DNA of 64,000 nucleotides from an uncultured bacterium (GTDB lineage Bacteria > Patescibacteriota > Gracilibacteria > Absconditabacterales > Absconditicoccaceae), in NCBI GenBank assembly GCA_947169045.1, contig CAMVOC010000007.1:1-64000 (forward strand), read 5' to 3'. Positions within the stretch are counted from its first letter, which is position 1. Each line of letters starts with the position of its first letter. Positions 1-64,000 of the stretch are shown piece by piece. Position numbers and translations under genes: made by a program. The notes beneath the pieces are model-generated. The model did no database searches. It was given only the letters and a program-made list of their open reading frames with translations, and was not told the DNA's origin.

Positions 1-824
1 CTTCCCCATTGAAATACCCTAAATTTTAGGTAATGATGTCCTCCATATCTATTTCTTCCTCTCTCGGAGAATCCGTACAAATATACTAAGTGATGATCGT
101 CAAATAAGCAGATATTCCCTGCGATCATTTCTCCTTCATGGAAGCTCAAAAACATTTTCCCACAATCATTCTCGTCTAGGAACTGCATCAAATCAAAGAG
201 TTGTTGTTTGGTAATTGGAGAAAATCACTTTTTCCCTGCGACTCCTCTTCGTCTCTCATAAAATTCTTCGTATTGCTCTGGTTTCGCGATTTCAAAATCG
301 ACCTTTTTATTGAATCAGTTTTTTACTTTCTCTTTTGCTCAAGAATTCATATCTGCCAGCAGTTCTTCATCCGTCTTATCAATAAAATATAGGATATTAC
401 TTTGTGGCATATTTTCGCGAAAAGAGAGTTTGAGATCATAGGTTTCAATAATTCTCTGACGAAGATTTAGCCTCATCTGTTTGATATCTTGAATCTGGTG
501 GCTTTCTCTCATTCCTACATTCTCAAAACTGATAATCTCATTGATAAATCAGAATTGAAAGCTGATATTTCCCCGATTTGCACGATATGTCTCACGTACT
601 CTTGCTAATTCTTGTTTCACAAATTCCTCATCGGATGGAAGCTCTACCCCCATAATTTGAAATCGAGACAACTTGAGAGGTCAGATTTTTTTACTTTTTA
701 CTAAACAAAAATATTCTTTTCCAAACAAGTGGATGATCAAAGACTCCTTGTGATACACTTTCGTCTGAATATCCCTTCGGAGCTGGGTTTGGTAGAGATT
801 ATAGTAGGACTGCTTGAGAACCAT
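1..824 (-). CDS. FemAB-like peptidoglycan bridge acyltransferase, C-terminus beyond window
   Basis: About 274 residues are visible; the gene runs off the window start. With TGA=Gly the frame is open from ATG at 824 and contains at least four in-frame TGA codons. The segment KMFLSFHEGEMIAGNICLF followed by VYLYGFSE and a WG near the window edge matches the second GNAT-like fold of FemX/FemAB aminoacyl-tRNA-dependent transferases, which add amino acids to the peptidoglycan precursor side chain. An in-frame TAG 15 nt upstream limits the start. It is divergent from murC (start 874), which fits a shared cell-wall role. The substrate cannot be told from sequence; a general GNAT is the alternative. 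Confidence 0.72.
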
Positions 825-873
825 AATAGTGGTATTCTATTGATTTAAACAAGGAAAACAATAGGATTTCATC

Positions 874-2274
874 ATGCTTTGAAATATCGTTTTTGTTTGA
901 GCCTGATGAGCTGGCATTTCTAATCTTGTAGGGATCCTTTACGATCTGGGTTTTCGTAATCTCATAGGGGTTGACGCCTCTGAGTCTCAGCAGGTGCAGC
1001 AACATACGTCTAGAGGGATTAAGGTTTTCCCGCATTGAATCTACAATATTCAGCCTGACGACGTCGTTATTTATTCGTCTGCAACGTCTGAAAGTGAGGA
1101 AGTGCAAGCAGCCTTTAGCATCAAAACAGAAGGAAAAAAGCCGATGCTCGTCTGGGATTACTTTGCATTTCTCGGGGAGATGTCAAAATATTTCAGAACT
1201 GTTGGATTTACGTGAACCAATGGAAAGTCTTCCAGCTCTGCAATGGCAATTAGCGTAGCGAGAAAGGTTGTACCACATTTCGGGATTGGAATTGTCGGGG
1301 CATTAGTACCGGATTTCGGAGGGAAAAGTTATGTTGTCGGAGGGGACGTTTCTCCTGATTTGTCTGCTGCAAGAGATGAGATACAACGCATTTTTCAGTT
1401 TATTTTTACGGGGAAGAAACTGGATTATTCTCTCATCAAAAAATATCGATTTTTCGTAGAAGCCTGCGAATATCAGAGACATTTTCTCAATCTCCAGCTG
1501 GAGTACGCGCTTATTACAAATCTCGAGCTGGATCATGCGGACTATTTCAAAGATTTTGCTGATTATGAAGCGGCTTTTATTGAAATGACGGAGCATGTGA
1601 AAGAAAAAGTCTTTGTTTTACCAGATCTTGCAAGTGAAACCATCAAATCCAAGTCGAACGTTGAAGTGATTTCAGCATTTTCTGCTTTTGATTTTCGTTA
1701 TTTGTTAGGAGATTTTCAGCAAGAGAATGGGAAATTAGTAGAAGCGGTCCTTGGTGCTGTATTGGATGCAACTCTCCAGGATTGAGGGGACGTGAAAGCT
1801 TCTGTCCATCCTTTGATTGAGCAATTTCACGGGGTACGAAGGAGGATGGAAGAGCTTACGACACTGCCCAATGGGACAAAAATTTATTCTGATTATGGGC
1901 ATGTCGCTAGTAGTCTTGCTTTGTGATATGCAGCTTTGAAAGCGAAATTTCCAGACAGGAAACTTATCTGCATCTTTCAGCCTCATCAAGTCCATAGAAT
2001 CCAGCAAGGATGGGATGATTTCCCTGGAGCGATGCAAGGATATGATGAAGTGTATGTGTATGATATCTATGCTGCGAGAGAAGCATACTCTCCAGAGGAG
2101 ATTTTGCAACTGGGGAAGCGTTTTGCACAACACGTGGGCGGACAGTATTTGACTGCGTTTTCTGAGGTAGAAACGGTCATCAAAACTGCTGATGCAGATT
2201 CGGTGATTGTCCTGTTTACTGCGGGGGATGGCGACTGGAAACTGCGCTCCTCTTTGGGATTGACGGATCATTAA
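874..2274 (+). CDS. murC: UDP-N-acetylmuramate--L-alanine ligase
   Basis: The gene encodes 466 aa, the usual MurC length. The N-terminal nucleotide-binding loop reads GAGGAG with two UGA glycines. The ATP-binding loop TGTNGKSSSS lies at about residues 113-122 and its first Gly is UGA. The Mur-ligase ELDHADYF (about 217), FHGVRRRME (about 319) and DYGH (about 339) follow in order, then FQPH and VYDIYAAREAY. MurC adds L-Ala to UDP-MurNAc in the cytoplasm using ATP. Start ATG 874 is preceded in frame by TAG at 862. Under the standard code the gene would look like three broken pieces; all breaks are TGA at conserved glycines. Confidence 0.95.
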
Positions 2275-2322
2275 GGAAAGATATTTCTCCGGGTTCAGAC
2301 TTTTATTTCTTGTTATAGTAGC

Positions 2323-2571
2323 ATGTTACTCTTGTTTCCTAACGACTGACGTAAACTCAGAAAACTTATTACTTGACTCCTCTCTTCTGGGCTGGTAAGC
2401 GAGGTTTTAAGGATGAATTATGTACAATCCTTTACAAAAGGTACTGCTCATCCTGGGAAAAAAGAGCAGATACAAAAAGCTGATCTTAAACTTCTCAAAC
2501 TCTTTACCCAGCAACCCGAAAAAGTACAAGCTTTTGTGAATAAGCAGTTCCCAGAAGGAAGATTTTTGTAG
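2323..2571 (+). CDS. small unknown protein, 82 aa
   Basis: ATG at 2323 to TAG at 2571, with two in-frame TGA glycines, so it is invisible under code 11. It follows murC by 48 nt and carries the T-rich leader CTTTTATTTCTT 11 nt before the ATG. The protein has a hydrophobic N-terminus (MLLLFPNDG) and a basic, Gln/Lys-rich C-terminal half (KKEQIQKADLKLLK) likely to be helical. I do not recognise a family. It may be co-transcribed with murC. Confidence 0.5.
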
Positions 2572-2599
2572 TCTTTCAGGGGCTTTTCTCGTTTTCAAA

Positions 2600-2676
2600 A
2601 AAAATCCTTAGTGTCCAGATACAGAACTAAGGATTCCTGTGCTTTTTAGTTTATAAAAAAATGGCAAACGTAAATA
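2600..2676 (-). ncRNA. candidate small RNA with own promoter and terminator
   Basis: On the minus strand a near-perfect promoter (2683-2710) is followed about 75 nt later by a 10-bp hairpin with a T8 tail (2596-2635). No plausible ORF lies between. The unit sits downstream of grpE, so the hairpin may also end the grpE transcript. Inference from signals only; no family recognised. Confidence 0.45.
2601..2635 (-). terminator. Rho-independent terminator
   Basis: Perfect 10-bp stem, AATCCTTAGT (2603-2612) with ACTAAGGATT (2626-2635), followed on the minus strand by a run of T. It ends the candidate small RNA and any grpE read-through. Confidence 0.75.
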
Positions 2677-2682
2677 TTTTTT

Positions 2683-2710
2683 ATTATACTCAAAAATATT
2701 AAAAAGTCAA
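2683..2710 (-). promoter_or_regulatory. sigma-70 promoter
   Basis: TTGACT (2710-2705), 16-bp spacer, TATAAT (2688-2683) on the minus strand. It lies beyond the 3' end of grpE, so it does not serve a recognised gene. Confidence 0.7.
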
Positions 2711-2723
2711 GAGAAAATTTAAA

Positions 2724-3290
2724 TTATCCTCCTACGATTACTTTAGAAGCAAAGATTACCTGTTGATTCCCGTCTTTACGGAGAACGAATCCTTGATCAA
2801 AAATTTGTACGACCTTTCCTTTCAGATTTTTATCTGCTGTGGGCATGAGAGAAATGGGTTCATGTAACTGAGGATCTACCTCAACTCCTGTCTCGTCGAT
2901 AGGGAAAATATTAAATTCTGCAAGTGTGTCTAGGAACTTTTCATACACCATTTGTACACCTTTCCCGAGTCCATCTGCCTTTTGCTCCTCTGTCAGATGT
3001 AAGAGACTTTTCCTCAGGTCTTCCACAAAAGGAAGCAGCTTTTTGACTACTTTGATAAGAGTTTCTTGCTCCATTGTCTGCTCTTTGAGCTTGGTTTGAC
3101 GCAATAGAAAGTCGAAATCAGTTTTGAGATTGATATAGTCTAGCTGTGCTTTTTTGGTGATTTCTTCTTGCTCGGCGAGTTTAGATTTTCGAGTCTCCAA
3201 TTCTTTGTTCTCTGGGGTTTCAGGGGTTTGAGCTGCTGCAGGTTCTCCTGTTTTTTTAGTTGTCGGTATTTTTTTCTCTTTCTTGTTCAT
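2724..3290 (-). CDS. grpE: GrpE nucleotide-exchange factor
   Basis: 188 aa. A charged Lys/Glu-rich N-terminus (residues 1-50) leads into a long helical region, then the beta domain with VDPQLHEPISL (about 140-150) and the C-terminal FASKVIVGG typical of GrpE. GrpE releases ADP from DnaK in the cytoplasmic Hsp70 cycle. Its start overlaps the end of the upstream VanY-type gene by 35 nt, so the two are likely one operon. dnaK and dnaJ are not in the window. Confidence 0.92.
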   Translation of the reverse strand: MNKKEKKIPTTKKTGEPAAAQTPETPENKELETRKSKLAEQEEITKKAQLDYINLKTDFDFLLRQTKLKEQTMEQETLIKVVKKLLPFVEDLRKSLLHLTEEQKADGLGKGVQMVYEKFLDTLAEFNIFPIDETGVEVDPQLHEPISLMPTADKNLKGKVVQIFDQGFVLRKDGNQQVIFASKVIVGG

Positions 3291-3996
3291 CAGGTTTTGG
3301 ATATAAAGAATAAAAGTATTCTGTAAAGCTCAAATCACGCTCGTGAAGCAATGTTGCAAGTCCCGTCCCTACATATCTCCAGTGTCGAGGCTCTTCCATT
3401 TTCCCGTCAATCTCTAGTCCTTTTTGATAGGACTGATGAAACCCTCGTTTGTGAGCGTTTTCGTGAAGCCAATTGTAATAGATTTCTCCGTTTCTCAAGA
3501 TATTTCCTCCATTTATGCCAATATCCAGTGCAAGTCCCGCTTCATGTTCACTAGCTCCCACATCGGCGCAGCGTGCTGAGGCACAACTAGCACGGAGTAT
3601 TTTTTGAGACTCAGCAGAACGCCGAGCGCTCACGAGAGATAATTTTACTTTGAAATCAAAGGCGTTGGAAAAGGCCCGCGCAAGGTCTGCGAATTGGATT
3701 CCTGCCTCTCTCCTTAGTTTAAAGTTTTTGGAATTATTTGAGGTAAAAACCGAATTGATTGGCTCTAAATCCGCAGGAACATAGCCTTTGGTCAACATAT
3801 GATCATTATCTAGAAATTTTTGCAACGAAGCGTCTGAAAAATAGTCGATCTCAGCCTTTTCACTGTCTTCCCTTTGGATTTCTCCAGTCAGTACCTGCAG
3901 TTTCCAGTCTGAGAGCTTTCCAGATCGACTGCTTGGCAAAATCCTTCAAGAGCTGGCAACACACATGAACACAATTACACACAGAAAGCCAAGCAT
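3256..3996 (-). CDS. VanY-type D-alanyl-D-alanine carboxypeptidase, secreted
   Basis: 246 aa. The zinc-site motifs of LAS metallopeptidases are present: SEHEAGLALDIG, and EPRHWRYVG with the catalytic-type His-Trp. The N-terminus MLGFLCVIVFMCVAS is a signal peptide or anchor, seen only when translation continues through an in-frame TGA. ATG 3996 is chosen because a likely promoter (TTGAAA, 16 bp, TATATT) ends just upstream; GTG 4032 is an alternative start. Family enzymes trim the terminal D-Ala of peptidoglycan stems outside the membrane. Operon with grpE. Confidence 0.85.
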
Positions 3997-4079
3997 TCGT
4001 ACAAAAGCGATGTTGTTTGTTTGTGGTCTCACATCATAAATATAAAAAAGCTGACGTTGATTTCAAGGTCTTCTCAAAT

Positions 4080-4108
4080 TTGCATTTTTCCTTTATTTCA
4101 AGTATACT
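4080..4108 (+). promoter_or_regulatory. promoter of adk
   Basis: TTGCAT (4080-4085), 17-bp spacer, TATACT (4103-4108). Transcription would begin near 4115, giving a leader of about 60 nt that contains CAGCTTTTTATTTCTT 10 nt before the ATG. Confidence 0.7.
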
Positions 4109-4176
4109 TTAGTAAGCTTTGTCTGGACGATTTGAAATCTCTCTCCTTTCTCAGCTTTTTATTTCTTTTGAGTATC

Positions 4177-4830
4177 ATGGATCTTATTCTCTCCTGAGTT
4201 CAAGCCAGCGGAAAAGGTACGCAAGCTAGGCGTCTCCTCCAGTATTTTGGCGATAAAATGAAATACTGCGAGATGGGCGGTATTCTTAGAGGGTTGCAGA
4301 CTACGGATAATCCTATTGGAAACTATCTTAAAGAGCTTACCACTACGGGACAATTTGTAAAAGACGAGATTGTCTCTGGGCTACGAAAGGTGTTTATGGA
4401 GACGGTCGCCGATGATGAAATGATTCTTTGAGATGGAATGCTCCGCAGAATCGGTCAAACGATTCAAATCACTCAACTGATGCGGGATAAACAAAGGCTT
4501 TTTAAAGTCATTCATCTCGAGATTCCTGATGAAGAGGCAATTAAAAGACTTCAAGCGAGGCTTCTTTGCTCTTCTTGCGGTCATTCGTTCAGTACGTTAC
4601 AAGATCCGACGTTGCATGCATGAGGGAAATGTCCTACCTGCGGAGGGAAGCTTTCTGTCCGCGCCGATGATGCAGATCCTCAAGCTATCAGACAAAGAAT
4701 TCAGAATTTCAACGAAGAAACCGTCCCTTGTCTCGAGCGGCTTGAACAGCAAGGATTGCTCGTGAGAATCAATGGAATGGCGAGCGAAGACGAGATTTTT
4801 CAAGAAATTCTCCGTCATTATGAAGCATAA
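4177..4830 (+). CDS. adk: adenylate kinase with zinc-binding LID
   Basis: 217 aa, from ATG 4177 to TAA 4830, with three UGA glycines. The P-loop is SGVQASGKGTQA (residues 6-17). The usual DGFPR motif appears as DGMLRR. The LID carries a four-Cys zinc site (CSSC and CPTC), as in Gram-positive type enzymes. It interconverts AMP+ATP and 2 ADP in the cytoplasm. The DGMLRR substitution is unusual but keeps the Arg. The next gene follows after a 42-nt spacer, so an operon is likely. Confidence 0.92.
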
Positions 4831-4872
4831 TCTCACTTTCAGCTTTTTATTTCTTGTGTATTTCTTATTTCC

Positions 4873-6921
4873 ATGCCAGTAGAAACCTTAGATCATCTCG
4901 ATACTCTAGAAAACCCTGTTGAGACGCAGGAACCTGAGCAGCCTTATCCCGAGCAGCTTGAAGCATTGAGTTCCGATATTTTGGATACCGTTCAGACTCC
5001 AGAGGAAACCAAGGAAAGTCGCAAAGAAAAACTCGATTTGCTCCAAGAAAGCATCAAAAGAGACCATATGCTGGAATCTATCAATGCTTTAAATAAAAGG
5101 AATCTCGCTACCGAGCGGCCAAAACTTGAAAAAACCTTACAAAAAGATCCGTCTCTGAAGCAAAGTGTTTTGGATCAGTTGAGGAAAGAATCTCGTAATT
5201 CACAAGAGGGAAATAAGGAAAATCAGATTATTAAATTTCAGATTTATGGGAAGCTTGCCTTGGATTCCTCTATCCTGATCGATGGAATCGAGGGGACTCA
5301 GACAAGGCTCGTAAAAGAGTTTCTCGCATTTGATTACCAGACTAGACCTCTAGATTTTATCAATCAGATTGATCGTTTTATTCGTACGGGAAAATCTTCT
5401 TCAAAACTTACCGAGAAACTTTTGACTAAGCTCTTGCGTCAGGCTCAAGTCGTGCATGCCAGCAGAGAAAATGAGTGGAGAAAGTTCCTTGACGCTGAAG
5501 ATCAGCCCTCTTATGAGATGGGAGTCCTTTTGTTTGCGAGTCTTTTTGGAGAGCAATATGATCCTCAACATCAGGTAAGACCTCGTCATCTGATCACTGC
5601 AGTTCTTGGTACTCATCAAGGAACAGCACCTCTCAAGTGATATGATCAGCTGGTGGGAAGGATTAAAGAGAAGAAAGAAAAAGCTGACAACAAGGAAAAA
5701 GATAAGCAAGATAAAGACAAAGATGCTAAAAAAGATCGTCGTTTAGCCAAGAGACCGCTGCCAAAAGATGCGTTTTCTGGGCCTAAATCTCTCAATGCTA
5801 CTTCTCTTAAAGATCTTGGAGGGAATCCTTCTCTGAGACGTTTAATGCATAGTAAGAATAAAGAAGAACGTAGTAGTCAGCTTTATGCTCTTAAATATCT
5901 TTTGGATGAAATCAGGTATCATCTAGATATTACAAATCCTGACCTCATCAATTTTGGAGATAATTTCAACTGGAACCCTCAGAATAGTAGAGACTTATTT
6001 GTCGGGAAAGATCACATTATTTTTAGAGGAATCGTGAAAGGAAGTCCTGCTATTCCTCTTACCTTTTCTTATGATATGCGTACGGGAGTTGTGTCTATGA
6101 ATAGTCTCCTAGGGAATGAAGACAATACCTTCCTGATCAACGCTACTCGTGCAAATACTCCGCTTTTTACCTCTAAGACTTTCGATGAACTTACTGCCAA
6201 AAAGGTAACCTTCAGCAAGCTGAAAGCTGATACTTTAGATACTGGAACTCCTTTCCAGAAAGAGCTCGTCGAGCTCAATATCGAGAAGAATAAAATGTGG
6301 GCTACCTTATTTGAGAGTTTTGACCTCAATACTCAGTCTGCTTATCATTCGAGTAATTCTCAAGGGATTTTTCATCTGCTTAACATCTTGGATAATAGTA
6401 TCAGAACTCCACGAGATGCGAGACTCTTTACGCAGACGCTTAACAGACTCAATCAAGATATCTGAAAAAAAGAAGTCCACGCGGATACCCTTCAGGCTAG
6501 CACTGGTCGTATGGGCCGCAGACCTAGCATGAGGAGGAGATCAGCACCACAGCCTCATCAGCATACCGATGTCGAAATCCAGACTTCCTCTAGCAATGAA
6601 ATGCATCCGTTGTTAGCTAAGTTTTTCTCTGTAAATAAGAGAATCGCGGATAAGAATCAGCTTTGAACTGTTGATGATAAAAATAATGGAATTTACCAGT
6701 TTTTGAGGTGATTTACTTCGAATATTCAGCCGGATGCCCCTACGTATTTTAACGATTCTCAACGTTTAGATCTTACGAAATTGCAGGAGTATCTTTCTCG
6801 TATTGAGAGCGAAACTGAATGGAAAAAGCTGATCGTTCAGTACGATCAAATGACTCAAGAGGAGCAGTCTCATGCTGATTCTTGGATAGATGTGCATTGG
6901 CCTCCTGAGCCGTTGAGGTAA
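4873..6921 (+). CDS. large charged unknown protein, 682 aa
   Basis: One frame from ATG 4873 to TAA 6921, with TGA codons near 5638, 6463, 6664 and 6706. Residues 1-70 are acidic (Glu/Gln/Pro). A short Lys/Asp-rich block (about 260-295) separates an N-terminal helical domain from a C-terminal domain that contains an Arg-rich patch (near 550). No signal peptide and no membrane segment. The start has the same T-rich leader as adk. I do not recognise the family; length and layout suggest a lineage-specific cytoplasmic protein. Confidence 0.75.
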
Positions 6922-6938
6922 TTTTTGTGTCGGGGAAG

Positions 6939-9272
6939 TTAGGAGTTTTTGAAGCAGCGGATAGGAAGTCCTCTTCCACGGTATGTGGTATTGGTACTAA
7001 ATGACGTTTCGCTGAATTTTTTGTAGTAAGCTTCGCTAGTATTCGTATATGGGCTGGAGGATCGATAATATCCATCTTTATCCCTACCATCCTCGTAATA
7101 ATTCGCAAAATTATATTCACGATAACTGGTCTTTGGTAAGCGAAGGATACTTCGTGTATCATATGCTGTAGCCCCTTCTAGTAGCTGATTTCGCTCTAGA
7201 ATAGATGGAATATGGTATCCATCAGGACAAGGTCCTTGACGATCTTCTTGTGTTCCAGTTCCATTTGCAGAAGTCGTATCTCCTAATCCTCATCGTAGAT
7301 TCTTATTATTTGAGCTGTCCCATTGAGATGCTCTGATAAATGTTGCACTAGAAAATGGATTATTTGGTCAAAATGTAGAAGCATCTACTGCGGTTGTAGA
7401 ATTAGGCGTATATGTCGCCACTGACACGTCTCACATAGGATAATTATTTCCTCGCTGATAATAATATCCAAAACTCGTAGTTGGATTCGTTAAATTAAAT
7501 ACCTCTGTTGCTCCAAGATTACATGCCTGAATCGTAATCCCATTATACGTGATATCTGGAGCCCCATCACAAGGAATAGTAGGTTGTGACTCATAGGTAT
7601 TTAAGAAACAACGAACTGGCATCCCATCTCCTGCACTCACATTTTGAGCCCCATATATAGCATTATTAACAAAAATGATTCCATAAGCTGCGGTATATCT
7701 AGGTGAGGATGATAGATATCTTCCCTGTGAGAGACTTGTCAGTTTTGCATCACTTGATCCACGAAAACCCATTCTCGGTAAATAAAGGATTCCTTCAAGG
7801 ATACTAGCACCATCTGTCGAATTTGGGATACCTAGAAGCAATTGATTTCGTTCTAAAGCGGATGGAACATGGTATCCGCTAGGACAAGGGCCTTGACGAT
7901 CCTCTCGCGTCCCAGCTCCATTACCTGTTAGTGTATCTCCAGATCCTCATCGTAAATTTTTATTATTTGAACTGTCCCACTGAGATGCTTTGATAAATGT
8001 TGCACTAGAAAATGGATTATTTGGTCAAAAACCAGCTGCGTTTACTTTTGTTGAAGAATTCGGAGTATAAGTCGTTACTGACCCATTACCCATAGGATAA
8101 TTATTTCCTCGCTGATAATAGTTACCGTACATGGTAGCAGATTTTGGGTGAAAGCTAGCAAACACTTCAGTTGCTCCTACATTACATGCCTGAATCGTAA
8201 ATCCATTATACTGAATATCAGGAGCCGATTCACATGGAGTAAATGGAGAAGTATATTCGTTTTTGAAGCATCTCACTGGCATTCCGTATCCACGATACTG
8301 ATTAGCACCTGTACTTATAGTAGATGTAGTAAAATTTAAACTATAAGCATAATTATTATAGGGACTTGAAGCGCTATAATATCCATTTGTTCATAATTTC
8401 TGTAAAGATGGAGTAGAATAATTACGCCAACCTGCTAAAGGCAAAAAGAGTGTGTTTGTAAGAAATGCCACCCCAGTCGCTGAGCTTGGGATTCCGTAGA
8501 GCAATTCACTTCGTTCGTACACAGAGGGGACATGATATCCGCTAGGACAAGGCCCTTGACGATCCTCTCGTGTTCCAGCTCCATTGGCTGTAGTGGTATC
8601 TCCTGTTCCACCCCGCAGGTTTTTATTATTTGAGCTATCCCATGAATTTTTTTTAATAAAGGTATCACTAGAATATGGATTACTTGGTCAATAAGCAGAC
8701 GCATTGACCGCAGTACTGTTGTTTGGTGTATAAGTAGTCACCGTACCATCTCCCATAGGGTAATTATTTCCTCGCTGATAATAATATCCGTAACTCGCTA
8801 CTCCAGTACCTACCTCCGTCGCTCCGAGGTTACATGCCATAATGGTATATCCATTGTAGGTGATATCTTGCGCTCTTCAGCAAGGCATTCCAGGTTCTGG
8901 CTGGAAAGATTGTGGCTGAGGACAGTCAGAATAGTCACTCATGGTACAAAATTCTACAGGCTCACTACACATTAAGGTTACCTGTACACTTCCACTCGTC
9001 CAAGAGCTCGGAGTATAAGTCGCCGTACAGATTGGTGCGGTCCAGTCTGCTGACTGAGGAGTTGCTTTAAGTCCAAGGATTTCTTCATCGTCATCGCCTT
9101 CCAATTCAATAGAAAAATTCCCTACAATCGTACTTACTTTTTCTCCAATCTCCCCTAAAAACACCTTTTCCGTAAAATGTAAAAAAGACTGATTGGTACT
9201 TACGTAAAAAACTCCTCATGCAAAGGAGCAAAAGAACAGTAAGAAACAGAGATTTTTTACAATATTTGGCAT
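6939..9272 (-). CDS. secreted protein with three FISUMP-type (Fib_succ_major) repeats
   Basis: 777 aa. The signal peptide MPNIVKNLCFLLFFCSFAGG contains one UGA Gly. After a short N-terminal region come three repeats of about 210 aa (starting near residues 133, 350 and 570). Each opens with YNG-TI-ACN-GATEV, continues with YYQRGNNYPM and GPCPSGYH-PS-ER, and closes with MPVRCFKN or similar. This pattern matches the Fibrobacter major paralogous domain family, often found in surface or secreted proteins of host-attached bacteria. Function is not established. The stop at 6939 is 17 nt from the end of the convergent gene. Confidence 0.85.
6942..8873 (-). repeat. three tandem ~650-bp coding repeats
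   Basis: Units at about 8258-8873, 7598-8225 and 6942-7563, alike at both DNA and protein level. They encode the FISUMP-type domains. The near identity of stretches such as GNNYPM and SSNNKNLR suggests recent duplication or gene conversion. Confidence 0.8.
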
Positions 9273-9277
9273 ATCAG

Positions 9278-9293
9278 GGGGAGACCTCCTAAC
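9278..9293 (-). promoter_or_regulatory. strong Shine-Dalgarno of the repeat-protein gene
   Basis: TTAGGAGGT on the minus strand, about 12 nt before ATG 9272. It stands out because most starts in the window lack such a site and instead have a T-rich leader. Confidence 0.6.
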
Positions 9294-9370
9294 AGAATAA
9301 ACACTATTTTTATTAGTAATTACTATTTTCTTTTTAATTGCAAGAGAAAATTACTATTTTATAAAAAAAC

Positions 9371-9441
9371 AGGACCTGAGGGAATCGAACCCCCGACGCG
9401 GAGCTTTGGAGACTCCCGCTCTACCCCTGAGCTAAGGTCCT
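9371..9441 (-). tRNA. tRNA-Trp (CCA)
   Basis: Acceptor AGGACCT/AGGTCCT, anticodon stem GGAGT/GCTCC around loop CTCCAAA, anticodon CCA. The 3' CCA end is not encoded. With CCA it reads only UGG, as expected where UGA belongs to Gly. Confidence 0.93.
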
Positions 9442-9462
9442 GCGTATTGCATCAGGTATCTT

Positions 9463-9490
9463 CTTATACACAAGTGCAAGAGAAATGCAA
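9463..9490 (-). promoter_or_regulatory. promoter of tRNA-Trp
   Basis: TTGCAT (9490-9485), 16-bp spacer, TATAAG (9468-9463) on the minus strand, about 20 bp ahead of the tRNA. Confidence 0.6.
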
Positions 9491-9498
9491 GGAAAAAT

Positions 9499-9527
9499 TT
9501 GCAAAATTAAGCCTTTTTGTGTACTAT
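9499..9527 (+). promoter_or_regulatory. promoter of the AMP phosphorylase gene
   Basis: TTGCAA (9499-9504), 17-bp spacer, TACTAT (9522-9527). The leader contains CAGCTTTTTATTTCTT shortly before the start codon. Confidence 0.55.
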
Positions 9528-9596
9528 TAATAAAGTGCTAGTAGATTGATACTAGGAAAACTCTTTCAGCTTTTTATTTCTTTTTTTCTTTAGGAG

Positions 9597-11105
9597 ATGC
9601 AAGAAATTTTTTCTGCAAAAATAGTGATCTTTGATATTCGTAATGCTGGGGATTTAACAGTCATTCTCAATACTCAGCAAGCTTCTCAATATGGGATTCG
9701 TGATGGAGATAAAATTTCTCTGGTTCGTGGTGGAGAAGAATATATTGTCGATGTTGCGCTTTCTTCGGATTATATCCAGGCGAATCAGATTGGAGTAACG
9801 CGTGATTTTCTCAATCAATGTCACGTAGAAGAGGGAGATAACGTGCTGATTACCTTTACTAAGTCTAATCCTCTTTCTATGCTCGCTATCAGGAAAAAAA
9901 TGCTGGGGCATAAAATTACGAAAGAAGAGGTCAATGCTATCGTCGAAGATATTCAGAATAATAAGCTTTCTGATTTAGTGCTTGCATACTATACTTCTAC
10001 CAGTTTCTTTTACAAATCTGACCCTCAAGAACTGGCTTATACTACCAAAGCTACAGCTTTTACTGGTGATATGTATCGTTTCCCTGGTATCGTAGCGAGT
10101 AAATACAGTATCGGTGGGATTCCATGAAACGAAACGTCTATGATTATCGTTCCTATTTTGGCTTCCTTAGGAATCACGATACCAAAATCCTTTTCCAAAG
10201 CGATTACTTCTCCTGCTGCTACGGGAGAATGCGTTAATGTTTTGATGGATATTAGTTTTAAAAAAGCTGATATTATCCGTATTATCGATAAAACCGGAGC
10301 ATGTCTCGTCCGAAATCAAGGACTTAACCTAGCTCCTGCAAACGATAGAATTATGAAAGTGTCTTCTCCTCTAGGTATGGAGCCATATGCAAGGATGATT
10401 TCGTCCATTATGGCAAAGAACTATGCTATGGGAATCAGTCACTGTCTCATCGAAATCCCTGTTGGATCAACGGCAAAAGTTACCAATATGGCAAGCGCTA
10501 AGAGAATTGCGAGTCATTTTAAGAGTATTGCAAAATATCTCGGTATGAAGGTTGGTGTCGAGATTATCAGGGCTGATCAACCTGTGGGAAGAGCTATTGG
10601 TGCAAATTTACAGGCTAGAGACGCGCTTAGAATTCTGCAAAATCATCCAGATCAATCAGAAGAACTCGCAAGTAAAGCCATTTTTCTCGCTTCTAAATTA
10701 CTCGTTTTGTGCGGGAAAGTCCCTACCATGAGGAAAGCCGAAGCGCTCGTAAGAAAGCAGCTTACTACCGGTGAAGCTTGGAAAAAAATGTCTGACATTA
10801 TTCGTGCTCAAAATGGAAAAAATCCTGGAATAAAAGCTGACGATATTCAGCTTGGCGACGTACAAGAAGAGATTCTCGCTCCTAAGTCCGCTCTCATTAC
10901 GGATATTGATATGAGTTATCTCAATACCATCGTTCGTACGCTTGGAGCTCCAGCAGACTACACTGCAGGAATTTATTTGCATAAAAAAGTAGGTAATAAA
11001 GTGGAGAAAGGAGAAGTCCTCTACACGCTTTACTCTAGTTCAAAGCATAAATTACAAAGGGCTAAAGAGATGCTCGCAAATTTGGATTTTTATACGTACA
11101 AATAG
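9597..11105 (+). CDS. deoA: AMP phosphorylase (archaeal-type thymidine phosphorylase family)
   Basis: 502 aa with one in-frame TGA (10125). The extra N-terminal domain of about 85 aa and total length match archaeal AMP phosphorylase rather than ordinary thymidine phosphorylase (about 440 aa). The motif ITSPAATGEC (about 203-212) is the family phosphate/nucleoside loop; GSTAKV and PVGRAIGANLQARDA follow. The enzyme converts AMP and phosphate to ribose-1,5-bisphosphate and adenine. In CPR and archaea this feeds R15P isomerase and form II/III or III RuBisCO; neither partner is in the window. Confidence 0.88.
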
Positions 11106-11117
11106 AAATTTTCTTGT

Positions 11118-11290
11118 TCAAAACTTCGCCCCTTTGTAAAGGGGCTGGCCGAAGCTGGTTCTGTTAGCTGAGGACTGGGGATTTTTATGTTTACGTTTTT
11201 TACCCCCCTGCGGAGCGGGGCAAGCCCCAGCTTTCAAATCCCCTCGGCTTCGCCGTATCCCCTTTGCAAAAGGGGAAAAACAGCAACAAA
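11118..11290 (+). repeat. GC-rich dispersed palindromic repeat
   Basis: Contains hairpins such as CCCCTTTGTAAAGGGG and CCTGCGGAGCGGGG, and the segment CTCGGCTTCG CCGTATCCCC followed by TTTGCAAAAGGGGAAAAA. The last segment recurs nearly unchanged at 34018-34118 and 58129-58258. It is much richer in GC than the flanks and follows a gene end, like REP/BIME elements. It may also terminate transcription. Confidence 0.7.
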
Positions 11291-11366
11291 AACTTTGGTA
11301 AAAAAAAGATAAATAGACTTGGTAGTCAGTATTTATCTTTTTGTTTTTGTTCATCCAAAGAATGGA

Positions 11367-11651
11367 TTACATAGCTAGAATTTCTGCATTTTCACCAGAA
11401 ACTTCGTCTACAGTTTCTTCAACTGGAGCGATAGATTCGTCTACGTCATGAGGGGCGTTGGCTGTTGCAGGTGTAATGTCAAGCATGCTTTCTTCTGTCA
11501 AAGACATTTCTGCGTCAATTACTTTGTACACCATGATAGATGCGAAAGCAACCAATGCTACGAAAACGACATTTCTTACAACTTTTTCTGCTGTAGTTCT
11601 GTCTTTTTCTGCCTTACGAACAGGATTCTTTAGCAATTTTTTCATTAACAT
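11367..11651 (-). CDS. small single-pass membrane protein, 94 aa
   Basis: Basic N-terminus (MLMKKLLKNPVRKAEKDR), one membrane segment (about 27-44, VVFVALVAFASIMVYKV), then an acidic Glu/Ala/Thr-rich tail of about 45 aa, probably outside. A promoter lies just upstream (11681-11709), with a short T-rich leader. Codon 3 is also ATG and may be the true start. No family recognised. Confidence 0.7.
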   Translation of the reverse strand: MLMKKLLKNPVRKAEKDRTTAEKVVRNVVFVALVAFASIMVYKVIDAEMSLTEESMLDITPATANAPHDVDESIAPVEETVDEVSGENAEILAM

Positions 11652-11680
11652 AATGATTAGAAAATAAAAGATACATCTAT

Positions 11681-11709
11681 AGTATACCCTTTTTTTTCGT
11701 AAAAGTCAA
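11681..11709 (-). promoter_or_regulatory. promoter of the 94-aa membrane protein gene
   Basis: TTGACT (11709-11704), 17-bp spacer, TATACT (11686-11681) on the minus strand, about 30 nt before the start codon. Confidence 0.7.
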
Positions 11710-11805
11710 AAAATCACTCGTTTTTTTTACTTAGTGATCATTCCTCTTTGATTTTTCTCTTTTAATTACTATAAAATCTTTATTTATCTCTTTAGAATTT
11801 CTCTC

Positions 11806-12057
11806 ATGGACTCCCCTTTCATCACTGAAGCACATAGGATTTATCTCCCTGGCAAAACCTGAAAGCCTCTGGCAGAAATTACGTTTGAGCAGGTAGCTCC
11901 TAATACTTATGATATTTCTCATACCTTCGTCGATGCATCATTGAGAGGACAAGGCATTGCGCATGCATTAGTTCAAGCTGCTCTCAAGCATCTTACCTGA
12001 CAAGGGTTCTCCGTCACTGCATCCTGTCCCTATGCGAAAAAACATCTCAAATCGTAG
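11806..12057 (+). CDS. short GNAT acetyltransferase (YjdJ/YidJ type)
   Basis: 83 aa with two UGA glycines. ISHTFVDASLRGQGIAHALV (acetyl-CoA loop R-G-Q-G-I-A) and the C-terminal SVTASCPYAKKHL match the compact COG2388 N-acetyltransferases. The family's physiological substrate is not settled. The ATG is preceded by a T-rich leader. Confidence 0.85.
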
Positions 12058-12067
12058 GCAAGAAAAA

Positions 12068-12092
12068 GAGCCAGACTGTAAACAGCTGGCTC
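12068..12092 (-). terminator. Rho-independent terminator (minus strand)
   Basis: GAGCCAG (12068-12074) pairs with CTGGCTC (12086-12092). The T tract lies on the minus-strand side (TTTTTCTT), so it ends the antisense-oriented unit that starts near 12350, not the GNAT gene. Confidence 0.65.
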
Positions 12093-12114
12093 CGATAGTA
12101 GTAACACTTTGACT

Positions 12115-12261
12115 TTAATTTTGATTACTATCAATTTTTATAGTACTTTCCAAAAAACTTTTCATTTCCACGTTTTTACCTGATTTTACCTGGTTTTTTG
12201 TTTTTTTCCTTGTTCGTCTCAGACTGATCTCTTTTTCTAACCGATTCTGTGTGCGTCTCAT
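12115..12261 (-). CDS. candidate small basic protein, 48 aa
   Basis: ATG 12261 to TAA 12115. The first 30 residues are rich in Arg/Lys (MRRTQNRLEKEISLRRTRKK). It lies between a good minus-strand promoter (12357-12385) and a terminator (12068-12092), so the region is probably transcribed. The GGAGGG element is about 17-20 nt ahead of the ATG, which is far for a ribosome site. The transcript could instead be a non-coding RNA of about 280 nt. Confidence 0.35.
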   Translation of the reverse strand: MRRTQNRLEKEISLRRTRKKTKNQVKSGKNVEMKSFLESTIKIDSNQN

Positions 12262-12528
12262 CTACGTTTTTTTGATCTTTCCCTCCGCATTATTCTACAT
12301 CTCATTAGAGTTTTTGTTAATTTTTTATTGATAGATATTTTTATATGATATTTTGTGTTATATAATATTTTTTCTCAAAAGTCAAGAGATTTTTTTGCCT
12401 TATTTTAGGTGTTTTCGATTTCTCCCCTGTAATTTATCAAAAAAACTTGATATTCCCTTTAAACTTCATAAGTATTGATAGCAAAGACTGAGGTCTGATT
12501 TTTATTTCTTTTTTATTTCTTTATCAAC
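12262..12528. other. AT-rich intergenic region
   Basis: Holds the 5' part of the minus-strand unit and its promoter, then the leader of the aquaporin gene with two TTTTATTTCTT copies directly before ATG 12529. No further coding sequence seen. Confidence 0.5.
12357..12385 (-). promoter_or_regulatory. sigma-70 promoter, orphan minus-strand unit
   Basis: TTGACT (12385-12380), 17-bp spacer, TATAAC (12362-12357) on the minus strand. The only downstream content before the terminator is the 48-aa ORF. Confidence 0.6.
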
Positions 12529-13191
12529 ATGCTCATGAAAAAACTGTTGGCAGAATGCATCGGTACTATGGTACTCGTCGTATTTGGTTGTGGAGTTGCC
12601 GTTTGGACGGGAGTAGATCCTGTGGCTACGGCATTGGCTTTCGGATTGGTTATTGTGGCTTTAGCTTATGCGATTGGTCCGGTTTCTGGGTGCCATGTGA
12701 ATCCTGCAGTTAGTCTCTGAGTTTGGATGACGGGAGGAATGAAAGCAAAAGAGTTTTGGCAGTATGTCTTAGCTCAATTTGTAGGAGGCGTCCTCGGGGC
12801 TGTTTTACTCGCCGTACTCCTTGGATGCGATTTTTCAGCGTTAGGAGCTAATGGATTAGCTGGAGTTCATGGAAACATTTGGCTCGGATTATTGGCTGAA
12901 ATCGTCTTGACCTTCGTATTCGTCATGGCGGTACTTTGAGCAACTTCAAAACGCGAAAATGGATCTGTCGCTGGAATTGTCATTGGTTTAGCTTTGACGC
13001 TCGTTCATCTCTTGGGACTTGGGCTTACTGGTACTTCCGTGAATCCTGCGAGAAGTTTTGGACCAGCGTTATTTCAAGGATTCCTGGGAGGAGATGGATC
13101 CTTTGGAATTGTTTGGATTTTTATCGTTGCTCCGTTAGTTTGAGCTGCATTAGCTGCGTTATTATTCAATTATTTCAAAAAAGCTGAATAA
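12529..13191 (+). CDS. aqpZ: aquaporin Z-like MIP channel
   Basis: 220 aa with three UGA glycines. Both NPA boxes are present: CHVNPAVSL followed by UGA-Gly (about 58), and TSVNPARSFGPA (about 170). Six hydrophobic helices. The His of LTLVHLL and the Arg of NPAR match the water-selective filter of AqpZ; glycerol facilitators have Gly in the His position. It passes water across the inner membrane. A terminator follows at 13210. Confidence 0.92.
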
Positions 13192-13209
13192 GAACGACGG
13201 TAAGTATTG

Positions 13210-13239
13210 AAAAAGGCCTGGAGAGATTCAGGCTTTTTT
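13210..13239 (+). terminator. Rho-independent terminator after the aquaporin gene
   Basis: AAAAGGCCTG and CAGGCTTTTTT form a hairpin with a T6 tail. Confidence 0.7.
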
Positions 13240-13283
13240 CTGTTTGTTGAGGGGGAAAAAAATTCAAAAATCTTGATAAAAAC

Positions 13284-13311
13284 TTGCAATTTTAGAGAAA
13301 AGTATTATAAT
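13284..13311 (+). promoter_or_regulatory. promoter of the Fic gene
   Basis: TTGCAA (13284-13289), 16-bp spacer, TATAAT (13306-13311). The transcript would start at about 13318, at the base of a perfect 9-bp hairpin (13317-13349). Confidence 0.7.
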
Positions 13312-13316
13312 TTAAA

Positions 13317-13349
13317 CGTGAAAAAATCAAAAAATTCAAATTTTTCACG
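13317..13349 (+). promoter_or_regulatory. 5' leader hairpin of the Fic mRNA
   Basis: CGTGAAAAA pairs with TTTTTCACG at the predicted 5' end of the transcript. It could stabilise the mRNA or be an operator. It argues against using GTG 13318 as start. Confidence 0.45.
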
Positions 13350-13377
13350 CCTTAATATTTATTCAAAATACATAGAA

Positions 13378-14262
13378 ATGATAGTTCATAACGATATAAA
13401 TACTAGAATTGAAAATTTATTTTCTATTTACAAAAAATTAGAAAAAAAACATACACATGCCCTTTATGAGCTGGATATTTCTGAAGTTCCTGAAATGGTT
13501 TATAACTCAAATGCAATTGAGAACTCCACTCTTACATTAGAGGAAACTGAAAGTATCATTTTCTTTGATAAAATAAAGAAAGATCATGATATTCGTGAAA
13601 TTTATGAAGCAAAAAATTTAGTAAAAGTTATAGAAATCCTACAAAACAATCCTCATGAAAAATTCACTGCTGAACTGATTTTAAAATTACACAAGATTCT
13701 ATTAAGCGGAATCAATGACCATTTCGCTTGACGTTTCAGAAGTGGAGATGAATGGGTGCGTGTAGGTTCTCATGTTTGAGCCAATCCTGCATTTGTGAAC
13801 TGATTTATTTATGATTTAGTTAGAAAGTATACTTTCGATAGAAAGAGTTATTTCTTGGATAAAATAGCTCATTTCCATGCAGAATTTGAATTAATTCATC
13901 CTTTTGGAGATGGGAATGGAAGAATTGGAAGAGTTTTGATAAATAAGCAACTAATGGATCTCTGATATCCTCCAATAATTATTCCAAATAAAAATAAAGA
14001 GAAAGATTACTACCCTCTTTTTGATACATATCTTATTAAAAATGACTACAAATGATTTAGTAAATTCTTTGGATTATTATTACTAGAATCATTAAATAAA
14101 AGAATTCTGACTTTAACGGCAAAAAGAATCATAACTTTGAATGAATGGGCAAAAAATAATAATAAAAATGTTAATTCTTATCTAAATAAAGCTAAAAGAC
14201 AGACAATCCCTGCATTTAGAAAAAATGGAAAATGGATGATTGATGAGGAGTTTGAAGGGTAA
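13378..14262 (+). CDS. Fic-domain AMP-transferase-type protein (class II)
   Basis: 294 aa with five UGA glycines. The Fic motif HPFGDGNGR lies at about 174-182. The inhibitory motif S-x-x-x-E-N appears in NSNAIENS near residue 45, ahead of the Fic core, as in class II enzymes that hold themselves inactive. The C-terminus looks like a winged-helix end ([15 protein letters not shown]). Such proteins transfer AMP or other nucleotide moieties to target proteins. It is the first gene of the AT-rich accessory island and has its own promoter. Confidence 0.9.
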
Positions 14263-14280
14263 ATGAGTGTGAGGTTTAAG

Positions 14281-14390
14281 CAAGTGGGGGTGTTTTAAGC
14301 AACTCCTCCGGCCTTCAGCCACCTCCCTTATCAGTGAGGAAATTTCTCCCCTGACAGGGGGAGTGCCCGCTTTAGCGGGAGAGGGGGTTG
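14281..14390 (+). repeat. GC-rich palindromic repeat cluster
   Basis: Successive hairpins, for example CTCCCCTGACAGGGGGAG and GCCCGCTTTAGCGGG, in an AT-rich setting. It overlaps the last five codons of the convergent hydrolase gene. It belongs with the dispersed GC-rich repeats but differs in sequence from the 11118/34018/58129 type. Confidence 0.6.
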
Positions 14391-15070
14391 CTTTCTATCC
14401 ATCTCAAACTCTCATTGAGCAACTCCTCTGCTCAGCCTCATTGAAATCTATGATAAGCTCCAGAAATCGTAGTCAGGCTTTTGGGCTCATTCGCAGAATC
14501 GAAGTACAAACGAGCATTTTCTGCAAGTCAATTTTCTGCTCAAAATATTTTGACTGGAATTTGAATTTTTGAAATTTGGTCTAAATAAGTTTGTGGGTCA
14601 GCTTGAAAATCTTGGTAATATTTCTCGCCGATTCTGTGCTTATATCAATCTCACCAATCGATAAAATATCAGTCCTCATCCTCGTAGACATCGCTCAAAA
14701 GCATTTCTCCAGCCATTGAAGGATCTCGCATGATTAATCACGAAACATCTGACAAATCCGTAAAAAGATTAGACAAGCAGCCATAACTATGTCACACAAG
14801 GAAAATCTTTTTGAATCAAAGGTCTTTGGCATATTTGATGACTGTATTTGTATCATCAATATTATCTTGGAGACAAGTCTCAATTAATTTCCTCTCATTA
14901 GGCAAATCTCAGTACAGACTAAATCTAATTGTAGAAAATCAATTTTCATTGAAAAACTTTTCTCATTGGACAAAAATTTCTTCATCCTGGTCGCTTGTGA
15001 GTCAATGGACAAAGATGATTATTCATTTTGAGTTTGGAATTTGTTTTAGGGTGTGGGTTAGGGAAAGCAT
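14372..15070 (-). CDS. alpha/beta hydrolase
   Basis: 232 aa, open only with TGA=Gly (about 13 TGA codons). The oxyanion segment IIIFVHGLTSD (about 19-29) and the nucleophile elbow LVGHSYG (about 92-98) are present. A late GAYHRFQGG supplies the catalytic His. KIFGAENGLAEN contains the likely acidic residue. Fits small serine hydrolases of the dienelactone/peptidase S9 type; substrate unknown. The last codons lie in the palindromic repeat, so the repeat seems to have replaced the original end. Confidence 0.85.
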
Positions 15071-15309
15071 GATTGATTAATATTTATGCTAAAAGCAACT
15101 GACCTTTTTGAAACTATTTTAGCTCTTGAGAACTTTTAATATCTGTTTATTTAGAAATTTCAATAGTAAATAAATCCTCTTGCAATTAAAAAATAAAATA
15201 AATATAATTATGTTGTTCTAATATTAAAAGTACACATTTAAAATGTTTTTGTTTTTTGTATAATTTTATTATTAGTGATGTGGTTTACTTTTTAATTTAT
15301 GTTCTATAT
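15071..15309. other. intergenic region with plus-strand promoter
   Basis: Very AT-rich. TTGCAA (15180-15185), 17-bp spacer, TATAAT (15203-15208) reads towards the unknown operon. A second TATAAT near 15258 could give a shorter leader. No coding sequence seen. Confidence 0.55.
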
Positions 15310-16161
15310 ATGGCATTTAGCAAAGAATATGTATGATATTTATATTCTATAAACAATTATCAGGATAATAATATTGAAATTTTGAATTTAATAAAATCAA
15401 AATTAGACAATACCAAATCTTTTATTATAAATGAAACTTCTGAGTCATGAATATTTTTTGTCCAGACAGTAAAAGAGAAGCCAATAGAAATACTTCCAAA
15501 AAAATTAGATAAAAATGAAAAAGATCTTTCGAATCCAGAAATATTAGAATTACAAGAAAATATTTCTTTATATGATGATGTTTATATAATTTTAGATCTA
15601 AATAATATTAATATAATAAAATGATCTCTTTGAATTATCGAGGTGCTAAATGTTTGATGAAAGGAAAGTATTGCAAATATTGAAAAAATTTTTAGAGAAA
15701 TAACATGACATAATATTGTTATAGAACCAATATGTTACAAGGATAGAGAAAAATATTTATCACAAGATAATAGAAAAATTACTAAATTTAAATTTAAGGT
15801 TGCTTCATGAAACGCTGAAAGGCCACTTGTGTGACTTAGTGATGATTGATTAAAATGATTATTTGATGTAAAAGATAGGTTATGATGAGAGGAAATGCAA
15901 ATTATGTATGTTAATGAAAATTGATTAAACAAGAAAGAAATCACTAAACTTCTTAAAGACAATGAAAGTATTAACTTTCAAGAAGTAACTATCGATGAAG
16001 TTTGAAAAAAAGTTGATCAAAAACTAAGCGAGATAAGATACAAAGATACTATTATGTTAGAAGTCGAATCTAGGAAATTAAGTTCAAACATCGTAGAAAA
16101 ATTATTATATTCTTATAAAAAAATATTACAATCTTTAAAAGAAGAGTATTTAGCTCTATAG
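15310..16161 (+). CDS. unknown protein, 283 aa, first gene of three-gene operon
   Basis: ATG 15310 to TAG 16161 with about 20 UGA glycines. Soluble, acidic and Lys/Ile/Asn-rich. The central part (about 90-200) alternates predicted strands and helices (VYIILDLNN, HNIVIEPICY, KFKFKVASGNAERPLVGL); the last 60 residues are helical. No motif that I recognise. It is followed after 9 nt by a four-helix membrane protein and then an 80-aa protein, and the operon converges on the PHP-AAA ATPase gene. A cytoplasmic sensor or effector in a defence module is a guess from context only. Confidence 0.6.
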
Positions 16162-16170
16162 TAATAAAAA

Positions 16171-16644
16171 ATGAAACAAAAAATGTGATTATTTAAAAAA
16201 TTTTTTGTATGAGATAGATTCTATCCATATACGTATTCTATTTTGTTTTTTATATCATCATTAATCTATTATTATTTTGTCGAATCTCACCTTGATTTCT
16301 TTAAATTCTGATGAGATAGACTAATAACATTTTCAACCACTGTTATTACAGTTATATCAATATTTATTTGATTTATCGGTGTTTGAATGACACTCATTTT
16401 TCAAGGAAAAGAAAATTCAAATATTAAAATGATAAAAGCAAATAACAAATATGACTTGCTATTAAGTTATTTTAAAGAACCTATTCTTTTAGGTTTAATT
16501 TTAATTGCACTTAGCATGCTTATTTCAATGTGATTAGCTTTATTTCCTTTTATGGTTATATTTTATATATCTTTTTTTGCATTATTACTTTTACTAAATT
16601 ATAGGATAATATATTTCTTATTCAGAATATTAAAAGATAACTAG
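16171..16644 (+). CDS. four-helix membrane protein, 157 aa
   Basis: Four hydrophobic stretches (about 22-37, 52-75, 105-122 and 125-145) with short loops and a basic N-terminus (MKQKMGLFKKF). UGA encodes most glycines. Similar in outline to small pore-like or anchor proteins found in defence operons, but no family is recognised. It abuts the next gene with no gap (TAG then ATG), so the two are translationally linked. Confidence 0.6.
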
Positions 16645-16887
16645 ATGAAATATTGATTACGAAAAAAATATAGATATGCTTATCAAAATTCTTTTATTAA
16701 TTCAAAATTTTCAATGATAAGTTTTGATAAATTCCAAAAGACAATAACAGATAGTAGAAAGTCTGGTATGAATAAATACAAAGATATTATGTCTCAATTT
16801 CATGATGATATTAATATTGCAACTTCAAGGGAATTTCAAAAGCATTTTAATGGATTCTATAGAATCAGACGTAATATATATAATTAA
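16645..16887 (+). CDS. small basic unknown protein, 80 aa
   Basis: ATG directly after the stop of the membrane protein gene. Lys/Arg/Tyr/Asn-rich, with no hydrophobic segment. Its stop overlaps by 4 nt the stop of the convergent PHP-AAA gene. Function unknown; the abutting layout suggests it works with the two upstream products. Confidence 0.55.
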
Positions 16888-19682
16888 TTATTTATAAAAG
16901 AATATTTATTTTTTCTCTGTTCAAAAGCTTCTTTTCATCATTCCAATATTTCACAAATATGTTCCTGTATTCATTGTCTGTATAAAATACACTCTTCATG
17001 TAAATCTAGTTCTTTAGTATCTTCTAGACTTCATTCCACATACTCAAATCTATAATTTTTATTTTTAGATTTATTTCATTCTTGATTAGCTACAATTATA
17101 CATTCTGCATCGGTACCAACAACCAAATTAGGATTATGTGTAGCAATTATAAATTGCCTACTTTTTTTCTTTTCTTTTATAAATCTTGCTAAATCCTGAT
17201 AAATAGAACGATTATCAAGATCATCTTCTGGCTGATCTAACAAAATAGGACATTTACTATTGTCTAATTCTATCAACAATTTCAATAAAACGTATGATTT
17301 TTTTCATGGAGACATTTGATCTAACTCATCACCATCTTCTTCAATTTTATAATTAAAGAAATACCATGATTGAGATAGCTTTGTTATTACTTCCTTTTCT
17401 GTAAAACCATTTCTAATCGGTAAATCTTTATCCTTAGATAAGGTCTTCGATATAATAGATTTTACAGTTTTTTCAAATTGATCTATATCCATATTCTCAC
17501 TAAATTGACACTCTTCTGGAAGATTTTTTCTCTGATCAAAAACCCTCGTCAAAAAATTTTCATTAAGCCTTAAAAAATCAAATTTTACTTCAATATCAAA
17601 CACTAAACCATGTTGTTCTGTAATTACTTTTTGCTCTAAAATGTCATTTTTTATACTCATTAAAATAAAATAATAACTAGAAATATTTTTTGCAAGTTCA
17701 GTAACTATATTTTTATATTTGCTTAATATAGATTCTCTTAAAGTTTCCTCTATTATAATATCAGCAAGTTTCTTCTTTTCTACTTTTAACCTATTTATCT
17801 TTTCCTTTAATAATTGAGATTTTTTTATTTTATCATTCAATGGTTGAATTTGTTTTTCTAAATTTGTAATACTTTTTGATAATTCTATACAATATTTTTC
17901 TTTTTCTTCACAAAACTCTAATAATTTATTTTTTAAATTATCAACATAATATTCTTCTTGTACTTCAAATTCATGAATCAATATATCTTTATAATCTTTT
18001 GGACATTCCGATATATAACTCTCTACTTGGGGATTTAATCAAAAATACGAATCCAATCATTGTAATTTCTTATATATTTCAATTGCTTTTTTAGTCATAA
18101 TAAGACTCCTTCTATTTTCATCTATATCTTTTGTAAGTTGATTATATAACTCTAATTCCTCAGAAGTTAGATTGATTGATTTCTTTAGTATATCAATATC
18201 TTTTTCTAATGAATTTATCTCATTTTCTATTCACTTTTTATCTCATATATTTTTCATTTTTTCATTACATTTTTTTCATTCATCTATAATAAAGAATAAA
18301 TCCTCGATATTTTTATTCAAAGTCTGAGAAATTACTCTTTTTTGTTGATCTAATTTTTCAAACGCCAAACTTATATTTAAATCATTTTTTAAAATATTTA
18401 CTATTATATCGATAATTGCATTTTCTGATTTTCAATCTTCTGTAATTCTATTTAAATAAGATTGTGGTATATAAATTATTTTCTTTTCAAGATTTTCATT
18501 AGATTCTTGTCAATCTCACCACATAACACTAAATTTATTAATTATTTTAGTATTTATTGGCATTGAAATATCTTTTAATCTTTGTTCTACTTCTTTCTTA
18601 TCTATAGTTTCAGCTATAGCTCTTAACAAAATAGATTTTCATGTAGATTTTCATCAGATAATGGTAGTCAAATTTTTACTTAATAAGATTTCATTTGGAG
18701 TAAAATCATTATCAATGAATTTAACTTTGTCGATTAATAAATAACTCTCCTTATCTTCTGGTAAAGCTTCTTGAATTTTTACTCTATCTTCTGGTTCATA
18801 TAATATCTGTTTTAATCATTCAAAAGTTGGATTCGCCTTTATCCAACAAAATCTATTTAGATCAGGTACACATATTACTCTTCCTCAGGTACTTCAATGG
18901 TAATCAGAGCCGTGAATACACGGTTTAAGTGATCCATATTTTTCAATGATTGTTTTTTCATCATCTACTCATTTTCATAAAAAATACATTCTATCACTCT
19001 CCTGTGATGAAAAAATAAAATCAACTCATCTATAAATTATGTTTCTAATTCAAGGTAAATCTTTAATTCAAGATACTCCATCTTCACTGTTATTTGACAC
19101 TCATATTAATATATTATTTCTAAAAAAATCATCCTGTTCATCTAACTTCTCAAAAAAATTCTGATACGTTATACAAAACTCATTTAGTCATCTTTTTAAG
19201 GCCTCTTCATCTGATTCTTTTTTTTCAAAAGTCCTTCATAATTCTATTAAATCAGTTTTTTTACACGTAAAATTACGTCCTTGTTGAGGGAATATAAATG
19301 AATATAAAAATTGTTCAATTTTATCATCTGATAAATTTTCTGTATTAAAAAGAACATGCAAATTAATTTTCTTTCAATCTCTCGTTTCTGGTGTTATCCT
19401 TAATTCTAAATTAGGTATAATAAGTTTTATGTTAGATAAACTATCCTTATATTTTTTTACCTCTTTATATCATTCAATTGAAAAATAATCAGCCACTCAT
19501 AATACAGCAATATCTGATAATCACTTCAATTCATCAATAAAATTTTCCATTTTTCACTCTCTTGAAGTTCACTTATAGTCATCCTTCTTTATTAGTGTAT
19601 ATTCGGTTGGAGCATGAACGTGTAAATCCCATTTTCTCCATTCTGATCATCTTTTAAAGTCCATAATATCGTTAATTATCAT
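16884..19682 (-). CDS. PHP-domain / SMC-like AAA ATPase (TrlF-like)
   Basis: 932 aa, open only with TGA=Gly. The N-terminus WRKWDLHVHAP holds the H-x-H of PHP phosphoesterases (H21, H23), and a later HGSDYH supplies more ligands. An ABC/SMC-type ATPase follows: Walker A GGKSTGKS (about 343-350), a long coiled coil (about 440-640), and Walker B PILLDQPEDDLDN (about 810) with a downstream IATHN. This is the layout of TrlF-family PHP-AAA proteins, which occur in defence islands. Expected to be a nucleic-acid- or nucleotide-acting hydrolase. ATG 19682 chosen; ATG 19664 is also possible. Confidence 0.8.
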
Positions 19683-19706
19683 ATAAAATACTTATAAATA
19701 GAATGT

Positions 19707-20150
19707 TTATTTTCATTTATCATTCAATCCTTTTTCTATATTGCTCAAATATTTCAATATTTCCTTTTTATACTTTTCTTCTGATTTTTCTTTCTTTTTA
19801 AATTCCTTGTTTATAAATTTATTATAAATTTTTATATTTTCCTTTTTTTCTTCAAGTGCTACTGCTATATTAACTCAAACAATTAATAGAAAAAAAACAA
19901 ATCACGATTTCCACCAAAAATGATCTAATACAGTCATAGCTCATAAAATTCCTAAAGCTATCGGAATATTTAAAGATAAATAATCATGTTCAGATTCCTT
20001 TAAAAGGATTAATTCATCTAATGTTTTATTCTTTAAATCTTTCTCATAAACTGGCTTTCTTTTATATAAATTTCGATGTTTATATATAAAATCTCGCACT
20101 TTATCTAAAATATAGAACCATAGCTTTTTCATAACAGAATAAATAAACAT
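19707..20150 (-). CDS. membrane protein upstream of the PHP-AAA gene, 147 aa
   Basis: Two membrane segments (about 60-80 and 83-100), a basic N-terminal part and a Lys/Glu-rich coiled C-terminus. It precedes the PHP-AAA gene by 24 nt on the same strand, so they are likely one operon. The promoter ends only about 10 nt before ATG 20150, so MKKLWF (ATG 20132) may be the true start. Unknown family; plausible membrane partner of the ATPase. Confidence 0.6.
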
Positions 20151-20160
20151 ATAAATACTT

Positions 20161-20188
20161 ATTTATACATTTCCTACAACTTTTGTCA
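20161..20188 (-). promoter_or_regulatory. promoter of the PHP-AAA operon
   Basis: TTGACA (20188-20183), 16-bp spacer, TATAAA (20166-20161) on the minus strand. It sits in a short divergent region shared with the BcgI-like R-M genes, where TATAAT at 20232-20237 is the likely plus-strand -10. Confidence 0.65.
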
Positions 20189-20246
20189 AGTATAATTAAT
20201 TTATCTGTCTCGTTTTTCTCTTCCAATTTTTTATAATATTTATATC

Positions 20247-22181
20247 ATGTTTGTAAATATTTTTATTGACACACAAAAAGATAAAATGGCTATCAATGAA
20301 AGACACTCAGAAAGACTAGTCGAACAGAAAATGTGATTTGATTTAGGTAGTAATGAATTTTGATGGGTATTCGCACAGTGAGAACATGCAAATGCAAGAA
20401 TAGACAGCGCTCTTACAAATGCATGATGAAAACCAGATTTGTGTGAGATTAACGATTATACAAAATGATGAAAATGAAAAGCAAAGCCAGAATATATAAT
20501 AACATTTAAAGGAAACGATAATACAATAATTGTAGTTGAATGTAAAAGCGATCCTAAAATGCATTGCAGCGTAAATTATAATCAACCAAAAAAATATGCA
20601 GTTGATTGAGTTTTATATTATGCTAAATATTTAAAAGAATATTACAATGTCATAGCTGTAGCTGTTAGTTGAACAAAGACACAATTATTTAGGTCTAGTA
20701 TGTTTTATCGACCAAGATGACAAGAATCATACCAAGAATATACAAATGCACAAAATGTTCTATTATCTGCAAACAACTATTTAGAATTAATAAACGGGAA
20801 AGAACTAAGAGCTACTTATAAATTACAAGATGTAAAGGAACTTGCTATTATGATGCATGAATCTTTGAGAACTGTAAAAATGACTGAAAAATTGAAGCCA
20901 TTATGTATAGCGTGAATACTTATAGCGTTACAAGATAAAAGTTTTAGTAATAGCTATAAAGATATTAAAGATTTTGACACACTTTTATTAAGTTGTGAAT
21001 CAGCTATAGATAGAGTTTTACATGGTTGAGAAATCCCAGAGAAAAAAATAAAAGAAATTAAAACAGCATTTTGACAAATTGATTGAGTAATACAACTAAA
21101 GAAAAAAGATTTAAGTGAAGATGGTTCATTAAGGCACTACATTAATATTCTAGAGATGAATATAAAGCCAATGATGTGTCATATATGAAATACAATTGAT
21201 GCATTATGAGTTTTTTATCATGAGTTTATTACTTATTCTTCTTGAGATTGAAATACCTTATGAATTGTTCTAACACCTCAACACCTTACAGAATTTATGG
21301 CTGAGCTAATCAACATAAAAAAAGATGATAAAGTACTTGATATTTGCTGTGGCTCATGAGCATTCCTAGTAACTGCTATGGGAATAATGTTTAAAAATGC
21401 AACACCTAATGAAATAGAATATATTAGAAAAAACAATCTTTACTGAATAGAACAGGATTCTGATATTCATACTTTAGCCTTAGCTAACATGATAGTTAGA
21501 CAAGATGGGAAGTCAAACATTATCCATTGAGATTGTTTTGATAAAGAGGCTTATTCAAAATTACAGGACTTAACTGACACTAATTGAAAAAGAATATCAA
21601 TCAATAAGTGACTTCTTAATCCTCCATATTCTCAAAAAGATCATACTGAACTTGAATTTTTAGAACAAGAATTAATGCTTGTAGCACCTGGATGAGAAGT
21701 TGCAATAGTATGTCCAATGTCTTGTGCAATAGGAACAAAATTTAAAGAAGAAAGAAGAAGACTTATGGAGAAGCACACTCTTAAAGCAGTATTTTCGATG
21801 CCCGATGATATTTTTTATTGAAATAAAGCCTCTACAAATGTTTGTGTAATGGTACGAAAAGCTCATGAACCTCATGATTCAGAAGTCCCTACGTTTTTCT
21901 GATATTATAAAGATGATGGTTTCGTAAAGAAAAAGAAATTATGAAGAATAGATTACTATGATAAGTGGGAGTGAATAAAAAAAGAATGGATAAATTTTTA
22001 CAAAAAATGAGATGTAAAGGACTGATTAACAGCTAAAGCTTGCGTTACATGCAGTGATGAATGGTTATGTGAAGCATATATGGAAACGGACTATTCTCAA
22101 TTATCCGAAAAAGACTTTCAAAATACGGTTAATAACTATCTATCATATTTAGTTAAGAAATGAGATATTTATGAAAATTAA
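20247..22181 (+). CDS. fused restriction nuclease - N6-adenine methylase (BcgI-like type IIB/IIG RM subunit)
   Basis: 644 aa with 33 UGA and only about 11 GGN glycine codons. The N-terminal 180 aa hold a nuclease-type core, ARIDSAL..KPDL then TIIVVECKSD (about 95-102). After a helical linker comes the gamma-class methylase: VLDICCGSGAFLVTAM (about 363) and LLNPPYSQ (about 455). A fused nuclease-methylase followed by an S subunit is the BcgI arrangement, in which one complex both methylates and cuts on both sides of a bipartite site. ATG 20247 is near the promoter; ATG 20286 (MAINERHSE) is an alternative start. Confidence 0.82.
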
Positions 22182-23139
22182 TACAATAAACCGAAAATAT
22201 TTCTCTTTGGGTGAATTATTTGGATACTCAACATCTAATGATGATTATTTATCATCTTATAACAATTGAGATGTTGAATATGTTTCTTCTAGTGCTGAAA
22301 ATAATGGAGTTTCGAGCATGATTGATGCTATTCCTTCTCAAAAATGAAACACACTTACAATTGCTAGAAATTGAAGTGTTTGAACTACATTTTATCATAA
22401 AAATTCATATTGTGCATCATCTGATGATATAAGAATACTTACACCAAAATTTAATATGAGCTCTTATATATGATTATTTTTATCCACAATTATAAATAAA
22501 GAATCTTTTAGATTTAGTTATGGCAGGAAATTAACAAAAGATAAAGTACTTAATATGAAAATTAAGCTTCCAGCAGATGAATCTTGAGATCCAGACCGAG
22601 ATTATATGGAAAATTATATTAAATCATTACATCATAAACCAATTACAACAAAAATTAAATCATGAAAATATGAATTAAATATTTGAGAATGGAAAGAATT
22701 TAGAATTTGAGATATTTTTACACAAGATAGATGAAAAGAATCAGCTCCAAACCAAAATTTAGATTGAGAGACTCCAATTGTAAATGAAACAGATAATAAT
22801 AATTGAATAACAAGGAATGTTGAGCCAACAAAAATATTCAAATGAAATGCTATAACTATTTCTATTAATGTATGATATAATGTTTTTTATCAACCATATG
22901 ATTTTTGTGCTTCTGTAAATATAGCTATACTAAAGTCAAAATATCTAAATAAATATAATTGATTATTTATTGTTTCGTTAATTAAACATAACAATAAAAG
23001 ATATAGTTATTGATATAAAACGAGCAAAGATAAAATAAATGATATGATTATAAAACTTCCTGTTGATAAGAATTGAAACCCAGACCGAGAATTTATGGAA
23101 AATTATATAAAAAATTTACCATATTGAGATAGAATCTAA
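22171..23139 (+). CDS. specificity subunit of the BcgI-like R-M system
   Basis: 322 aa, ATG overlapping the methylase stop by 11 nt (translational coupling). Two target-recognition halves: each has a motif like NTLTIARNGSVG or AITISINVGYN, ends with a YGRKLTKDKV or YGYKTSKDKI box, and closes with LP-D-GDPDRDYMENYIK or its second copy. This duplicated layout is typical of type IIB S subunits. It supplies DNA recognition to the fused nuclease-methylase. Confidence 0.85.
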
Positions 23140-23147
23140 TCAATTTC

Positions 23148-23178
23148 AAAAAAAGCTACCCTTTCGGACAGCTTTTTA
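23148..23178 (+). terminator. bidirectional terminator
   Basis: AAAAAGCT and AGCTTTTT enclose a 14-nt loop between the convergent S-subunit and toxin genes. Confidence 0.6.
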
Positions 23179-23568
23179 TATCTGATAATTAAACTTTGAA
23201 TAAATTTCTTTATGATTTTCTTTCAGTAATTTCTGCCACCAAACCGTTTCATTTCATCATTGAATATCCGTTTTGGTATAAAGTAATAAAATCTGAACTT
23301 CTTTTTTGTCTTCATCTACATAAACTATAATTCTGTTTCATGAAGTTTTGGGAGATTCGTTGGATCATGCTATCTTAAATTCATATTTAGCTATATAACA
23401 ATTATTTGATTTATGAATTCTTTCAGCTTTTGAAGTTTTGATAAACATATCAATACGAGTTAGCATTTCATTAATCGCTTTCATCGTTTTGTCCCAAGTA
23501 TTTTTATACCTTTTGCTAAAAGGTTTTATGAAGTGTCTTTCTGCATAAATGGAGTGCAGATATAGCAC
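23176..23568 (-). CDS. RelE/YoeB-like toxin-type protein
   Basis: 130 aa from GTG 23568 to TAA 23176. The segment PFSKRYKNTWDKTMKAI resembles the first helices of RelE-type RNases. GNRIIVYVDEDKKEVQ with LLLYTKTDI and a late NETVWWQ resemble the sheet and C-terminal part. Several glycines are UGA. No antitoxin gene is adjacent. Its first 14 codons overlap, in another frame, the end of the truncated SDR gene, so a shorter form starting at an internal ATG is possible. Confidence 0.55.
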
Positions 23569-23912
23569 ATACTCACCACGGCTTTGATATTCAAATCAAT
23601 CATATTCAGAGAATCTTCAAGCGGAATTTCATCACTAGCTCAGAATTTTCCATATCAGGCATTATTCACTAGATATCTGATTCTACACTTAGTTTCAGTC
23701 AGCTTTTTGGAAAATTTGATAATCTCGTCATGAACTGAAAGATCTATCGTATAAGGGACTATTTTATCTCAGTACTGAGTTTTGAGTTCATTTAATTTAT
23801 CTTTACTTCTAGCTAGGACTCGGATTTGATCCAAATCTTTTTCTTGGATAAGGTTATCTACAAAGATTTTTCATAATCCTGAACTAGCTCATGTAACGAT
23901 AGCAATTTTCAT
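23526..23912 (-). pseudogene. truncated short-chain dehydrogenase (SDR)
   Basis: 128 aa; intact SDRs have about 250. It keeps the NAD(P) loop TGASSGLGK (residues 7-15) and the LVNNAGYG motif, but ends before the YxxxK active site. The frame meets TAA where the toxin gene begins, so the 3' half appears to have been replaced or deleted. Three UGA glycines in the motifs show that the code reassignment predates the loss. Confidence 0.75.
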
Positions 23913-23939
23913 TTTTGGTTTGTGGTTTTGGGGTAAATT

Positions 23940-25385
23940 TTATTTCAATAATCACTTTAAATTCTGAATATGACTTTTAATCTCAACATCAGATTTTTCT
24001 ATATCTTCCAAAATCTCTTTTGGATCTCTTAAAATTTCTTCCTTATTCTTATTAGGATTTTTAGCTGATAAGTCGTAATCTTTAATATCTCATACTTTTA
24101 CAATCCATGAATTTTCTCATAACTCTCTAGAATTATAACAATCAATCATTCATTGCAATTCTTCAAAAGTTATAGGTTTATTTTTCGTGAGTTTACGACC
24201 TAAATCTACTTCATAATAATAGATTTCTTCAGTTGGTTTAGTCTTTTCAAAAAAGATAACATTCGTTTTTACTCATGCGTAAGGTAAGAAAATTCCTGAA
24301 GGTAAACTAACAATCGTATGGAGATTATAATTTTCCAAAAGTTCTCTTTTTACTCACTGAAAAGCATTTGAAGTATTGAACAATACTCATTCTGGAACGA
24401 TTATCGCAGCCCTACCTCATGATTTCAGTTTTTTCATGAAATGCTCGAGGAATAATATTTCAGTAGCATTAGATTTTATCGGAAAGTTAGCCTGAATTTC
24501 TTCTTTTTCTTTACCTCAAAATGGAGGATTTGCAAGAATAATATTGAATCAATCCTTTTCTTGAAAGTCTCTAATATTATCAATCAATGTATTTTTCTTA
24601 TTAATATTTGGATTTTCTACTCCATGAAGAATCATATTCATCACTCCCATAATGTAAGCAATAGGAGTTTTTTCATTTCACCATAAAGCATCATGATTCA
24701 ACCAATTTAAATCAGCCGTAGTTTTAGCTTTTTGACGGAGATGATTATAAGCTTCAATTAAGAATCCACAAGAACCAGCAGCTCAATCGTAAATAGTTTC
24801 TCAGATTTTTGGATCTATACATTCTACCATAGCTTTAATAACTGCTCTTGGGGTATAAAATTCTCCACTATTTCATCAATCATTTCCCATTCATTGAAGT
24901 AAATCTTCATAAACTTTTGAAAGTTCAAAAAGGTCTTCACTGGATTGGAAATTCATTCAATCAATAATATCAATTACTTCTCTCAAAGTATTTCAGTTTT
25001 CTATTCTATTTGAAATAAAGTGAAATATCTCTCAAATTTTATATTTCATACTATGATAATCTGTAGAATTATCACGGAATTTATCGAGATATGGAAAGAG
25101 TTTTAGATTTACAAATTCTTTCAAATCATCTCAAACCATAGCAGATAATCTATCAATTTTTCCATTTTTCTTTGGCGCTGCCCAAGTAGACCATTCATAT
25201 TCTGGAGAAATTAATTTATGATAAGTTTTTCAGTTCAAACTAGCTTCTAATTCTTGAGCTTTTTCATAATCATCAAAGAATTTCAGAAAAAGAATCCATG
25301 AAATCTGTTCAGTATATTGCATAGCTCATGAGATTCCGTCATCTCTACGGAGAATGTCTGTAATACGATTAATTTCTGCTTTCAT
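23940..25385 (-). CDS. hsdM: type I restriction-modification methylase
   Basis: 481 aa with many UGA glycines. The N-terminal HsdM helical domain (GAMQYTEQISWILFLKFFDD) is followed by GEFYTPRAVIKAMV, the AdoMet motif DGAAGSCGFL (about 198) and the catalytic ANPPFGGKE (about 285). It methylates adenine within the site recognised by HsdS. Last intact R-M gene of the operon R - PIN - S - unknown - M. Confidence 0.92.
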
Positions 25386-25395
25386 TAAATAATAA

Positions 25396-26091
25396 TTATT
25401 TACTTAAAACACGATCATCTATTTTATCTAAGAATTTATAGATAATAGGGATATATTTTTCAAAATCTAATCTATCAATTACTTCATACATAACATATTT
25501 TTTATCTTGTTCATTTATTCAAGGGTATAATAATCAGATAATTATATCTATATAAGCCTTTTTTAATTCAATTAAATTATCTGATAAATATTCATTAAAT
25601 AATTCTCTTTCTTTTTTTAGTTTATCTCTTTTATTTTCTCACTTATTGTCTATATAATCATCAATACATTCTTTAAAAGAATCTCCATAAGCATCTAATT
25701 TTATTTTTCATTTGTTAATTACATCTACAAAATCTCAATTCTTCATATAATTTTCCAAATGAAAATTAATAGGGCTATTTGAATCATTCATCATTTTTTC
25801 AAGAGTTTCAACTGATAATTCTCAATTATCTAAATCTTTATCTTCAATTCCAAGTAATATTTTTCATTCATCACTTTTTATTCAGCCATTAACTGACTGT
25901 AATTCTTGCATAAACTCTTTAAAATATTCAAATATATCTGAATATAAACTTATCATTCTTGGATTATCTTCCTTTTCTTCCTGTTTCTTTTTTTCTTCTC
26001 TCTTTTTTTCAAACCCTTTATAAACTTTTTCAACACATAATTGAATAAAAGTCTGTATAAATGTTTGAAAAATTAAATTCTCATCTGCCAT
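25396..26091 (-). CDS. unknown protein between hsdS and hsdM, 231 aa
   Basis: ATG 26091 overlaps the hsdS stop (TAATG), and the stop is 10 nt before hsdM, so it is an integral operon member. Mostly helical and highly charged, with a Lys/Glu-rich stretch (KGFEKKREEKKKQEEKED) near residues 30-47. No membrane segment and no recognised motif. The larger upstream ATG (26109) would start inside hsdS. Its fixed place in an R-M operon suggests an accessory role. Confidence 0.6.
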
Positions 26092-27302
26092 TACTCTACT
26101 AATTCTCATTTAAAAGCTTTATCTAATACACTCTTTTTCAATTCTTCCAAGTTATCAAGTTGAGATTGATATTTTAACTTTAACTCTTTCACTTCTTGAG
26201 AGACTTGGTCTAAATGTTCAACGATTTTTTCTTGCTCTGAAAGTGGTGGAACTGGAATAGTGACTGTTTTTATATTTTCAAGATGCAAGTTTGGAACTCC
26301 TGCTCATTTTAAACTTTTATCAAATTGTCTTTTACAAATCGGACTGTTAACTATTCTGTGTAAAAATCTTGGTGTAATTATTTTCTGATTTGGTCTTAAA
26401 ACAGCAAGAGTTACATAAATATCAAAAATTCTATCATCTTCAACGATCGCAGCAACTCAAGTTGTTCAGTTTTTAGCTAACAAAACATCATCTTTTTGTG
26501 GTGCTATTCTTGCATATAACTCTTCATGTAAACTTTGTGGAATATGCTTTATTCATCATTCTCGATCTATATATTCTTTTGTTACATCTTTTGAAGAAAT
26601 GAAAGGAATTCACTCTTTTTCTCCACAATATGTAGGAGTTTGGTGTGTTCAATCTGTAATTTTTTGTAAACAAACATCTTGTAAAGTCTTCATCCCCCAA
26701 TTTCCATGAAAAGCTTGATTCAAAGCTGACTTCCAAAGTTCGTCCGTATTATCCAAGTTCTTCTGAATTTCTGATTTAGTCTGGTCAAGTTCAGCAAAAA
26801 TCTGGTCAAGTTTAGCGACTATGGCTTTTTGAGTTTCAAGCGGTGGAAGTGGAATTTCTATATTTTGTAATCTTGATATTGCTAATTTTGGCATTGCGAC
26901 TGCTCTTGAAGCTAATCAAGCCTGATTTCCAAAAGATTTTGAATTTGTAAAATATAAAATATATCTATTATCTATTTCATATTTTCAATTATATACTAAT
27001 CTTACAGCATTTTCTGTTAAATTTGCTCAATTCAATTCAGCTGGAATTATTCAAGTTTTTCAAATCGTTCAGGCAATGCTTACATATAAATCTTTATCTG
27101 TTATAATATATTTTGATATTTGCTCATAAATCTCCTTTGTAATATATTTCACAGTTGAAATATCTACTGTTCAATTATCTCAAAAATCGGAAACTCTAAT
27201 ATATGGATATTCCGTTTTTTTATCTTGAACAAAATTTCATTTTGGTAATCTCTTTCATGATTTTATATTTGCTATTTCTCAAAGTTTTACTGTTGGTCGC
27301 AT
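26091..27302 (-). CDS. hsdS: type I restriction-modification specificity subunit
   Basis: 403 aa with two target-recognition domains. Each is followed by a conserved helix: IEIPLPPLETQKAIVAKLDQ (about 136-155) and the second copy VTIPVPPLSEQEKIVEHLDQ (about 343-362). The C-terminus, LDKAFKGELVE, is complete only when TGA is read as Gly. It gives site specificity to HsdM/HsdR. The start overlaps the stop of the PIN gene (TAATG). Confidence 0.92.
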
Positions 27303-29179
27303 TATTTTTCCTTTCTCTTGTTAAAAATCTCTTGTGTTTTCTTATTCACAAACCTAGTTACGGTTTTGTTATATAAATTTTCAAATGTTTTCTTAACTGG
27401 TTTTACAAAATTAATTCATAATAAAGATGCTGTTGTAAAAACAATAGTTATTTGCTGTGAATATTTTCAAAGAAAATCAAAAATTCATAACTTTGACAAT
27501 ATATAACATACTAAAATTACTACTATTAATATTGATAGTTTTACTGTCCGAAGTAAAAAATTCGCCTTTTTCTTTGCTCCTATTTCTATATTTTCTTTTG
27601 CTACTGATATTTGAGATTCAGCATCTTCTTGTTTCTTTTTTATTGTCTGATTTGCTAGATATAGTCATTCAATTTTTCTTTTTGCACTATTTTTCTCTCA
27701 ATGAATTTTTTGAATAGATTCTTCTGACAAAATTTTTGAAAAATCTAAATTTCATGTTTTTTCAACTTCTTTTTCTAACTCCAATAAACTAGATTTTGTA
27801 CTCTCCATGGCCAATAAAGCAGCACAATCTTCATGTGATATTTCTTTTGACTCAACTTTTCTTCCTAATTCTCACAAAAATGATTCTCGCAAATTATTCG
27901 AAATAACATGTTTTTTCATATTTCAATTTAAAAATTGTCGTATTTCCGATATATTTACAATATTTGGATTTTTTAACCACAAATATGTTGCGATAGATTC
28001 TATGTGTATTATTTCTGGGACTGTTCAATCTTGATGTAATGTTAAATTCCAAGAACTAAAATGATTATCTAATGTTAAAAATATTATTTTAGATTTATCT
28101 ATTGATTTTGAGTAAATTGAATGCAAAGAATATCTCTGTTTTTTTATAAATATTTGCATAAGTACATCGTGCTCAATTATTTTTTGTGACGATTTTTTCT
28201 TGTATTGTGATAATGATTGTGTTTTTTCTGAGAATGAACGGTCTTCACTTAAAGAGTCTTTAGATGTAATATAATTAATTTCAATATCATTTTTTTCCAT
28301 AAAAGATTCAATATTTTCAATAATAATATTAATATCTGACTTTGATTTATTTTTCAGTTTCATATTATAATAAATATGATCAACAGGATAATTACTGAAA
28401 TAATTTTCTGGTTTATAACCATCTAATAGCTTATTTAACTCATTTAAGGTCAAAGATGACACATACAATTTTGCATTCATTCACTTTAATTTTTCTACAA
28501 TTTCTCTTGTCATAATATTAACAGATTCCTCATGATATCACAAAAGACTTATTATAATATTTGTATCCAAATAGACCTCTAATCCGTTAAAATTATCAAA
28601 TATTCAATCAATATCTCTCTGAACCAATAACTTTGAAAGGAATCATGTATAAAGTAGTCATATAATTTTATTATATTTATCTATATTTTTTCTTTTTGTA
28701 TCAGAAAGATATTTAAAAAATTTATTTAATATATTTTCACTTGACTCTAACTCCAATCACTCATCTACCGAAAAATCTACTTTAGTTATATCAGATTTCA
28801 AAAACATTTCTACAATATCTTTTAAAGATGCCGTAATTCCTAGTTCTTTTAAATCATTTTCTATATCATCAAATCATTCATTTTCATAATTTTTAGTGCT
28901 TTCGATTCTATAATTTTCCCCATTTTCAGTTAATATATATACCTCAAACTCTTTATAGTCTATATATCATTTTTTTCTTAAATTTTTTAATAAACTTTTT
29001 CAAACTTCATATGGTACGTTAATTCAAGTTTCATGCCCCATTTTTTCTAATATTTTCTTCGTATTATTAGTTTTATTGTTAGAAAATAATAAAAGCATAT
29101 CAGAATATATATCCATTATATCTTTTTTTGATTTAGAGAAATGTGACTCTAAGAATGCATATGCTACTTTATAATTCAT
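27302..29179 (-). CDS. membrane-anchored PIN-domain protein in the type I R-M operon
   Basis: 625 aa. An N-terminal winged-helix-like part (FEVYILTENGENYRI, about 75-90) precedes a PIN nuclease core: VYLDTNIIISLLG (about 199-211), an acidic TLNELNKLLDG (about 245), and FLTLDNHFSSW (about 365-378) with the later acidic position. A helical, coiled region follows, and two membrane segments near the C-terminus (about 537-590, ILIVVILVCYI and TIVFTTASLLG). PIN domains are metal-dependent RNases. It lies between hsdR (21 nt) and hsdS (TAATG overlap), an arrangement that recalls PrrC-type guard nucleases in R-M operons, although the fold differs. Confidence 0.72.
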
Positions 29180-29200
29180 CTCTTCACAATATTTTAATTA

Positions 29201-31555
29201 TTAAATCTTAAACAACTCACCTTGTACATCTTTCCACATATCCGTCAAAACTTCTGCTCATCATAGTTCTCTCGTAAAATCCATAATGCTCCATCTATTC
29301 TTTGAGAATAACTTTATCAAATCTCATAATTTTGACTGAACTATCTCTGTACTTCCATGCTCTGCATAATAACGAAGCAAATATTCTACGAAATTTCTCG
29401 CTGTTAAATTCTGGATAGATTCCACCGTTCATTGTCCCAATACATGTTGAGCTCTTTCTTCTTTAGTTTTCATTTCTTCTCCAAATGAAAGGTGTGTCAA
29501 AATATCAAAAAGGTCTGAATCTGGTGCACTAAACATTCTTTTCAAAACTTCAAAATGTTCTTTATCCAATCAAATTTTTTCTAATTCTTTAAGTAAATCT
29601 TCTCTGGTTTTAGGGTCTGACCACAATTCTCTGAGTTGATTTTCATCTGCATAAAGTTCTGGTAATTTTCCTACCAACATTTCCAAATATTCTTTGGAAC
29701 CCATTGGCTTTCCTGTTCAGTCAATATATCTCACATCTACATCTATAATTTTTAGTTCTCTTGCATTATTTAATCTGACCACCAATTTTGGTTTAACTCA
29801 TTCACTCTCATCATCAGTCTTTCAACCACTAGTTTTAGTAGGTTTATTAGTCTGACCATCATCATCGTATCATCATTGACCTTCATCTACTTCTTCATCC
29901 ATGTTTGGTCCATCCCAATCTTCATCATAAAATAATTCTGAAGCTCAAGTAAAGTCTATAATCGTGAAATAATCTTTTCCATCAAAAACTCTGGTTCATC
30001 TTCCTATAATCTGTTTAAATTCTGTCATACTTGTGATATTACGACAAAGCACGATATTTCTCACATTTCTCGCATCTACTCAAGTAGTTAGCATTTGAGA
30101 AGAAGTTACGATAGTTGGAATCGTTTTATCATTATCTTGGAATCTCTCTAAATACATTCTTCAGATTTCTCATTCATTACTGGTAATTCTGACACAGTAA
30201 TCATTATCTTTCACCTGTTTAAATTCATTGATTGCATCTCTCATTCCTGCCGCATGTTCTTGGTCCACACAGAAAACGATCGTTTTATCATCTTTACGGA
30301 TTTGTTTTAAGATCTCTTGTGCTACTAACTTTCTCCTTTCTGGAACTACGATTTCTCTATCAAAATCTCATAACGAATAAAAATTCTTTTGCACTTCTCC
30401 TCTCACCACTGTAACATCGCTATCGATGACTAATTCATCAAGGTTTGTCCTAATTCTTTTGACTTTATAAGGGGTTAAAAATCCGTCATTGATTCATTCT
30501 TTCAAGGAGTATTCATAAACGGGATTCCCAAAATATCGGTAGGTATTGTTATTATCTTGTCTTTTTGGAGTAGCCGTCATTCATAATTGAACTGCACTAT
30601 TGAAATATTTTAGGATCTCTCATCGGTTTCCATCTTGTTTTGCTCATCATCTATGACATTCATCTATAATAACCAAATCAAAAAAATCTGGATCATATTG
30701 TTTGTAATATTCTGTGAACTGTGTTTCAGCTGTTTCATCTGTGATTTCATCTTCATCACTTCATGAAATAATCGCTTGATATATCGCAAAGAAAACATTT
30801 CCATTGATTGGTACTTGTCATAATGCTTTCTTGATTTCTGTTCCCCTAATCCATTTACAATCTTTCTCAATCGGATTGAAAGTATTGATTGCCTGTTTTA
30901 TCAAGATATTTCTGTCTGCTAAAAAGAGAATACGAGGTCTGCGGTTTGCTCCTTCTTTATTCCATTTCGCTTGAAGTAATTTATATACTATTTGAAATGC
31001 TACATAAGTTTTTCAAGTTCCTGTCGCCATCGTTAGAAGTATTCTTTGCTTTCATTTTGCTATTGCTGATAATACTCTTTGAATAGCTAAATCCTGATAA
31101 TAACGAGGTTTTTTATTACTATCCACATAATAAGGAATACCTAAAATCTGTTGTCTTAATACAGCAGATTCATCAGTATAACGTTCATATAATTCTTCTG
31201 GAGACGGATATTTATCTATATATTTTCACGTTCATTCTTGCATATCCCATTCATAAATTTCATGTCAGTTTGAAGTATATAACCATCTTACTCCTAAACT
31301 TTTTCCATATCATTTTACTTGTTCCAGTCATTCCGTTGGTGGTAAATCTTCTTTTTTCGCTTCAATTATCGCTAAATTCAGTCCATAATCTTTCAATAAG
31401 TAATCAATGAATTTTGGTTTTCATCTTTTCCCTCCTGGTAAAATTCTTCCATCAGTAAAAGAGTATTCTCTTTCAATCTGAGATTCTTTTCGTCCTTGCT
31501 CATGTAGAGCAGGATCTATAAGTTTAACTCTTGTATCAGATTCTGAGTATCACAT
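29201..31555 (-). CDS. hsdR: type I restriction endonuclease motor subunit
   Basis: 784 aa. The N-terminal nuclease has LAIIEAKKEDLPP (about 57-69). The SF2 helicase motor has LTMATGTGKTYVAFQ (about 172-186), VIIDEGHR (about 297), MTATPKR, and IGRGTRVFDGKDYF; most motif glycines are UGA. It translocates and cuts DNA lacking HsdM methylation. A stretch rich in Asp/Gly (near 540-560) is low complexity. ATG 31555 has UGA as codon 2. Confidence 0.92.
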
Positions 31556-31596
31556 ATTTTTTACAATATTAAAATTGGAAGAATATTTACCTATTA

Positions 31597-31624
31597 GTTA
31601 TACATAATCGCTCATAAAAATCAA
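31597..31624 (-). promoter_or_regulatory. promoter of the type I R-M operon
   Basis: TTGATT (31624-31619), 16-bp spacer, TATAAC (31602-31597) on the minus strand, about 40 nt ahead of hsdR. Confidence 0.55.
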
Positions 31625-31663
31625 TTTTTATCGGAAAAAACTTTCAGATTTATTTTATCACTC

Positions 31664-32045
31664 TCTTACTCTTCATAATAATAACTGTAATCAATTCATT
31701 TCATAAACACATCTCTATCATCTATCTTGTCTGTTAACGCCCCTTAATCAATTTCTTAATCTTCGCCGAACTCGATACACTCTCAATCATCGCTTGTAAA
31801 TAATCATTTTTGTTAATTAAGCCTTTTCCCTACTCTGTCACTCAATACTCTTTTCACTGTATAAAAACCAATCTAAAAAAATCTGATCCATTATTGTTTG
31901 GGAAATTTTTAGCGAGTAAGATAATTCAGTCACTATTTAGCATATCAGTTAAATATTTTTTACCGTCAGAAGCTATTCTTTTCAGTTCGTGACAATTTGT
32001 AACCACCTCATTTTCAGTTATCAGATTTTTTTCGGATATTTCAAA
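31664..32045 (-). pseudogene. remnant resembling a phage antirepressor/BRO-type or other mobile-element gene
   Basis: A decayed minus-strand frame reads NEVVTNCHELKRIASDGKKY, LTDMLNSDG and a late KEYGVTE before a TAG. The same frame resumes after the TAG (GLINKNDYLQAMIESVSSS) to TAA 31734, and a +1 frame continues to TAA at 31676. The SDGKK-TD block resembles phage antirepressor or DinD-like proteins, but similarity is only by eye. It marks the edge of the accessory island. Confidence 0.4.
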
Positions 32046-32046
32046 A

Positions 32047-32078
32047 TTTTTAGGTTTTGCAAAATTTTAACCTAAAAA
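32047..32078. terminator. bidirectional terminator-like hairpin
   Basis: TTTTTAGGTT (32047-32056) pairs with AACCTAAAAA (32069-32078), an A/T-flanked perfect 10-bp stem at the island edge. Confidence 0.55.
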
Positions 32079-32128
32079 ACTGCTTTATCCTCTTTTTCTC
32101 TCCCCTCCCCCCAGCACACCACAAACAT

Positions 32129-32156
32129 TTGCAAATTGCACACAAAATCTTATACC
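32129..32156 (+). promoter_or_regulatory. promoter of glmS
   Basis: TTGCAA (32129-32134), 16-bp spacer, TATACC (32151-32156), about 30 nt ahead of ATG 32186. Confidence 0.55.
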
Positions 32157-32185
32157 AATGATATTTATTTGTTAACCATTTTTTC

Positions 32186-34004
32186 ATGTGTTGAATCTTT
32201 GGCTACATCTGAGAAAAAGATTGTGCTGACAAAATTTTACTGCATGGATTGGAAAGATTGGAATATCGTGGGTATGATTCTGCAGGATTGTTTGTAGGAG
32301 ATACGTTGGGGAATAGTCAGCTTTTAAAATCTGTTTGAAAAGTCTGAAATCTCGTCGCGAAAGCTGAAAAGTCCTTGGATCAAAGTAAAAAATGGACGTT
32401 TGGAATCGCTCATACGCGTTGGGCTACACACGGAGGAATCAGCGAAGAGAATACTCATCCGCGAGATGCATAAGCATTTTTATATCGTACATAATGGGAT
32501 TATCGAGAATTATTTTATGCTAAAAAAGGAGCTGGAAGAGAAATGATACCAATTCTACGGAGAAACGGATAGTGAAGTGATTGCAAATTTACTAGATGAC
32601 CTACGAACTGGAGATTTCGCTGAAACGGTGGATCTGCTGGTGAATAAAATCCGCGGAGCTTACGCTCTTTTGATCGTTAGCAAGAGAAATCCTGGGGAAA
32701 TGATGGCGGTGAAGCTGGGTAGTCCTCTGGTGTTTGCTTATGATACTGCTAATAATTTTTACTTCTCGTCTGACAAACAGGCACTTTCTGGGTATGCAGA
32801 TAAATTGATTTATTTGGATGATGGAGATATCCTCCATATCAAAGGTAAGAACTACCAGATTAAAGCAAACTGAATCCATATTTCGAGAAAAATTGAGGAG
32901 ATGGATATTGATTCTTTGGAGGCATCGAAAGGGAATTACAAGCATTTTATGCTCAAAGAGATCTCTGAACAACCAGCGATTATCAAGAGGATTTGCAAAG
33001 GAAGAGTCAATTTTGTAGATAAGACTATGAATGCTGAAGCGTTTCACGGAATGCATGACGAACATTTCAAAAAAATTATCTTTGTCGGTTGTGGAACTTC
33101 GTACAATGCCGGTGTATTGTGAACGTATTTTATGGAAGATTTAGCTGGATTGGAATCTAGCGCATTTATCGCTAGCGAATATGAATATCAGCATATCCAC
33201 GTCGATGATGAGACGTTATTTGTCTTTATTTCTCAGTCTGGAGAAACGGCCGATAGTATCTCGGTTTTAAAGTTATTAAAAAGCAGATGAGCCCATACGT
33301 TTTGAGTGGTTAACGTCGTATGATCTACTATTTCTCATTTGACTGATTATGGACTATTTACTAGAGCAGGAGCTGAAATCTGAGTTGCTTCGACGAAAGC
33401 CTTTACTGCACAGGTGACTTGTGTTCTGCTTTTAGCGCTCTTTTTGTGACAAAAAAGATGATTAAGTAAAGCAAAATATGATAAAGTCTTGACTGAACTA
33501 GAGAGAATCCCTGCAATGATAGACGACATCTTGGATTCCAGCGAGCAAATCCAGCATGTAGCAGAAAAAATCGTTAAGTACAAGGATTTCTTCTTTTTGT
33601 GAAGGCATTTTCAGGTGCCCGTTGCTCGTGAGTCGTCCTTGAAATTCAAGGAAATCACGTATTTACATTCAGAATTTTATCCTAGTGGAGAATTGAAGCA
33701 TGGACCTCTTGCTTTAGTAGACGAGAACTACCCTACCGTGTTATTTACTCCAAATGATCTGCTCTTTGATAAGAATATTTCCTCAATTCAGGAGATCAAA
33801 GCTAGAAAGTGAATTGTCGTGACGGTATCTGACAAAGAGATTGCAGATGCTGATTATACGATAAAAATCTGAACCACCATCGATGAAATGTATCCTTTCG
33901 TGACTGCGGTTGTTTGACAGTTGTTGTCATATTACACTGCGGATTTACTCGGTAGAGAGATTGATAAACCTAGAAATCTCGCCAAAAGTGTGACGGTAAA
34001 ATAA
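32186..34004 (+). CDS. glmS: glutamine--fructose-6-phosphate aminotransferase, with a frameshift near 32462
   Basis: About 605 codons, the usual GlmS length. Cys1 is present (M-C-G, the Gly is UGA). The glutaminase part runs to [17 protein letters not shown], then meets TAA (32471-32473). The +1 frame continues directly with [13 protein letters not shown] and covers the rest, including [30 protein letters not shown] and the C-terminal KSVTVK. The shift lies in CCGCGAG (32459-32465), where two bases are missing or one is extra. GlmS makes glucosamine-6-P for the cell wall and is normally essential, so sequencing error, strain variation or a programmed shift are all possible. Confidence 0.9.
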
Positions 34005-34017
34005 ATGCTAGTATTTC

Positions 34018-34118
34018 AAAAATCCCCCGCGGAGCGGGGTAAACCCTCGGCTTCGCCGTATCCCCTTTGCAAAAGGGGAAAAATTAGGATATTTAAAACC
34101 CCGCGGAGCGGGGTAAAA
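34018..34118 (+). repeat. GC-rich dispersed palindromic repeat
   Basis: CCCCGCGGAGCGGGG occurs twice, separated by CTCGGCTTCGCCGTATCCCC, TTTGCAAAAGGGGAAAAAT and TAGGATAT. The same order recurs at 58129-58258 and in part at 11118-11290. Located just after glmS, in a gene-end position. Confidence 0.75.
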
Positions 34119-34146
34119 TAAGAAAAAGGGAATATCATTCAGATTT

Positions 34147-35022
34147 TTATCGTTTTTGGATGATTTCCAGGATGGTATGTAAGTTTTCTTCGTCTTGGTG
34201 AGTGATGATGTATCTGCTGTAAATATGTTCAGCATGAGAATCGGAAACTATGATAGTATTTCCATCTTTTCAGAAAGATCGTGTCCCTGTGCCTTCGTCT
34301 CGTGATCATTTAGCTTCGAATGAGTGATCTGATCCGAAGTAAATCGTGTTATTGTCGTTCTGCTTGGTTACGTAATTGTAAAGGAGATCGTTGCTTTGGG
34401 CCTCCTCTGCCTGTGCTGGTTCGTAGTATCGCAGTTTATCGCAGAATGTACATGCGAAATCGTTATTTCCTTCGGGAATCACTTTGGTATCGTAGAATTC
34501 TTCTGCTTGCTCAAGGAAAGATGTTGCTGTATTGAACGTGTAATCTCCTGCTTTAAAGAGTTGGTAAGCTGATTCAGAGAATATTTCTTTGGTAGAACTC
34601 TCATATTCACTACCATCTTTTGCGATTACATATCCTTGCAGTGATGGAACTTCTTGCGTCTCGTCAATCGTGATTTTGGTTGGAATATTTGCAAATCAGC
34701 ATTCATCACTCAGATTTCCTCTTTCATCTACGTAATACCCCTGTCCATTTACCGTCAAATAATATTCCGTTCGTCCCTTTTCATTTAGCCCGGTTCCTAA
34801 GATTGCATATGCGATAAAGGTTTTTGAATTTTCGTGGTAGTTACAGTCATTATTGAGGTGAAGCGCTGTATCAATTACTTCTTCGGCCGTCGTGGCAATG
34901 TGGTTTTCATCAGCTTTTTCTCGATTTTCCGGAAGGCAATCAGCTCCACAAGCCTCATAATTTGTTCAACATCCACAGAGAAATAAAAAGCTGAAGGCAA
35001 CGATTATTCGTAAGTTTTTCAT
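34147..35022 (-). CDS. lipoprotein, 291 aa
   Basis: Signal peptide MKNLRIIVAFSFLFLCGCG with a lipobox-like Cys. The mature part has several Cys (YEACGADC, ACTFCDKL), is acidic and has no domain that I recognise. Four UGA glycines. Probably anchored on the outer face of the membrane. Confidence 0.75.
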
Positions 35023-35155
35023 AATAAATGGTTTTATGTAGTAAAATTACAGCTTCTATTATAGTGAACGTCGGTATTTTTTCAAGAAAAAGCACTTGCT
35101 TTACTTGCTTGTATTCTTAACATAAGAGTATCTTTTATTTTTTAAACAACTCCTC

Positions 35156-35641
35156 ATGCCAAAAAAAGCTGCTGAAGGTTCTAACAACAGAGTTTTGATG
35201 TATGTAAAATCCATTCTCATCCCCGTTGTGGTTGGGTCTCTTGTTGGACGGATTATGTCATCATTTATTGATTACGAAGTCCTCAAAAGTCCATTCTTAG
35301 CTCCTCCTCGTATGACATTCCCTATTGTTTGGACTATCCTTTATCTTCTGATGTGATGCTCTTATGCAATCCTAGAAGATAAAAAGTTATTAGATAAAAA
35401 GCTGAATATCCTTTATTATGTGCAACTTGGAGTTAATGCATTATGGTCAATTTTCTTTTTCATATGTAAATGGAGACTGTTCTCTTTCCTATGGATTATT
35501 CTTTTAGATATCTTGGTTATTTGGATGGCAATTATCATGTACAAAAAATATAAAACTGCATGATTATTACAACTCCCTTATATTTTATGGATTTTCTTTG
35601 CATCTTATCTCACTCTTGCGTTTTATTTGTTGAATGGTTAG
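35156..35641 (+). CDS. tspO: TspO/MBR-family membrane protein
   Basis: 161 aa with five hydrophobic helices. The PPRMTFPIVWTILYLLMG segment (about 49-66) and QLGVNALWSIFFF (about 95-107) are family hallmarks. TspO proteins bind porphyrins and related ligands in membranes and modulate stress responses. It is followed by the SIMPL gene. Confidence 0.88.
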
Positions 35642-35699
35642 ATATACGTTTAAATAATAGACATATCAGTACCTTTTTTTATTTCATATTTTCATTATC

Positions 35700-36446
35700 A
35701 TGCAAAAAATTATTCCTACGTTAATTGTTTGTCTCACTATTATGTGATGTTTCTTTGCTGGCATCAACATGGATAAAACTGAGCACTCTATCTCAGTTCA
35801 AGGAGATGGAGAAGTTTATGTTACTCCTGATACGTTGATTCTTTCTTTCCGCGTGGAAGAGACTGCTCCAACTACTGCAGAAGCACAAAAAAATGCTAAT
35901 GAAAAGATCGATCAAGTGAAGGAAATCATCAAACAATACGACGTTGATGCTACGGATATCAAGACGACAAACGTCAATGTGTACGAACAATATGACTGGA
36001 GAGAATCTGGAAGGACTTCTTTGTGATACACTGCAAGTCATTCTCTAGAAGTGAAGATCAGGAAAGCTAATATTGAGAACGAGGGAATTGCTTCTAGAAT
36101 TATTGCTCAGGTTTCAGAAATTGGTGGTGTCCTCTTGAATAATATCAGTTATGATATTTACGATAAAGCTCCTTTTTATAAGGAAGCTAGGAAACTTGCA
36201 ATGGAAAAGGCTCACCAAAAAGCAGCAGATTTAGCTGAATATGGAGATGTAAAACTTGGAAAACCTCTTTCTATCGCTGAAAGTAGAGGATACGACTATG
36301 CTGTTAGATATGCCAATACGTCTATGGCAAAACTTGCCTACGCTGACGAAGAGCTAGCAATGGATGAGGCAGAAGTTTGATGAGCTATTGAATTATGAGA
36401 GATGAAGCTGACTCTCAACGTATCTGTAGTGTATGAAATACAATAA
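35700..36446 (+). CDS. SIMPL-domain (DUF541) secreted protein
   Basis: 248 aa. N-terminal hydrophobic signal ending IMGCFF (a possible lipobox). HSISVQGDGEVYVTPDT (about 25-41) is the family start. ARKLAMEKAHQKAADLAEY and the C-terminal MKLTLNVSVVYEI complete the domain. SIMPL proteins lie in the periplasm or cell exterior; their biochemical role is unsettled. A terminator follows. Confidence 0.9.
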
Positions 36447-36484
36447 AAAATCTGATTTTTCTTTCTGTTTAGATTGAGACACCT

Positions 36485-36518
36485 GGTCCTTATTCTCCTC
36501 AGGGATAAGGGCTTTTTT
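36485..36518 (+). terminator. Rho-independent terminator after the SIMPL gene
   Basis: GTCCTTAT pairs with ATAAGGGC and is followed by T6. Confidence 0.7.
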
Positions 36519-36543
36519 GAAAAGCTTTGTAGTTGAAATTATA

Positions 36544-36628
36544 AAAAAAATGAAGACTTTCAAACCCTACATTTATCAGTCAATCACGTATTTTTTGAAT
36601 ATTTTAGCTCCAAAAATGTACATGGAGC
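36544..36628 (+). repeat. left direct repeat of the integrated element
   Basis: 85 bp from a run of A, then TGAAGACTTTCAAACCCTAC, to CATGGAGC. It matches 40499-40583 with one base difference (36556 A, 40511 G). Confidence 0.85.
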
Positions 36629-36859
36629 ACCGAGCACCGATTACTTCAAACTCATAAATGATATAACAACTCGGTATCATAAGAAAGAAGACATGATTAA
36701 CGCCTATTTGACTCTCCTAAAATCAGAGCCAAGATTTTCTTATATTTTTGAATCAGCCTAATTTTTATCCCAAATCTTTTAACCAAACGAATATAAAATA
36801 TTCAATATATAATGAATAATTAGCTCATATCATACTTTAACTAATAACCTTACAATATT
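36629..36859 (+). other. leader of rep; possible origin region and gene remnant
   Basis: 231 bp between the left repeat and rep. A short open stretch (reading DYFKLINDITTRYHKKEDM and on to TAA near 36760) looks like the tail of a lost gene. The remainder is AT-rich and is where a double-strand origin would be expected upstream of a rolling-circle rep, but I cannot pinpoint a nick site. Confidence 0.35.
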
Positions 36860-37819
36860 ATGCAAAAATCATCAAAAGAACAAAAGAAAGTTTTCTTCTC
36901 TACTATGGAGAAGTTAAGGAAAAGCCAATCTCTTAAAGAAAAGCTTATTCCTTATATTCAGATCAACTATCCATCACTTTTATCTAATCCTACAAGAAAA
37001 CAAAGAATTACTGAATGTTGTAATCTTGTAACATTCCGTAGGTATTTAGAAACATGAGATGTTCAATTAGTCTCTTCTAATTTCTGTAAATATGATCGTA
37101 TCTGTATAGCATGTGCAACTAAAAGAGCTATGAGAATGATTAAGAAGTTTAAGGAATGAATAGAATCTCATGATTTATACAATAAACAACGATATTATAT
37201 CGTATTAACTATTTCTCATAAACAGTGAGATGAATTAGAAGATTTAATGAAAAGATTACAACTCTATAAAAGCAGATTATCAAAAGCTTATAGAAACAGC
37301 AAAAGAGATAAACAAAAAACAAAGAGCTTTTTTGCTCAATTTGATTGAATGGTTATATCTATAGAAATTGCTCATAAATGAAAATTTTGATGGCATCCAC
37401 ATATAAACATATTAGCATGTTCTGATAATGATATCCCCATTGAATCAATATATCAACGTTGAACAATTAATCCAGATTTATTAGAAGAATGGAAAAAGAT
37501 AACAGATTGAACAAGCTATATCCATAATATCCGTAAAATAGAAATTAAAAAAGATCACTTTTCAAGGAGCTGAATATGAGAAGTATTCAAATATGCTATT
37601 AAGTTTTCAGATTTAACTGTTGAACAATTAGCTCAGGTAATGGTAGCTCAGCATAAACATCAATACAGATTCTTTGAAACATACTGAATCTTTAGATGAT
37701 GGAAATTAGCAGAATGATGTACATATGATTGAGATTGGAGTGAATGAGTATTTCTGTATGATAATTCTAAGAAAGATTATGAAATGATTAATAATAATGA
37801 TAAATCATTAGTTATATAA
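36860..37819 (+). CDS. rep: rolling-circle replication initiator (HUH Rep, Rep_1-like)
   Basis: 319 aa with many UGA glycines. A Cys cluster FCKYDRICIACATKR (about 75-90) and RYYIVLTISHKQG precede the HUH motif GKFGWHPHINILAC (about 174-187). A late GEVFKYAIKFSDL (about 246) carries the candidate catalytic Tyr. Such enzymes nick the plus origin and join covalently to DNA through Tyr. First gene of the integrated element. Confidence 0.85.
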
Positions 37820-37957
37820 AACATCAATTTACTGTTCTAAAGAGAGATATCCTATTAAAATAATAATTATAAAATTTTCTCTTGATTTTTTGTTCTAATT
37901 TTATAATACCTTGTTATACAAAGTACTATTAAATTTAAATAATGACTTTAAAAAACT

Positions 37958-38284
37958 ATGTGAGAAGCTGAAAAAATAACGACTCAAATGAAAAAATGAA
38001 TATTAGAATATTTAATTCTTAGTATCATTTCAAAATGAGACGTTTATGCAAATGATATTATTACAAAGCTAAAAAAGGCTAATTTGATTGTAGTTGAATG
38101 AACAATGTATCCCTTATTATCCCGCCTAAAAACAGAGAAATTGCTTGAATATGTTTGGGTAGAATCTGTTCAATGACCTCCAAGAAAATATTATAGACTC
38201 ACGAAAAGATGAAAAGAAACTTTAGATGTTATGCATCAGGTTTGGAAGGGATTAAGTGACAGTGTAAATCAAATAGTTAATTAA
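37958..38284 (+). CDS. PadR-family transcription regulator
   Basis: 108 aa. Winged-helix core: KKGILEYLILSIISKGDVYA (about 11-30), VVEGTMYPLLSRLKTEKLLE and GPPRKYYRLTKRGKETL. PadR proteins repress neighbouring genes and release DNA on ligand binding. It precedes a HAAS-PspC protein by 23 nt; PadR-HAAS pairs are a common regulatory unit. ATG 37958 has UGA as codon 2. Confidence 0.9.
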
Positions 38285-38307
38285 TTTATTATTTAATCAT
38301 TATAAAA

Positions 38308-40308
38308 ATGAGTGAATTAAATTTCCAATGACAAAAATTCAAAATGGAAAATTCTGCAAAAGATTTCTTAGAGAAATATATTTCTAGGATTAAAAAATAT
38401 GCAGAATCTCATAATATTTCTGATGATTTGGTTGATGATATTTATCAAAGTATATTAGATAAATTATTTGATATCAAATGAGATATAACTCAAAAGAAAT
38501 TAGTTTCAATTGTTAATTCTATTTGAGAACCAGAAGATATTTTTGAAGATGATATGGATTTAACAGAAAAAGAAGAACCTAAAAAGGAAAATAAATCAGA
38601 TTTGAAACCTTATGAGAAATGGCAGAAAACGAATTGGACTAGACCACGTGATAAATCAATTCTACTCGGAGTATGTGCTATGTTTGGCCAAGCAACAGTA
38701 ATCCCCACACGAATTTGGAGAATATTTGTTATTCTATGAAGTCGGTTCTTTTTAGCCACAGATATGGAAGAATGATTTTTCTTTGGATGTGGTGTTTATC
38801 TTGTTTTAGCATTAATTTTCCCGATAAAAGATAAAGATTATAAACATTGTTCTATGTTGGTATATCGTTGAACTCAAGTTAGAGATTTAAGGTTGATGAT
38901 ACCTAATTTCTTTTCACGATTTTTCTGATTATGTAAGTGGTTCATTAAAACAGCCATTCCTTCAACTATAAAGTTTCTTTCAAGATTGTTTGGACCAATC
39001 TGGACATTCATTAAATATTCATTCTTAGTCTGTTGGTCTTTATTCTTAATATTTGTTCTTGTTGGGTTAGGATCTCTTCTTTATTATTTGATATTTGGAT
39101 TTGTTAGATGAAATATTGATTATACTACGATATTTCCATGAATAACAAAGATTTGATTAATCCTATGAATCATTTCAGCATTCATTCTTTTATTAGCATC
39201 TATAGGTTCAATATTTAAGAAAAAACTTTCAAATGCTGTTTCTCTAATTATCGCAATCTGATGTGGTGTTTTAGCAATTATAATTGCTGTAATTAGTATT
39301 TCTGAAATCTATTTTACAATGAATATGATAGCATGAACAGATAGAACTGAGATTAGAGAAAAGGAAATAACAATTCAGAATAAAGAAACACCTGTTCATA
39401 TTAATATAGATCGTACGGTTGAAAATGAAGACTTTTTAATTGCTGAAAATCAATTTGTTTCAGTACTTCCATCAAACAATGATAAAATCAAAATAGTTTA
39501 TACCTTCCATTTTAAATGAAAGTGAGAAGATTTGACTACAGCTATTGAAAATATATCAGATGTAGATTATTCTTGGAATTGAGATACTCTCAATATCTGA
39601 TTAAAAAATTCTGAGATTTTCAGTAAAGTTACACCTTTTATTCCAACAACCATAGAAATTGATTTATATCTACCAAAAAATTTAGATTTTGATTTCCAAA
39701 ATTCACGAATACGTTTGATTAATTTGGATACTCCTACACGAGCTTCATGAGTAGGTTCTGTAAGTGTATGGGATTGTGTAAATATAAAGTATAATTCTGA
39801 GACAGATAAATTTTTGTGTGAATTAAGTATGGGTTCTAAAGGTAGATATAATATAGCTAGAGATAACCTACAAGAAATAGCAGATGAAATAGTTCCATTA
39901 AGATGAATGAATTCTGTTTGGAGTATATCTTATGTATGATGATGACAAGTAGACTGATACCGAAAATTAGATTCAATCAATGTATGGGATGATAGTACGT
40001 TATTAGCAAAATTCTCTGATAAATTCTTTAACTTCTTTATTGAAATAGAATACAATATTGATAATGAAACATGAGAATTTACATTAATTGACTCAAAAAT
40101 AAAGCAGTTAGAACAAAAATGACTAATGGATAATGAAAGGATGTCTCATTATGAATGATGGGAAAATTTGTCAGATTTTGAAATTCAGATGAAAGATGAT
40201 GAAGAGGATAAGATTAAGAAAGAGCAAGAGATTCAAAATCTTCAAGATAGAATAAAGGCATTGGAAGAGAAATTGGATGAATTAACATTAGATTCTTCCG
40301 AAAATTAA
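38308..40308 (+). CDS. HAAS-PspC multi-domain membrane protein
   Basis: 666 aa. Residues about 14-75 match the HAAS (DUF1700-like) helical domain (FLEKYISRIKKYAESHNIS). A PspC-like segment follows (DKSILLGVCAMFGQATVIPTR, about 113-133), then several membrane helices (about 225-345). A large beta-rich outer domain (about 360-590) follows, and a C-terminal coiled coil rich in Glu/Lys. Probably a membrane stress sensor acting with the PadR product. Most glycines are UGA. Confidence 0.75.
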
Positions 40309-40330
40309 TCACAAATAATTACCAAAATAA

Positions 40331-40360
40331 ATAAACAGGCTTTTAAAGTCTGTTTTTTCT
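40331..40360 (+). terminator. Rho-independent terminator
   Basis: ACAGGCTTT and AAAGTCTGT form a stem followed by T6; ends the PadR-HAAS unit. Confidence 0.65.
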
Positions 40361-40498
40361 TTAAACAAAAATAATCCATTTATAAAAAACTATTCAAATT
40401 GAAGTGATTTGCATCCAGATTTTTTGTATTTTCTGCTTTATAAGTATAAGAGAGATGTTTTATATCACAACTAAAGTTGTATATCGGAAATTTTCTAT

Positions 40499-40583
40499 AA
40501 AAAAATGAAGGCTTTCAAACCCTACATTTATCAGTCAATCACGTATTTTTTGAATATTTTAGCTCCAAAAATGTACATGGAGC
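40499..40583 (+). repeat. right direct repeat of the integrated element
   Basis: 85-bp copy of 36544-36628. Its last six bases (TGGAGC) are the encoded CCA, U73 and first acceptor bases of the tRNA-Gly gene on the minus strand. Confidence 0.85.
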
Positions 40584-40654
40584 GGGTGACGGGACTCGAA
40601 CCCGCAACAGTCTGCTTGGAAGGCAGGAACTCTAGCCAATTGAGTTACACCCGC
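40578..40654 (-). tRNA. tRNA-Gly (UCC)
   Basis: Acceptor GCGGGTG/CACCCGC, U73 and encoded CCA. Anticodon stem CTGC-type with loop CTTCCAA, anticodon UCC. It reads GGN glycine codons and is the integration neighbour of the rolling-circle element. Confidence 0.92.
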
Positions 40655-40689
40655 ATATTATCCTCTGACTTACGCCTTAGGATATCTGT

Positions 40690-40717
40690 AGTATAGTGCT
40701 TTTTTCTAAAAAATCAA
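40690..40717 (-). promoter_or_regulatory. promoter of tRNA-Gly (UCC)
   Basis: TTGATT (40717-40712), 16-bp spacer, TATACT (40695-40690) on the minus strand. Confidence 0.6.
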
Positions 40718-40733
40718 GAGATTTTTATAGAAA

Positions 40734-40810
40734 TGGCGGGATGGAAGGGACTCGAACCCTCGACCTCCTGCGTGACAGGCAGGCGTTCTAACCAGCTGAA
40801 CTACCACCCC
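40734..40810 (-). tRNA. tRNA-Asp (GUC)
   Basis: Acceptor GGGGTGG/CCATCCC, anticodon loop CTGTCAC in a CCTGC/GCAGG stem, encoded CCA. Confidence 0.92.
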
Positions 40811-40819
40811 ATATCTCTA

Positions 40820-40894
40820 TGGCGGTCCTACGGGGAATCGAACCCCGATTAGAAGATTGAAAGTCTCCTGTCCTGACCATTAGACGATAGGACC
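40820..40894 (-). tRNA. tRNA-Glu (UUC)
   Basis: Acceptor GGTCCTA/TAGGACC, anticodon loop CTTTCAA, encoded CCA. Confidence 0.92.
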
Positions 40895-40918
40895 ACGAAT
40901 CGCCATTCGTCAGAACTT

Positions 40919-40990
40919 GGGCGTGGTTGGAATCGAACCAACGACCAATCGGTTATGAGCCGACTGCTCTAACCCCTGAGCTACACACCC
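40919..40990 (-). tRNA. tRNA with CAU anticodon (Met, or Ile2)
   Basis: Acceptor GGGTGTG/CACGCCC, anticodon stem GTCGG/CCGAT with loop CTCATAA. No encoded CCA. The closed 1:72 pair excludes a typical bacterial initiator; elongator Met versus lysidine-modified Ile cannot be told. Confidence 0.85.
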
Positions 40991-41027
40991 ATCTTTGTAA
41001 TGGGTTTTTCACGATCTCGCGTCCTTT

Positions 41028-41055
41028 TTTATATGAAAAAGGAATATAAATGCAA
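41028..41055 (-). promoter_or_regulatory. promoter of the tRNA cluster
   Basis: TTGCAT (41055-41050), 16-bp spacer, TATAAA (41033-41028) on the minus strand. Confidence 0.65.
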
Positions 41056-41082
41056 GAGAAAATCCAAAATTTTTTAAAAAGA

Positions 41083-41112
41083 AAAGTACGAAAAGCACAC
41101 CTTTCGTACTTT
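41083..41112 (-). terminator. terminator of the candidate structured RNA
   Basis: AAAGTACGAAA pairs with TTTCGTACTTT (11 bp), T-rich on the minus-strand 3' side. Confidence 0.75.
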
Positions 41113-41291
41113 AGCTTTCTCTCAAGCCAAATCTTATACGACTCGGTACAGAAGAAAAAGCGTGTTCCATCCGATCTAATGGGTAGTACATCGGATAGTA
41201 AACCTCCAAGCATACTTGGAGTGATGATAGCAACTTAGTATAAGGTTTTTTTATGTGTGTGTATAGAACCTTACGGTAAGCCACCATATCA
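41083..41291 (-). ncRNA. candidate structured RNA, about 210 nt
   Basis: Minus-strand unit with a TATAAT -10 (41303-41298) and a perfect 11-bp terminator hairpin with T tract at its end (41083-41112). Inside are hairpins such as AAGGTT/AACCTT, CTCCAAGTATGCTTGGAG and ATCCGAT/ATCGGAT, and no sensible ORF. It is not a tmRNA, SRP or RNase P by their usual signatures. 6S-like size, but identity unknown. Confidence 0.45.
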
Positions 41292-41355
41292 GTGCTAATT
41301 ATAGGCCGATTTTCTTTAAACACAAAAAAAAAGATACAAAGCTGGAAAATATCTC

Positions 41356-41383
41356 TTGACTTTTTAAAAATTTTGTGTATAAT
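41356..41383 (+). promoter_or_regulatory. sigma-70 promoter of a candidate small RNA
   Basis: TTGACT (41356-41361), 16-bp spacer, TATAAT (41378-41383). Confidence 0.7.
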
Positions 41384-41389
41384 ATAGAA

Positions 41390-41447
41390 TTGATTGTTTT
41401 ACTCTTCTATCAATGGGAGAAATCTGCTTTTATTTCTCCTTTTTTTA
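41390..41447 (+). ncRNA. candidate small RNA, about 58 nt
   Basis: Directly follows the promoter at 41356. A first stem TTGAT/ATCAA is followed by the terminator GGAGAAAT/ATTTCTCC with T7 (41416-41446). No ORF. Function unknown. Confidence 0.5.
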
Positions 41448-41471
41448 TTTTTGAGAGTAGTATTGTCGTAT

Positions 41472-41498
41472 AAAAAAATCCCCTTTCAAGGGGGGATT
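41472..41498 (-). terminator. terminator of the glycosyltransferase operon
   Basis: AATCCCC and GGGGATT with a T7 run on the minus-strand side. Confidence 0.65.
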
Positions 41499-41536
41499 TC
41501 ATTGTGGTGAGGTGGTAGGTGACTGAGTATCGTTTC

Positions 41537-42736
41537 CTAATGTCGTTGGATGCTTCAGCCTTTTTTCCCTATTTTTTCTAATTTTGCATAATTGCAGATT
41601 CCACGGAAGATTCCTACAGCTCCAGCTACTGAAAACAACGGCAAATATACCAGTGAATATGGGAAGACTCGCAGTACTCTCCACAGCGTTTTACGTGAAT
41701 TGATCAGAGGCAGCACGTAAGGCAGAGAAAGCAATGTGTACGAGGTTTTTGTGAGGAAAAATTCTACTCGATATTTGAGGTCTACGATTGACCAAAAGCT
41801 CTCTCGCACATTAGGTTGACTGAGAATACGCTGGAATAGGTCTCGTGAAAGAATCGTTTGGATGACTAGAGAAAACACCAAGAAACAGAAAGAAAACACC
41901 AGAATAACATGCAACGGATTTTTGATCCAAACGGAAGCATATTTGATAAAGCAGTGCGCTCCCCCACCATTTCGTCTCAGTTTTTGTTTCCATCGCCATT
42001 TGAAATTATCTGGAACAATAGATTTGATGAAAATAAGCGATTGCTCTACTTTATATCCTGCTTTATTGAGTTTAAAAGCTAAGTCCATATCCTCCGTCAG
42101 CACTCGCGGAGAGAATTTCTGCACCTCGAGGAAGGCACTCTTTTTGACCATTAAGCAGCCTCCCCAGAGGGAAATCGCACCAAAGAGATTGTAGGATCCT
42201 TGGATGATATCCAGCATACAGTATTCAATATCCGTCATTGCTGGGAGGAATCCTTTATTTTTGGATCTGTATGGGCAAGATGTCGCTGCTACACGCGGAT
42301 TTCTCTGCATTCTCGCGAGCATATCTACAAGATGTCTTTTTTCGATGATGTTGTCCGCGTCCAAAATTAAGAGGTTTTCGTGGATTGCGAACTGGACTGC
42401 GTCATTGAGAGAAGTAGCTTTCCCTTTATTTACGGGGTTGTCAATGAGCATAAATCCGTATTCTGCTTGTAGTTTTTTGAGTTTTTCTAGAGAATTGTCT
42501 GTGGAACAATCATTGATCACAATCATCTGGAGCAGATCGTTATTTCGTGCAGAATAAGCACTTTTTATCGTCTGTCCAATTGAATCCCCATCGTTGTAGC
42601 AAGGGACTAGAATGGTAATTGGTTCTTCTTCCTTTAGTTTCAGCTTTTTGCTTCTTTTTCGTTCGATAAGAAAAAAAGTAATACAAAGCAGAAAACTTAC
42701 CCCATATATTCCTAACGATCGATGAATTAATGACAT
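41537..42736 (-). CDS. membrane glycosyltransferase family 2
   Basis: 399 aa; the last residues appear only when a TGA is read as Gly. One N-terminal membrane helix, then the GT-A core: PITILVPCYNDGDSI (about 36-50), VINDCSTDNS, LLILDADNII (DxD, about 125) and VLTEDMDLAFKL (about 212). A QxxRW-like WRWKQKLRRNGGG follows, then three or more C-terminal helices. Resembles processive synthases of beta-linked polysaccharides (NodC/IcaA type). ATG 42736 preferred over TTG 42754. Confidence 0.85.
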
Positions 42737-42760
42737 TTCACGCACGACTCGCAATTAAAA

Positions 42761-43072
42761 TTATTTTGGAGAGACACTCAAGTAATGAACTAGCAAAAAT
42801 ACGAACAATGCCGTAATGAAGAAATCGATGCATACTGACAGTACTTTCCCATACAAGATTCCTTTGTAAGAGAGGTCCTCGAGTTTATTGATTTTGAGTT
42901 TTTTGAAGACAGGAGCGAAAAAAAGCGGAGTTACCAAGTCTTCGATAATGCTTTTGGAAAAATCAGCGACTTTTTTGGCGATTAGCAGTCCCACTGCCAC
43001 TCCAAAAATGTTGTATGTTTCTAAAAAGCTAAGAAATTGTGCTCGAAATCAAGCAGTTGCAGACATTTCCAT
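42761..43072 (-). CDS. mscL: large-conductance mechanosensitive channel
   Basis: 103 aa, two membrane segments. The N-terminal FLETYNIFGVAVGLLIAKK and EDLVTPLFFAPVFK segments match TM1 of MscL; the second helix is near 75-98. One UGA Gly near the start. It opens under membrane tension to release solutes. Followed after 24 nt by the glycosyltransferase. Confidence 0.85.
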
Positions 43073-43232
43073 TTTGTTGTTGTAAATGAAATAAAAGTTT
43101 TGTTAGTATAGGAGAATACCGGCGAATTGCAAGGTGATTTTTTCTTGCAAATACAAGGGAAATGATTATTAATTAGTGATATTTATTAGTTCCTTATTGA
43201 AATATTTTATTTACTTTTTTTATGTTTTATTC

Positions 43233-43985
43233 ATGGGAAGACGACATAGTATTGCTGCGAGGAAAGCGAGTTGAGATGCTGCAAAATCTAGGATCTATTC
43301 TATTATTGGGAGAAAAATTCAGATGGCAGCTAAACATGGGGCAGATCCTAAGATGAATCCTACATTGGAAATGATGCTAGAGAAAGCTAGATATCATGGA
43401 CTCCCTAGAGACGTTATTGATAGAGCGATTTTGAAAGGAAGCGGACAATTGGAAGCTGAGGAAATGAAAGAAGTTTTTTATGAAGGATATGGGCCTAATG
43501 GATCAGCTTTTTTGATTAAGACAATTACCTCCAATACCAATAGGACAGGAAGTGCCGTGAGAACTATTTTCACGAAGACATGAGGTACGATGGCGGAAAT
43601 TTGAGCCGTTTCTTGGCAATTTCAAGAGAAAGGACTCATTGTCATTGATGGAGTAAGCCACAAAGTGATTGATAAATGAAGAGAGATAGAAAACGTTGAG
43701 CCTTTCGACGCAGACAAACTTGAAAACGAAGTCATGGAGCTCGCTATCAGCGATGTTATTATTGAGGGACAAACCGCCGAAGTATACACCGATAAAGCTG
43801 ATTTTATTACTGTAAGAAAGCAGATCGCAGAGCTTGGATATCACATTGCCGAAGCTGATTTGCATTTCTTCGCAGATAATACGGTAGATTTGTCAGGTGA
43901 AGATTTAGAAAAATTTATGAAGATTTTGGATGCACTGGAAGAAGATGACGATGTAGAAAAAGTGTATCATAATGCAAATCTTTAA
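43233..43985 (+). CDS. yebC: YebC/PmpR-family protein
   Basis: 250 aa. Family marks: a basic N-terminus (MGRRHSIAARK where others have GHSKW), GADPKMNPTLEMMLEKAR, NTNRTGSAVRTIFTK and VSWQFQEKGLI. YebC proteins are DNA-binding regulators and have been linked to translation of proline stretches. Four UGA glycines. T-rich leader before ATG. Confidence 0.93.
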
Positions 43986-44018
43986 CCGCTCTTCTTTTAT
44001 TTTTTTACTGAAGTATTC

Positions 44019-44666
44019 ATGCCATCAACTGAAAAAAACACTTTGGGAACTGTAGCTCTTTGGATCTCTATCGTGGGAATTATCCTTTCCGTCTTTTTCG
44101 TAGGGATTCCTTTGCTTGTGATTTCCCTTATTCTTGGAATTATTGCAGTATTTAAAAAGCCAAGAAAGGCTGCTATAGCCAGCATTATTTTATCTGGTAT
44201 TTCTGTGGTAGGAACTATTGCTTTGGTTTGGGTCTTCTGGAAGCCAATGATTCTTCCTATGGTTGATTTTTCTAAAGAGATGGAAACTCTGAAGACTTCC
44301 AACGTTGAGCTTAGCGAAGCTATGGAAGATCCTCTCTTTCAAGAATATTTTTCTTATGTACTCAAAAAAACCTTTACGTCTGTAGATTGGTCTGGCGTAA
44401 TCAATACCAACGATCCTCGACGCACCCAAGTAGAACAAGCTGTACGTCTTGCTTTAGGTCTTGTTCAAGATCAGCTTCCTCTTGCTTTGGAAGAATGGAA
44501 AGAAATCCAGAAAGATACCGTTTTGTGAGACGAGTCTGAGGTTGATGATGTAGAGGTTGAGGAGGAAACAGTGGACAATGAAGAAAATATTGATGAAGAA
44601 GTTACTGATGAAGTGCCTGAAGAAGGACTTGATGAATGAACCACTGCTCAACCTGACGCTGAATAG
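44019..44666 (+). CDS. DUF4190-like membrane protein with acidic tail
   Basis: 215 aa. Two adjacent hydrophobic hairpins (about 11-45 and 50-75) around KKPRKAAIASIILSG resemble DUF4190. Then a soluble part, and a C-terminal tail of about 45 residues that is nearly all Glu/Asp/Val (seen only through two UGA). Function unknown. Confidence 0.7.
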
Positions 44667-44737
44667 TGAAGCTTTTCACGCGCAAAGACAAAAATGTTAT
44701 ACAAAATTGAAGTTTTATTTGTACATTGTTTGTAGTA

Positions 44738-45226
44738 ATGAAAGCATTGTTATCAAAATCCCTATTCTTTCTCAGCTTTTTCTTTCTTTTGGCAGGATGT
44801 ACTCCGGGGCATGAGAATCAGAATTTTACAGACTGAACTGGTAATCTTGTAGACGCAACTGGACAAGTTCAAACTGATGCTGTACCTATGCCTGAAATCA
44901 TAGACGGACAAAGACAACACATTAATGAGAATACTTACTTGTATTATTATGGTCAAACCTGTTCTCACTGCAAAAAGATTGAAGATTATCTCAAAGCTTC
45001 TGGAGTAGATCAGCGAATTCATATCATTCCAAAAGAGGTGCAGATGAATAGAGAAAATCTCCAAGAATGTCTTGCTCAAGCAGAAGCTCTCAATATTCCT
45101 TCTGAACAGATAGGAACTCCTTTTATTGTCGTACAAGTTCCTGATGGAGCAGATTTTGCTCTCATTGGTGAGGAAGAAGTACTTACTCATTTTCAAGGGC
45201 TTGAAGCAGAAATTAGAGCGTTATAA
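44738..45226 (+). CDS. thioredoxin-like lipoprotein
   Basis: 162 aa. Signal peptide with lipobox LLAGC (residues 17-21). Thioredoxin/glutaredoxin-type site YGQTCSHCKK (CxxC, about 71-80), then IGTPFIVV containing the cis-Pro. Likely a membrane-anchored thiol oxidoreductase outside the cytoplasm. The CcdA-like gene 79 nt downstream could supply electrons. Confidence 0.82.
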
Positions 45227-45304
45227 TTTTTCTGCCGTAAAAATTCTTGCATTTTTTCTAGATATTCGTACAGTGATAGTCGAATTTTATTTTTCTCGTT
45301 GTTT

Positions 45305-46003
45305 ATGGAATATCTTGGATTTTTTGCGGTAATGGCTCCAGCTGCACTTGCAGATAGTATCAACCCTTGTGCTTTTGCTGTTATGCTCTTACTTCTCACA
45401 ACTATTCTTACGAAAACTGAAGACAAAAAGAAGACACTCTTGGCAGGATTACTCTTCTCTCTTGCTGTATTTCTTACCTATTTCCTCTTGTGATTAGGCG
45501 TTTTAAAGTTGCTCGGTAATTTTGAAAATTTGTTTTGGCTAAAGCGAATCGTTGGAATTATAGGTCTTCTCGTAGGTCTTGCAAATTTGAAAGATTTTTT
45601 CTGGTATGGAAAGGGATTTGTGATGGAAGTTCCTCTTGCTTGGAGGCCCACCATGATGAAAATTATCAAAAAGACGTTTTCTCCTGCTGGAGCTTTCCTC
45701 GTTGGAGTCATTATCAGTCTCTTTTTACTCCCTTGCAGTAGTGGTCCTTACCTGACTATTCTTGGATATCTCAGTGCTCAAGAGCTTACTAGTCGTATGT
45801 GGGGATATATTTATCTCACGGTATATAATCTGATTTTTGTTGCTCCTATGGTGGTTATTTCTCTCTTGGTTGGACTTGGATATAGCACTGCAGAAAAGAT
45901 TTGAGCATTTAAAAACAAGAATACAAGGCTGATTCATTTGATTGTAGGATTGCTTATGCTAGGATTAAGTGTGTATATCATTGGGACTTTGTATCGACGA
46001 TAA
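45305..46003 (+). CDS. CcdA/DsbD-family membrane thiol transporter
   Basis: 232 aa, six hydrophobic helices. Paired Cys sites DSINPCAFAV (about 19-28) and LLPCSSGPYLT (about 143-153) are the redox pair of CcdA. It moves electrons from cytoplasmic thioredoxin to external thiol proteins, probably the CxxC lipoprotein encoded upstream. ATG 45305 chosen over TTG 45299. Confidence 0.85.
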
Positions 46004-46051
46004 TTTTGTGTGACGTGTATTGCTTTATTTCTCTAACTTTTTTTAGATCGG

Positions 46052-46351
46052 ATGCGAATATTCTTTAAAGTTCTTAGAGGTTTCTTTCTCTTTTTGACGT
46101 TAGTTGTTGGTGTTATTTTCTTGAGAGGAGAATTATTATTCTCTCCTGATGTCTATGCTTTACTGCAGGAAATTCTTTTCCCTGGATATCTGATTTTTTG
46201 TGGCTTAATCACTGGATATTTGATAGCAACTCTTCGAGCTGGTAGAGAAGGATTTCAGGACTTTGATAATAAAGAAAAAATTGCTATTAAGAGTTTTATT
46301 ATTGGGATTGTTTTAGGAATTTTCTTAGCAATTCTTTATTTGTTTCTCTAA
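46052..46351 (+). CDS. small membrane protein, 99 aa
   Basis: Three hydrophobic segments (about 8-24, 43-60 and 80-99) and a charged loop (RAGREGFQDFDNKEK). Lies between the redox genes and a rhodanese-like lipoprotein. No family recognised. Confidence 0.7.
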   Translation: MRIFFKVLRGFFLFLTLVVGVIFLRGELLFSPDVYALLQEILFPGYLIFCGLITGYLIATLRAGREGFQDFDNKEKIAIKSFIIGIVLGIFLAILYLFL

Positions 46352-46398
46352 ACCGTGTCAGCATGCTAACTCCCTTGCATTACGTGCCTACTACTACT

Positions 46399-46959
46399 AT
46401 GAGTAAACATCTGCAGAAATTACACAATATTCCTGCTGTTTTGAGCGTTGTTGTCATCAGCTTTTTTTCTCTTTTTTTGATGGGATGTGACGGGAAGACT
46501 GTTTCAACTCCTCTGCAAGTTAATTCTTATCAAACCACCTACCAGGGGAAAATCTCTCTCAAATCTCTTGTTTCTACCGGCGAAGAACTGGTCTTTTTAG
46601 AAGATGGAGAAGCTACTACCTATCTGGATTCTCTTATTATTCAGGAAAAATATAATCAAGGGAAAGGAGCTTTGGTGTTTTCTCAAGAAGCGATGGCGGT
46701 GGCATTGGATCAGTGATTAGAAATTGAACATATTCAGGAGACAAAGCTGGTTCTTTATTGCCATGACACTCCGCAATCTGCCGTTCTGCTTTCTTATTTG
46801 GTACGCAGTGGTATTCCTGATGTTACTATGCCTCTGTATCAAACACATCTTTTCCTTGAAAAAGATCCTAATACTCTTATGATTTGGTCACATAGTACTG
46901 AAGAGAAAAAAGAGCAAGAGCGTATGAAATCTGCTTTAGCAAAGGTTCTTTGTTCTTAG
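46399..46959 (+). CDS. rhodanese-like lipoprotein
   Basis: 186 aa. Signal peptide ending LFLMGCDG (lipobox Cys). The domain ends with KLVLYCHDTPQSAVLLSYL and the shift from beta to helix around the Cys loop is typical of rhodanese-like folds. One UGA Gly. ATG 46363 would add 12 residues. May handle sulfane sulfur or act with the neighbouring thiol system. Confidence 0.65.
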
Positions 46960-46986
46960 TTTTTATTCGTTTATTGTCGTTATTTG

Positions 46987-47817
46987 ATGTTTGATCCTGC
47001 TTCTATTCCTCCTATTGGAACTCCTACTTCTCCAGCTACTGCTAAGGGGAAAAAGTCATCCTTGGATGCTATGTTGCACAACGCACCTGCGGAAACGACG
47101 TTGGGGATCTTTTTTGGGAAAATCTTGATGGGACTCATTATTTGAGGATGTATTTCTGCATTGCTTTTTGCTGTGCTGAGTGTTGTTGGAGGAATGATTG
47201 ATACTTCAGGGACAACTACTGCTCTCTGACCTCTGCTTGCGTTGATTGGATTTGTGGCGTGAATGCTAGGAAATATGTGATTAGCTCTGCTTTATAATCT
47301 CTTTTTTAGCAAGAGATATTACTCTCTGCAACAAATGCTTGGGCTGATCTTTACGAGTTCTATTTTGATTGCAGTGATTTGCTTTTTCTTGTATTTATTG
47401 CCTTTCCCAGGAGGAATTACCACGCTTTTCACGATTCTCGGAGTACAAATTTTGTTTTCATTTTTTATCACCGCGAATTTGCTAGAATTCCTTGCTCAAC
47501 CTAACTATTCAGCTTCTAGTTTACTCGGTACTACCTTTGGTTTTATCTTGAGTATGGTGATTTTTATGAGTTTTACGCTGAGTATTCAGAGTGACGAGAT
47601 TAATAATCAGATTTTTAAATTTATGTTAGTACCTACGATTGTAGGATATACGGTTTTGATTGCGGGAAGTGAAGCTTGGAATGCTATTTATTATAAACTC
47701 TTTCAACGAGGAAATAATCCATTTTATTTGAAATCTCCTTCCGAATTGAGCAAAGAAGAATTACTTGCAGAACAAATTAAGGAAAAAGAAAAAGAAGAAG
47801 TGAATGTAGATATGTAA
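46987..47817 (+). CDS. multi-pass membrane protein, 276 aa
   Basis: About six hydrophobic helices with a Pro/Ser/Thr-rich N-terminal 30 residues and a C-terminal Lys/Glu-rich helix. Glycine-rich first helices use UGA five times. No family recognised. Confidence 0.7.
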
Positions 47818-47822
47818 TCCCT

Positions 47823-48290
47823 TTATTTTCTCGCTGCTAAGTACGCTAATCCCAGTGCGTCAGCAGCGTCATTGAATTGAGGAAGGTCTTGCAATTTAAA
47901 GATTCTCATAATCGTTCTCTGGACGAGCATTTTTTCTGCTTTCCCATTTCCAGTGATATATTTTTTGAGTTCTATTGGAGTATATTCCAGCACGGGAATT
48001 TTGTTTTTGAAAAAAAGCATCATCAACGCTCCTCTAATTGCGTAGACAAATTCAGCGTTATTTTGGTTATAAGACGTGAAAAATAGTTTCTCGATTGCTA
48101 CTTTTTCGATGTTGTGAGATGCAAGTAGCGTCTCAAAAAAATCAAAAATCTGAGTTACTCTCTCGAATTGGTCTTCTCTGGAAGGGGAAGTTTTTTGTTG
48201 CAATAAAATCCCTGCATCAAGAATCTGCAGATCCGGGGATATCAAGGCATATCAGAGTTTACGAACTCCTGGGTCTATTCAGAGAATCAT
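47823..48290 (-). CDS. ruvC: Holliday junction resolvase RuvC
   Basis: 155 aa. The N-terminus MILGIDPGVRKLGYAL (both UGA-coded glycines conserved) carries the first catalytic Asp. VAIEKLFFTSYNQN holds the Glu, and DAADALGLAYLA holds the late acidic residues. It cuts four-way junctions in recombination. Without UGA=Gly the first 15 residues are lost. Confidence 0.93.
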
Positions 48291-48466
48291 TGGTTGTATG
48301 TTACCGATTTCTCCATCATTTGCAAAGCGAAACGAGCATAATTGATCAGATTTCTTTTCTCTTCTTTTTCATTGAGTAAATCTGTTAAAAAAAATCCTCA
48401 ATTTCTTGATAAAATACTGTGATATGGATATACTAGTAGTAATTCTTTATTTCCTTTTGCCCCACC

Positions 48467-51118
48467 ATGATTACCACGATAGAACAGCATTCCACCATAG
48501 AAAATAACGACATTGGACAAATATCCCCTCACCTTGTAGTAGAAGAACAATCTCTTACAGGTCCAGAAACTGCTCAGCAACTTCTTGAAAATCCCCCTGC
48601 AAATCCTCCAGAACTGATTGAAAACAATGTTTTGGAAGCTTTCAATAAGACAGGAAATGAGCTTACCAAAAAGAATTTTCTTACCTGGATCGCGGACAAG
48701 ACCATCAATAAAAGCTGAAAAACTGTCGTTGTATTGAACGCAAGGGGAAAAGGCTTTTTCAATGACAAAAAAGATATTCAGAAGCAGGAAGTTAAATTAT
48801 TGCAAGCTAAATATCAGTTAAAACAAGATTGAATTGCAGGAAGACGCACGATAGAAGCGCTTTATTCTACGCTGAAGACCCAAGAAATTGAACAAAACGT
48901 TCTCGATGCTTTTCATCGTGACCATCCTGGTCAAGAGCTGACAAAAGAGAATTTTTTAACCTGGATCTCAAACGTCTCAACAGAAAAAAGCTGAAAGGAA
49001 AAGGCAAGAAAAGACTGACAAACCCTCTTAGTCTTAAACGATAGAGGGAAAGAGTTGATCAAGAATAGAGATGATGCTAAAGCATTACAGACTTCCTATC
49101 ATTTAGCGAAGGATTGAATTGCAGGAAGAAACACGTTAGAAGCTCTTTATGAAGCAATTGCATCTCATGGTACCGCTGCTGAACGTCAGTTTTCTGCTGT
49201 CTCTTTGTCCTCTGGAGTCTCAAGTTTTAATGTCTGAAGTATAGGGCGAGATATGGATTCTCACGATAACACTACCAATCTCCCTAGCCCAGAGTATGCG
49301 AAAAATGACATCTTCTTACCGGAAGAATACATCGTTCATCCTTCTGATCCTCTGCCTGAGACCCAAGCATCTACGTGACCTCAACCTCTTGAGCAACCAG
49401 CTGCTGACTCTTTATCCTCTCTTCAAGATCGATCATTTTCCGAAGTTTCAAGTTATCCGATTGGAAAGCAGGAATCCGTAGAATGACCTCTCTCTCATTC
49501 TCAAGAAGTAGAAAGGCTTATTCATGAGCAACTTGTAGATTTGGCTTTGGATGGAATAGAAAAAAATTTATCATCACAACATAAAAAATCTTTAGGATTA
49601 ACTGGAGAACGTGAGTATGTTCGTGCTGTTCGAAAAGATAAGATTTTCCCAGTTGCTACCGTGCGAGCAGAGTGGAATCTTGCAGAGAAACTTGGGCAGT
49701 GGGACGTTTTAACGTCTAGCAAGATTCAACTCCTTCAAAAATCTGTGGGGCAAGTTCAAACGGGGAATATTAGTGATGTGCAATCAATGATTGATGCGTA
49801 TAAAAATCAACAATTAGAGGTAAGTTTAGGTAAAAAGATAGCCTTGCAGAGAAATGTAGCTACCCTTCTTATTCAAGCAGAAACTGCAGCATTTGGAACA
49901 AAAAATCTCTCTTCTCTCCTAGCATTTAATAGTGAGGGAAAAATACCTTCTCCAGACTGGACTGAGAAGATAGCGAGACAATCTGAAGACATTACTCCTG
50001 AAATGGAGGCAAAGGAATTATATTGAGAATTGATGGATTTTATGAAAAATATGAAAAAACAGCCTCTGACGGTAGATCTTGATGATGCAATCACTGAGTA
50101 TCTTTCTAAGCAATCTCAAGATGGGTTACCTTCTGCCCAATCACATACGTGATTAGAGCGTTCTGAACCTACCTCATGATTTACTGATAAAAAGAAGCAA
50201 TTAACCGCTCTTATCCAACAGTCTTTGAAACAAGAGCCTACTGGAGAGCTTGATCTCCCTACCAAAATTGCTTTTATCGCTTCCCGTGAACCCCTTGCAT
50301 CTATCAAATCCATATGGGAAAGGATAAAGAACTTAAATTTTGATGAGGCAAAGGCGGCTTTATCTCCAAATGAAGCAAGGGATCTCCAACGATACGCTGG
50401 GCAAAAGAAGACTGGAGAACTTGATCCTGTCACTTGGAGAATCATTAAAGGATATCTAGATGACTCTAAACGTGCTACATCACTCAAGAAACTTACTTAT
50501 CAAGCAACTCTCCAAGAGAAATATGGGAACCCTGGTCCAACATCTCCATGGCTCTCTAACTTTCAACATCTAACAAGTGACTATGACAAGACTCCTTATA
50601 AACGGAGTGGTAGCGATAGAGATGGAATAGATTGTTCTGGTCTTGTCTGTGCTGTTTCTAAAATCTCACGTACTACTGTCGCAGGACTTGATAAAGATAC
50701 TCAATGAAAGAGAATAGGTATAGAAAAAACCCAGGCAGGGAACTGGATGATTTCGAAATGACAAGGAGAGCATGAAGGAGATAATCATATTGAATTTATT
50801 GTAGAGCCTCCTCGTCAAATAGATGACAAGAGATGGATTATGATTACCTATTGATCAGCAAAATTCATACCGGCTTTCACCACAAGATACGGGGATAAGC
50901 TACAAACTCCAGCGGCGATGTCTGCCGTTACTACAAAAAAATATACTAATAAAAACGGAGAGAAAGTTAAAATTGAGCATACTACCTATGGGTATGGTCC
51001 TGGATATCGTTATAGACAGTTTGAGCAAAGGGGAGATCATATGGTAGAAATTGATGAGAACGATAACGCTATAGAAGATAAACGAATTTATTTCAGACCC
51101 GGTAAGCCATTATCTTAG
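48467..51118 (+). CDS. peptidoglycan-binding and NlpC/P60-like protein, 883 aa
   Basis: Two repeats near residues 55-145 and 145-235 each end with a short peptidoglycan-binding-like motif (LKQDGIAGRRTIEALY and LAKDGIAGRNTLEALY). A Ser/Pro-rich linker and a helical middle follow. Near 710-780 an NlpC/P60-type core appears: DGIDCSGLVCAVSK (Cys nucleophile) and GDNHIEFIVE (His). No signal peptide is visible, so release may need another route. Likely a cell-wall hydrolase, possibly phage-derived. Confidence 0.7.
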
Positions 51119-51169
51119 GAAATCGTTATCAGCAAGAACTATTTTAGTACGTACTATCCTTCTTTTCTT

Positions 51170-52513
51170 ATGAAACCGTGGAAACAATCTCCAGAGACTC
51201 CTCAACATGATGATATTGGGCTTTCTAATAAGCAATTAGCAGATTCTTTGTCTACTACTACCCTTTTATCACCTTCTCAATATCAATTAGATTCAGCAAA
51301 AACTCCAGCAGAAACCTTCGAATGGATCAAATCATTTTTTAAATCTTGAAATACGTTATGAAGCGTTGAAACCGGAATCGTTGCCAAGTTAGAAGATCAG
51401 ACTTTAACTCTTTTTTATTATAATAAGCATAAAAAGCTGATTACGCAGCACGCTTATTCTCTGAAGAATTGAGAACGAATTAAGCAAACGTTAACGAAAG
51501 AATGAAAGCGAGTCGATGGAGTCGATAAAACGTATTGGCCTGTCAGCATTATTTATGCTCTTAGTTCTCCTAGAGGACGTCTACTTTTGCGCATTGCTAG
51601 GGATTATCATCTTAATGATGGATTTGAATGGAATTTTCAGGGACTACAAGATGATCCAGCACTTTTTGGTATTGAAAAAGTTGTTACTCTTTTGTACCCT
51701 GCATGAGAAAATATTACGGAGCAAGAGTTAGAAAAAGCTGTTTATCTCTGTCGTAATTTATACTTTGATCGTAAAGAAATTACTTCGCAAACTCTCGAAG
51801 ATGCTCTTGTCTCCTACGAACATTTAAAAGATATCTACGCAACTATTCCTCTTTTTACTGACAGACATGTTTTGCTCTTTGCCGGTCATGATGGGAGACA
51901 ATCTGGACGTTTCTGAGCGCATCCCGTTCATAATTGGATAAGTATCAACCAACCTACCTCGTTTACGTCTTTACAATGGGGATCTGAAATGTCTGACACT
52001 AAGCAGGTTTTGGAGAAAATTACCAGTCTTCCTGGGCCTTTTACATTTCTTTTCGATGGACATTGAATTGAAAATGGCCTCCTTTTTGAAGGAGCAGATC
52101 TTAGAGGTCCAAAAATCTCTCTTCAAGAGTTTTTCGAAGCGTATTCCGAGAGATATAAACAATTTCACGAGACTACTCCTCGTGAATTACCTATTTTTAT
52201 CTTTGCATCTTGTTTTTCTTCTACATTTATTAGAAGTTTTTTAGAAAAATGCGAAGAAAGCTGAATCCAAAAGCCTATCTGTTTATCTACCGCTGAATAT
52301 GGTCAGGTTTGAATTGGTTATTGATCTCAGTATCAATATAATTACTGATTTGAGCCATTTTATCGCAATGCAAAAACTACTCTGGGCGATCGAATTGATA
52401 GCGACCACCTGATTAGATTTGTAAATCCTACTTTTTATGCACCTGATGCACATAATACTACAAAACAGTTGTCAGATGCTAACATTACCAGAAAATCTTC
52501 TTGAAAGGTTTAG
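51170..52513 (+). CDS. caspase-like (clan CD) cysteine protease candidate
   Basis: 447 aa. FLFDGHGIENG (about 293-304; one Gly is UGA) and IFIFASCFSS (about 340-350) match the His-Gly and Ala-x-Cys dyad of caspase/gingipain-type peptidases, in the expected order and spacing. The N-terminal 270 residues are of unknown fold. It follows the NlpC/P60-like gene by 51 nt on the same strand. A metacaspase-like death protease or secreted protease are both possible. Confidence 0.55.
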
Positions 52514-52516
52514 AAA

Positions 52517-52903
52517 TTATGCGATTTTCAATAGAACCTTTTCTGCACCGTCACCTACTCTGTATCCAAGTCTAAATGAAGTGATAAATCAGCTTTTCTT
52601 CCCTGATTCGATGAATTTTGGAAGTAAGGTATCAAGGAGTTTTTTTCCTTCTGCTTCTCCAAAAATTTCATTTTTGATGAGCTTAATATTTTCTCTACGA
52701 GCATCTTTTTCATCGTATTTCGTAGTATTTGCTACCAATGTGGAAAACATACTGTCCGCATAAGCCTTTAAAACTGTAGCTCTCTTTGAAGTAGTGGTGA
52801 TTTTCCCGTTGCGAACAAGGTTTGTCAAGAGTTGTCTCAAAAAGACTGGTTTACTTTTTACTCCCGTATTGATTTCCAAGAGCTTGTTTTTTCTGTGTTG
52901 CAT
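52517..52903 (-). CDS. rplQ: 50S ribosomal protein L17
   Basis: 128 aa. MQHRKNKLLEINTG, the FLRQLLTNLVRNGKITTTSKRA core and the C-terminal FRLGYRVGDGAEKVLLKIA are typical. The last 24 residues are reached only through a UGA Gly. It lies 8 nt after infC, an uncommon pairing (rplQ usually follows rpoA). Confidence 0.93.
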
Positions 52904-52911
52904 GCTGATAC

Positions 52912-53463
52912 CTATTTGCTAAATAAAATAATACTATATCCCTGAGCCTCCTTTTTTGGAGTGTCATATTGAGATCTTCCGTAAGGTGATAGCGTTTCTT
53001 TTGCCTGTAAGATTTTTTCTAAAGCTTTGTCTGCATAAATCTTTTCTCTCCCTCTCAATCTGATACTTACCTTTACATTATCCCCGTTTTTTAGGAATTC
53101 TTCGGCTTTTTTCATCTTGAGAGCTAAGTCATTATCACCAATCCCGTAAGAGATTTTGATTTCTTTCATTTCTTTTCCTTTTTGAGCTTTACGTTTTTCC
53201 TTTTCTTCTTTCCCTTTTTGGTACATATACTTTCCATAGTCCGTCAGACGTACTGTCGAAAGCATCTTTTCCATATCGTAACTAATTTGTACGAGGTCTA
53301 ATTCAGCTTCTTGAGCTATTTCTAATGCTCTTCTGCGTGAAAACGTTCCAAGATTTTTCTTCTCGTCATCAATAATCATGATGTTCGGCGCCTTGATTTG
53401 GTCGTTAACATAGACCATTCTGGCTTTTGGATTAACACTAGCGATTCTTGGATTTTGCCCCAT
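52912..53463 (-). CDS. infC: translation initiation factor IF-3
   Basis: 183 aa from ATG 53463. VNDQIKAPNIMIIDDE (N-domain), LVQISYDMEKMLSTVRLTDYGKYMYQKGK and the C-domain IKISYGIGDNDLALKMKKA are canonical. It binds the 30S subunit and checks start codons. The expected rpmI-rplT neighbours are absent; rplQ follows instead. Confidence 0.93.
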   Translation of the reverse strand: MGQNPRIASVNPKARMVYVNDQIKAPNIMIIDDEKKNLGTFSRRRALEIAQEAELDLVQISYDMEKMLSTVRLTDYGKYMYQKGKEEKEKRKAQKGKEMKEIKISYGIGDNDLALKMKKAEEFLKNGDNVKVSIRLRGREKIYADKALEKILQAKETLSPYGRSQYDTPKKEAQGYSIILFSK

Positions 53464-53496
53464 ACACGCAAAAAAGAGAAATAAAAGACTGTTTCC

Positions 53497-53568
53497 GCTC
53501 CCGGCGGGGGTCGAACCCGCGATTTCCACCGTGAGAGGGTGGCGTCCTAACCACTAGACCACGAGAGC
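53497..53568 (-). tRNA. tRNA-Glu (CUC)
   Basis: Acceptor GCTCTCG/CGGGAGC, anticodon stem CCACC/GGTGG, loop CTCTCAC. No encoded CCA. Confidence 0.9.
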
Positions 53569-53588
53569 CTACATTTGAAGCTCCAATT

Positions 53589-53659
53589 ACCCCTGCCAGG
53601 GATCGAACCTGGATCCACAGCTTAGAAGGCTGTTGTTCTATCCATTGAACTACAGGAGC
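53589..53659 (-). tRNA. tRNA-Arg (UCU)
   Basis: Anticodon stem ACAGC/GCTGT with loop CTTCTAA, anticodon UCU. Acceptor GCTCCTG pairs with CAGGGGT through wobbles. No encoded CCA. Confidence 0.88.
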
Positions 53660-53692
53660 ATTAGGTACAAAAGTACCACAAGATTTTTACAT

Positions 53693-53775
53693 TGGGGAGA
53701 GTAGGATTTGAACCTACGTAGCCGTGAGGCGACTGATTTACAGTCAGTTGCAATTGACCGCTCTGCCATCTCCCC
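53693..53775 (-). tRNA. tRNA-Tyr (GUA)
   Basis: Acceptor GGGGAGA/TCTCCCC, anticodon loop CTGTAAA, long variable arm (GCCTCACGGC) as usual for tRNA-Tyr. No encoded CCA. Confidence 0.9.
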
Positions 53776-53785
53776 ATACAAGACG

Positions 53786-54040
53786 TTAAACGCCTGATTC
53801 TAGATTTGTTAGATTTTGTAATTCGTTCGCAGGAACTCCTATGTTAACAACTCCTAGCATAAAGAGTCCTCCTACTACGATGAGCCCAAATCCAATCAGT
53901 ATGATCAGATTTTTTGTCCCTCCTACATGCTCTTCAGCTCGAGCATTTCTTCAGAGGTGTTCTACCATCGGATTTGCAAAGTAGATTGCTGCTACTCCTC
54001 CCGCCATAAGCACTAATCCAAGAAGAATTCTTGCCACCAT
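53786..54040 (-). CDS. small two-helix membrane protein, 84 aa
   Basis: Two hydrophobic segments (about 3-22 and 45-66) with a charged loop (GRNARAEEHVGG). One UGA Gly. It is between tRNA genes on the same strand. No family recognised. Confidence 0.65.
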
Positions 54041-54067
54041 GAGATCCGATTGTAAGTAAATGAAACA

Positions 54068-54141
54068 AGCGGATAACGGGACTTGAACCCGTACGAGCAG
54101 AGCTGAAGTCTGCTATGCTACACCAACTACATCATATCCGC
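54068..54141 (-). tRNA. tRNA-Gly (UCA), decoder of UGA
   Basis: Acceptor GCGGATA/TATCCGC with U73, anticodon stem GCAGA/TCTGC, loop CTTCAGC: the anticodon is UCA (54104-54106). G1:C72, C2:G71, U73 and C35 are glycine identity elements. Normal 7-bp acceptor and short variable loop exclude tRNA-Sec, and the lack of G73 argues against Trp. It explains the in-frame TGA codons throughout the window. Confidence 0.93.
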
Positions 54142-54179
54142 AAGGCAAAGTACGCTTTTTACTCGTAAGTAGTGTCGTG

Positions 54180-54207
54180 AGTGTAATCAATTACTGCATG
54201 AAATCAA
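54180..54207 (-). promoter_or_regulatory. promoter of tRNA-Gly (UCA)
   Basis: TTGATT (54207-54202), 16-bp spacer, TACACT (54185-54180) on the minus strand, inside the last codons of trmD. Confidence 0.5.
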
Positions 54208-54919
54208 GGGATTTTTCATTATTTTTTCTTCGTTGTTGAATTTCTTCTTGATTGCCGGTTAAAAGCACTTCTGGCACGCGTAAACCATAGACCTCCTCTG
54301 GTCTTGTATACTGTGGAAATTCTAAGTTATTCATTCCTGTTTTAAGGTTATAACTTTCATTTTGCCAGCTTTCTTTTTCTTTTATTACTCCTGGGACGAG
54401 CCTTGTAACTGCTTCTATCATCGTCATTGTCGCGATTTCTCCACCTAACAGAATGAATTGTCCTAGTGAAACTTTAGAAAAAGCTGATGGATATTTGGCC
54501 ATCATATATTCTTCAAAGCGATAATCGATTCCCTCGTAACGTCCACAAACAAAGATGATATGGTCGAGTTTTGATAGTCCATATGCCGTTTTTTGTGTAA
54601 ATGTTTCAACAGAAGGAGAAGGAAATATGATTTTCCACTGCTGAGTACTATTAGACTGTGTATTTTTTGCTGATTTTCAAGATGAGAATGAGGAAATTAC
54701 GTGTTCTACTGCGTCGATTACAGGTTGTGCTTTGATGAGCATCCCAGCTCCTCCGCCATATACTTGATCATCTACCTGCTGATGTTTATCGGAGCAAAAG
54801 TCGCGTGGATTAACGAAATCAAAGTCGAGGATCCAGTTTTTTTTTGCTTTTGCTAAAAGAGAGGTCGAAAGAAAGGAATCGAATACTTCTGGAAAGAGTG
54901 TGATGATGTGAATTTTCAT
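54191..54919 (-). CDS. trmD: tRNA (guanine37-N1)-methyltransferase
   Basis: 242 aa. MKIHIITLFPEVFDSF, DDQVYGGGAGML (the knotted AdoMet site), VCGRYEGIDYRFEE and LGGEIATMTMIEAVTRLVPG are diagnostic. It makes m1G37 next to the anticodon, preventing frameshifts. The tRNA-Gly(UCA) gene next to it has G37. Confidence 0.95.
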
Positions 54920-54947
54920 GGCAGGAAAGTATACTAATCAAAACGTG

Positions 54948-55493
54948 TTATCCAGCTAAAAAAGCTGAAATCTGATCAAATATTTCTGATTCTTTTTCGT
55001 TCAGAATTTGCATTTCATTTGGTTTAAATTTTTGAAGGACAAAATCGGCAACTCCAATCACTTCTGATTTCCCCACTCCGATCCTCAGTCTTTGAAAATC
55101 TGGAGATCCTAGCTTGGAAATGATACTGCGAAGTCCATTATGCCCTGCGGCACCTCATCAGTTTTTTATCACTATTTTCCCTAAAGGAAGCTCAATTTCA
55201 TCATGAAGGACGAGAATTTCTGCAGGTTGAATTTGGTAAAATCTAGCAAGGCTTTCTACGGCATTTCCTGAGAGATTCATAAACGTTTGCGGGAACGCAA
55301 AAATGACTCCTTCATCCCTTTGATTTCCTCCTGGGGCAGAGAGGATCAAGACTTCTGCTAAAAATTTTGCGCTGTATTTGAGTTTTCAAAGATTTTCATG
55401 TGACACAAAACGTTCAAGCATCGTAGCTCAAATATTATGGCGTGTATTTGTGTATTGAGAACCTGGATTTCCCAGTCATACAATAAGTTTCAT
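54948..55493 (-). CDS. pth: peptidyl-tRNA hydrolase
   Basis: 181 aa. [20 protein letters not shown] (first glycine UGA, catalytic His at about 19), [21 protein letters not shown] and [12 protein letters not shown] are all present. It recycles peptidyl-tRNA released from stalled ribosomes. Follows pheT by 30 nt. Confidence 0.95.
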
Positions 55494-55523
55494 GGTTGTA
55501 AGGTATCAAATAACTCTCTACTA

Positions 55524-57983
55524 TTATCCTCTTAGCTGTGCTCCTGTTGATTCCCCTGCTTTGATTGCTTTATCCATCACCGCTCCAACTTCTTCACTGG
55601 TCATATTTCCTTCTCCGATGAGCTTAAATTTCAGAGAAATTGACTTTTTACCCGCTGGGAGATTCTCTCCTTGATACACATCAAATACTTCTAGCTCCTT
55701 CACTTCAGGCAATGCCCCAATCTTTGCTAAAAGAGCAGAAAAATCTGAGGTTTCATCTACGACAAAACTTAAATCTCTTCGTAAAATCTGGTCTTGGATG
55801 GTTTCGTACGGATACGTTTTTCCTTCTTGGGCAGTTTTGATGGTATTGAGTGTCTTTTGATTCAATTCTGCGAAAAGTACATTTGCATTTTCTGGAAGTT
55901 TATGCTTTTTGAGCGTAATTGGATGTAAGGCTCATAGATATCCAATAACTTCTCCGTTATACAGGATGTTTCCTTGTTTCTTAGGGCAGAATTGGGTATG
56001 CTGAGTTGGCTGATATGTAATTTTCCCGTCAATTCCAAGTGCTTTTATGAGATTTTCAATAATTGCTTTCATTTCGAGGAGAGCATCGTCTGACCAGTCT
56101 TTTATGACTTTTTTGTACAATAATATTCCTGTCGTTAACATCTCTGAAAAAGGTTCGTTGCCTTGGCTTTTGTCTGCAGCGACTCGCAATTTCCCTGTAT
56201 CGAAGATCTTAAATTCGTCATAAAACTTGGAATTTTTCCCTGCAATTTCGAGGAATTGAGGAAGAAAACTTTCTCTGAGAATAGGCGCTTCAGGATTGAC
56301 TGGATTTTGTAATGCAACGCTTGAGGTCTCTTTCCCTGCAATTCGCGGATATGTTTCCACTTGTGTTAACCCTGCTCTTTCGACGAGAAAGCGTTCAGTA
56401 TCTCTGAGCAATTCAACCTCCCCTTCAAAACGTTGATGCACGAGTGGAGTGGAAGCTGGAATGCTCTCAATTTTTTCGTATCCTCGAATTCTTGCGATTT
56501 CTTCGGTGATATCTTCTGGGATTTGGAGATCGTCTGGCCCACGTCGAAGAGGGACGCTTACAGTCGTATCTGAGAGTAGATCAAATCCGAGTCCTTTAAG
56601 GATTTCTTTGGACTTTTCTGGGAAATCTGCCGTAGTTGTCGAAGATATGGATTTCTCTATGGTTTCTCGATCTATAGCAATTGTTTTTTTACCTGCAGAC
56701 ATCACGGCATCACTGGCAAACCGACTTACTCCTCCCACTTCATAATTTCCTAAATCCTTCTGATAAAATTTCAATTCATCGAGCAAGAACAATAGTGCGT
56801 ACAATGAGAATATTGGATTGATATGTTTTTCATTGCGAAGTTCGGAATCTGTGCGCAATCCTAGGCGTACTCCCGTTTTTCTCAGTGCTACAGGATTAAA
56901 GTTTGCAATTTCTACGAGGATATTTTTTGTCGAATCCGTAACTCCACTATTCTCTCCTCCCATCACTCCTCACAAACAGAGAATCTTTTTTTCATCACAA
57001 ATCAACACGTCGTTTTCAATCAATTGATGTTCTTTCCCAAAAAGATCAACAAATGTCTCTCCCGCTTTAGCGTTACGCACGATAATATTTCCTTCTACTT
57101 TATCTGCATCAAAGAAATGTACCGGCTGACCTGTAATATTCATAAAGAGATTCCCGAAATCTACCCAGTTATTCACTCCTCCATTCCCAATATCTAACAA
57201 TTGTAAACGGAGAAAAAAATCTGATTTTTTTACCTTAACGTTGTCGATTTCAAGGAGAATATAGGTATTCAAGTCTTGCGTTTGGGTGATAATCTGCTTT
57301 TTCCCTTTTTTATTTGTTTCTTTTAGTACCTCAAAAATATTGGTTAATTCGAATGTTTGTTTGAGTTCTGGCAGCTTGGTATAATTGATCAGTCCTTGAG
57401 GTTGATACATCGCATTCAACTCTCGTGCTAATCCAAAATGTCAGGTTAAATCTGGTCTATTTGTAAGTCCTTTACTGTCTACTTCGAGGATAAACGCGTT
57501 AAGTCGCGGAAACTTTTGTGTCAGTGGAGTCCCCAAATCACTCTCCTCGACTTCCACATCCTGCTTCAAATCCCAAATCCATGGGTGCTCTCCGTCTTCA
57601 GGAATTTCTAATTCCCCCTTGGAGCAAATCATTCCGTTACTCTCGACTCAACGGAGTTTGCGTGGAGCAATCGTAATCCCAGCTTTTGGGAAATATGTCC
57701 CTGCCAAAGCCACAGGTACAAAAAGTCCTGTTGTAACATTTTCAGCCCCGCAGACGATTTGAAACTTTCCTTTAGCTCCGCAATCCACCTGACAAACATG
57801 CATATGATCACTGTCAGGATGATCTTTACATTCTATGACTTTCCCAATGACGATATTTGGCGAAATCTCACGTTTCACAATTTCTTCGATTTCAACCGTC
57901 TTGAGGATGAGATTATTGGCGATATTTTCTGGCGTATCTTTGACGGAAAGGTATTTTTGGATGAGTGCTGAAGTGTATTTCAT
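55524..57983 (-). CDS. pheT: phenylalanyl-tRNA synthetase beta subunit
   Basis: 819 aa, one frame with five UGA glycines (after residues such as LRK-L-R and LIC). Contains the N-terminal tRNA-binding EMAP-like domain (VIECKDHPDSDHMHVC), the B5 region, the catalytic-like core and the C-terminal FDX-ACB domain. It pairs with PheS, which is not in the window. ATG 57983 chosen over ATG 57995. Confidence 0.95.
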
Positions 57984-58128
57984 AACTAAGAACATAAGAT
58001 AAAAAAGCTGAATATATCTATAGCATATCCATTTCCCTTTTGTTTTCCAGTTTTTTTATTTGTAGATTTGTACTTTTTCGTTACAAAAACATGCTATCCT
58101 CTTAGCCGGCTGAGTTTGTGTCTTTTAT

Positions 58129-58258
58129 CAGGAGACCCCCGCGTAAGCGGTGCAAATCCCGCGTAAGCGGTGCAAGCACCAAATCCCCCTCAGCTTCGCC
58201 GTATCCCCTTTACAAAGGGGAAAAATTTAGGATATTCAAATTCCCCGCGAAGCGGGGT
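58129..58258 (+). repeat. GC-rich dispersed palindromic repeat
   Basis: CCCCGCGAAGCGGGG, CTCAGCTTCGCCGTATCCCC, TTTACAAAGGGGAAAAAT and TTAGGATATTC in the same order as at 34018. It also has a short local repeat CCCGCGTAAGCGGTGCAA twice. Confidence 0.75.
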
Positions 58259-58290
58259 AAACCATTAGTTGTCCTTTTGAGATGTGGTTA

Positions 58291-58318
58291 AAAAAAACGC
58301 ACCGGAATAACCGGTGCG
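58291..58318 (-). terminator. terminator of phoH
   Basis: CGCACCGG and CCGGTGCG around AATAA, followed on the minus strand by T8. Confidence 0.8.
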
Positions 58319-58367
58319 GATCGGATAAATACCTATCATATGATGATATCTTCCTAGATATCTGTGT

Positions 58368-59813
58368 TTATTTTATACGTTTACCCATATCTGAGACATC
58401 ACCTCGCTGATTTGTCACAAGGTGAATGTGACAGAACTGTGGACATCCTTCTAAGCTAGCTATGAGATGAGTTAATCCACTCGATCGTTCATTTAATGAG
58501 AGTTCATGAATCTGCGAAAGATCTCCTGTAAATACTAATTTTGTGGTATCGCCTCCTCGTTCAACAATTTGTTTGATTTCGAAGGTACTTAGATCCTGTG
58601 CTTCATCAATAATTACAAATGAATTATACAGGGTGATTCCAGCAATATAATCAATATTTAAATCATCAATCTTTTTTGCATCTCTCATTTTCTCTCGAGT
58701 ATCTTCTTTGAGAACAAATCTTTTCTTGATTTCCGTAATTGTCCAATCTAATTGTAAATACATTGGTTCTACGTACGGATGATTTTTCCTTGATTCATTA
58801 CCAGGTAACGCTCCTCGATCTTTCCCCGTCACAACGATTGGAGGTCTCATAAAATAAATTCTTTCGTATCGACCTTGAAGTTCTGGATCCCATGGCGATC
58901 CTTGTTTCTGGTAATTTTCCTTCTTATGTTTAGCTTTCTTTAGATGCTTCTTTTTTGCTTTTGAAAGCCCATCTTCTGATTCAAGCTCTCCAATTACATT
59001 TCCTTGCTGCGCTAGAGCAGCTATCATCGGCAGAAACGTTTTCCCAGTCCCTGCATGTCCTGTAAGAGCTATAATTTTAATCGAAGGATCTAATAACGCA
59101 TCTAAGGCAAAGATTTGTTCAGAATTCTTAGGATAAAATCCTAGACAAGATCTCTTGATTACTTCATGCAATTTCCCTTTATTATACCGGAATCTTCTGT
59201 CTGGATCATCCACGGAAACAATCAAATCATTTTCTTTGAATTTAGTGAGTGCTTCTTCTTCTTGAACAGTAATATTCTTGATTGGTTTTTCCAAAATATC
59301 AATTTCTTTTATTTCTTCGTGGAAATATCTTTCCGCTTTCAATCCTAATCGTAAAGCTTTACTTCTCATTTGATTGTCATTTGTCACTAAGATTACTTGA
59401 TCTGAGAGCGTTTGGCCTTTTTTTGCCAATTCTTGCGCTTTACGGTATGCGGACTGTAAAATACGATTATCAGGACGGTCTTCGAGTTCTATCTGATTTC
59501 CCTCTTTATCCTTAGCAAAATGTGGATCATAAGGGGTTTCTAATTCGATACAGAGCCGTCCTAAGCCTGCACCAATAGACGACCATCCATCAGGTTGCAT
59601 ACGCGTTTCAATTTCGACAATTCTTCTCCATAATTCGCGAATTGACTGAGCTTTGGAAGAATTTCCTTCTTTCTGAAGTTCAAGTTCTTCTGCAACTTTA
59701 CCTGGGATAAAGATGTCGTTGTCTTCAAAATTAAAGAGCACATCTGGGTCTCGGACGAGAATATTTGTATCCAAGACAAACGTTTTTTGATTTTTAGTAC
59801 TTTTTTTTGCCAT
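58368..59813 (-). CDS. phoH2: PhoH2: PIN-domain - PhoH ATPase fusion
   Basis: 481 aa without internal TGA. N-terminal PIN domain: KTFVLDTNILVRD (about 10-22), LEDRPDNRIL and VTNDNQMR. C-terminal PhoH ATPase: ALTGHAGTGKT (about 245-255) and FVIIDEAQDLS (about 399), then RGDVSDM. PhoH2 proteins are RNA helicase-nucleases. The start overlaps a 31-codon upstream ORF. Confidence 0.92.
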   Translation of the reverse strand: MAKKSTKNQKTFVLDTNILVRDPDVLFNFEDNDIFIPGKVAEELELQKEGNSSKAQSIRELWRRIVEIETRMQPDGWSSIGAGLGRLCIELETPYDPHFAKDKEGNQIELEDRPDNRILQSAYRKAQELAKKGQTLSDQVILVTNDNQMRSKALRLGLKAERYFHEEIKEIDILEKPIKNITVQEEEALTKFKENDLIVSVDDPDRRFRYNKGKLHEVIKRSCLGFYPKNSEQIFALDALLDPSIKIIALTGHAGTGKTFLPMIAALAQQGNVIGELESEDGLSKAKKKHLKKAKHKKENYQKQGSPWDPELQGRYERIYFMRPPIVVTGKDRGALPGNESRKNHPYVEPMYLQLDWTITEIKKRFVLKEDTREKMRDAKKIDDLNIDYIAGITLYNSFVIIDEAQDLSTFEIKQIVERGGDTTKLVFTGDLSQIHELSLNERSSGLTHLIASLEGCPQFCHIHLVTNQRGDVSDMGKRIK

Positions 59814-59889
59814 TTTCCTTTCTCCATATGTTGTACATATTGAATTCTTGTTTACTGTTTGGAATTGAAGAAATTTCTGAGTTATTCAT
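59794..59889 (-). CDS. 31-aa leader peptide ORF overlapping phoH2 start
   Basis: AGGAGAAAGAAA precedes ATG 59889; the ORF ends at TAA 59794, 20 nt inside phoH2. Peptide MNNSEISSIPNSKQEFNMYN and on. Its Shine-Dalgarno is stronger than most here, so translation coupling to phoH2 is likely. Confidence 0.45.
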   Translation of the reverse strand: MNNSEISSIPNSKQEFNMYNIWRKENGKKKY

Positions 59890-60020
59890 TTTCTTTCTCC
59901 TATGTATATTTAGAAATTATTTTATTTAATGTATTTTGATTATGTTTTTCCCCTTATGATGAGGGGATTTTTTGTATTCCTCCTTATTTTGTTTGTGATA
60001 TTTTTTTATTTATATCCTTA

Positions 60021-60048
60021 TTTATACACAAAAAATCCCAAAAGTCAA
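60021..60048 (-). promoter_or_regulatory. promoter of phoH2
   Basis: TTGACT (60048-60043), 16-bp spacer, TATAAA (60026-60021) on the minus strand. Leader of about 200 nt includes a CCCCTC/AAGGGG hairpin near 59955 and the leader ORF. Confidence 0.65.
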
Positions 60049-60089
60049 GAGAAAATCAGCTTTCGGGATCTTTTTTGAGTTTAGATATT

Positions 60090-62189
60090 CTAGGAAACTG
60101 GCACTCCACCTGTTTTATTTACTATTTCAATCGTGGAATACAAATCAATTTTATTTACTCCTTTAGTAGTAAGAACGTACAGCTCTGGCCTATTTTGACT
60201 TGATTCTGGAACTGCCACATCTACGACTTCATCATCTCCTAAGTTAAATTTATAGCTGAAGAGATATTTCATTTTGAATGTAGCTTTATTTGCTCCGTTT
60301 GTCTTAATTGACGCGGTATCATATACGCTAAAGGTTTGATTACTACGATCGAAGAGATAAATGTATCTCGTATCTGCAAAGGTCAGAATTTTCGTCTCTT
60401 GAGAGAAGTTTTGATCAAATCCTCCCATAATACTAATCTCACGGTAAGATAACTTGGAATCTGCAGTATCTGGTCTTCGGAAGAGATAAGGTTTTCCATT
60501 ACTCCATCCAAAGAAGTCACCATCGATTGCAAAACTTGAGAAATTTCCAAATGTAAATCCAGAATCAACATTTACCGTGTATGAGGTTCCTCCTTGGAAA
60601 GAGCTTTGAGAACCTGCAACATTACGATATCTTGTTACTAGAGATGAACCGATGTTTGATGGAGATTTTTGGAAGACGTAGAAGTTATTCCTACTGTATG
60701 TTCCTAATCCTCCGATATTTGTTTTGAAATCTCCGTCGGTTGTCGATACTGGTGTCACCCCTGATTTTACTATCAAATAGATATCACCATCTGTATTGTA
60801 ACAATATAATCCGTCTTTGAGAAGAGAAGTTACACAGTTTTCCAATGGCTTTCCTACGTTAAACTCTACCACAGATCCTCTGCTCGAATCACTCGAAGCA
60901 TTGATAATAGCTCCTTTACTTCCTGCAATCATCATATTCTGAGGAACTTGCAAAGAATGAAGATCTCCTAACCTTGAAAGTTCTGCATTACTTAGAGAGA
61001 AGATATTGGTTCCGAATTGATTGAGACTATTGACTACTAGAATGTTAAATCCTTTGTAATATTCAGATTCTAAGTATTCTTTGAGGTCTTTTACATCATC
61101 CAACCATTTTCCTTTTTCTTCAAGATATGCAAGCTGTGATTTGATTTCTGCGTATTTGATAGATTTTTGATTATCGTCTGAAGGAAGTGAAACAAATTCT
61201 TGCATTGCTTGCTGAATTCCTTCCAATGTTACTTCTATGTACACTCCTGAAGAAGTCTGGAATTGATTATCTGGATCTTGTTTTTTCGTCATTTGAGAAG
61301 CCAATGCCGCGATCATGAAAATAATCAACAACCCTAGGAATAACGCTACAACGTAGTATCTATTGATTACGAAAGACTTTTTGATCCTTTGTAAGATTGA
61401 AGAGCATTTAATTTTCTCACCTAATGTTTCCAAATAAACTCCCGTATTAGCGACTATTCTAGCTGCAGTGGCTTTTTTACCTCTTTCTCTGGTTGCTTTT
61501 ACTCCTCTTTTCATTGCACGTAATACTTGATTGGTCAAGGTGTACGTGACGATAAATCAGATTTCTTCCTTTTCTATCCTTGTAGTAAGTACTTCTTCTA
61601 AGAAATTAATTACAGCTTCTGAGCTCTCTTCTTGCCCCAATAGACGTTCCATTTCTTTCCTATCATGCTGATCTATAATGTCTGGGAGCTTAGTTCCTAC
61701 GTAGATAATTTGGTCGTTTCTCTCTAATGCACCCTCAATAAAGTCGGAAAATATGTCAATTTTTGCTCTTTCATCCACTCCATTGGAGAGTGTGTACAGA
61801 ATTTTTTCATCCCTCATAATCATCAGTGTGGTCTCTCCAATCATTGATGCCATCAGGGCGTTTTCGATGACTAATTGGATCATTCCTTTTAGCTGGAATT
61901 TTTCTACATCACGTACTTTCTCAGCAAATTGTTTAAATTTTGTATTGAGCATCTGTAAAGACTCCTCGAAGAGTGCTTTAATTTCATGAATTTCGAGCTC
62001 TGGAGATGATTTTACTGCATTGGTGAATTCTGCTACGAAATCTTCCAAAATGTCCTTTTGAAACTGGACAAACTTATCTGTTACACATTCAACAAAGACT
62101 TTAAAGCTGACATCTTCAGCAAGAATATCTTGAAACGAAAATATTTTTTCTTCGTTGAGATATTGAATTTTGCGTTCTTGAATCTGCAT
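60090..62189 (-). CDS. large membrane protein with predicted beta-propeller-like domain, 699 aa
   Basis: One frame from ATG 62189 (GGAGAAAT site just ahead) to TAA 60090, joined through a TGA at 61557 that would otherwise split it into two genes. N-terminal soluble domain (about 1-210) with VGTKLPDII and ERNDQIIYVG, resembling PPM-type phosphatase folds by eye. A basic linker precedes one membrane helix (about 285-306, YYVVALFLGLLIIFMIAAL). The outer C-terminal part has repeating beta units (YLFDRS, YLFRRP, YVFQKS) as in beta propellers. Function unknown. Confidence 0.7.
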
Positions 62190-62251
62190 TATTTCTCCGA
62201 ACTGTTGAGGGATAAAAAAGACAATGAACTTCCTATTTACACCGTAACGGA

Positions 62252-62279
62252 AATGTACGAATATCAAGCTGATTGTCAA
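62252..62279 (-). promoter_or_regulatory. promoter of the 699-aa membrane protein gene
   Basis: TTGACA (62279-62274), 16-bp spacer, TACATT (62257-62252) on the minus strand. Confidence 0.55.
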
Positions 62280-62377
62280 CACTTTTTTTCGCTTTTTGTT
62301 CAGATTTTTCTCTCTTGTTTTTTCTTTCTAGATTAGTATGGTTGCCTTTGATTGTTTATCTTTTCCTCTCTTTTTGT

Positions 62378-63496
62378 ATGAAAATTGCTCTTGTTCATGA
62401 TCGAATTTTCCCTGGAGGCGCTCTGCAAGTTTTTGAAGATTTAATAGAGGAAGAAAGGCGTCTTTTCCCTAATGCAGATTTTCGTATTTTCACGATGATT
62501 ATGCATGATGCTAAAGATAGCGCTTCAGATGCCAAGCCTCGCGGGAAGGAACTTTTGGGAATTGATGTTGTCGAGGCATTACCGAAGTGGATGAGCCGAG
62601 TTTTTACTCATGTACTTGATTATCGTACTTTGATTGTCTGTTATCCTTTGATTATGAAGGTTTTAAGCCGGAAAATCAAAAAATGGCAACCTGATACGAT
62701 GCTCATTAGTTCTTTTGCTATTGCAAAAAATGTACGTTTCCAAAGCAAAAAACATGTGTCTACAACCCTTTATCTGCACTCTCCGATGCAATATATTTGG
62801 TCTCATAAAGAGGAATATCTCGGTAAATTTTCCGGCTGGAGAAAGAGACTTTTTGCTTTTTTGGTTCCTAGATTGCAACAGTGGGATCTCCAATATACCA
62901 GTTTTGATAGAGTGATTTTTAATAGTATGTATACGCAGCAGTTAGCTCAAGACCTGTATGGAATGCAAGGAAAGGTCCAATATCCAAAGTTGAGAACTGT
63001 GTTTTTGAAGACAAAGATTTCTCCTTCTCCGAAGGAATATTTTGTTTGTGTGGGAAGATTAGTCAAATTTGTACGTGAATGTGACGTGATTATTAAGGCT
63101 TTTAACAAGTTGAACCTTCCTTTATTGATGATTTGAGATGGACCGGACGCTGCTTATTTGAAATCTCTGGCTGGAGATACTGTGATTTTTCTTTGAAATT
63201 TAGGAGCTGAAGAACTTGTGAATGTAGTAAAAAACGCTCGTTGACTCGTCAATCTCACAAAAGAAAGTTTTGGGATTGGGACAGCTGAAGCGTTATGTCT
63301 TGGAGTCCCTGTGATTGGGTTTGCCGAGGGAGGAAGTAAAGAATTAGTAGGGAAAGAAAGCTGAATTTTAGTGCATGATAAGCACGTTTCTACGTTGATA
63401 CATGCTGTACATACCTTTGAAACTACTACCTGGGATAGAAATCAGATTTCTTCTTTGATGAGAAAAAAGATGACAGATTCTGCATCGCAATTTTAA
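62378..63496 (+). CDS. glycosyltransferase family 4
   Basis: 372 aa. MKIALVHDRIFPGGALQVFE start (donor-side loop), LYLHSPMQYIW, YFVCVGRLVKF and the C-terminal KESFGIGTAEALCLGVPVIG with EGGSKELVG. GT-B fold retaining transferase, probably for cell-surface glycans. Five UGA glycines. ATG 62378 taken as start because upstream codons overlap the divergent promoter. Confidence 0.9.
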
Positions 63497-63511
63497 AAAA
63501 GTCCCTAAAAC

Positions 63512-63539
63512 TTGCATTTTATAAAAATTTGATTATACT
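63512..63539 (+). promoter_or_regulatory. promoter of the last gene
   Basis: TTGCAT (63512-63517), 16-bp spacer, TATACT (63534-63539), about 35 nt ahead of ATG 63574. Confidence 0.65.
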
Positions 63540-63573
63540 TACGTAATACTTTTTATCTTTTCTAGGTTTACTC

Positions 63574-64000
63574 ATGAAAAAGTTAACACTTCTTACGGGA
63601 TTTTTATCGCTAGGACTACTCGCAGGTATTACCTTTTGAGCTCTTCCTACCGTTGCCGAAATGATGGAAACATTGCAAAGCGCGGGATGGTGATATAGTG
63701 AAGATGTTCAACCCATTAAAGAGTCTATGACTCAAACGGAACTCTCTTTAATCACTCCTAAGCTTCTCCCTCTTATGGCTGGAGATACCGTAACTTATTA
63801 CCATATTTTTTATACCACAGGGAATATTCACGATACTTTCCGTAATTATTCAACAGGTATTAGCGAATTTGAGAATTTCATTAAAAATTACAACTCTGTA
63901 AAAAGTGTCTTTGTAAGCAGTGCCCGTACCGTAGGTACAACGGGATTAATCCTTTCCCTCAGTACTGCGGATTCTGGTTTCTCTGCAAGCACTTCTTACT
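63574..64000 (+). CDS. secreted protein, C-terminus beyond window
   Basis: 142 residues visible. Signal peptide MKKLTLLTGFLSLGLLAGIT with a UGA Gly soon after, then a Ser/Thr-rich mature part. No family recognised from this fragment. Confidence 0.65.

What the first reader, a model, noticed from the sequence alone, without database searches (positions are those of the whole stretch)
23940..31555. Type I R-M operon with a membrane-anchored PIN-domain protein and an unknown protein built in
Order is hsdR, PIN protein, hsdS, 231-aa unknown, hsdM, with TAATG overlaps at PIN/hsdS and hsdS/unknown. The PIN protein has a winged-helix-like N-terminus, a PIN core and two C-terminal membrane helices. 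R-M operons that carry an RNase (PrrC) guard against phages that disable restriction. A PIN RNase tethered to the membrane in this role would be a new variant.
Basis: partly seen in the sequence, partly recalled or inferred. Interest (0 to 1): 0.75.

Follow-up and report, generated by a model that had tools for sequence, protein, structure and literature searches.

The report
Membrane-tethered PIN nuclease in restriction operon
A tiny bacterium with a changed genetic code carries a DNA-restriction operon whose two internal slots hold exchangeable suspected anti-phage genes, here a probable membrane-tethered RNA-cutting protein from a rare unnamed family that elsewhere travels alone on plasmids and prophages.

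Summary
Read with TGA = Gly, the minus strand encodes hsdR, a 625-aa PIN protein, hsdS, a 231/237-aa unknown and hsdM, with the stated TAATG overlaps. The PIN protein has a PadR-like winged helix, a PIN core with its acidic residues, a long helix and a C-terminal hydrophobic hairpin (weak model).

Relatives with this layout occur in Klebsiella, Pantoea, Enterococcus, Sporosarcina, Hymenobacter, Arthrobacter, E. coli P2-like prophages and an Acidimicrobiales genome. Of 13 loci inspected (one a fragment, one doubtful), only the window has type I R-M genes in the stretch held. So, unlike PrrC, the protein does not need HsdR/M/S beside it.

New: in genomes of the same class the scaffold R-[slot 1]-S-[slot 2]-M is kept while slot genes differ: BRO-N, OLD-like + DUF3800, NYN + KAP, AbiEii, Fic. 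Six of six such operons have genes in slot 1, five in slot 2.

Best reading: a self-contained abortive-infection-type RNase cassette captured into a restriction operon. Comparable Campylobacter rlo genes are known; this protein family was not found described in the library searched. Function untested. New variant of a known kind.

The parts
29201..31555 (-). hsdR, 784 aa, EcoAI/FtnUII-family type I restriction subunit
   Evidence: NF046051 818 bits against cut-off 550; ResIII, EcoEI_R_C in Pfam; no internal TAA/TAG
27302..29179 (-). slot 1: 625-aa wHTH-PIN-long helix-2TM protein (P0001), suspected membrane-anchored RNase
   Evidence: PIN residues D205/E247/D338 identical in 8 of 8 aligned members, 371 D/N; PF01850 below threshold E=0.012; low-confidence model matches PadR-like winged helices (about residues 14-115, Z 9-11) and VapC2 3zvk_C (200-394, Z 9.2, rmsd 3.7, 116 aligned); hydrophobic segments 548-566 and 577-595
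26091..27302 (-). hsdS, 403 aa, two target-recognition domains; TAATG overlap with the PIN gene
   Evidence: Methylase_S 1.8e-40, two stretches; junction
25396..26109 (-). slot 2: 231-aa (ATG 26091) or 237-aa (ATG 26109) unknown, mostly helical by low-confidence model (P0002)
   Evidence: no accepted Pfam/PADLOC/NCBIfam match; model pLDDT 42.8; besides itself only two weak partial matches (E 0.0037, 0.0076) in 379 phylum genomes and one at E 9 in 72,556 plasmids
23940..25385 (-). hsdM, 481 aa type I methyltransferase
   Evidence: N6_Mtase 3e-61, HsdM_N 7.1e-11; 75% identical to G134 hsdM
54068..54141 (-). tRNA with TCA anticodon (called SeC by ARAGORN), probably the Gly tRNA that reads TGA
   Evidence: role inferred from the code test

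Best explanation
The locus is an intact-looking EcoAI-type type I R-M operon with two internal accessory slots, filled here by a wHTH-PIN-long helix-2TM protein (slot 1) and a helical unknown (slot 2). The PIN protein belongs to a rare, unnamed mobile family and is most likely a self-contained anti-phage effector: held latent at the membrane, it is set free during infection (for instance through its winged helix, membrane disturbance, or a phage product) and cuts RNA through its PIN site, stopping growth so that phages that got past restriction do not spread. Shown by sequence: operon, conserved PIN residues, shared layout of the relatives, sparse distribution largely on mobile elements, different slot genes in related operons. 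Inferred: membrane insertion, RNase activity, latency, trigger, defence role. Not shown: any contact with HsdR/M/S.
For: Operon and overlaps. D205, E247, D338 are among the 13 columns invariant in the 8-member alignment. PadR-like winged helix and VapC-like PIN recovered from a three-sequence model. C-terminal hydrophobic segments in 7 of 8 aligned members; the eighth (L021) ends early with an IS16 transposase gene next to it, and another E. faecium copy (L084) and the three P2-prophage copies have them. Relatives sit in P2-like prophages, in one E. coli genome between tail-fibre-assembly and sheath genes, which PMC3573123 calls moron position 2 (passages); on a Hymenobacter plasmid divergent from an annotated methyltransferase-helicase pair and on a Sporosarcina plasmid near a CBASS-like cluster, a recombinase gene lying between. 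Same-scaffold operons of relatives carry BRO-N, OLD-like, AbiEii, Fic, NYN and KAP genes in the slots.
Against: No activity data. PIN is below Pfam's threshold in P0001; profile comparison with a PIN_3 toxin put the first two acidic residues in register but was not significant (E 0.12), and with a second PIN-annotated protein gave nothing. The structure model is poor (mean pLDDT 42.6) and Foldseek gave no match at E <= 0.001, its top rows being O-methyltransferases. P0001 is distant from the other members: as query E 1.6e-6 to 0.24 at database size 1e8, as target up to 4.9. Pantoea, Arthrobacter, Duffyella, Klebsiella (3-kb flanks) and Acidimicrobiales loci have no recognisable defence genes beside them, the Arthrobacter neighbours being annotated only as hypothetical; Enterococcus copies lie among IS elements and drug-resistance genes. 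L018 and L078 give identical figures and are probably one prophage lineage.
Confidence: 0.6

Rival explanations
1. PrrC-like guard: the PIN-TM protein is kept silent by the Hsd complex of the same operon and is released when a phage anti-restriction protein disables it, then cuts tRNA or mRNA.
For: Cotranscription-like arrangement with a TAATG overlap to hsdS; PrrC precedent inside a type I locus and the suicide-coupling hypothesis (passages of PMC3506569; PMC12707154); related operons put other suspected effectors in the same slots; antitoxin genes were not recognised there, though unnamed slot genes could be such.
Against: Relatives are found without HsdR, HsdS or HsdM in the 6-21-kb stretches held (loci), so the family is tolerated without adjacent Hsd genes; Hsd proteins encoded elsewhere in those genomes are not excluded. 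The same-genus operon has different genes. No recognised domain in P0001 points to Hsd binding.
Confidence: 0.2
2. Passenger cassette: the slots are simply neutral or recombination-prone landing sites of a mobile R-M operon, and PIN-TM and the unknown have no joint function with it beyond being inherited together.
For: Different genes in each relative, 93% identical HsdR over 630 aa in another genus of the family (G090) suggesting recent transfer of the operon, rare and scattered family (1 of 49, 1 of 145 genomes).
Against: Of the slot genes with an accepted Pfam match most are conflict-type genes (Fic, AbiEii, OLD-like, NYN, KAP, BRO-N), and tight overlaps argue for coexpression.
Confidence: 0.25
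3. Split toxin-antitoxin: PIN-TM is the toxin and the 231-aa slot-2 protein its antitoxin, kept apart by hsdS.
For: Both are inside one operon; in G034 slot 2 holds an AbiEii toxin gene beside a small upstream gene.
Against: No homologue of P0002 below E 9 in 72,556 plasmids although 12 of them hold P0003 or its relatives, and only two weak partial matches besides itself in 379 phylum genomes.
Confidence: 0.07

Closest known systems
PrrC anticodon nuclease in EcoprrI (type IC)
   Same: An RNase-type effector gene embedded in a type I R-M operon
   Different: PrrC has an ABC-ATPase plus ACNase domain and is silenced by the Hsd complex (PMC2610378 and PMC12707154 passages); P0001 has wHTH, PIN, long helix and TM hairpin, no ATPase match, and relatives outside R-M operons
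rlo genes of Campylobacter jejuni hsd loci (rloA, rloB, RloC)
   Same: Variable genes inside hsd loci; strain M1 has rloA and rloB numbered between hsdR and hsdS (PMC2928727 passages); RloC was linked to type I or III R-M loci in only 8 of 72 cases (PMC2610378 passages)
   Different: RloC is a PrrC-like, Rad50-like tRNase; no rlo gene sequence was compared with P0001 here
DefensePredictor DS-3 (one-protein PIN defence system) and DS-5
   Same: PIN RNase essential for phage defence; DS-3 has no antitoxin and may be auto-inhibited (PMC13092281 passages)
PIN-GNAT-EVE proteins near type I R-M systems
   Same: PIN domain proteins frequently close to HsdR/M/S operons (PMC7641849 passages)
   Different: Different architecture: no GNAT or EVE domain match in P0001
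Phd/PIN toxin-antitoxin pair in the EcoAI-type operon of Methylomagnum plasmid pRS11DPr4
   Same: A PIN gene inside a type I operon (M-S-Phd-PIN-R)
   Different: Small 151-aa PIN_3 protein with an adjacent annotated antitoxin, not the large hairpin-bearing protein

Membership tests
Type I R-M, EcoAI/FtnUII-type | HsdR, HsdM, HsdS subunits with family HMM matches and uninterrupted frames | tested here: met
PIN domain nucleases | Acidic active-site residues (D, E, D, D/N) conserved in order (motif recalled) | tested here: met
   D205, E247, D338 in 8 of 8 members, 371 D or N
PIN domain nucleases | Curated PIN HMM above cut-off | tested here: not met
   PF01850 16.6 bits vs 23.6 in P0001; PIN_3 matched 2 of 8 members at E <= 0.1, best 3.4e-4
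PIN domain nucleases | PIN fold | tested here: inconclusive
   VapC2 3zvk_C Z 9.2, rmsd 3.7 over 116 residues, but model pLDDT 42.6
PrrC (R-M-coupled anticodon nuclease) | ABC-ATPase domain | tested here: not met
   no ATPase match in Pfam, PADLOC or NCBIfam for P0001
PrrC (R-M-coupled anticodon nuclease) | R-E-H ACNase triad | not tested
   no alignment with PrrC was made
PrrC (R-M-coupled anticodon nuclease) | Latency through the Hsd complex | not testable with these tools
   needs experiment; relatives without adjacent hsd genes argue against it
VapBC-type toxin | Small PIN toxin with adjacent antitoxin gene | tested here: not met
   625 aa; neighbours are hsdR and hsdS
Membrane-anchored wHTH-PIN family (this report) | wHTH, PIN, long helix, C-terminal hydrophobic hairpin along the whole length | tested here: met
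   closest relative L027 E 9e-11 over about 210 residues
Known anti-phage systems in PADLOC-DB 2.0.0 | Match of P0001 or four relatives to a listed system | tested here: not met
   no match for P0001; only weak, partial matches for two of four relatives, best E 0.0031

The most novel reading that the evidence does not exclude
Type I R-M operons of these code-25 bacteria are platforms with two dedicated ports: effectors plugged into slot 1 and slot 2 (here a membrane-tethered PIN RNase) are held in check by the shared Hsd complex and released when phages inhibit restriction, so that one sensor serves many interchangeable killers.
Probability: 0.13. Interest if true: 0.8.

Novelty: new variant of a known kind. 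Interest (0 to 1): 0.5.

Why it matters
It points to an unnamed family of PIN proteins with a predicted membrane hairpin, spread over five phyla (the window's own, recalled from its code, plus Pseudomonadota, Actinomycetota, Bacillota and Bacteroidota) on plasmids, P2-like prophages and chromosomes, with members in E. coli that can be tested at once. It also gives a natural series (six R-S-M operons, same scaffold, different slot genes) to test whether restriction enzymes act as sensors for exchangeable suicide effectors, a hypothesis in print since 2012 with PrrC as its well-studied case (PMC3506569, passages).

Tried and rejected
Direct homology searches with P0001 failed at first: plasmids E <= 0.01 none, phages E <= 0.1 none, IMG/VR none, class and phylum genomes only itself plus weak matches (of the nine weak ones only L002 was opened: an ABC-type protein by reading its ORF). 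The family was reached through one tblastn row at E = 6 (H41), accepted only because its reading frame showed the same layout and its own relatives then matched across species and P0001.

PIN_3 toxin of L013 and the PIN-annotated protein of L011 versus the family profile: not significant. Solved-structure sequence searches gave one chance row each (E 0.68 and 0.41). PHROGs: best E 0.019, nothing convincing. The model of P0002 is too poor to use. Duffyella L083 is a doubtful member: E 2e-4 from the Hymenobacter query, no significant BLASTP match to P0001, third acidic residue not kept in the alignment, though it has a C-terminal hydrophobic pair. G243, G493 and G782 partial matches were checked: none of the longest ORFs there matched the family at E <= 1, and L030 holds a 144-aa PIN-like ORF by eye; they are not counted. 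The first whole-genome call was a throw-away pattern to learn the genome handle. No claim of kinship with Campylobacter rlo genes is made: no rlo sequence was compared. Structure-alignment rows are a second look at Foldseek's own matches; absence of a family there means nothing.

Literature: no paper describing this protein family was seen in the listings of searches of the open-licence library; only passages of nine papers were read. Two papers wanted (PMC5499597, PubMed 40409266) are not held.

Full report
What is there. The window lies in a 0.87-Mb genome in 13 contigs that reads TGA as glycine: 19 of 32 TGA codons in hsdR and 13 of 22 in hsdM face Gly in standard-code relatives, none faces Trp, and a TCA-anticodon tRNA is present at 54068-54141. 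This fits code 25 (Absconditabacteria/Gracilibacteria; group name recalled). With that code the minus strand from 31555 to 23940 holds hsdR (784 aa), a 625-aa protein, hsdS (403), a 231- or 237-aa protein and hsdM (481), with gaps of 21 and 10 bases and two TAATG overlaps. HsdR is EcoAI/FtnUII family. The stated observation is right in gene order, coordinates and overlaps, with the addition of the changed code.

The 625-aa protein. Pfam finds PIN only below threshold. Relatives make the case: in the eight-member alignment A9 only 13 columns are invariant and three of them are D205, E247 and D338, the PIN acidic residues, while position 371 is D here and N in the seven others. A model from three sequences is poor (mean pLDDT 42.6), yet against 1000 Foldseek-selected chains it matches PadR-like winged helices over about residues 14-115 (Z 9-11; for example 4zzd, Z 10.7, rmsd 2.0 over 93) and VapC2 from Rickettsia (3zvk_C, Z 9.2, rmsd 3.7, 116 residues, model 200-394). 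Foldseek itself had no match at E <= 0.001 and ranked O-methyltransferases first. A long helix (486-563 in the model, running into the first hydrophobic segment) and a second, weaker hydrophobic segment end the protein. So winged helix, PIN, long helix, hydrophobic hairpin is a reasonable architecture; membrane insertion and nuclease activity are inferred.

Relatives and their settings. A weak tblastn row led to a 655-aa protein on a Klebsiella plasmid. With its relatives it is in 12 of 72,556 plasmid records: Enterococcus 6, and one each of Klebsiella, Pantoea, Arthrobacter, Sporosarcina, Hymenobacter and Listeria (a fragment). DNA matches lie in 2 of 5,426 E. coli genomes, and others in an IMG/VR contig that reads as P2-like and an Acidimicrobiales genome. 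Phage records gave none; a sample of 296 genomes of the Acidimicrobiales genome's phylum gave only that genome plus two partial matches. P0001 is a distant member: as query E 1.6e-6 to 0.24 against seven others at database size 1e8, as target up to 4.9; 9e-11 in the single comparison with the Acidimicrobiales protein. I looked at the neighbours of 13 loci: the window, L017, L018 (refetched as L031), L019, L020, L021/L084, L022, L023, L024 (a fragment), L027, L078, L079 and the doubtful L083; of six E. faecium records two were opened. L018 and L078 give identical figures and are probably one prophage lineage. tblastn with the window's and the Salinivibrio HsdR, HsdS and HsdM found none of them in the 14 relatives' stretches of 6-21 kb at E <= 0.01 and all of them in 3 of 3 control stretches, so of the 13 loci only the window is inside a type I R-M operon as far as the stretches reach. 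Hymenobacter's gene stands opposite an annotated methyltransferase-helicase pair; Sporosarcina's lies near a nucleotidyltransferase/ThiF/JAB/SAVED cluster, that is a CBASS-like operon, with a recombinase gene between (label recalled). In E. coli FDAARGOS_1337 it lies between the tail-fibre-assembly and sheath genes of a P2-like prophage, the position that PMC3573123 calls moron position 2 (passages); in MEI7BO1-21 it lies, with one small gene, between an Ogr/Delta-like gene and gene D. P2-like phages are known carriers of anti-phage genes (PMC9122126, passages; the hotspot described there lies beside cos, not at these positions). Klebsiella, Pantoea, Arthrobacter, Duffyella and Acidimicrobiales loci show no recognisable defence genes, and Enterococcus copies lie among IS elements and resistance genes.

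The operon as a platform. HsdR relatives were found in 21 of 145 sampled genomes of the class at E <= 1e-30. I fetched stretches from 15 of these; left out were the window's own genome and the five with the weakest best matches (G091, G142, G114, G107, G081). In 9 of the 15, R, S and M are all visible; in 3 M lies outside the stretch; in 3 a contig end cuts the operon. Five of the 9, all code-25 genomes, have the window's order R..S..M. With the window that makes six: all six have one to four other genes between R and S, five have one or two between S and M. Pfam names for these genes: G134 (same genus, hsdM 75% identical, hsdR broken into two frames) BRO-N in slot 1, an unnamed 277-aa gene in slot 2; G034 an unnamed 731-aa gene, a KAP NTPase and an unnamed 165-aa gene, then an unnamed 194-aa gene and AbiEii; G024 DUF3800 and an OLD-like AAA-TOPRIM protein, no slot-2 gene; G135 four genes, one of them AAA_21 and three without accepted name, then Fic; G071 an NYN nuclease (PIN-like fold recalled) and a KAP NTPase, then a gene with a VTT match below cut-off and an unnamed gene. 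The other 4 of 9 have other orders (G005 M-S-x-R, G128 R-x-M-x-S, G014 R-x-M-S, G120 R-M-S), three of them with internal accessory genes and G120 without. ORFs were called by ATG starts of 90 aa or more with overlap removal, so small or non-ATG genes can be missed.

Mechanism. The most economical reading is that slot genes are exchangeable second-layer defence cassettes. For P0001, relatives living without adjacent hsd genes suggest that it can be kept silent by itself, by its winged helix, membrane position or long helix, rather than by Hsd proteins. An RNase that stops translation when infection disturbs its sensor is then the likely action. That it reports on this restriction enzyme, as PrrC does, is possible and is favoured by cotranscription-like spacing, but nothing here tests it; I put it at 0.2. 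A neutral-passenger reading (0.25) and a split toxin-antitoxin reading (0.07) remain.

Comparison with what is known. Genes inside hsd loci are known: rloA and rloB in Campylobacter jejuni M1, numbered between hsdR and hsdS (PMC2928727, passages), RloC inside such loci but only 8 of 72 linked to type I or III R-M (PMC2610378, passages), and PrrC (PMC12707154, passages). Coupling of R-M with suicide genes was proposed in 2012, naming HEPN, Sir2, ParB and REase-fold domains for R-M systems (PMC3506569, passages). PIN proteins near type I systems are known in another architecture, PIN-GNAT-EVE (PMC7641849, passages), and a small Phd/PIN pair sits inside an EcoAI-type operon of Methylomagnum. A one-protein PIN defence system, DS-3, has been validated against phage (PMC13092281, passages); whether it is related could not be tested. 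What appears new is the wHTH-PIN-long helix-2TM family itself, not matched as a family in PADLOC-DB 2.0.0 (5 members scanned), NCBIfam (P0001 only) or Pfam (8 members), its presence in a restriction operon, and the two-slot series in code-25 bacteria.

Verdict. The finding is real and of moderate interest: a new variant of a known kind.

Noticed in passing
window 20247-23139 (+): A second R-M locus, a type IIG-like methylase/nuclease (644 aa) and a specificity subunit (322 aa), lies convergent to the hsd operon about 0.8 kb away, so the region is a small defence island.
   Followed up: partly
window 23526-23912 (-): A short-chain dehydrogenase ORF of 128 aa matches only the first 126 of 195 positions of adh_short and is overlapped by another small ORF: probably a truncated gene at the edge of the island.
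   Followed up: no
window 54068-54141 (-): tRNA called SeC (anticodon TCA) that probably is the glycine tRNA reading TGA.
   Followed up: partly
L063 5373-8178 (G071): In the same slot a genome of the same family carries an NYN nuclease next to a KAP NTPase, a possible parallel of a PIN-like nuclease in this slot.
   Followed up: partly
L058 5579-6412 (G134): The slot-2 protein of the same-genus operon has an R-x4-H stretch (RSFMEH) that recalls HEPN RNases; Pfam finds nothing (motif recalled).
   Followed up: no
L058 783-3237 (G134): hsdR of the same-genus operon is read as two overlapping ORFs, so it is frame-broken or misassembled there.
   Followed up: no
L071 1-1892 (G090): A genome of another genus in the family has HsdR 93% identical over 630 aa, cut by the contig end; neither P0001 nor a close hsdM was found in that assembly, suggesting recent transfer of the operon.
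   Followed up: partly
L020 7986-10004 (Arthrobacter plasmid): The deposited annotation holds only the C-terminal part of the PIN-TM gene (9210-10004); the open frame starts at 7986 with TTG.
   Followed up: no
L011 and L012: EcoAI-type operons of Salinivibrio and Shewanella plasmids have an AAA ATPase between hsdR and hsdM; Salinivibrio also has an XRE/PIN-annotated pair just before hsdR.
   Followed up: partly

Follow-up and report, generated by a model that had tools for sequence, protein, structure and literature searches.

A conserved tRNA-Gly(UCA) gene predicted to decode UGA as glycine in an SR1 genome

A tRNA gene with a UCA anticodon lies at 54068-54141 of the window, by which we mean the whole 64,000-nucleotide stretch of DNA that was analysed. 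It raises the question of whether this genome reads UGA as glycine and, if so, with what machinery.

Structure and conservation of the tRNA gene

We find that the gene matches the Rfam tRNA model RF00005 at 60.8 bits (gathering threshold 29, E 1e-10), and that ARAGORN, Rfam and direct reading of the letters agree on a normal 74-nt class I cloverleaf with anticodon UCA. The window also holds an ordinary glycine tRNA.

54068..54141, (-) strand: tRNA-Gly(UCA), the predicted UGA decoder
40578..40654, (-) strand: ordinary tRNA-Gly(UCC), with the same glycine acceptor elements

Part by part, the gene reads GCGGATA UG AUGU AGUUGGUGUA GCAU A GCAGA CUUCAGC UCUGC UCGU ACGGG UUCAAGU CCCGU UAUCCGC U. The acceptor stem (GCGGATA/TATCCGC) has 7 bp and is followed by U73, the D stem (AUGU/GCAU) has 4 bp, and the anticodon arm is GCAGA-CUUCAGC-UCUGC (U33, U34 C35 A36, G37); the variable region is 4 nt long, the T arm is ACGGG-UUCAAGU-CCCGU, and a CCA end is not encoded on direct reading. 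Glycine elements by the criteria of PMC8629427 are present (G1:C72, C2:G71, G3:C70 and U73), with G1:C72, C2:G71 and U73 found in 29/29 homologues and G3:C70 in 28/29. A preliminary description of this DNA had reported a normal cloverleaf with G1:C72, C2:G71 and U73, and its coordinates, strand and anticodon prove exact. C36, a glycine identity base of E. coli, is missing from the anticodon, which counts against glycine charging.

The unusual part of the anticodon loop is A36-G37, found in 29/29 homologues; of the A36 tRNAs that the genome encodes, tRNA-Gly(UCA) is the sole bearer of G37. C32.C38 was rejected as a unique feature, since it recurs in tRNA-Asp, tRNA-Glu(CUC) and one tRNA-Gln of the genome. 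Neither tRNA-Leu nor tRNA-Gly(UCC) stands out as its ancestor (full-length identity <=0.72); in that comparison the D-arm match is no better than in shuffled controls, and the T arm is the only part nearest to tRNA-Gly(UCC).

The pattern of this tRNA occurs in 42 of the 49 genomes of its family (f1, SR1) and in 0/239 other genomes of the class; the seven family genomes in which it is missing are assemblies 65-91% complete. A search of a collection of 84,980 species returned 38 matching stretches, the complete RAAC1_SR1_1 chromosome among them, with titles that name SR1, Absconditabacteria, Gracilibacteria, Patescibacteria, one 'Peribacteria' MAG or no taxon. On viral contigs, exact patterns of the f1 type and of the f14 type described below found none. 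Across 17 distinct sequences, every one of the 357 helix pair cells holds a standard pair, both sides have changed in five of the seven acceptor pairs, and cells altered on both sides number 19 against 6.1 +/- 2.1 in shuffles. The UUCAGC loop, from U33 on, is invariant in 29 sequences. The locus is a real gene and not a chance match.

The meaning of UGA, CGA and CGG

The meaning of UGA was examined in frames from the window and 20 other genome stretches (464 kb), set against stretches from E. coli and from relatives that use the standard code (G050-G053); TGA, CGA and CGG were entered as unknown residues, and overlapping wrong-strand frames were taken out. Over 87 aligned genes, glycine stands at 90 of the 111 conserved cells that hold TGA and at 21 of the 22-23 columns in which at least two genomes agree; for control GGN codons the share of glycine is 78-88%. 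UGA is used 75 times per 10,000 codons and ends none of the 87 genes, which close with TAA (63) or TAG (24). TGA at conserved glycines had been noted in hsdM, and this holds in part: several TGAs of the HsdM of the window lie on glycines common to two solved homologues, but others do not.

The sole release factor in the assembly scores 432.9 bits against a prfA cut-off of 423.25 and lies below the prfB cut-off, so that RF1 is present. The preliminary description had proposed looking for the absence of prfB; none exceeds the cut-off here or in 36 family genomes, and in other families the gene is there in 20 of the 23 genomes. The three without it are two genomes of family f14 and G046, and there too TGAs lie inside genes. 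Although the assembly is only 93% complete, the missing prfB is meaningful, because all relatives also lack it. A dimeric GlyRS is found in the genome at G000:C2:4907-6286 (620 bits). The reassignment of UGA to glycine, as originally suggested, is well supported by these sequence comparisons, and it is already known in kind: as had also been recognised, it is published for SR1/Absconditabacteria.

We have very high confidence in a scheme of the following kind. A dedicated tRNA-Gly(UCA), first in a conserved tRNA cluster, would be expressed from a promoter of its own; the dimeric GlyRS would charge it through G1:C72, C2:G71, G3:C70 and U73; the tRNA would read UGA on the ribosome, where the loss of RF2 would leave it no competitor; and RF1 would terminate genes at UAA and UAG. 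Charging and decoding, predicted here, have been shown by others for SR1 and BD1-5: as far as PMC13293708 relays Campbell 2013, tRNA-Gly(UCA) is charged by SR1 GlyRS, and BD1-5 peptides at UGA comprise 97 unique Gly against 3 Trp (PMC4032931).

The use of UGA is uneven along the window. An island at 14372-31555 and 36860-40308 carries two type I restriction-modification sets (hsdM, hsdS, hsdR) and other genes. Within it UGA makes up 52-100% of glycine codons and GC is 0.21-0.36, against mostly 0-39% and 0.33-0.43 outside. It looks as if the island came from a relative that also reads UGA as Gly but makes heavier use of it.

UGA is not the only codon to depart from the standard code. Conserved CGA cells fall on Trp in 14/39, on Phe in 6, on Tyr in 4 and on Arg in none; CGG has two conserved cells, neither of them Arg. 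CGA occurs 37 times per 10,000 codons, nearly as often as UGG (48); the sigma-factor motif YATWWI is spelled with CGG-CGA, and a GWDCHGL motif, probably of IleRS, uses CGA. Both tRNA(CCG) and tRNA(UCG) of this genome (L037 and L048 of G000) carry G73 and U20, the former also A1:U72, in agreement with the tryptophan criteria of Shulgina and Eddy 2021 (PMC8629427), who published the CGA/CGG to Trp reassignment for Absconditabacteria. On this sequence evidence we read CGA as Trp in this genome, and the rare CGG probably as Trp too, with support that comes mostly from the tRNA and one motif. The idea that misreading of UGG drove CGA to take on Trp was rejected, as 14/39 CGA cells lie on conserved Trp, a lower share than for UGG (33/57).

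A U34 normally reads both A and G, and a tRNA with anticodon UCA must here be kept from UGG (Trp) and from UGU and UGC (Cys). MnmG was undetectable in 59/59 genomes of the class by a search that was positive in 12/14 controls, and MnmA was found in 58/59, this genome included. Because MnmG is undetectable, cmnm5U34 is probably missing, and the U34 of all split-box tRNAs in the 59 genomes probably lacks the cmnm5 group; s2U34 is possible because MnmA is present. U34 without MnmG should threaten fidelity at UGG and UGY. Candidates for sparing these codons are an s2U34 made by MnmA, the odd C38 with G37, and competition at UGG from the following tRNA.

9369..9442, (-) strand: tRNA-Trp(CCA), the putative competitor at UGG, with five anticodon-stem pairs

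Five pairs agree with the expectation that a tRNA-Trp(CCA) with four such pairs is avoided in genomes where UGA is Gly (PMC13092985). It is nevertheless conceivable that decoding is unclean, with U34 also reading some UGG and perhaps UGY, which would make UGG in part Gly and the proteome ambiguous. The failure to detect MnmG in 59 genomes would fit such a reading, superwobbling in Mycoplasma tRNA-Gly has been linked to an unmodified U34 and to C32 (PMC10853795), and ambiguity has been raised in eLife 71402. We consider it unlikely, since UGG lies on Trp in 33 of 57 cells and Gly does not rank among its leading residues, UGG is better matched by tRNA-Trp(CCA), and the MnmA that is present could give s2U34. 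The comparison makes one question sharper: how does a U34 tRNA separate UGA=Gly from UGG=Trp and UGY=Cys without MnmG?

Promoter and gene neighbourhood

The tRNA gene stands in the following setting, listed in the direction of transcription.

54191..54919, (-) strand: trmD (TIGR00088, 229.1 bits)
54201..54208, (-) strand: -35-like element CTTGATTT, within the final codons of trmD
54180..54185, (-) strand: predicted -10-like element TACACT, 16 nt after TTGATT, in the short gap past the trmD stop
53786..54040, (-) strand: small ORF of 84 aa with two hydrophobic stretches and one in-frame TGA, between tRNA-Gly(UCA) and tRNA-Tyr
53692..53776, (-) strand: tRNA-Tyr(GUA), the next tRNA downstream, a conserved neighbour in 26/29 relatives
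53587..53660, (-) strand: tRNA-Arg(UCU), conserved cluster member
53496..53568, (-) strand: tRNA-Glu(CUC), conserved cluster member
52912..53529, (-) strand: infC (TIGR00168, 126.7 bits), downstream of the cluster in 21/29 relatives; its true start is probably an ATG near 53463

The -35-like element recurs ahead of the tRNA in 21 of 29 genomes, where shuffles would give 0.15, and CTTGATTT followed by TAnnn[AT] is found in 20 of 29 against 0.05 expected; the compared sequences are kin, so that these shuffles overstate independence, though the surrounding sequence differs. A consensus promoter scanner did not flag the CTTGATTT/TACACT site. We conclude that tRNA-Gly(UCA) very likely has its own promoter, the -35 part of which overlaps the end of trmD in this genome. 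This bears out the earlier proposal of a promoter within the end of trmD, with the -10-like element placed just past the stop.

The usual order in relatives is tRNA-Gly(UCA), tRNA-Tyr, tRNA-Ala, tRNA-Arg(UCU), tRNA-Glu(CUC) and infC. We note that tRNA-Ala(UGC), which in most relatives lies between tRNA-Tyr and tRNA-Arg, is missing here (53660-53692), and that the 34 tRNA calls from the assembly (93% complete) include none for Ala, Val, Asn or Cys, which at least in part are probably assembly gaps. The 84-aa ORF inside the cluster looks membrane-protein-like and has no family match above cut-off; a gap of its size precedes tRNA-Tyr in most relatives.

In this genome trmD lies 49 nt upstream of the tRNA on the same strand, and the tRNA carries G37. 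This had led to the claim of a tight link, which can be put as a coupling in which TrmD methylates G37 and the pair is kept together for that reason. The adjacency is real, but it is confined to this genome: trmD lies beside the tRNA in 0/29 relatives (loci inspected 1.5 kb on each side where the contig allows). TrmD moreover requires G36 before G37 (PMC5372744), whereas this tRNA has A36-G37, and TrmD is not expected to act on it. We thus regard such a coupling as very improbable and the claim as one to be dropped.

Other readings, other families and known systems

Of the remaining readings, one takes the tRNA for a tRNA-Trp(UCA) as in code 4, or for a tRNA charged with another amino acid. 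The anticodon is indeed that of Mycoplasma tRNA-Trp, and low levels of UGA-Trp peptides are reported for BD1-5 (PMC4032931). We find this reading scarcely credible: U73 (29/29), G1:C72 and C2:G71 stand in place of G73, UGA columns are Gly in 90/111, and Trp-type G73 sits instead on tRNA(CCG) and tRNA(UCG). The other is a tRNA-Sec that places selenocysteine at a small number of UGA codons. ARAGORN does print SeC under the bacterial code, an outcome that had been named beforehand as one that would refute the glycine reading, but it does so because of the UCA anticodon alone and prints Gly with table 25. We give this reading practically no credence, as tRNA-Sec has a long acceptor stem, a long D stem and a long variable arm while this tRNA has a 7-bp acceptor, a 4-bp D stem and a 4-nt variable region, and UGA is found at 75 per 10,000 codons, on glycines.

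With glycine as the preferred meaning of UGA, we can ask whether the reassignment was invented once or several times, a question that comparison with other families sharpens. A single ancestral origin of UGA=Gly is stated in PMC13293708. Eight genomes of family f14 (L195-L202), which is recoded, lacks prfB and is by inference probably the Gracilibacteria/BD1-5 lineage, have a tRNA-Gly(UCA) of another kind, such as GCGGGGGUAACAUAAAAGAGUGAGUGUACUAAGGCUUCAACCCUUGGGUGUGCCAGUUCAAACCUGGUCCCCCGCUCCA. It has in common with the f1 tRNA the UCA anticodon, the GCG...CGCU acceptor, U73, C32 and C38; unlike the f1 tRNA, it has A37, lacks GG in the D loop and encodes CCA. The two are 60-63% identical, against 89% for tRNA-Gly(UCC) between the same families. 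The Rfam tRNA model missed the f14 tRNA in one genome (G066), and standard tRNA scans may overlook it. We note in passing a 139-nt tRNA-like hit in the same genome (L189, G066:C8:46982-47120), which ARAGORN interprets as a tRNA-Thr(AGU) with an intron and which may be an intron-bearing tRNA in f14.

A further recoded genome, G046 of family f12, uses UGA 691 times per 10,000 codons against 105 for all GGN (UGA ~87% of glycine codons), with 600 of 764 conserved UGA cells on Gly. Neither an RF2 nor an RF1 match was found in it, and no UCA tRNA in the parts and patterns searched; it has two tRNAs with anticodon CCA, one of them with A73. In a tree of RF1 and GlyRS, f14 groups with the standard-code f17 (97/96) and f12 (GlyRS only) with the standard-code f6/f7 (100/99), and one clade is disfavoured for f1+f14 (p-AU 0.03) and for f1+f14+f12 (p-AU ~1e-8), figures to be read in the light of both proteins being tied to the recoding, of weak deep nodes and of groups partly chosen after the tree was seen. 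A ribosomal-protein quartet for G046 gives p-AU 0.32-0.65 for all three trees and favours none of them. Because the f1 and f14 tRNAs are without recognisable shared descent and the GlyRS of G046 groups with f6/f7, UGA=Gly may have arisen more than once in this class. We put the chances of this somewhat short of even and treat it as a lead rather than a result; if true, it would contradict the single origin of PMC13293708.

Compared with known systems, the tRNA at 54068-54141 is the same gene as the SR1/Absconditabacteria tRNA-Gly(UCA) of Campbell et al. 2013, so far as that work is cited in PMC13293708. As the proposed comparison with known SR1 tRNAs bore out, its pattern is found in RAAC1_SR1_1 (CP006913) and MS502-49, and two genomes of the same genus have an identical tRNA. 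The tRNA itself is no different; the one feature that sets this genome apart is trmD as the upstream neighbour, and what we have done is to confirm the known recoding in one more SR1 genome. With NCBI genetic code 25 this genome shares UGA as glycine and UAA and UAG as stops. The earlier statement that it directly shows code 25 thus stands for UGA, but CGA, and probably CGG, is Trp here and not Arg, so that table 25 mistranslates this genome and gene predictions made with it in the window contain wrong Arg residues. With Mycoplasma tRNA-Trp(UCA) (code 4) it has in common the anticodon and the loss of RF2. The amino acid, the discriminator base and the logic of the codon box differ: unlike in Mycoplasma, the UGN box in this genome would be split among Cys, Gly and Trp.
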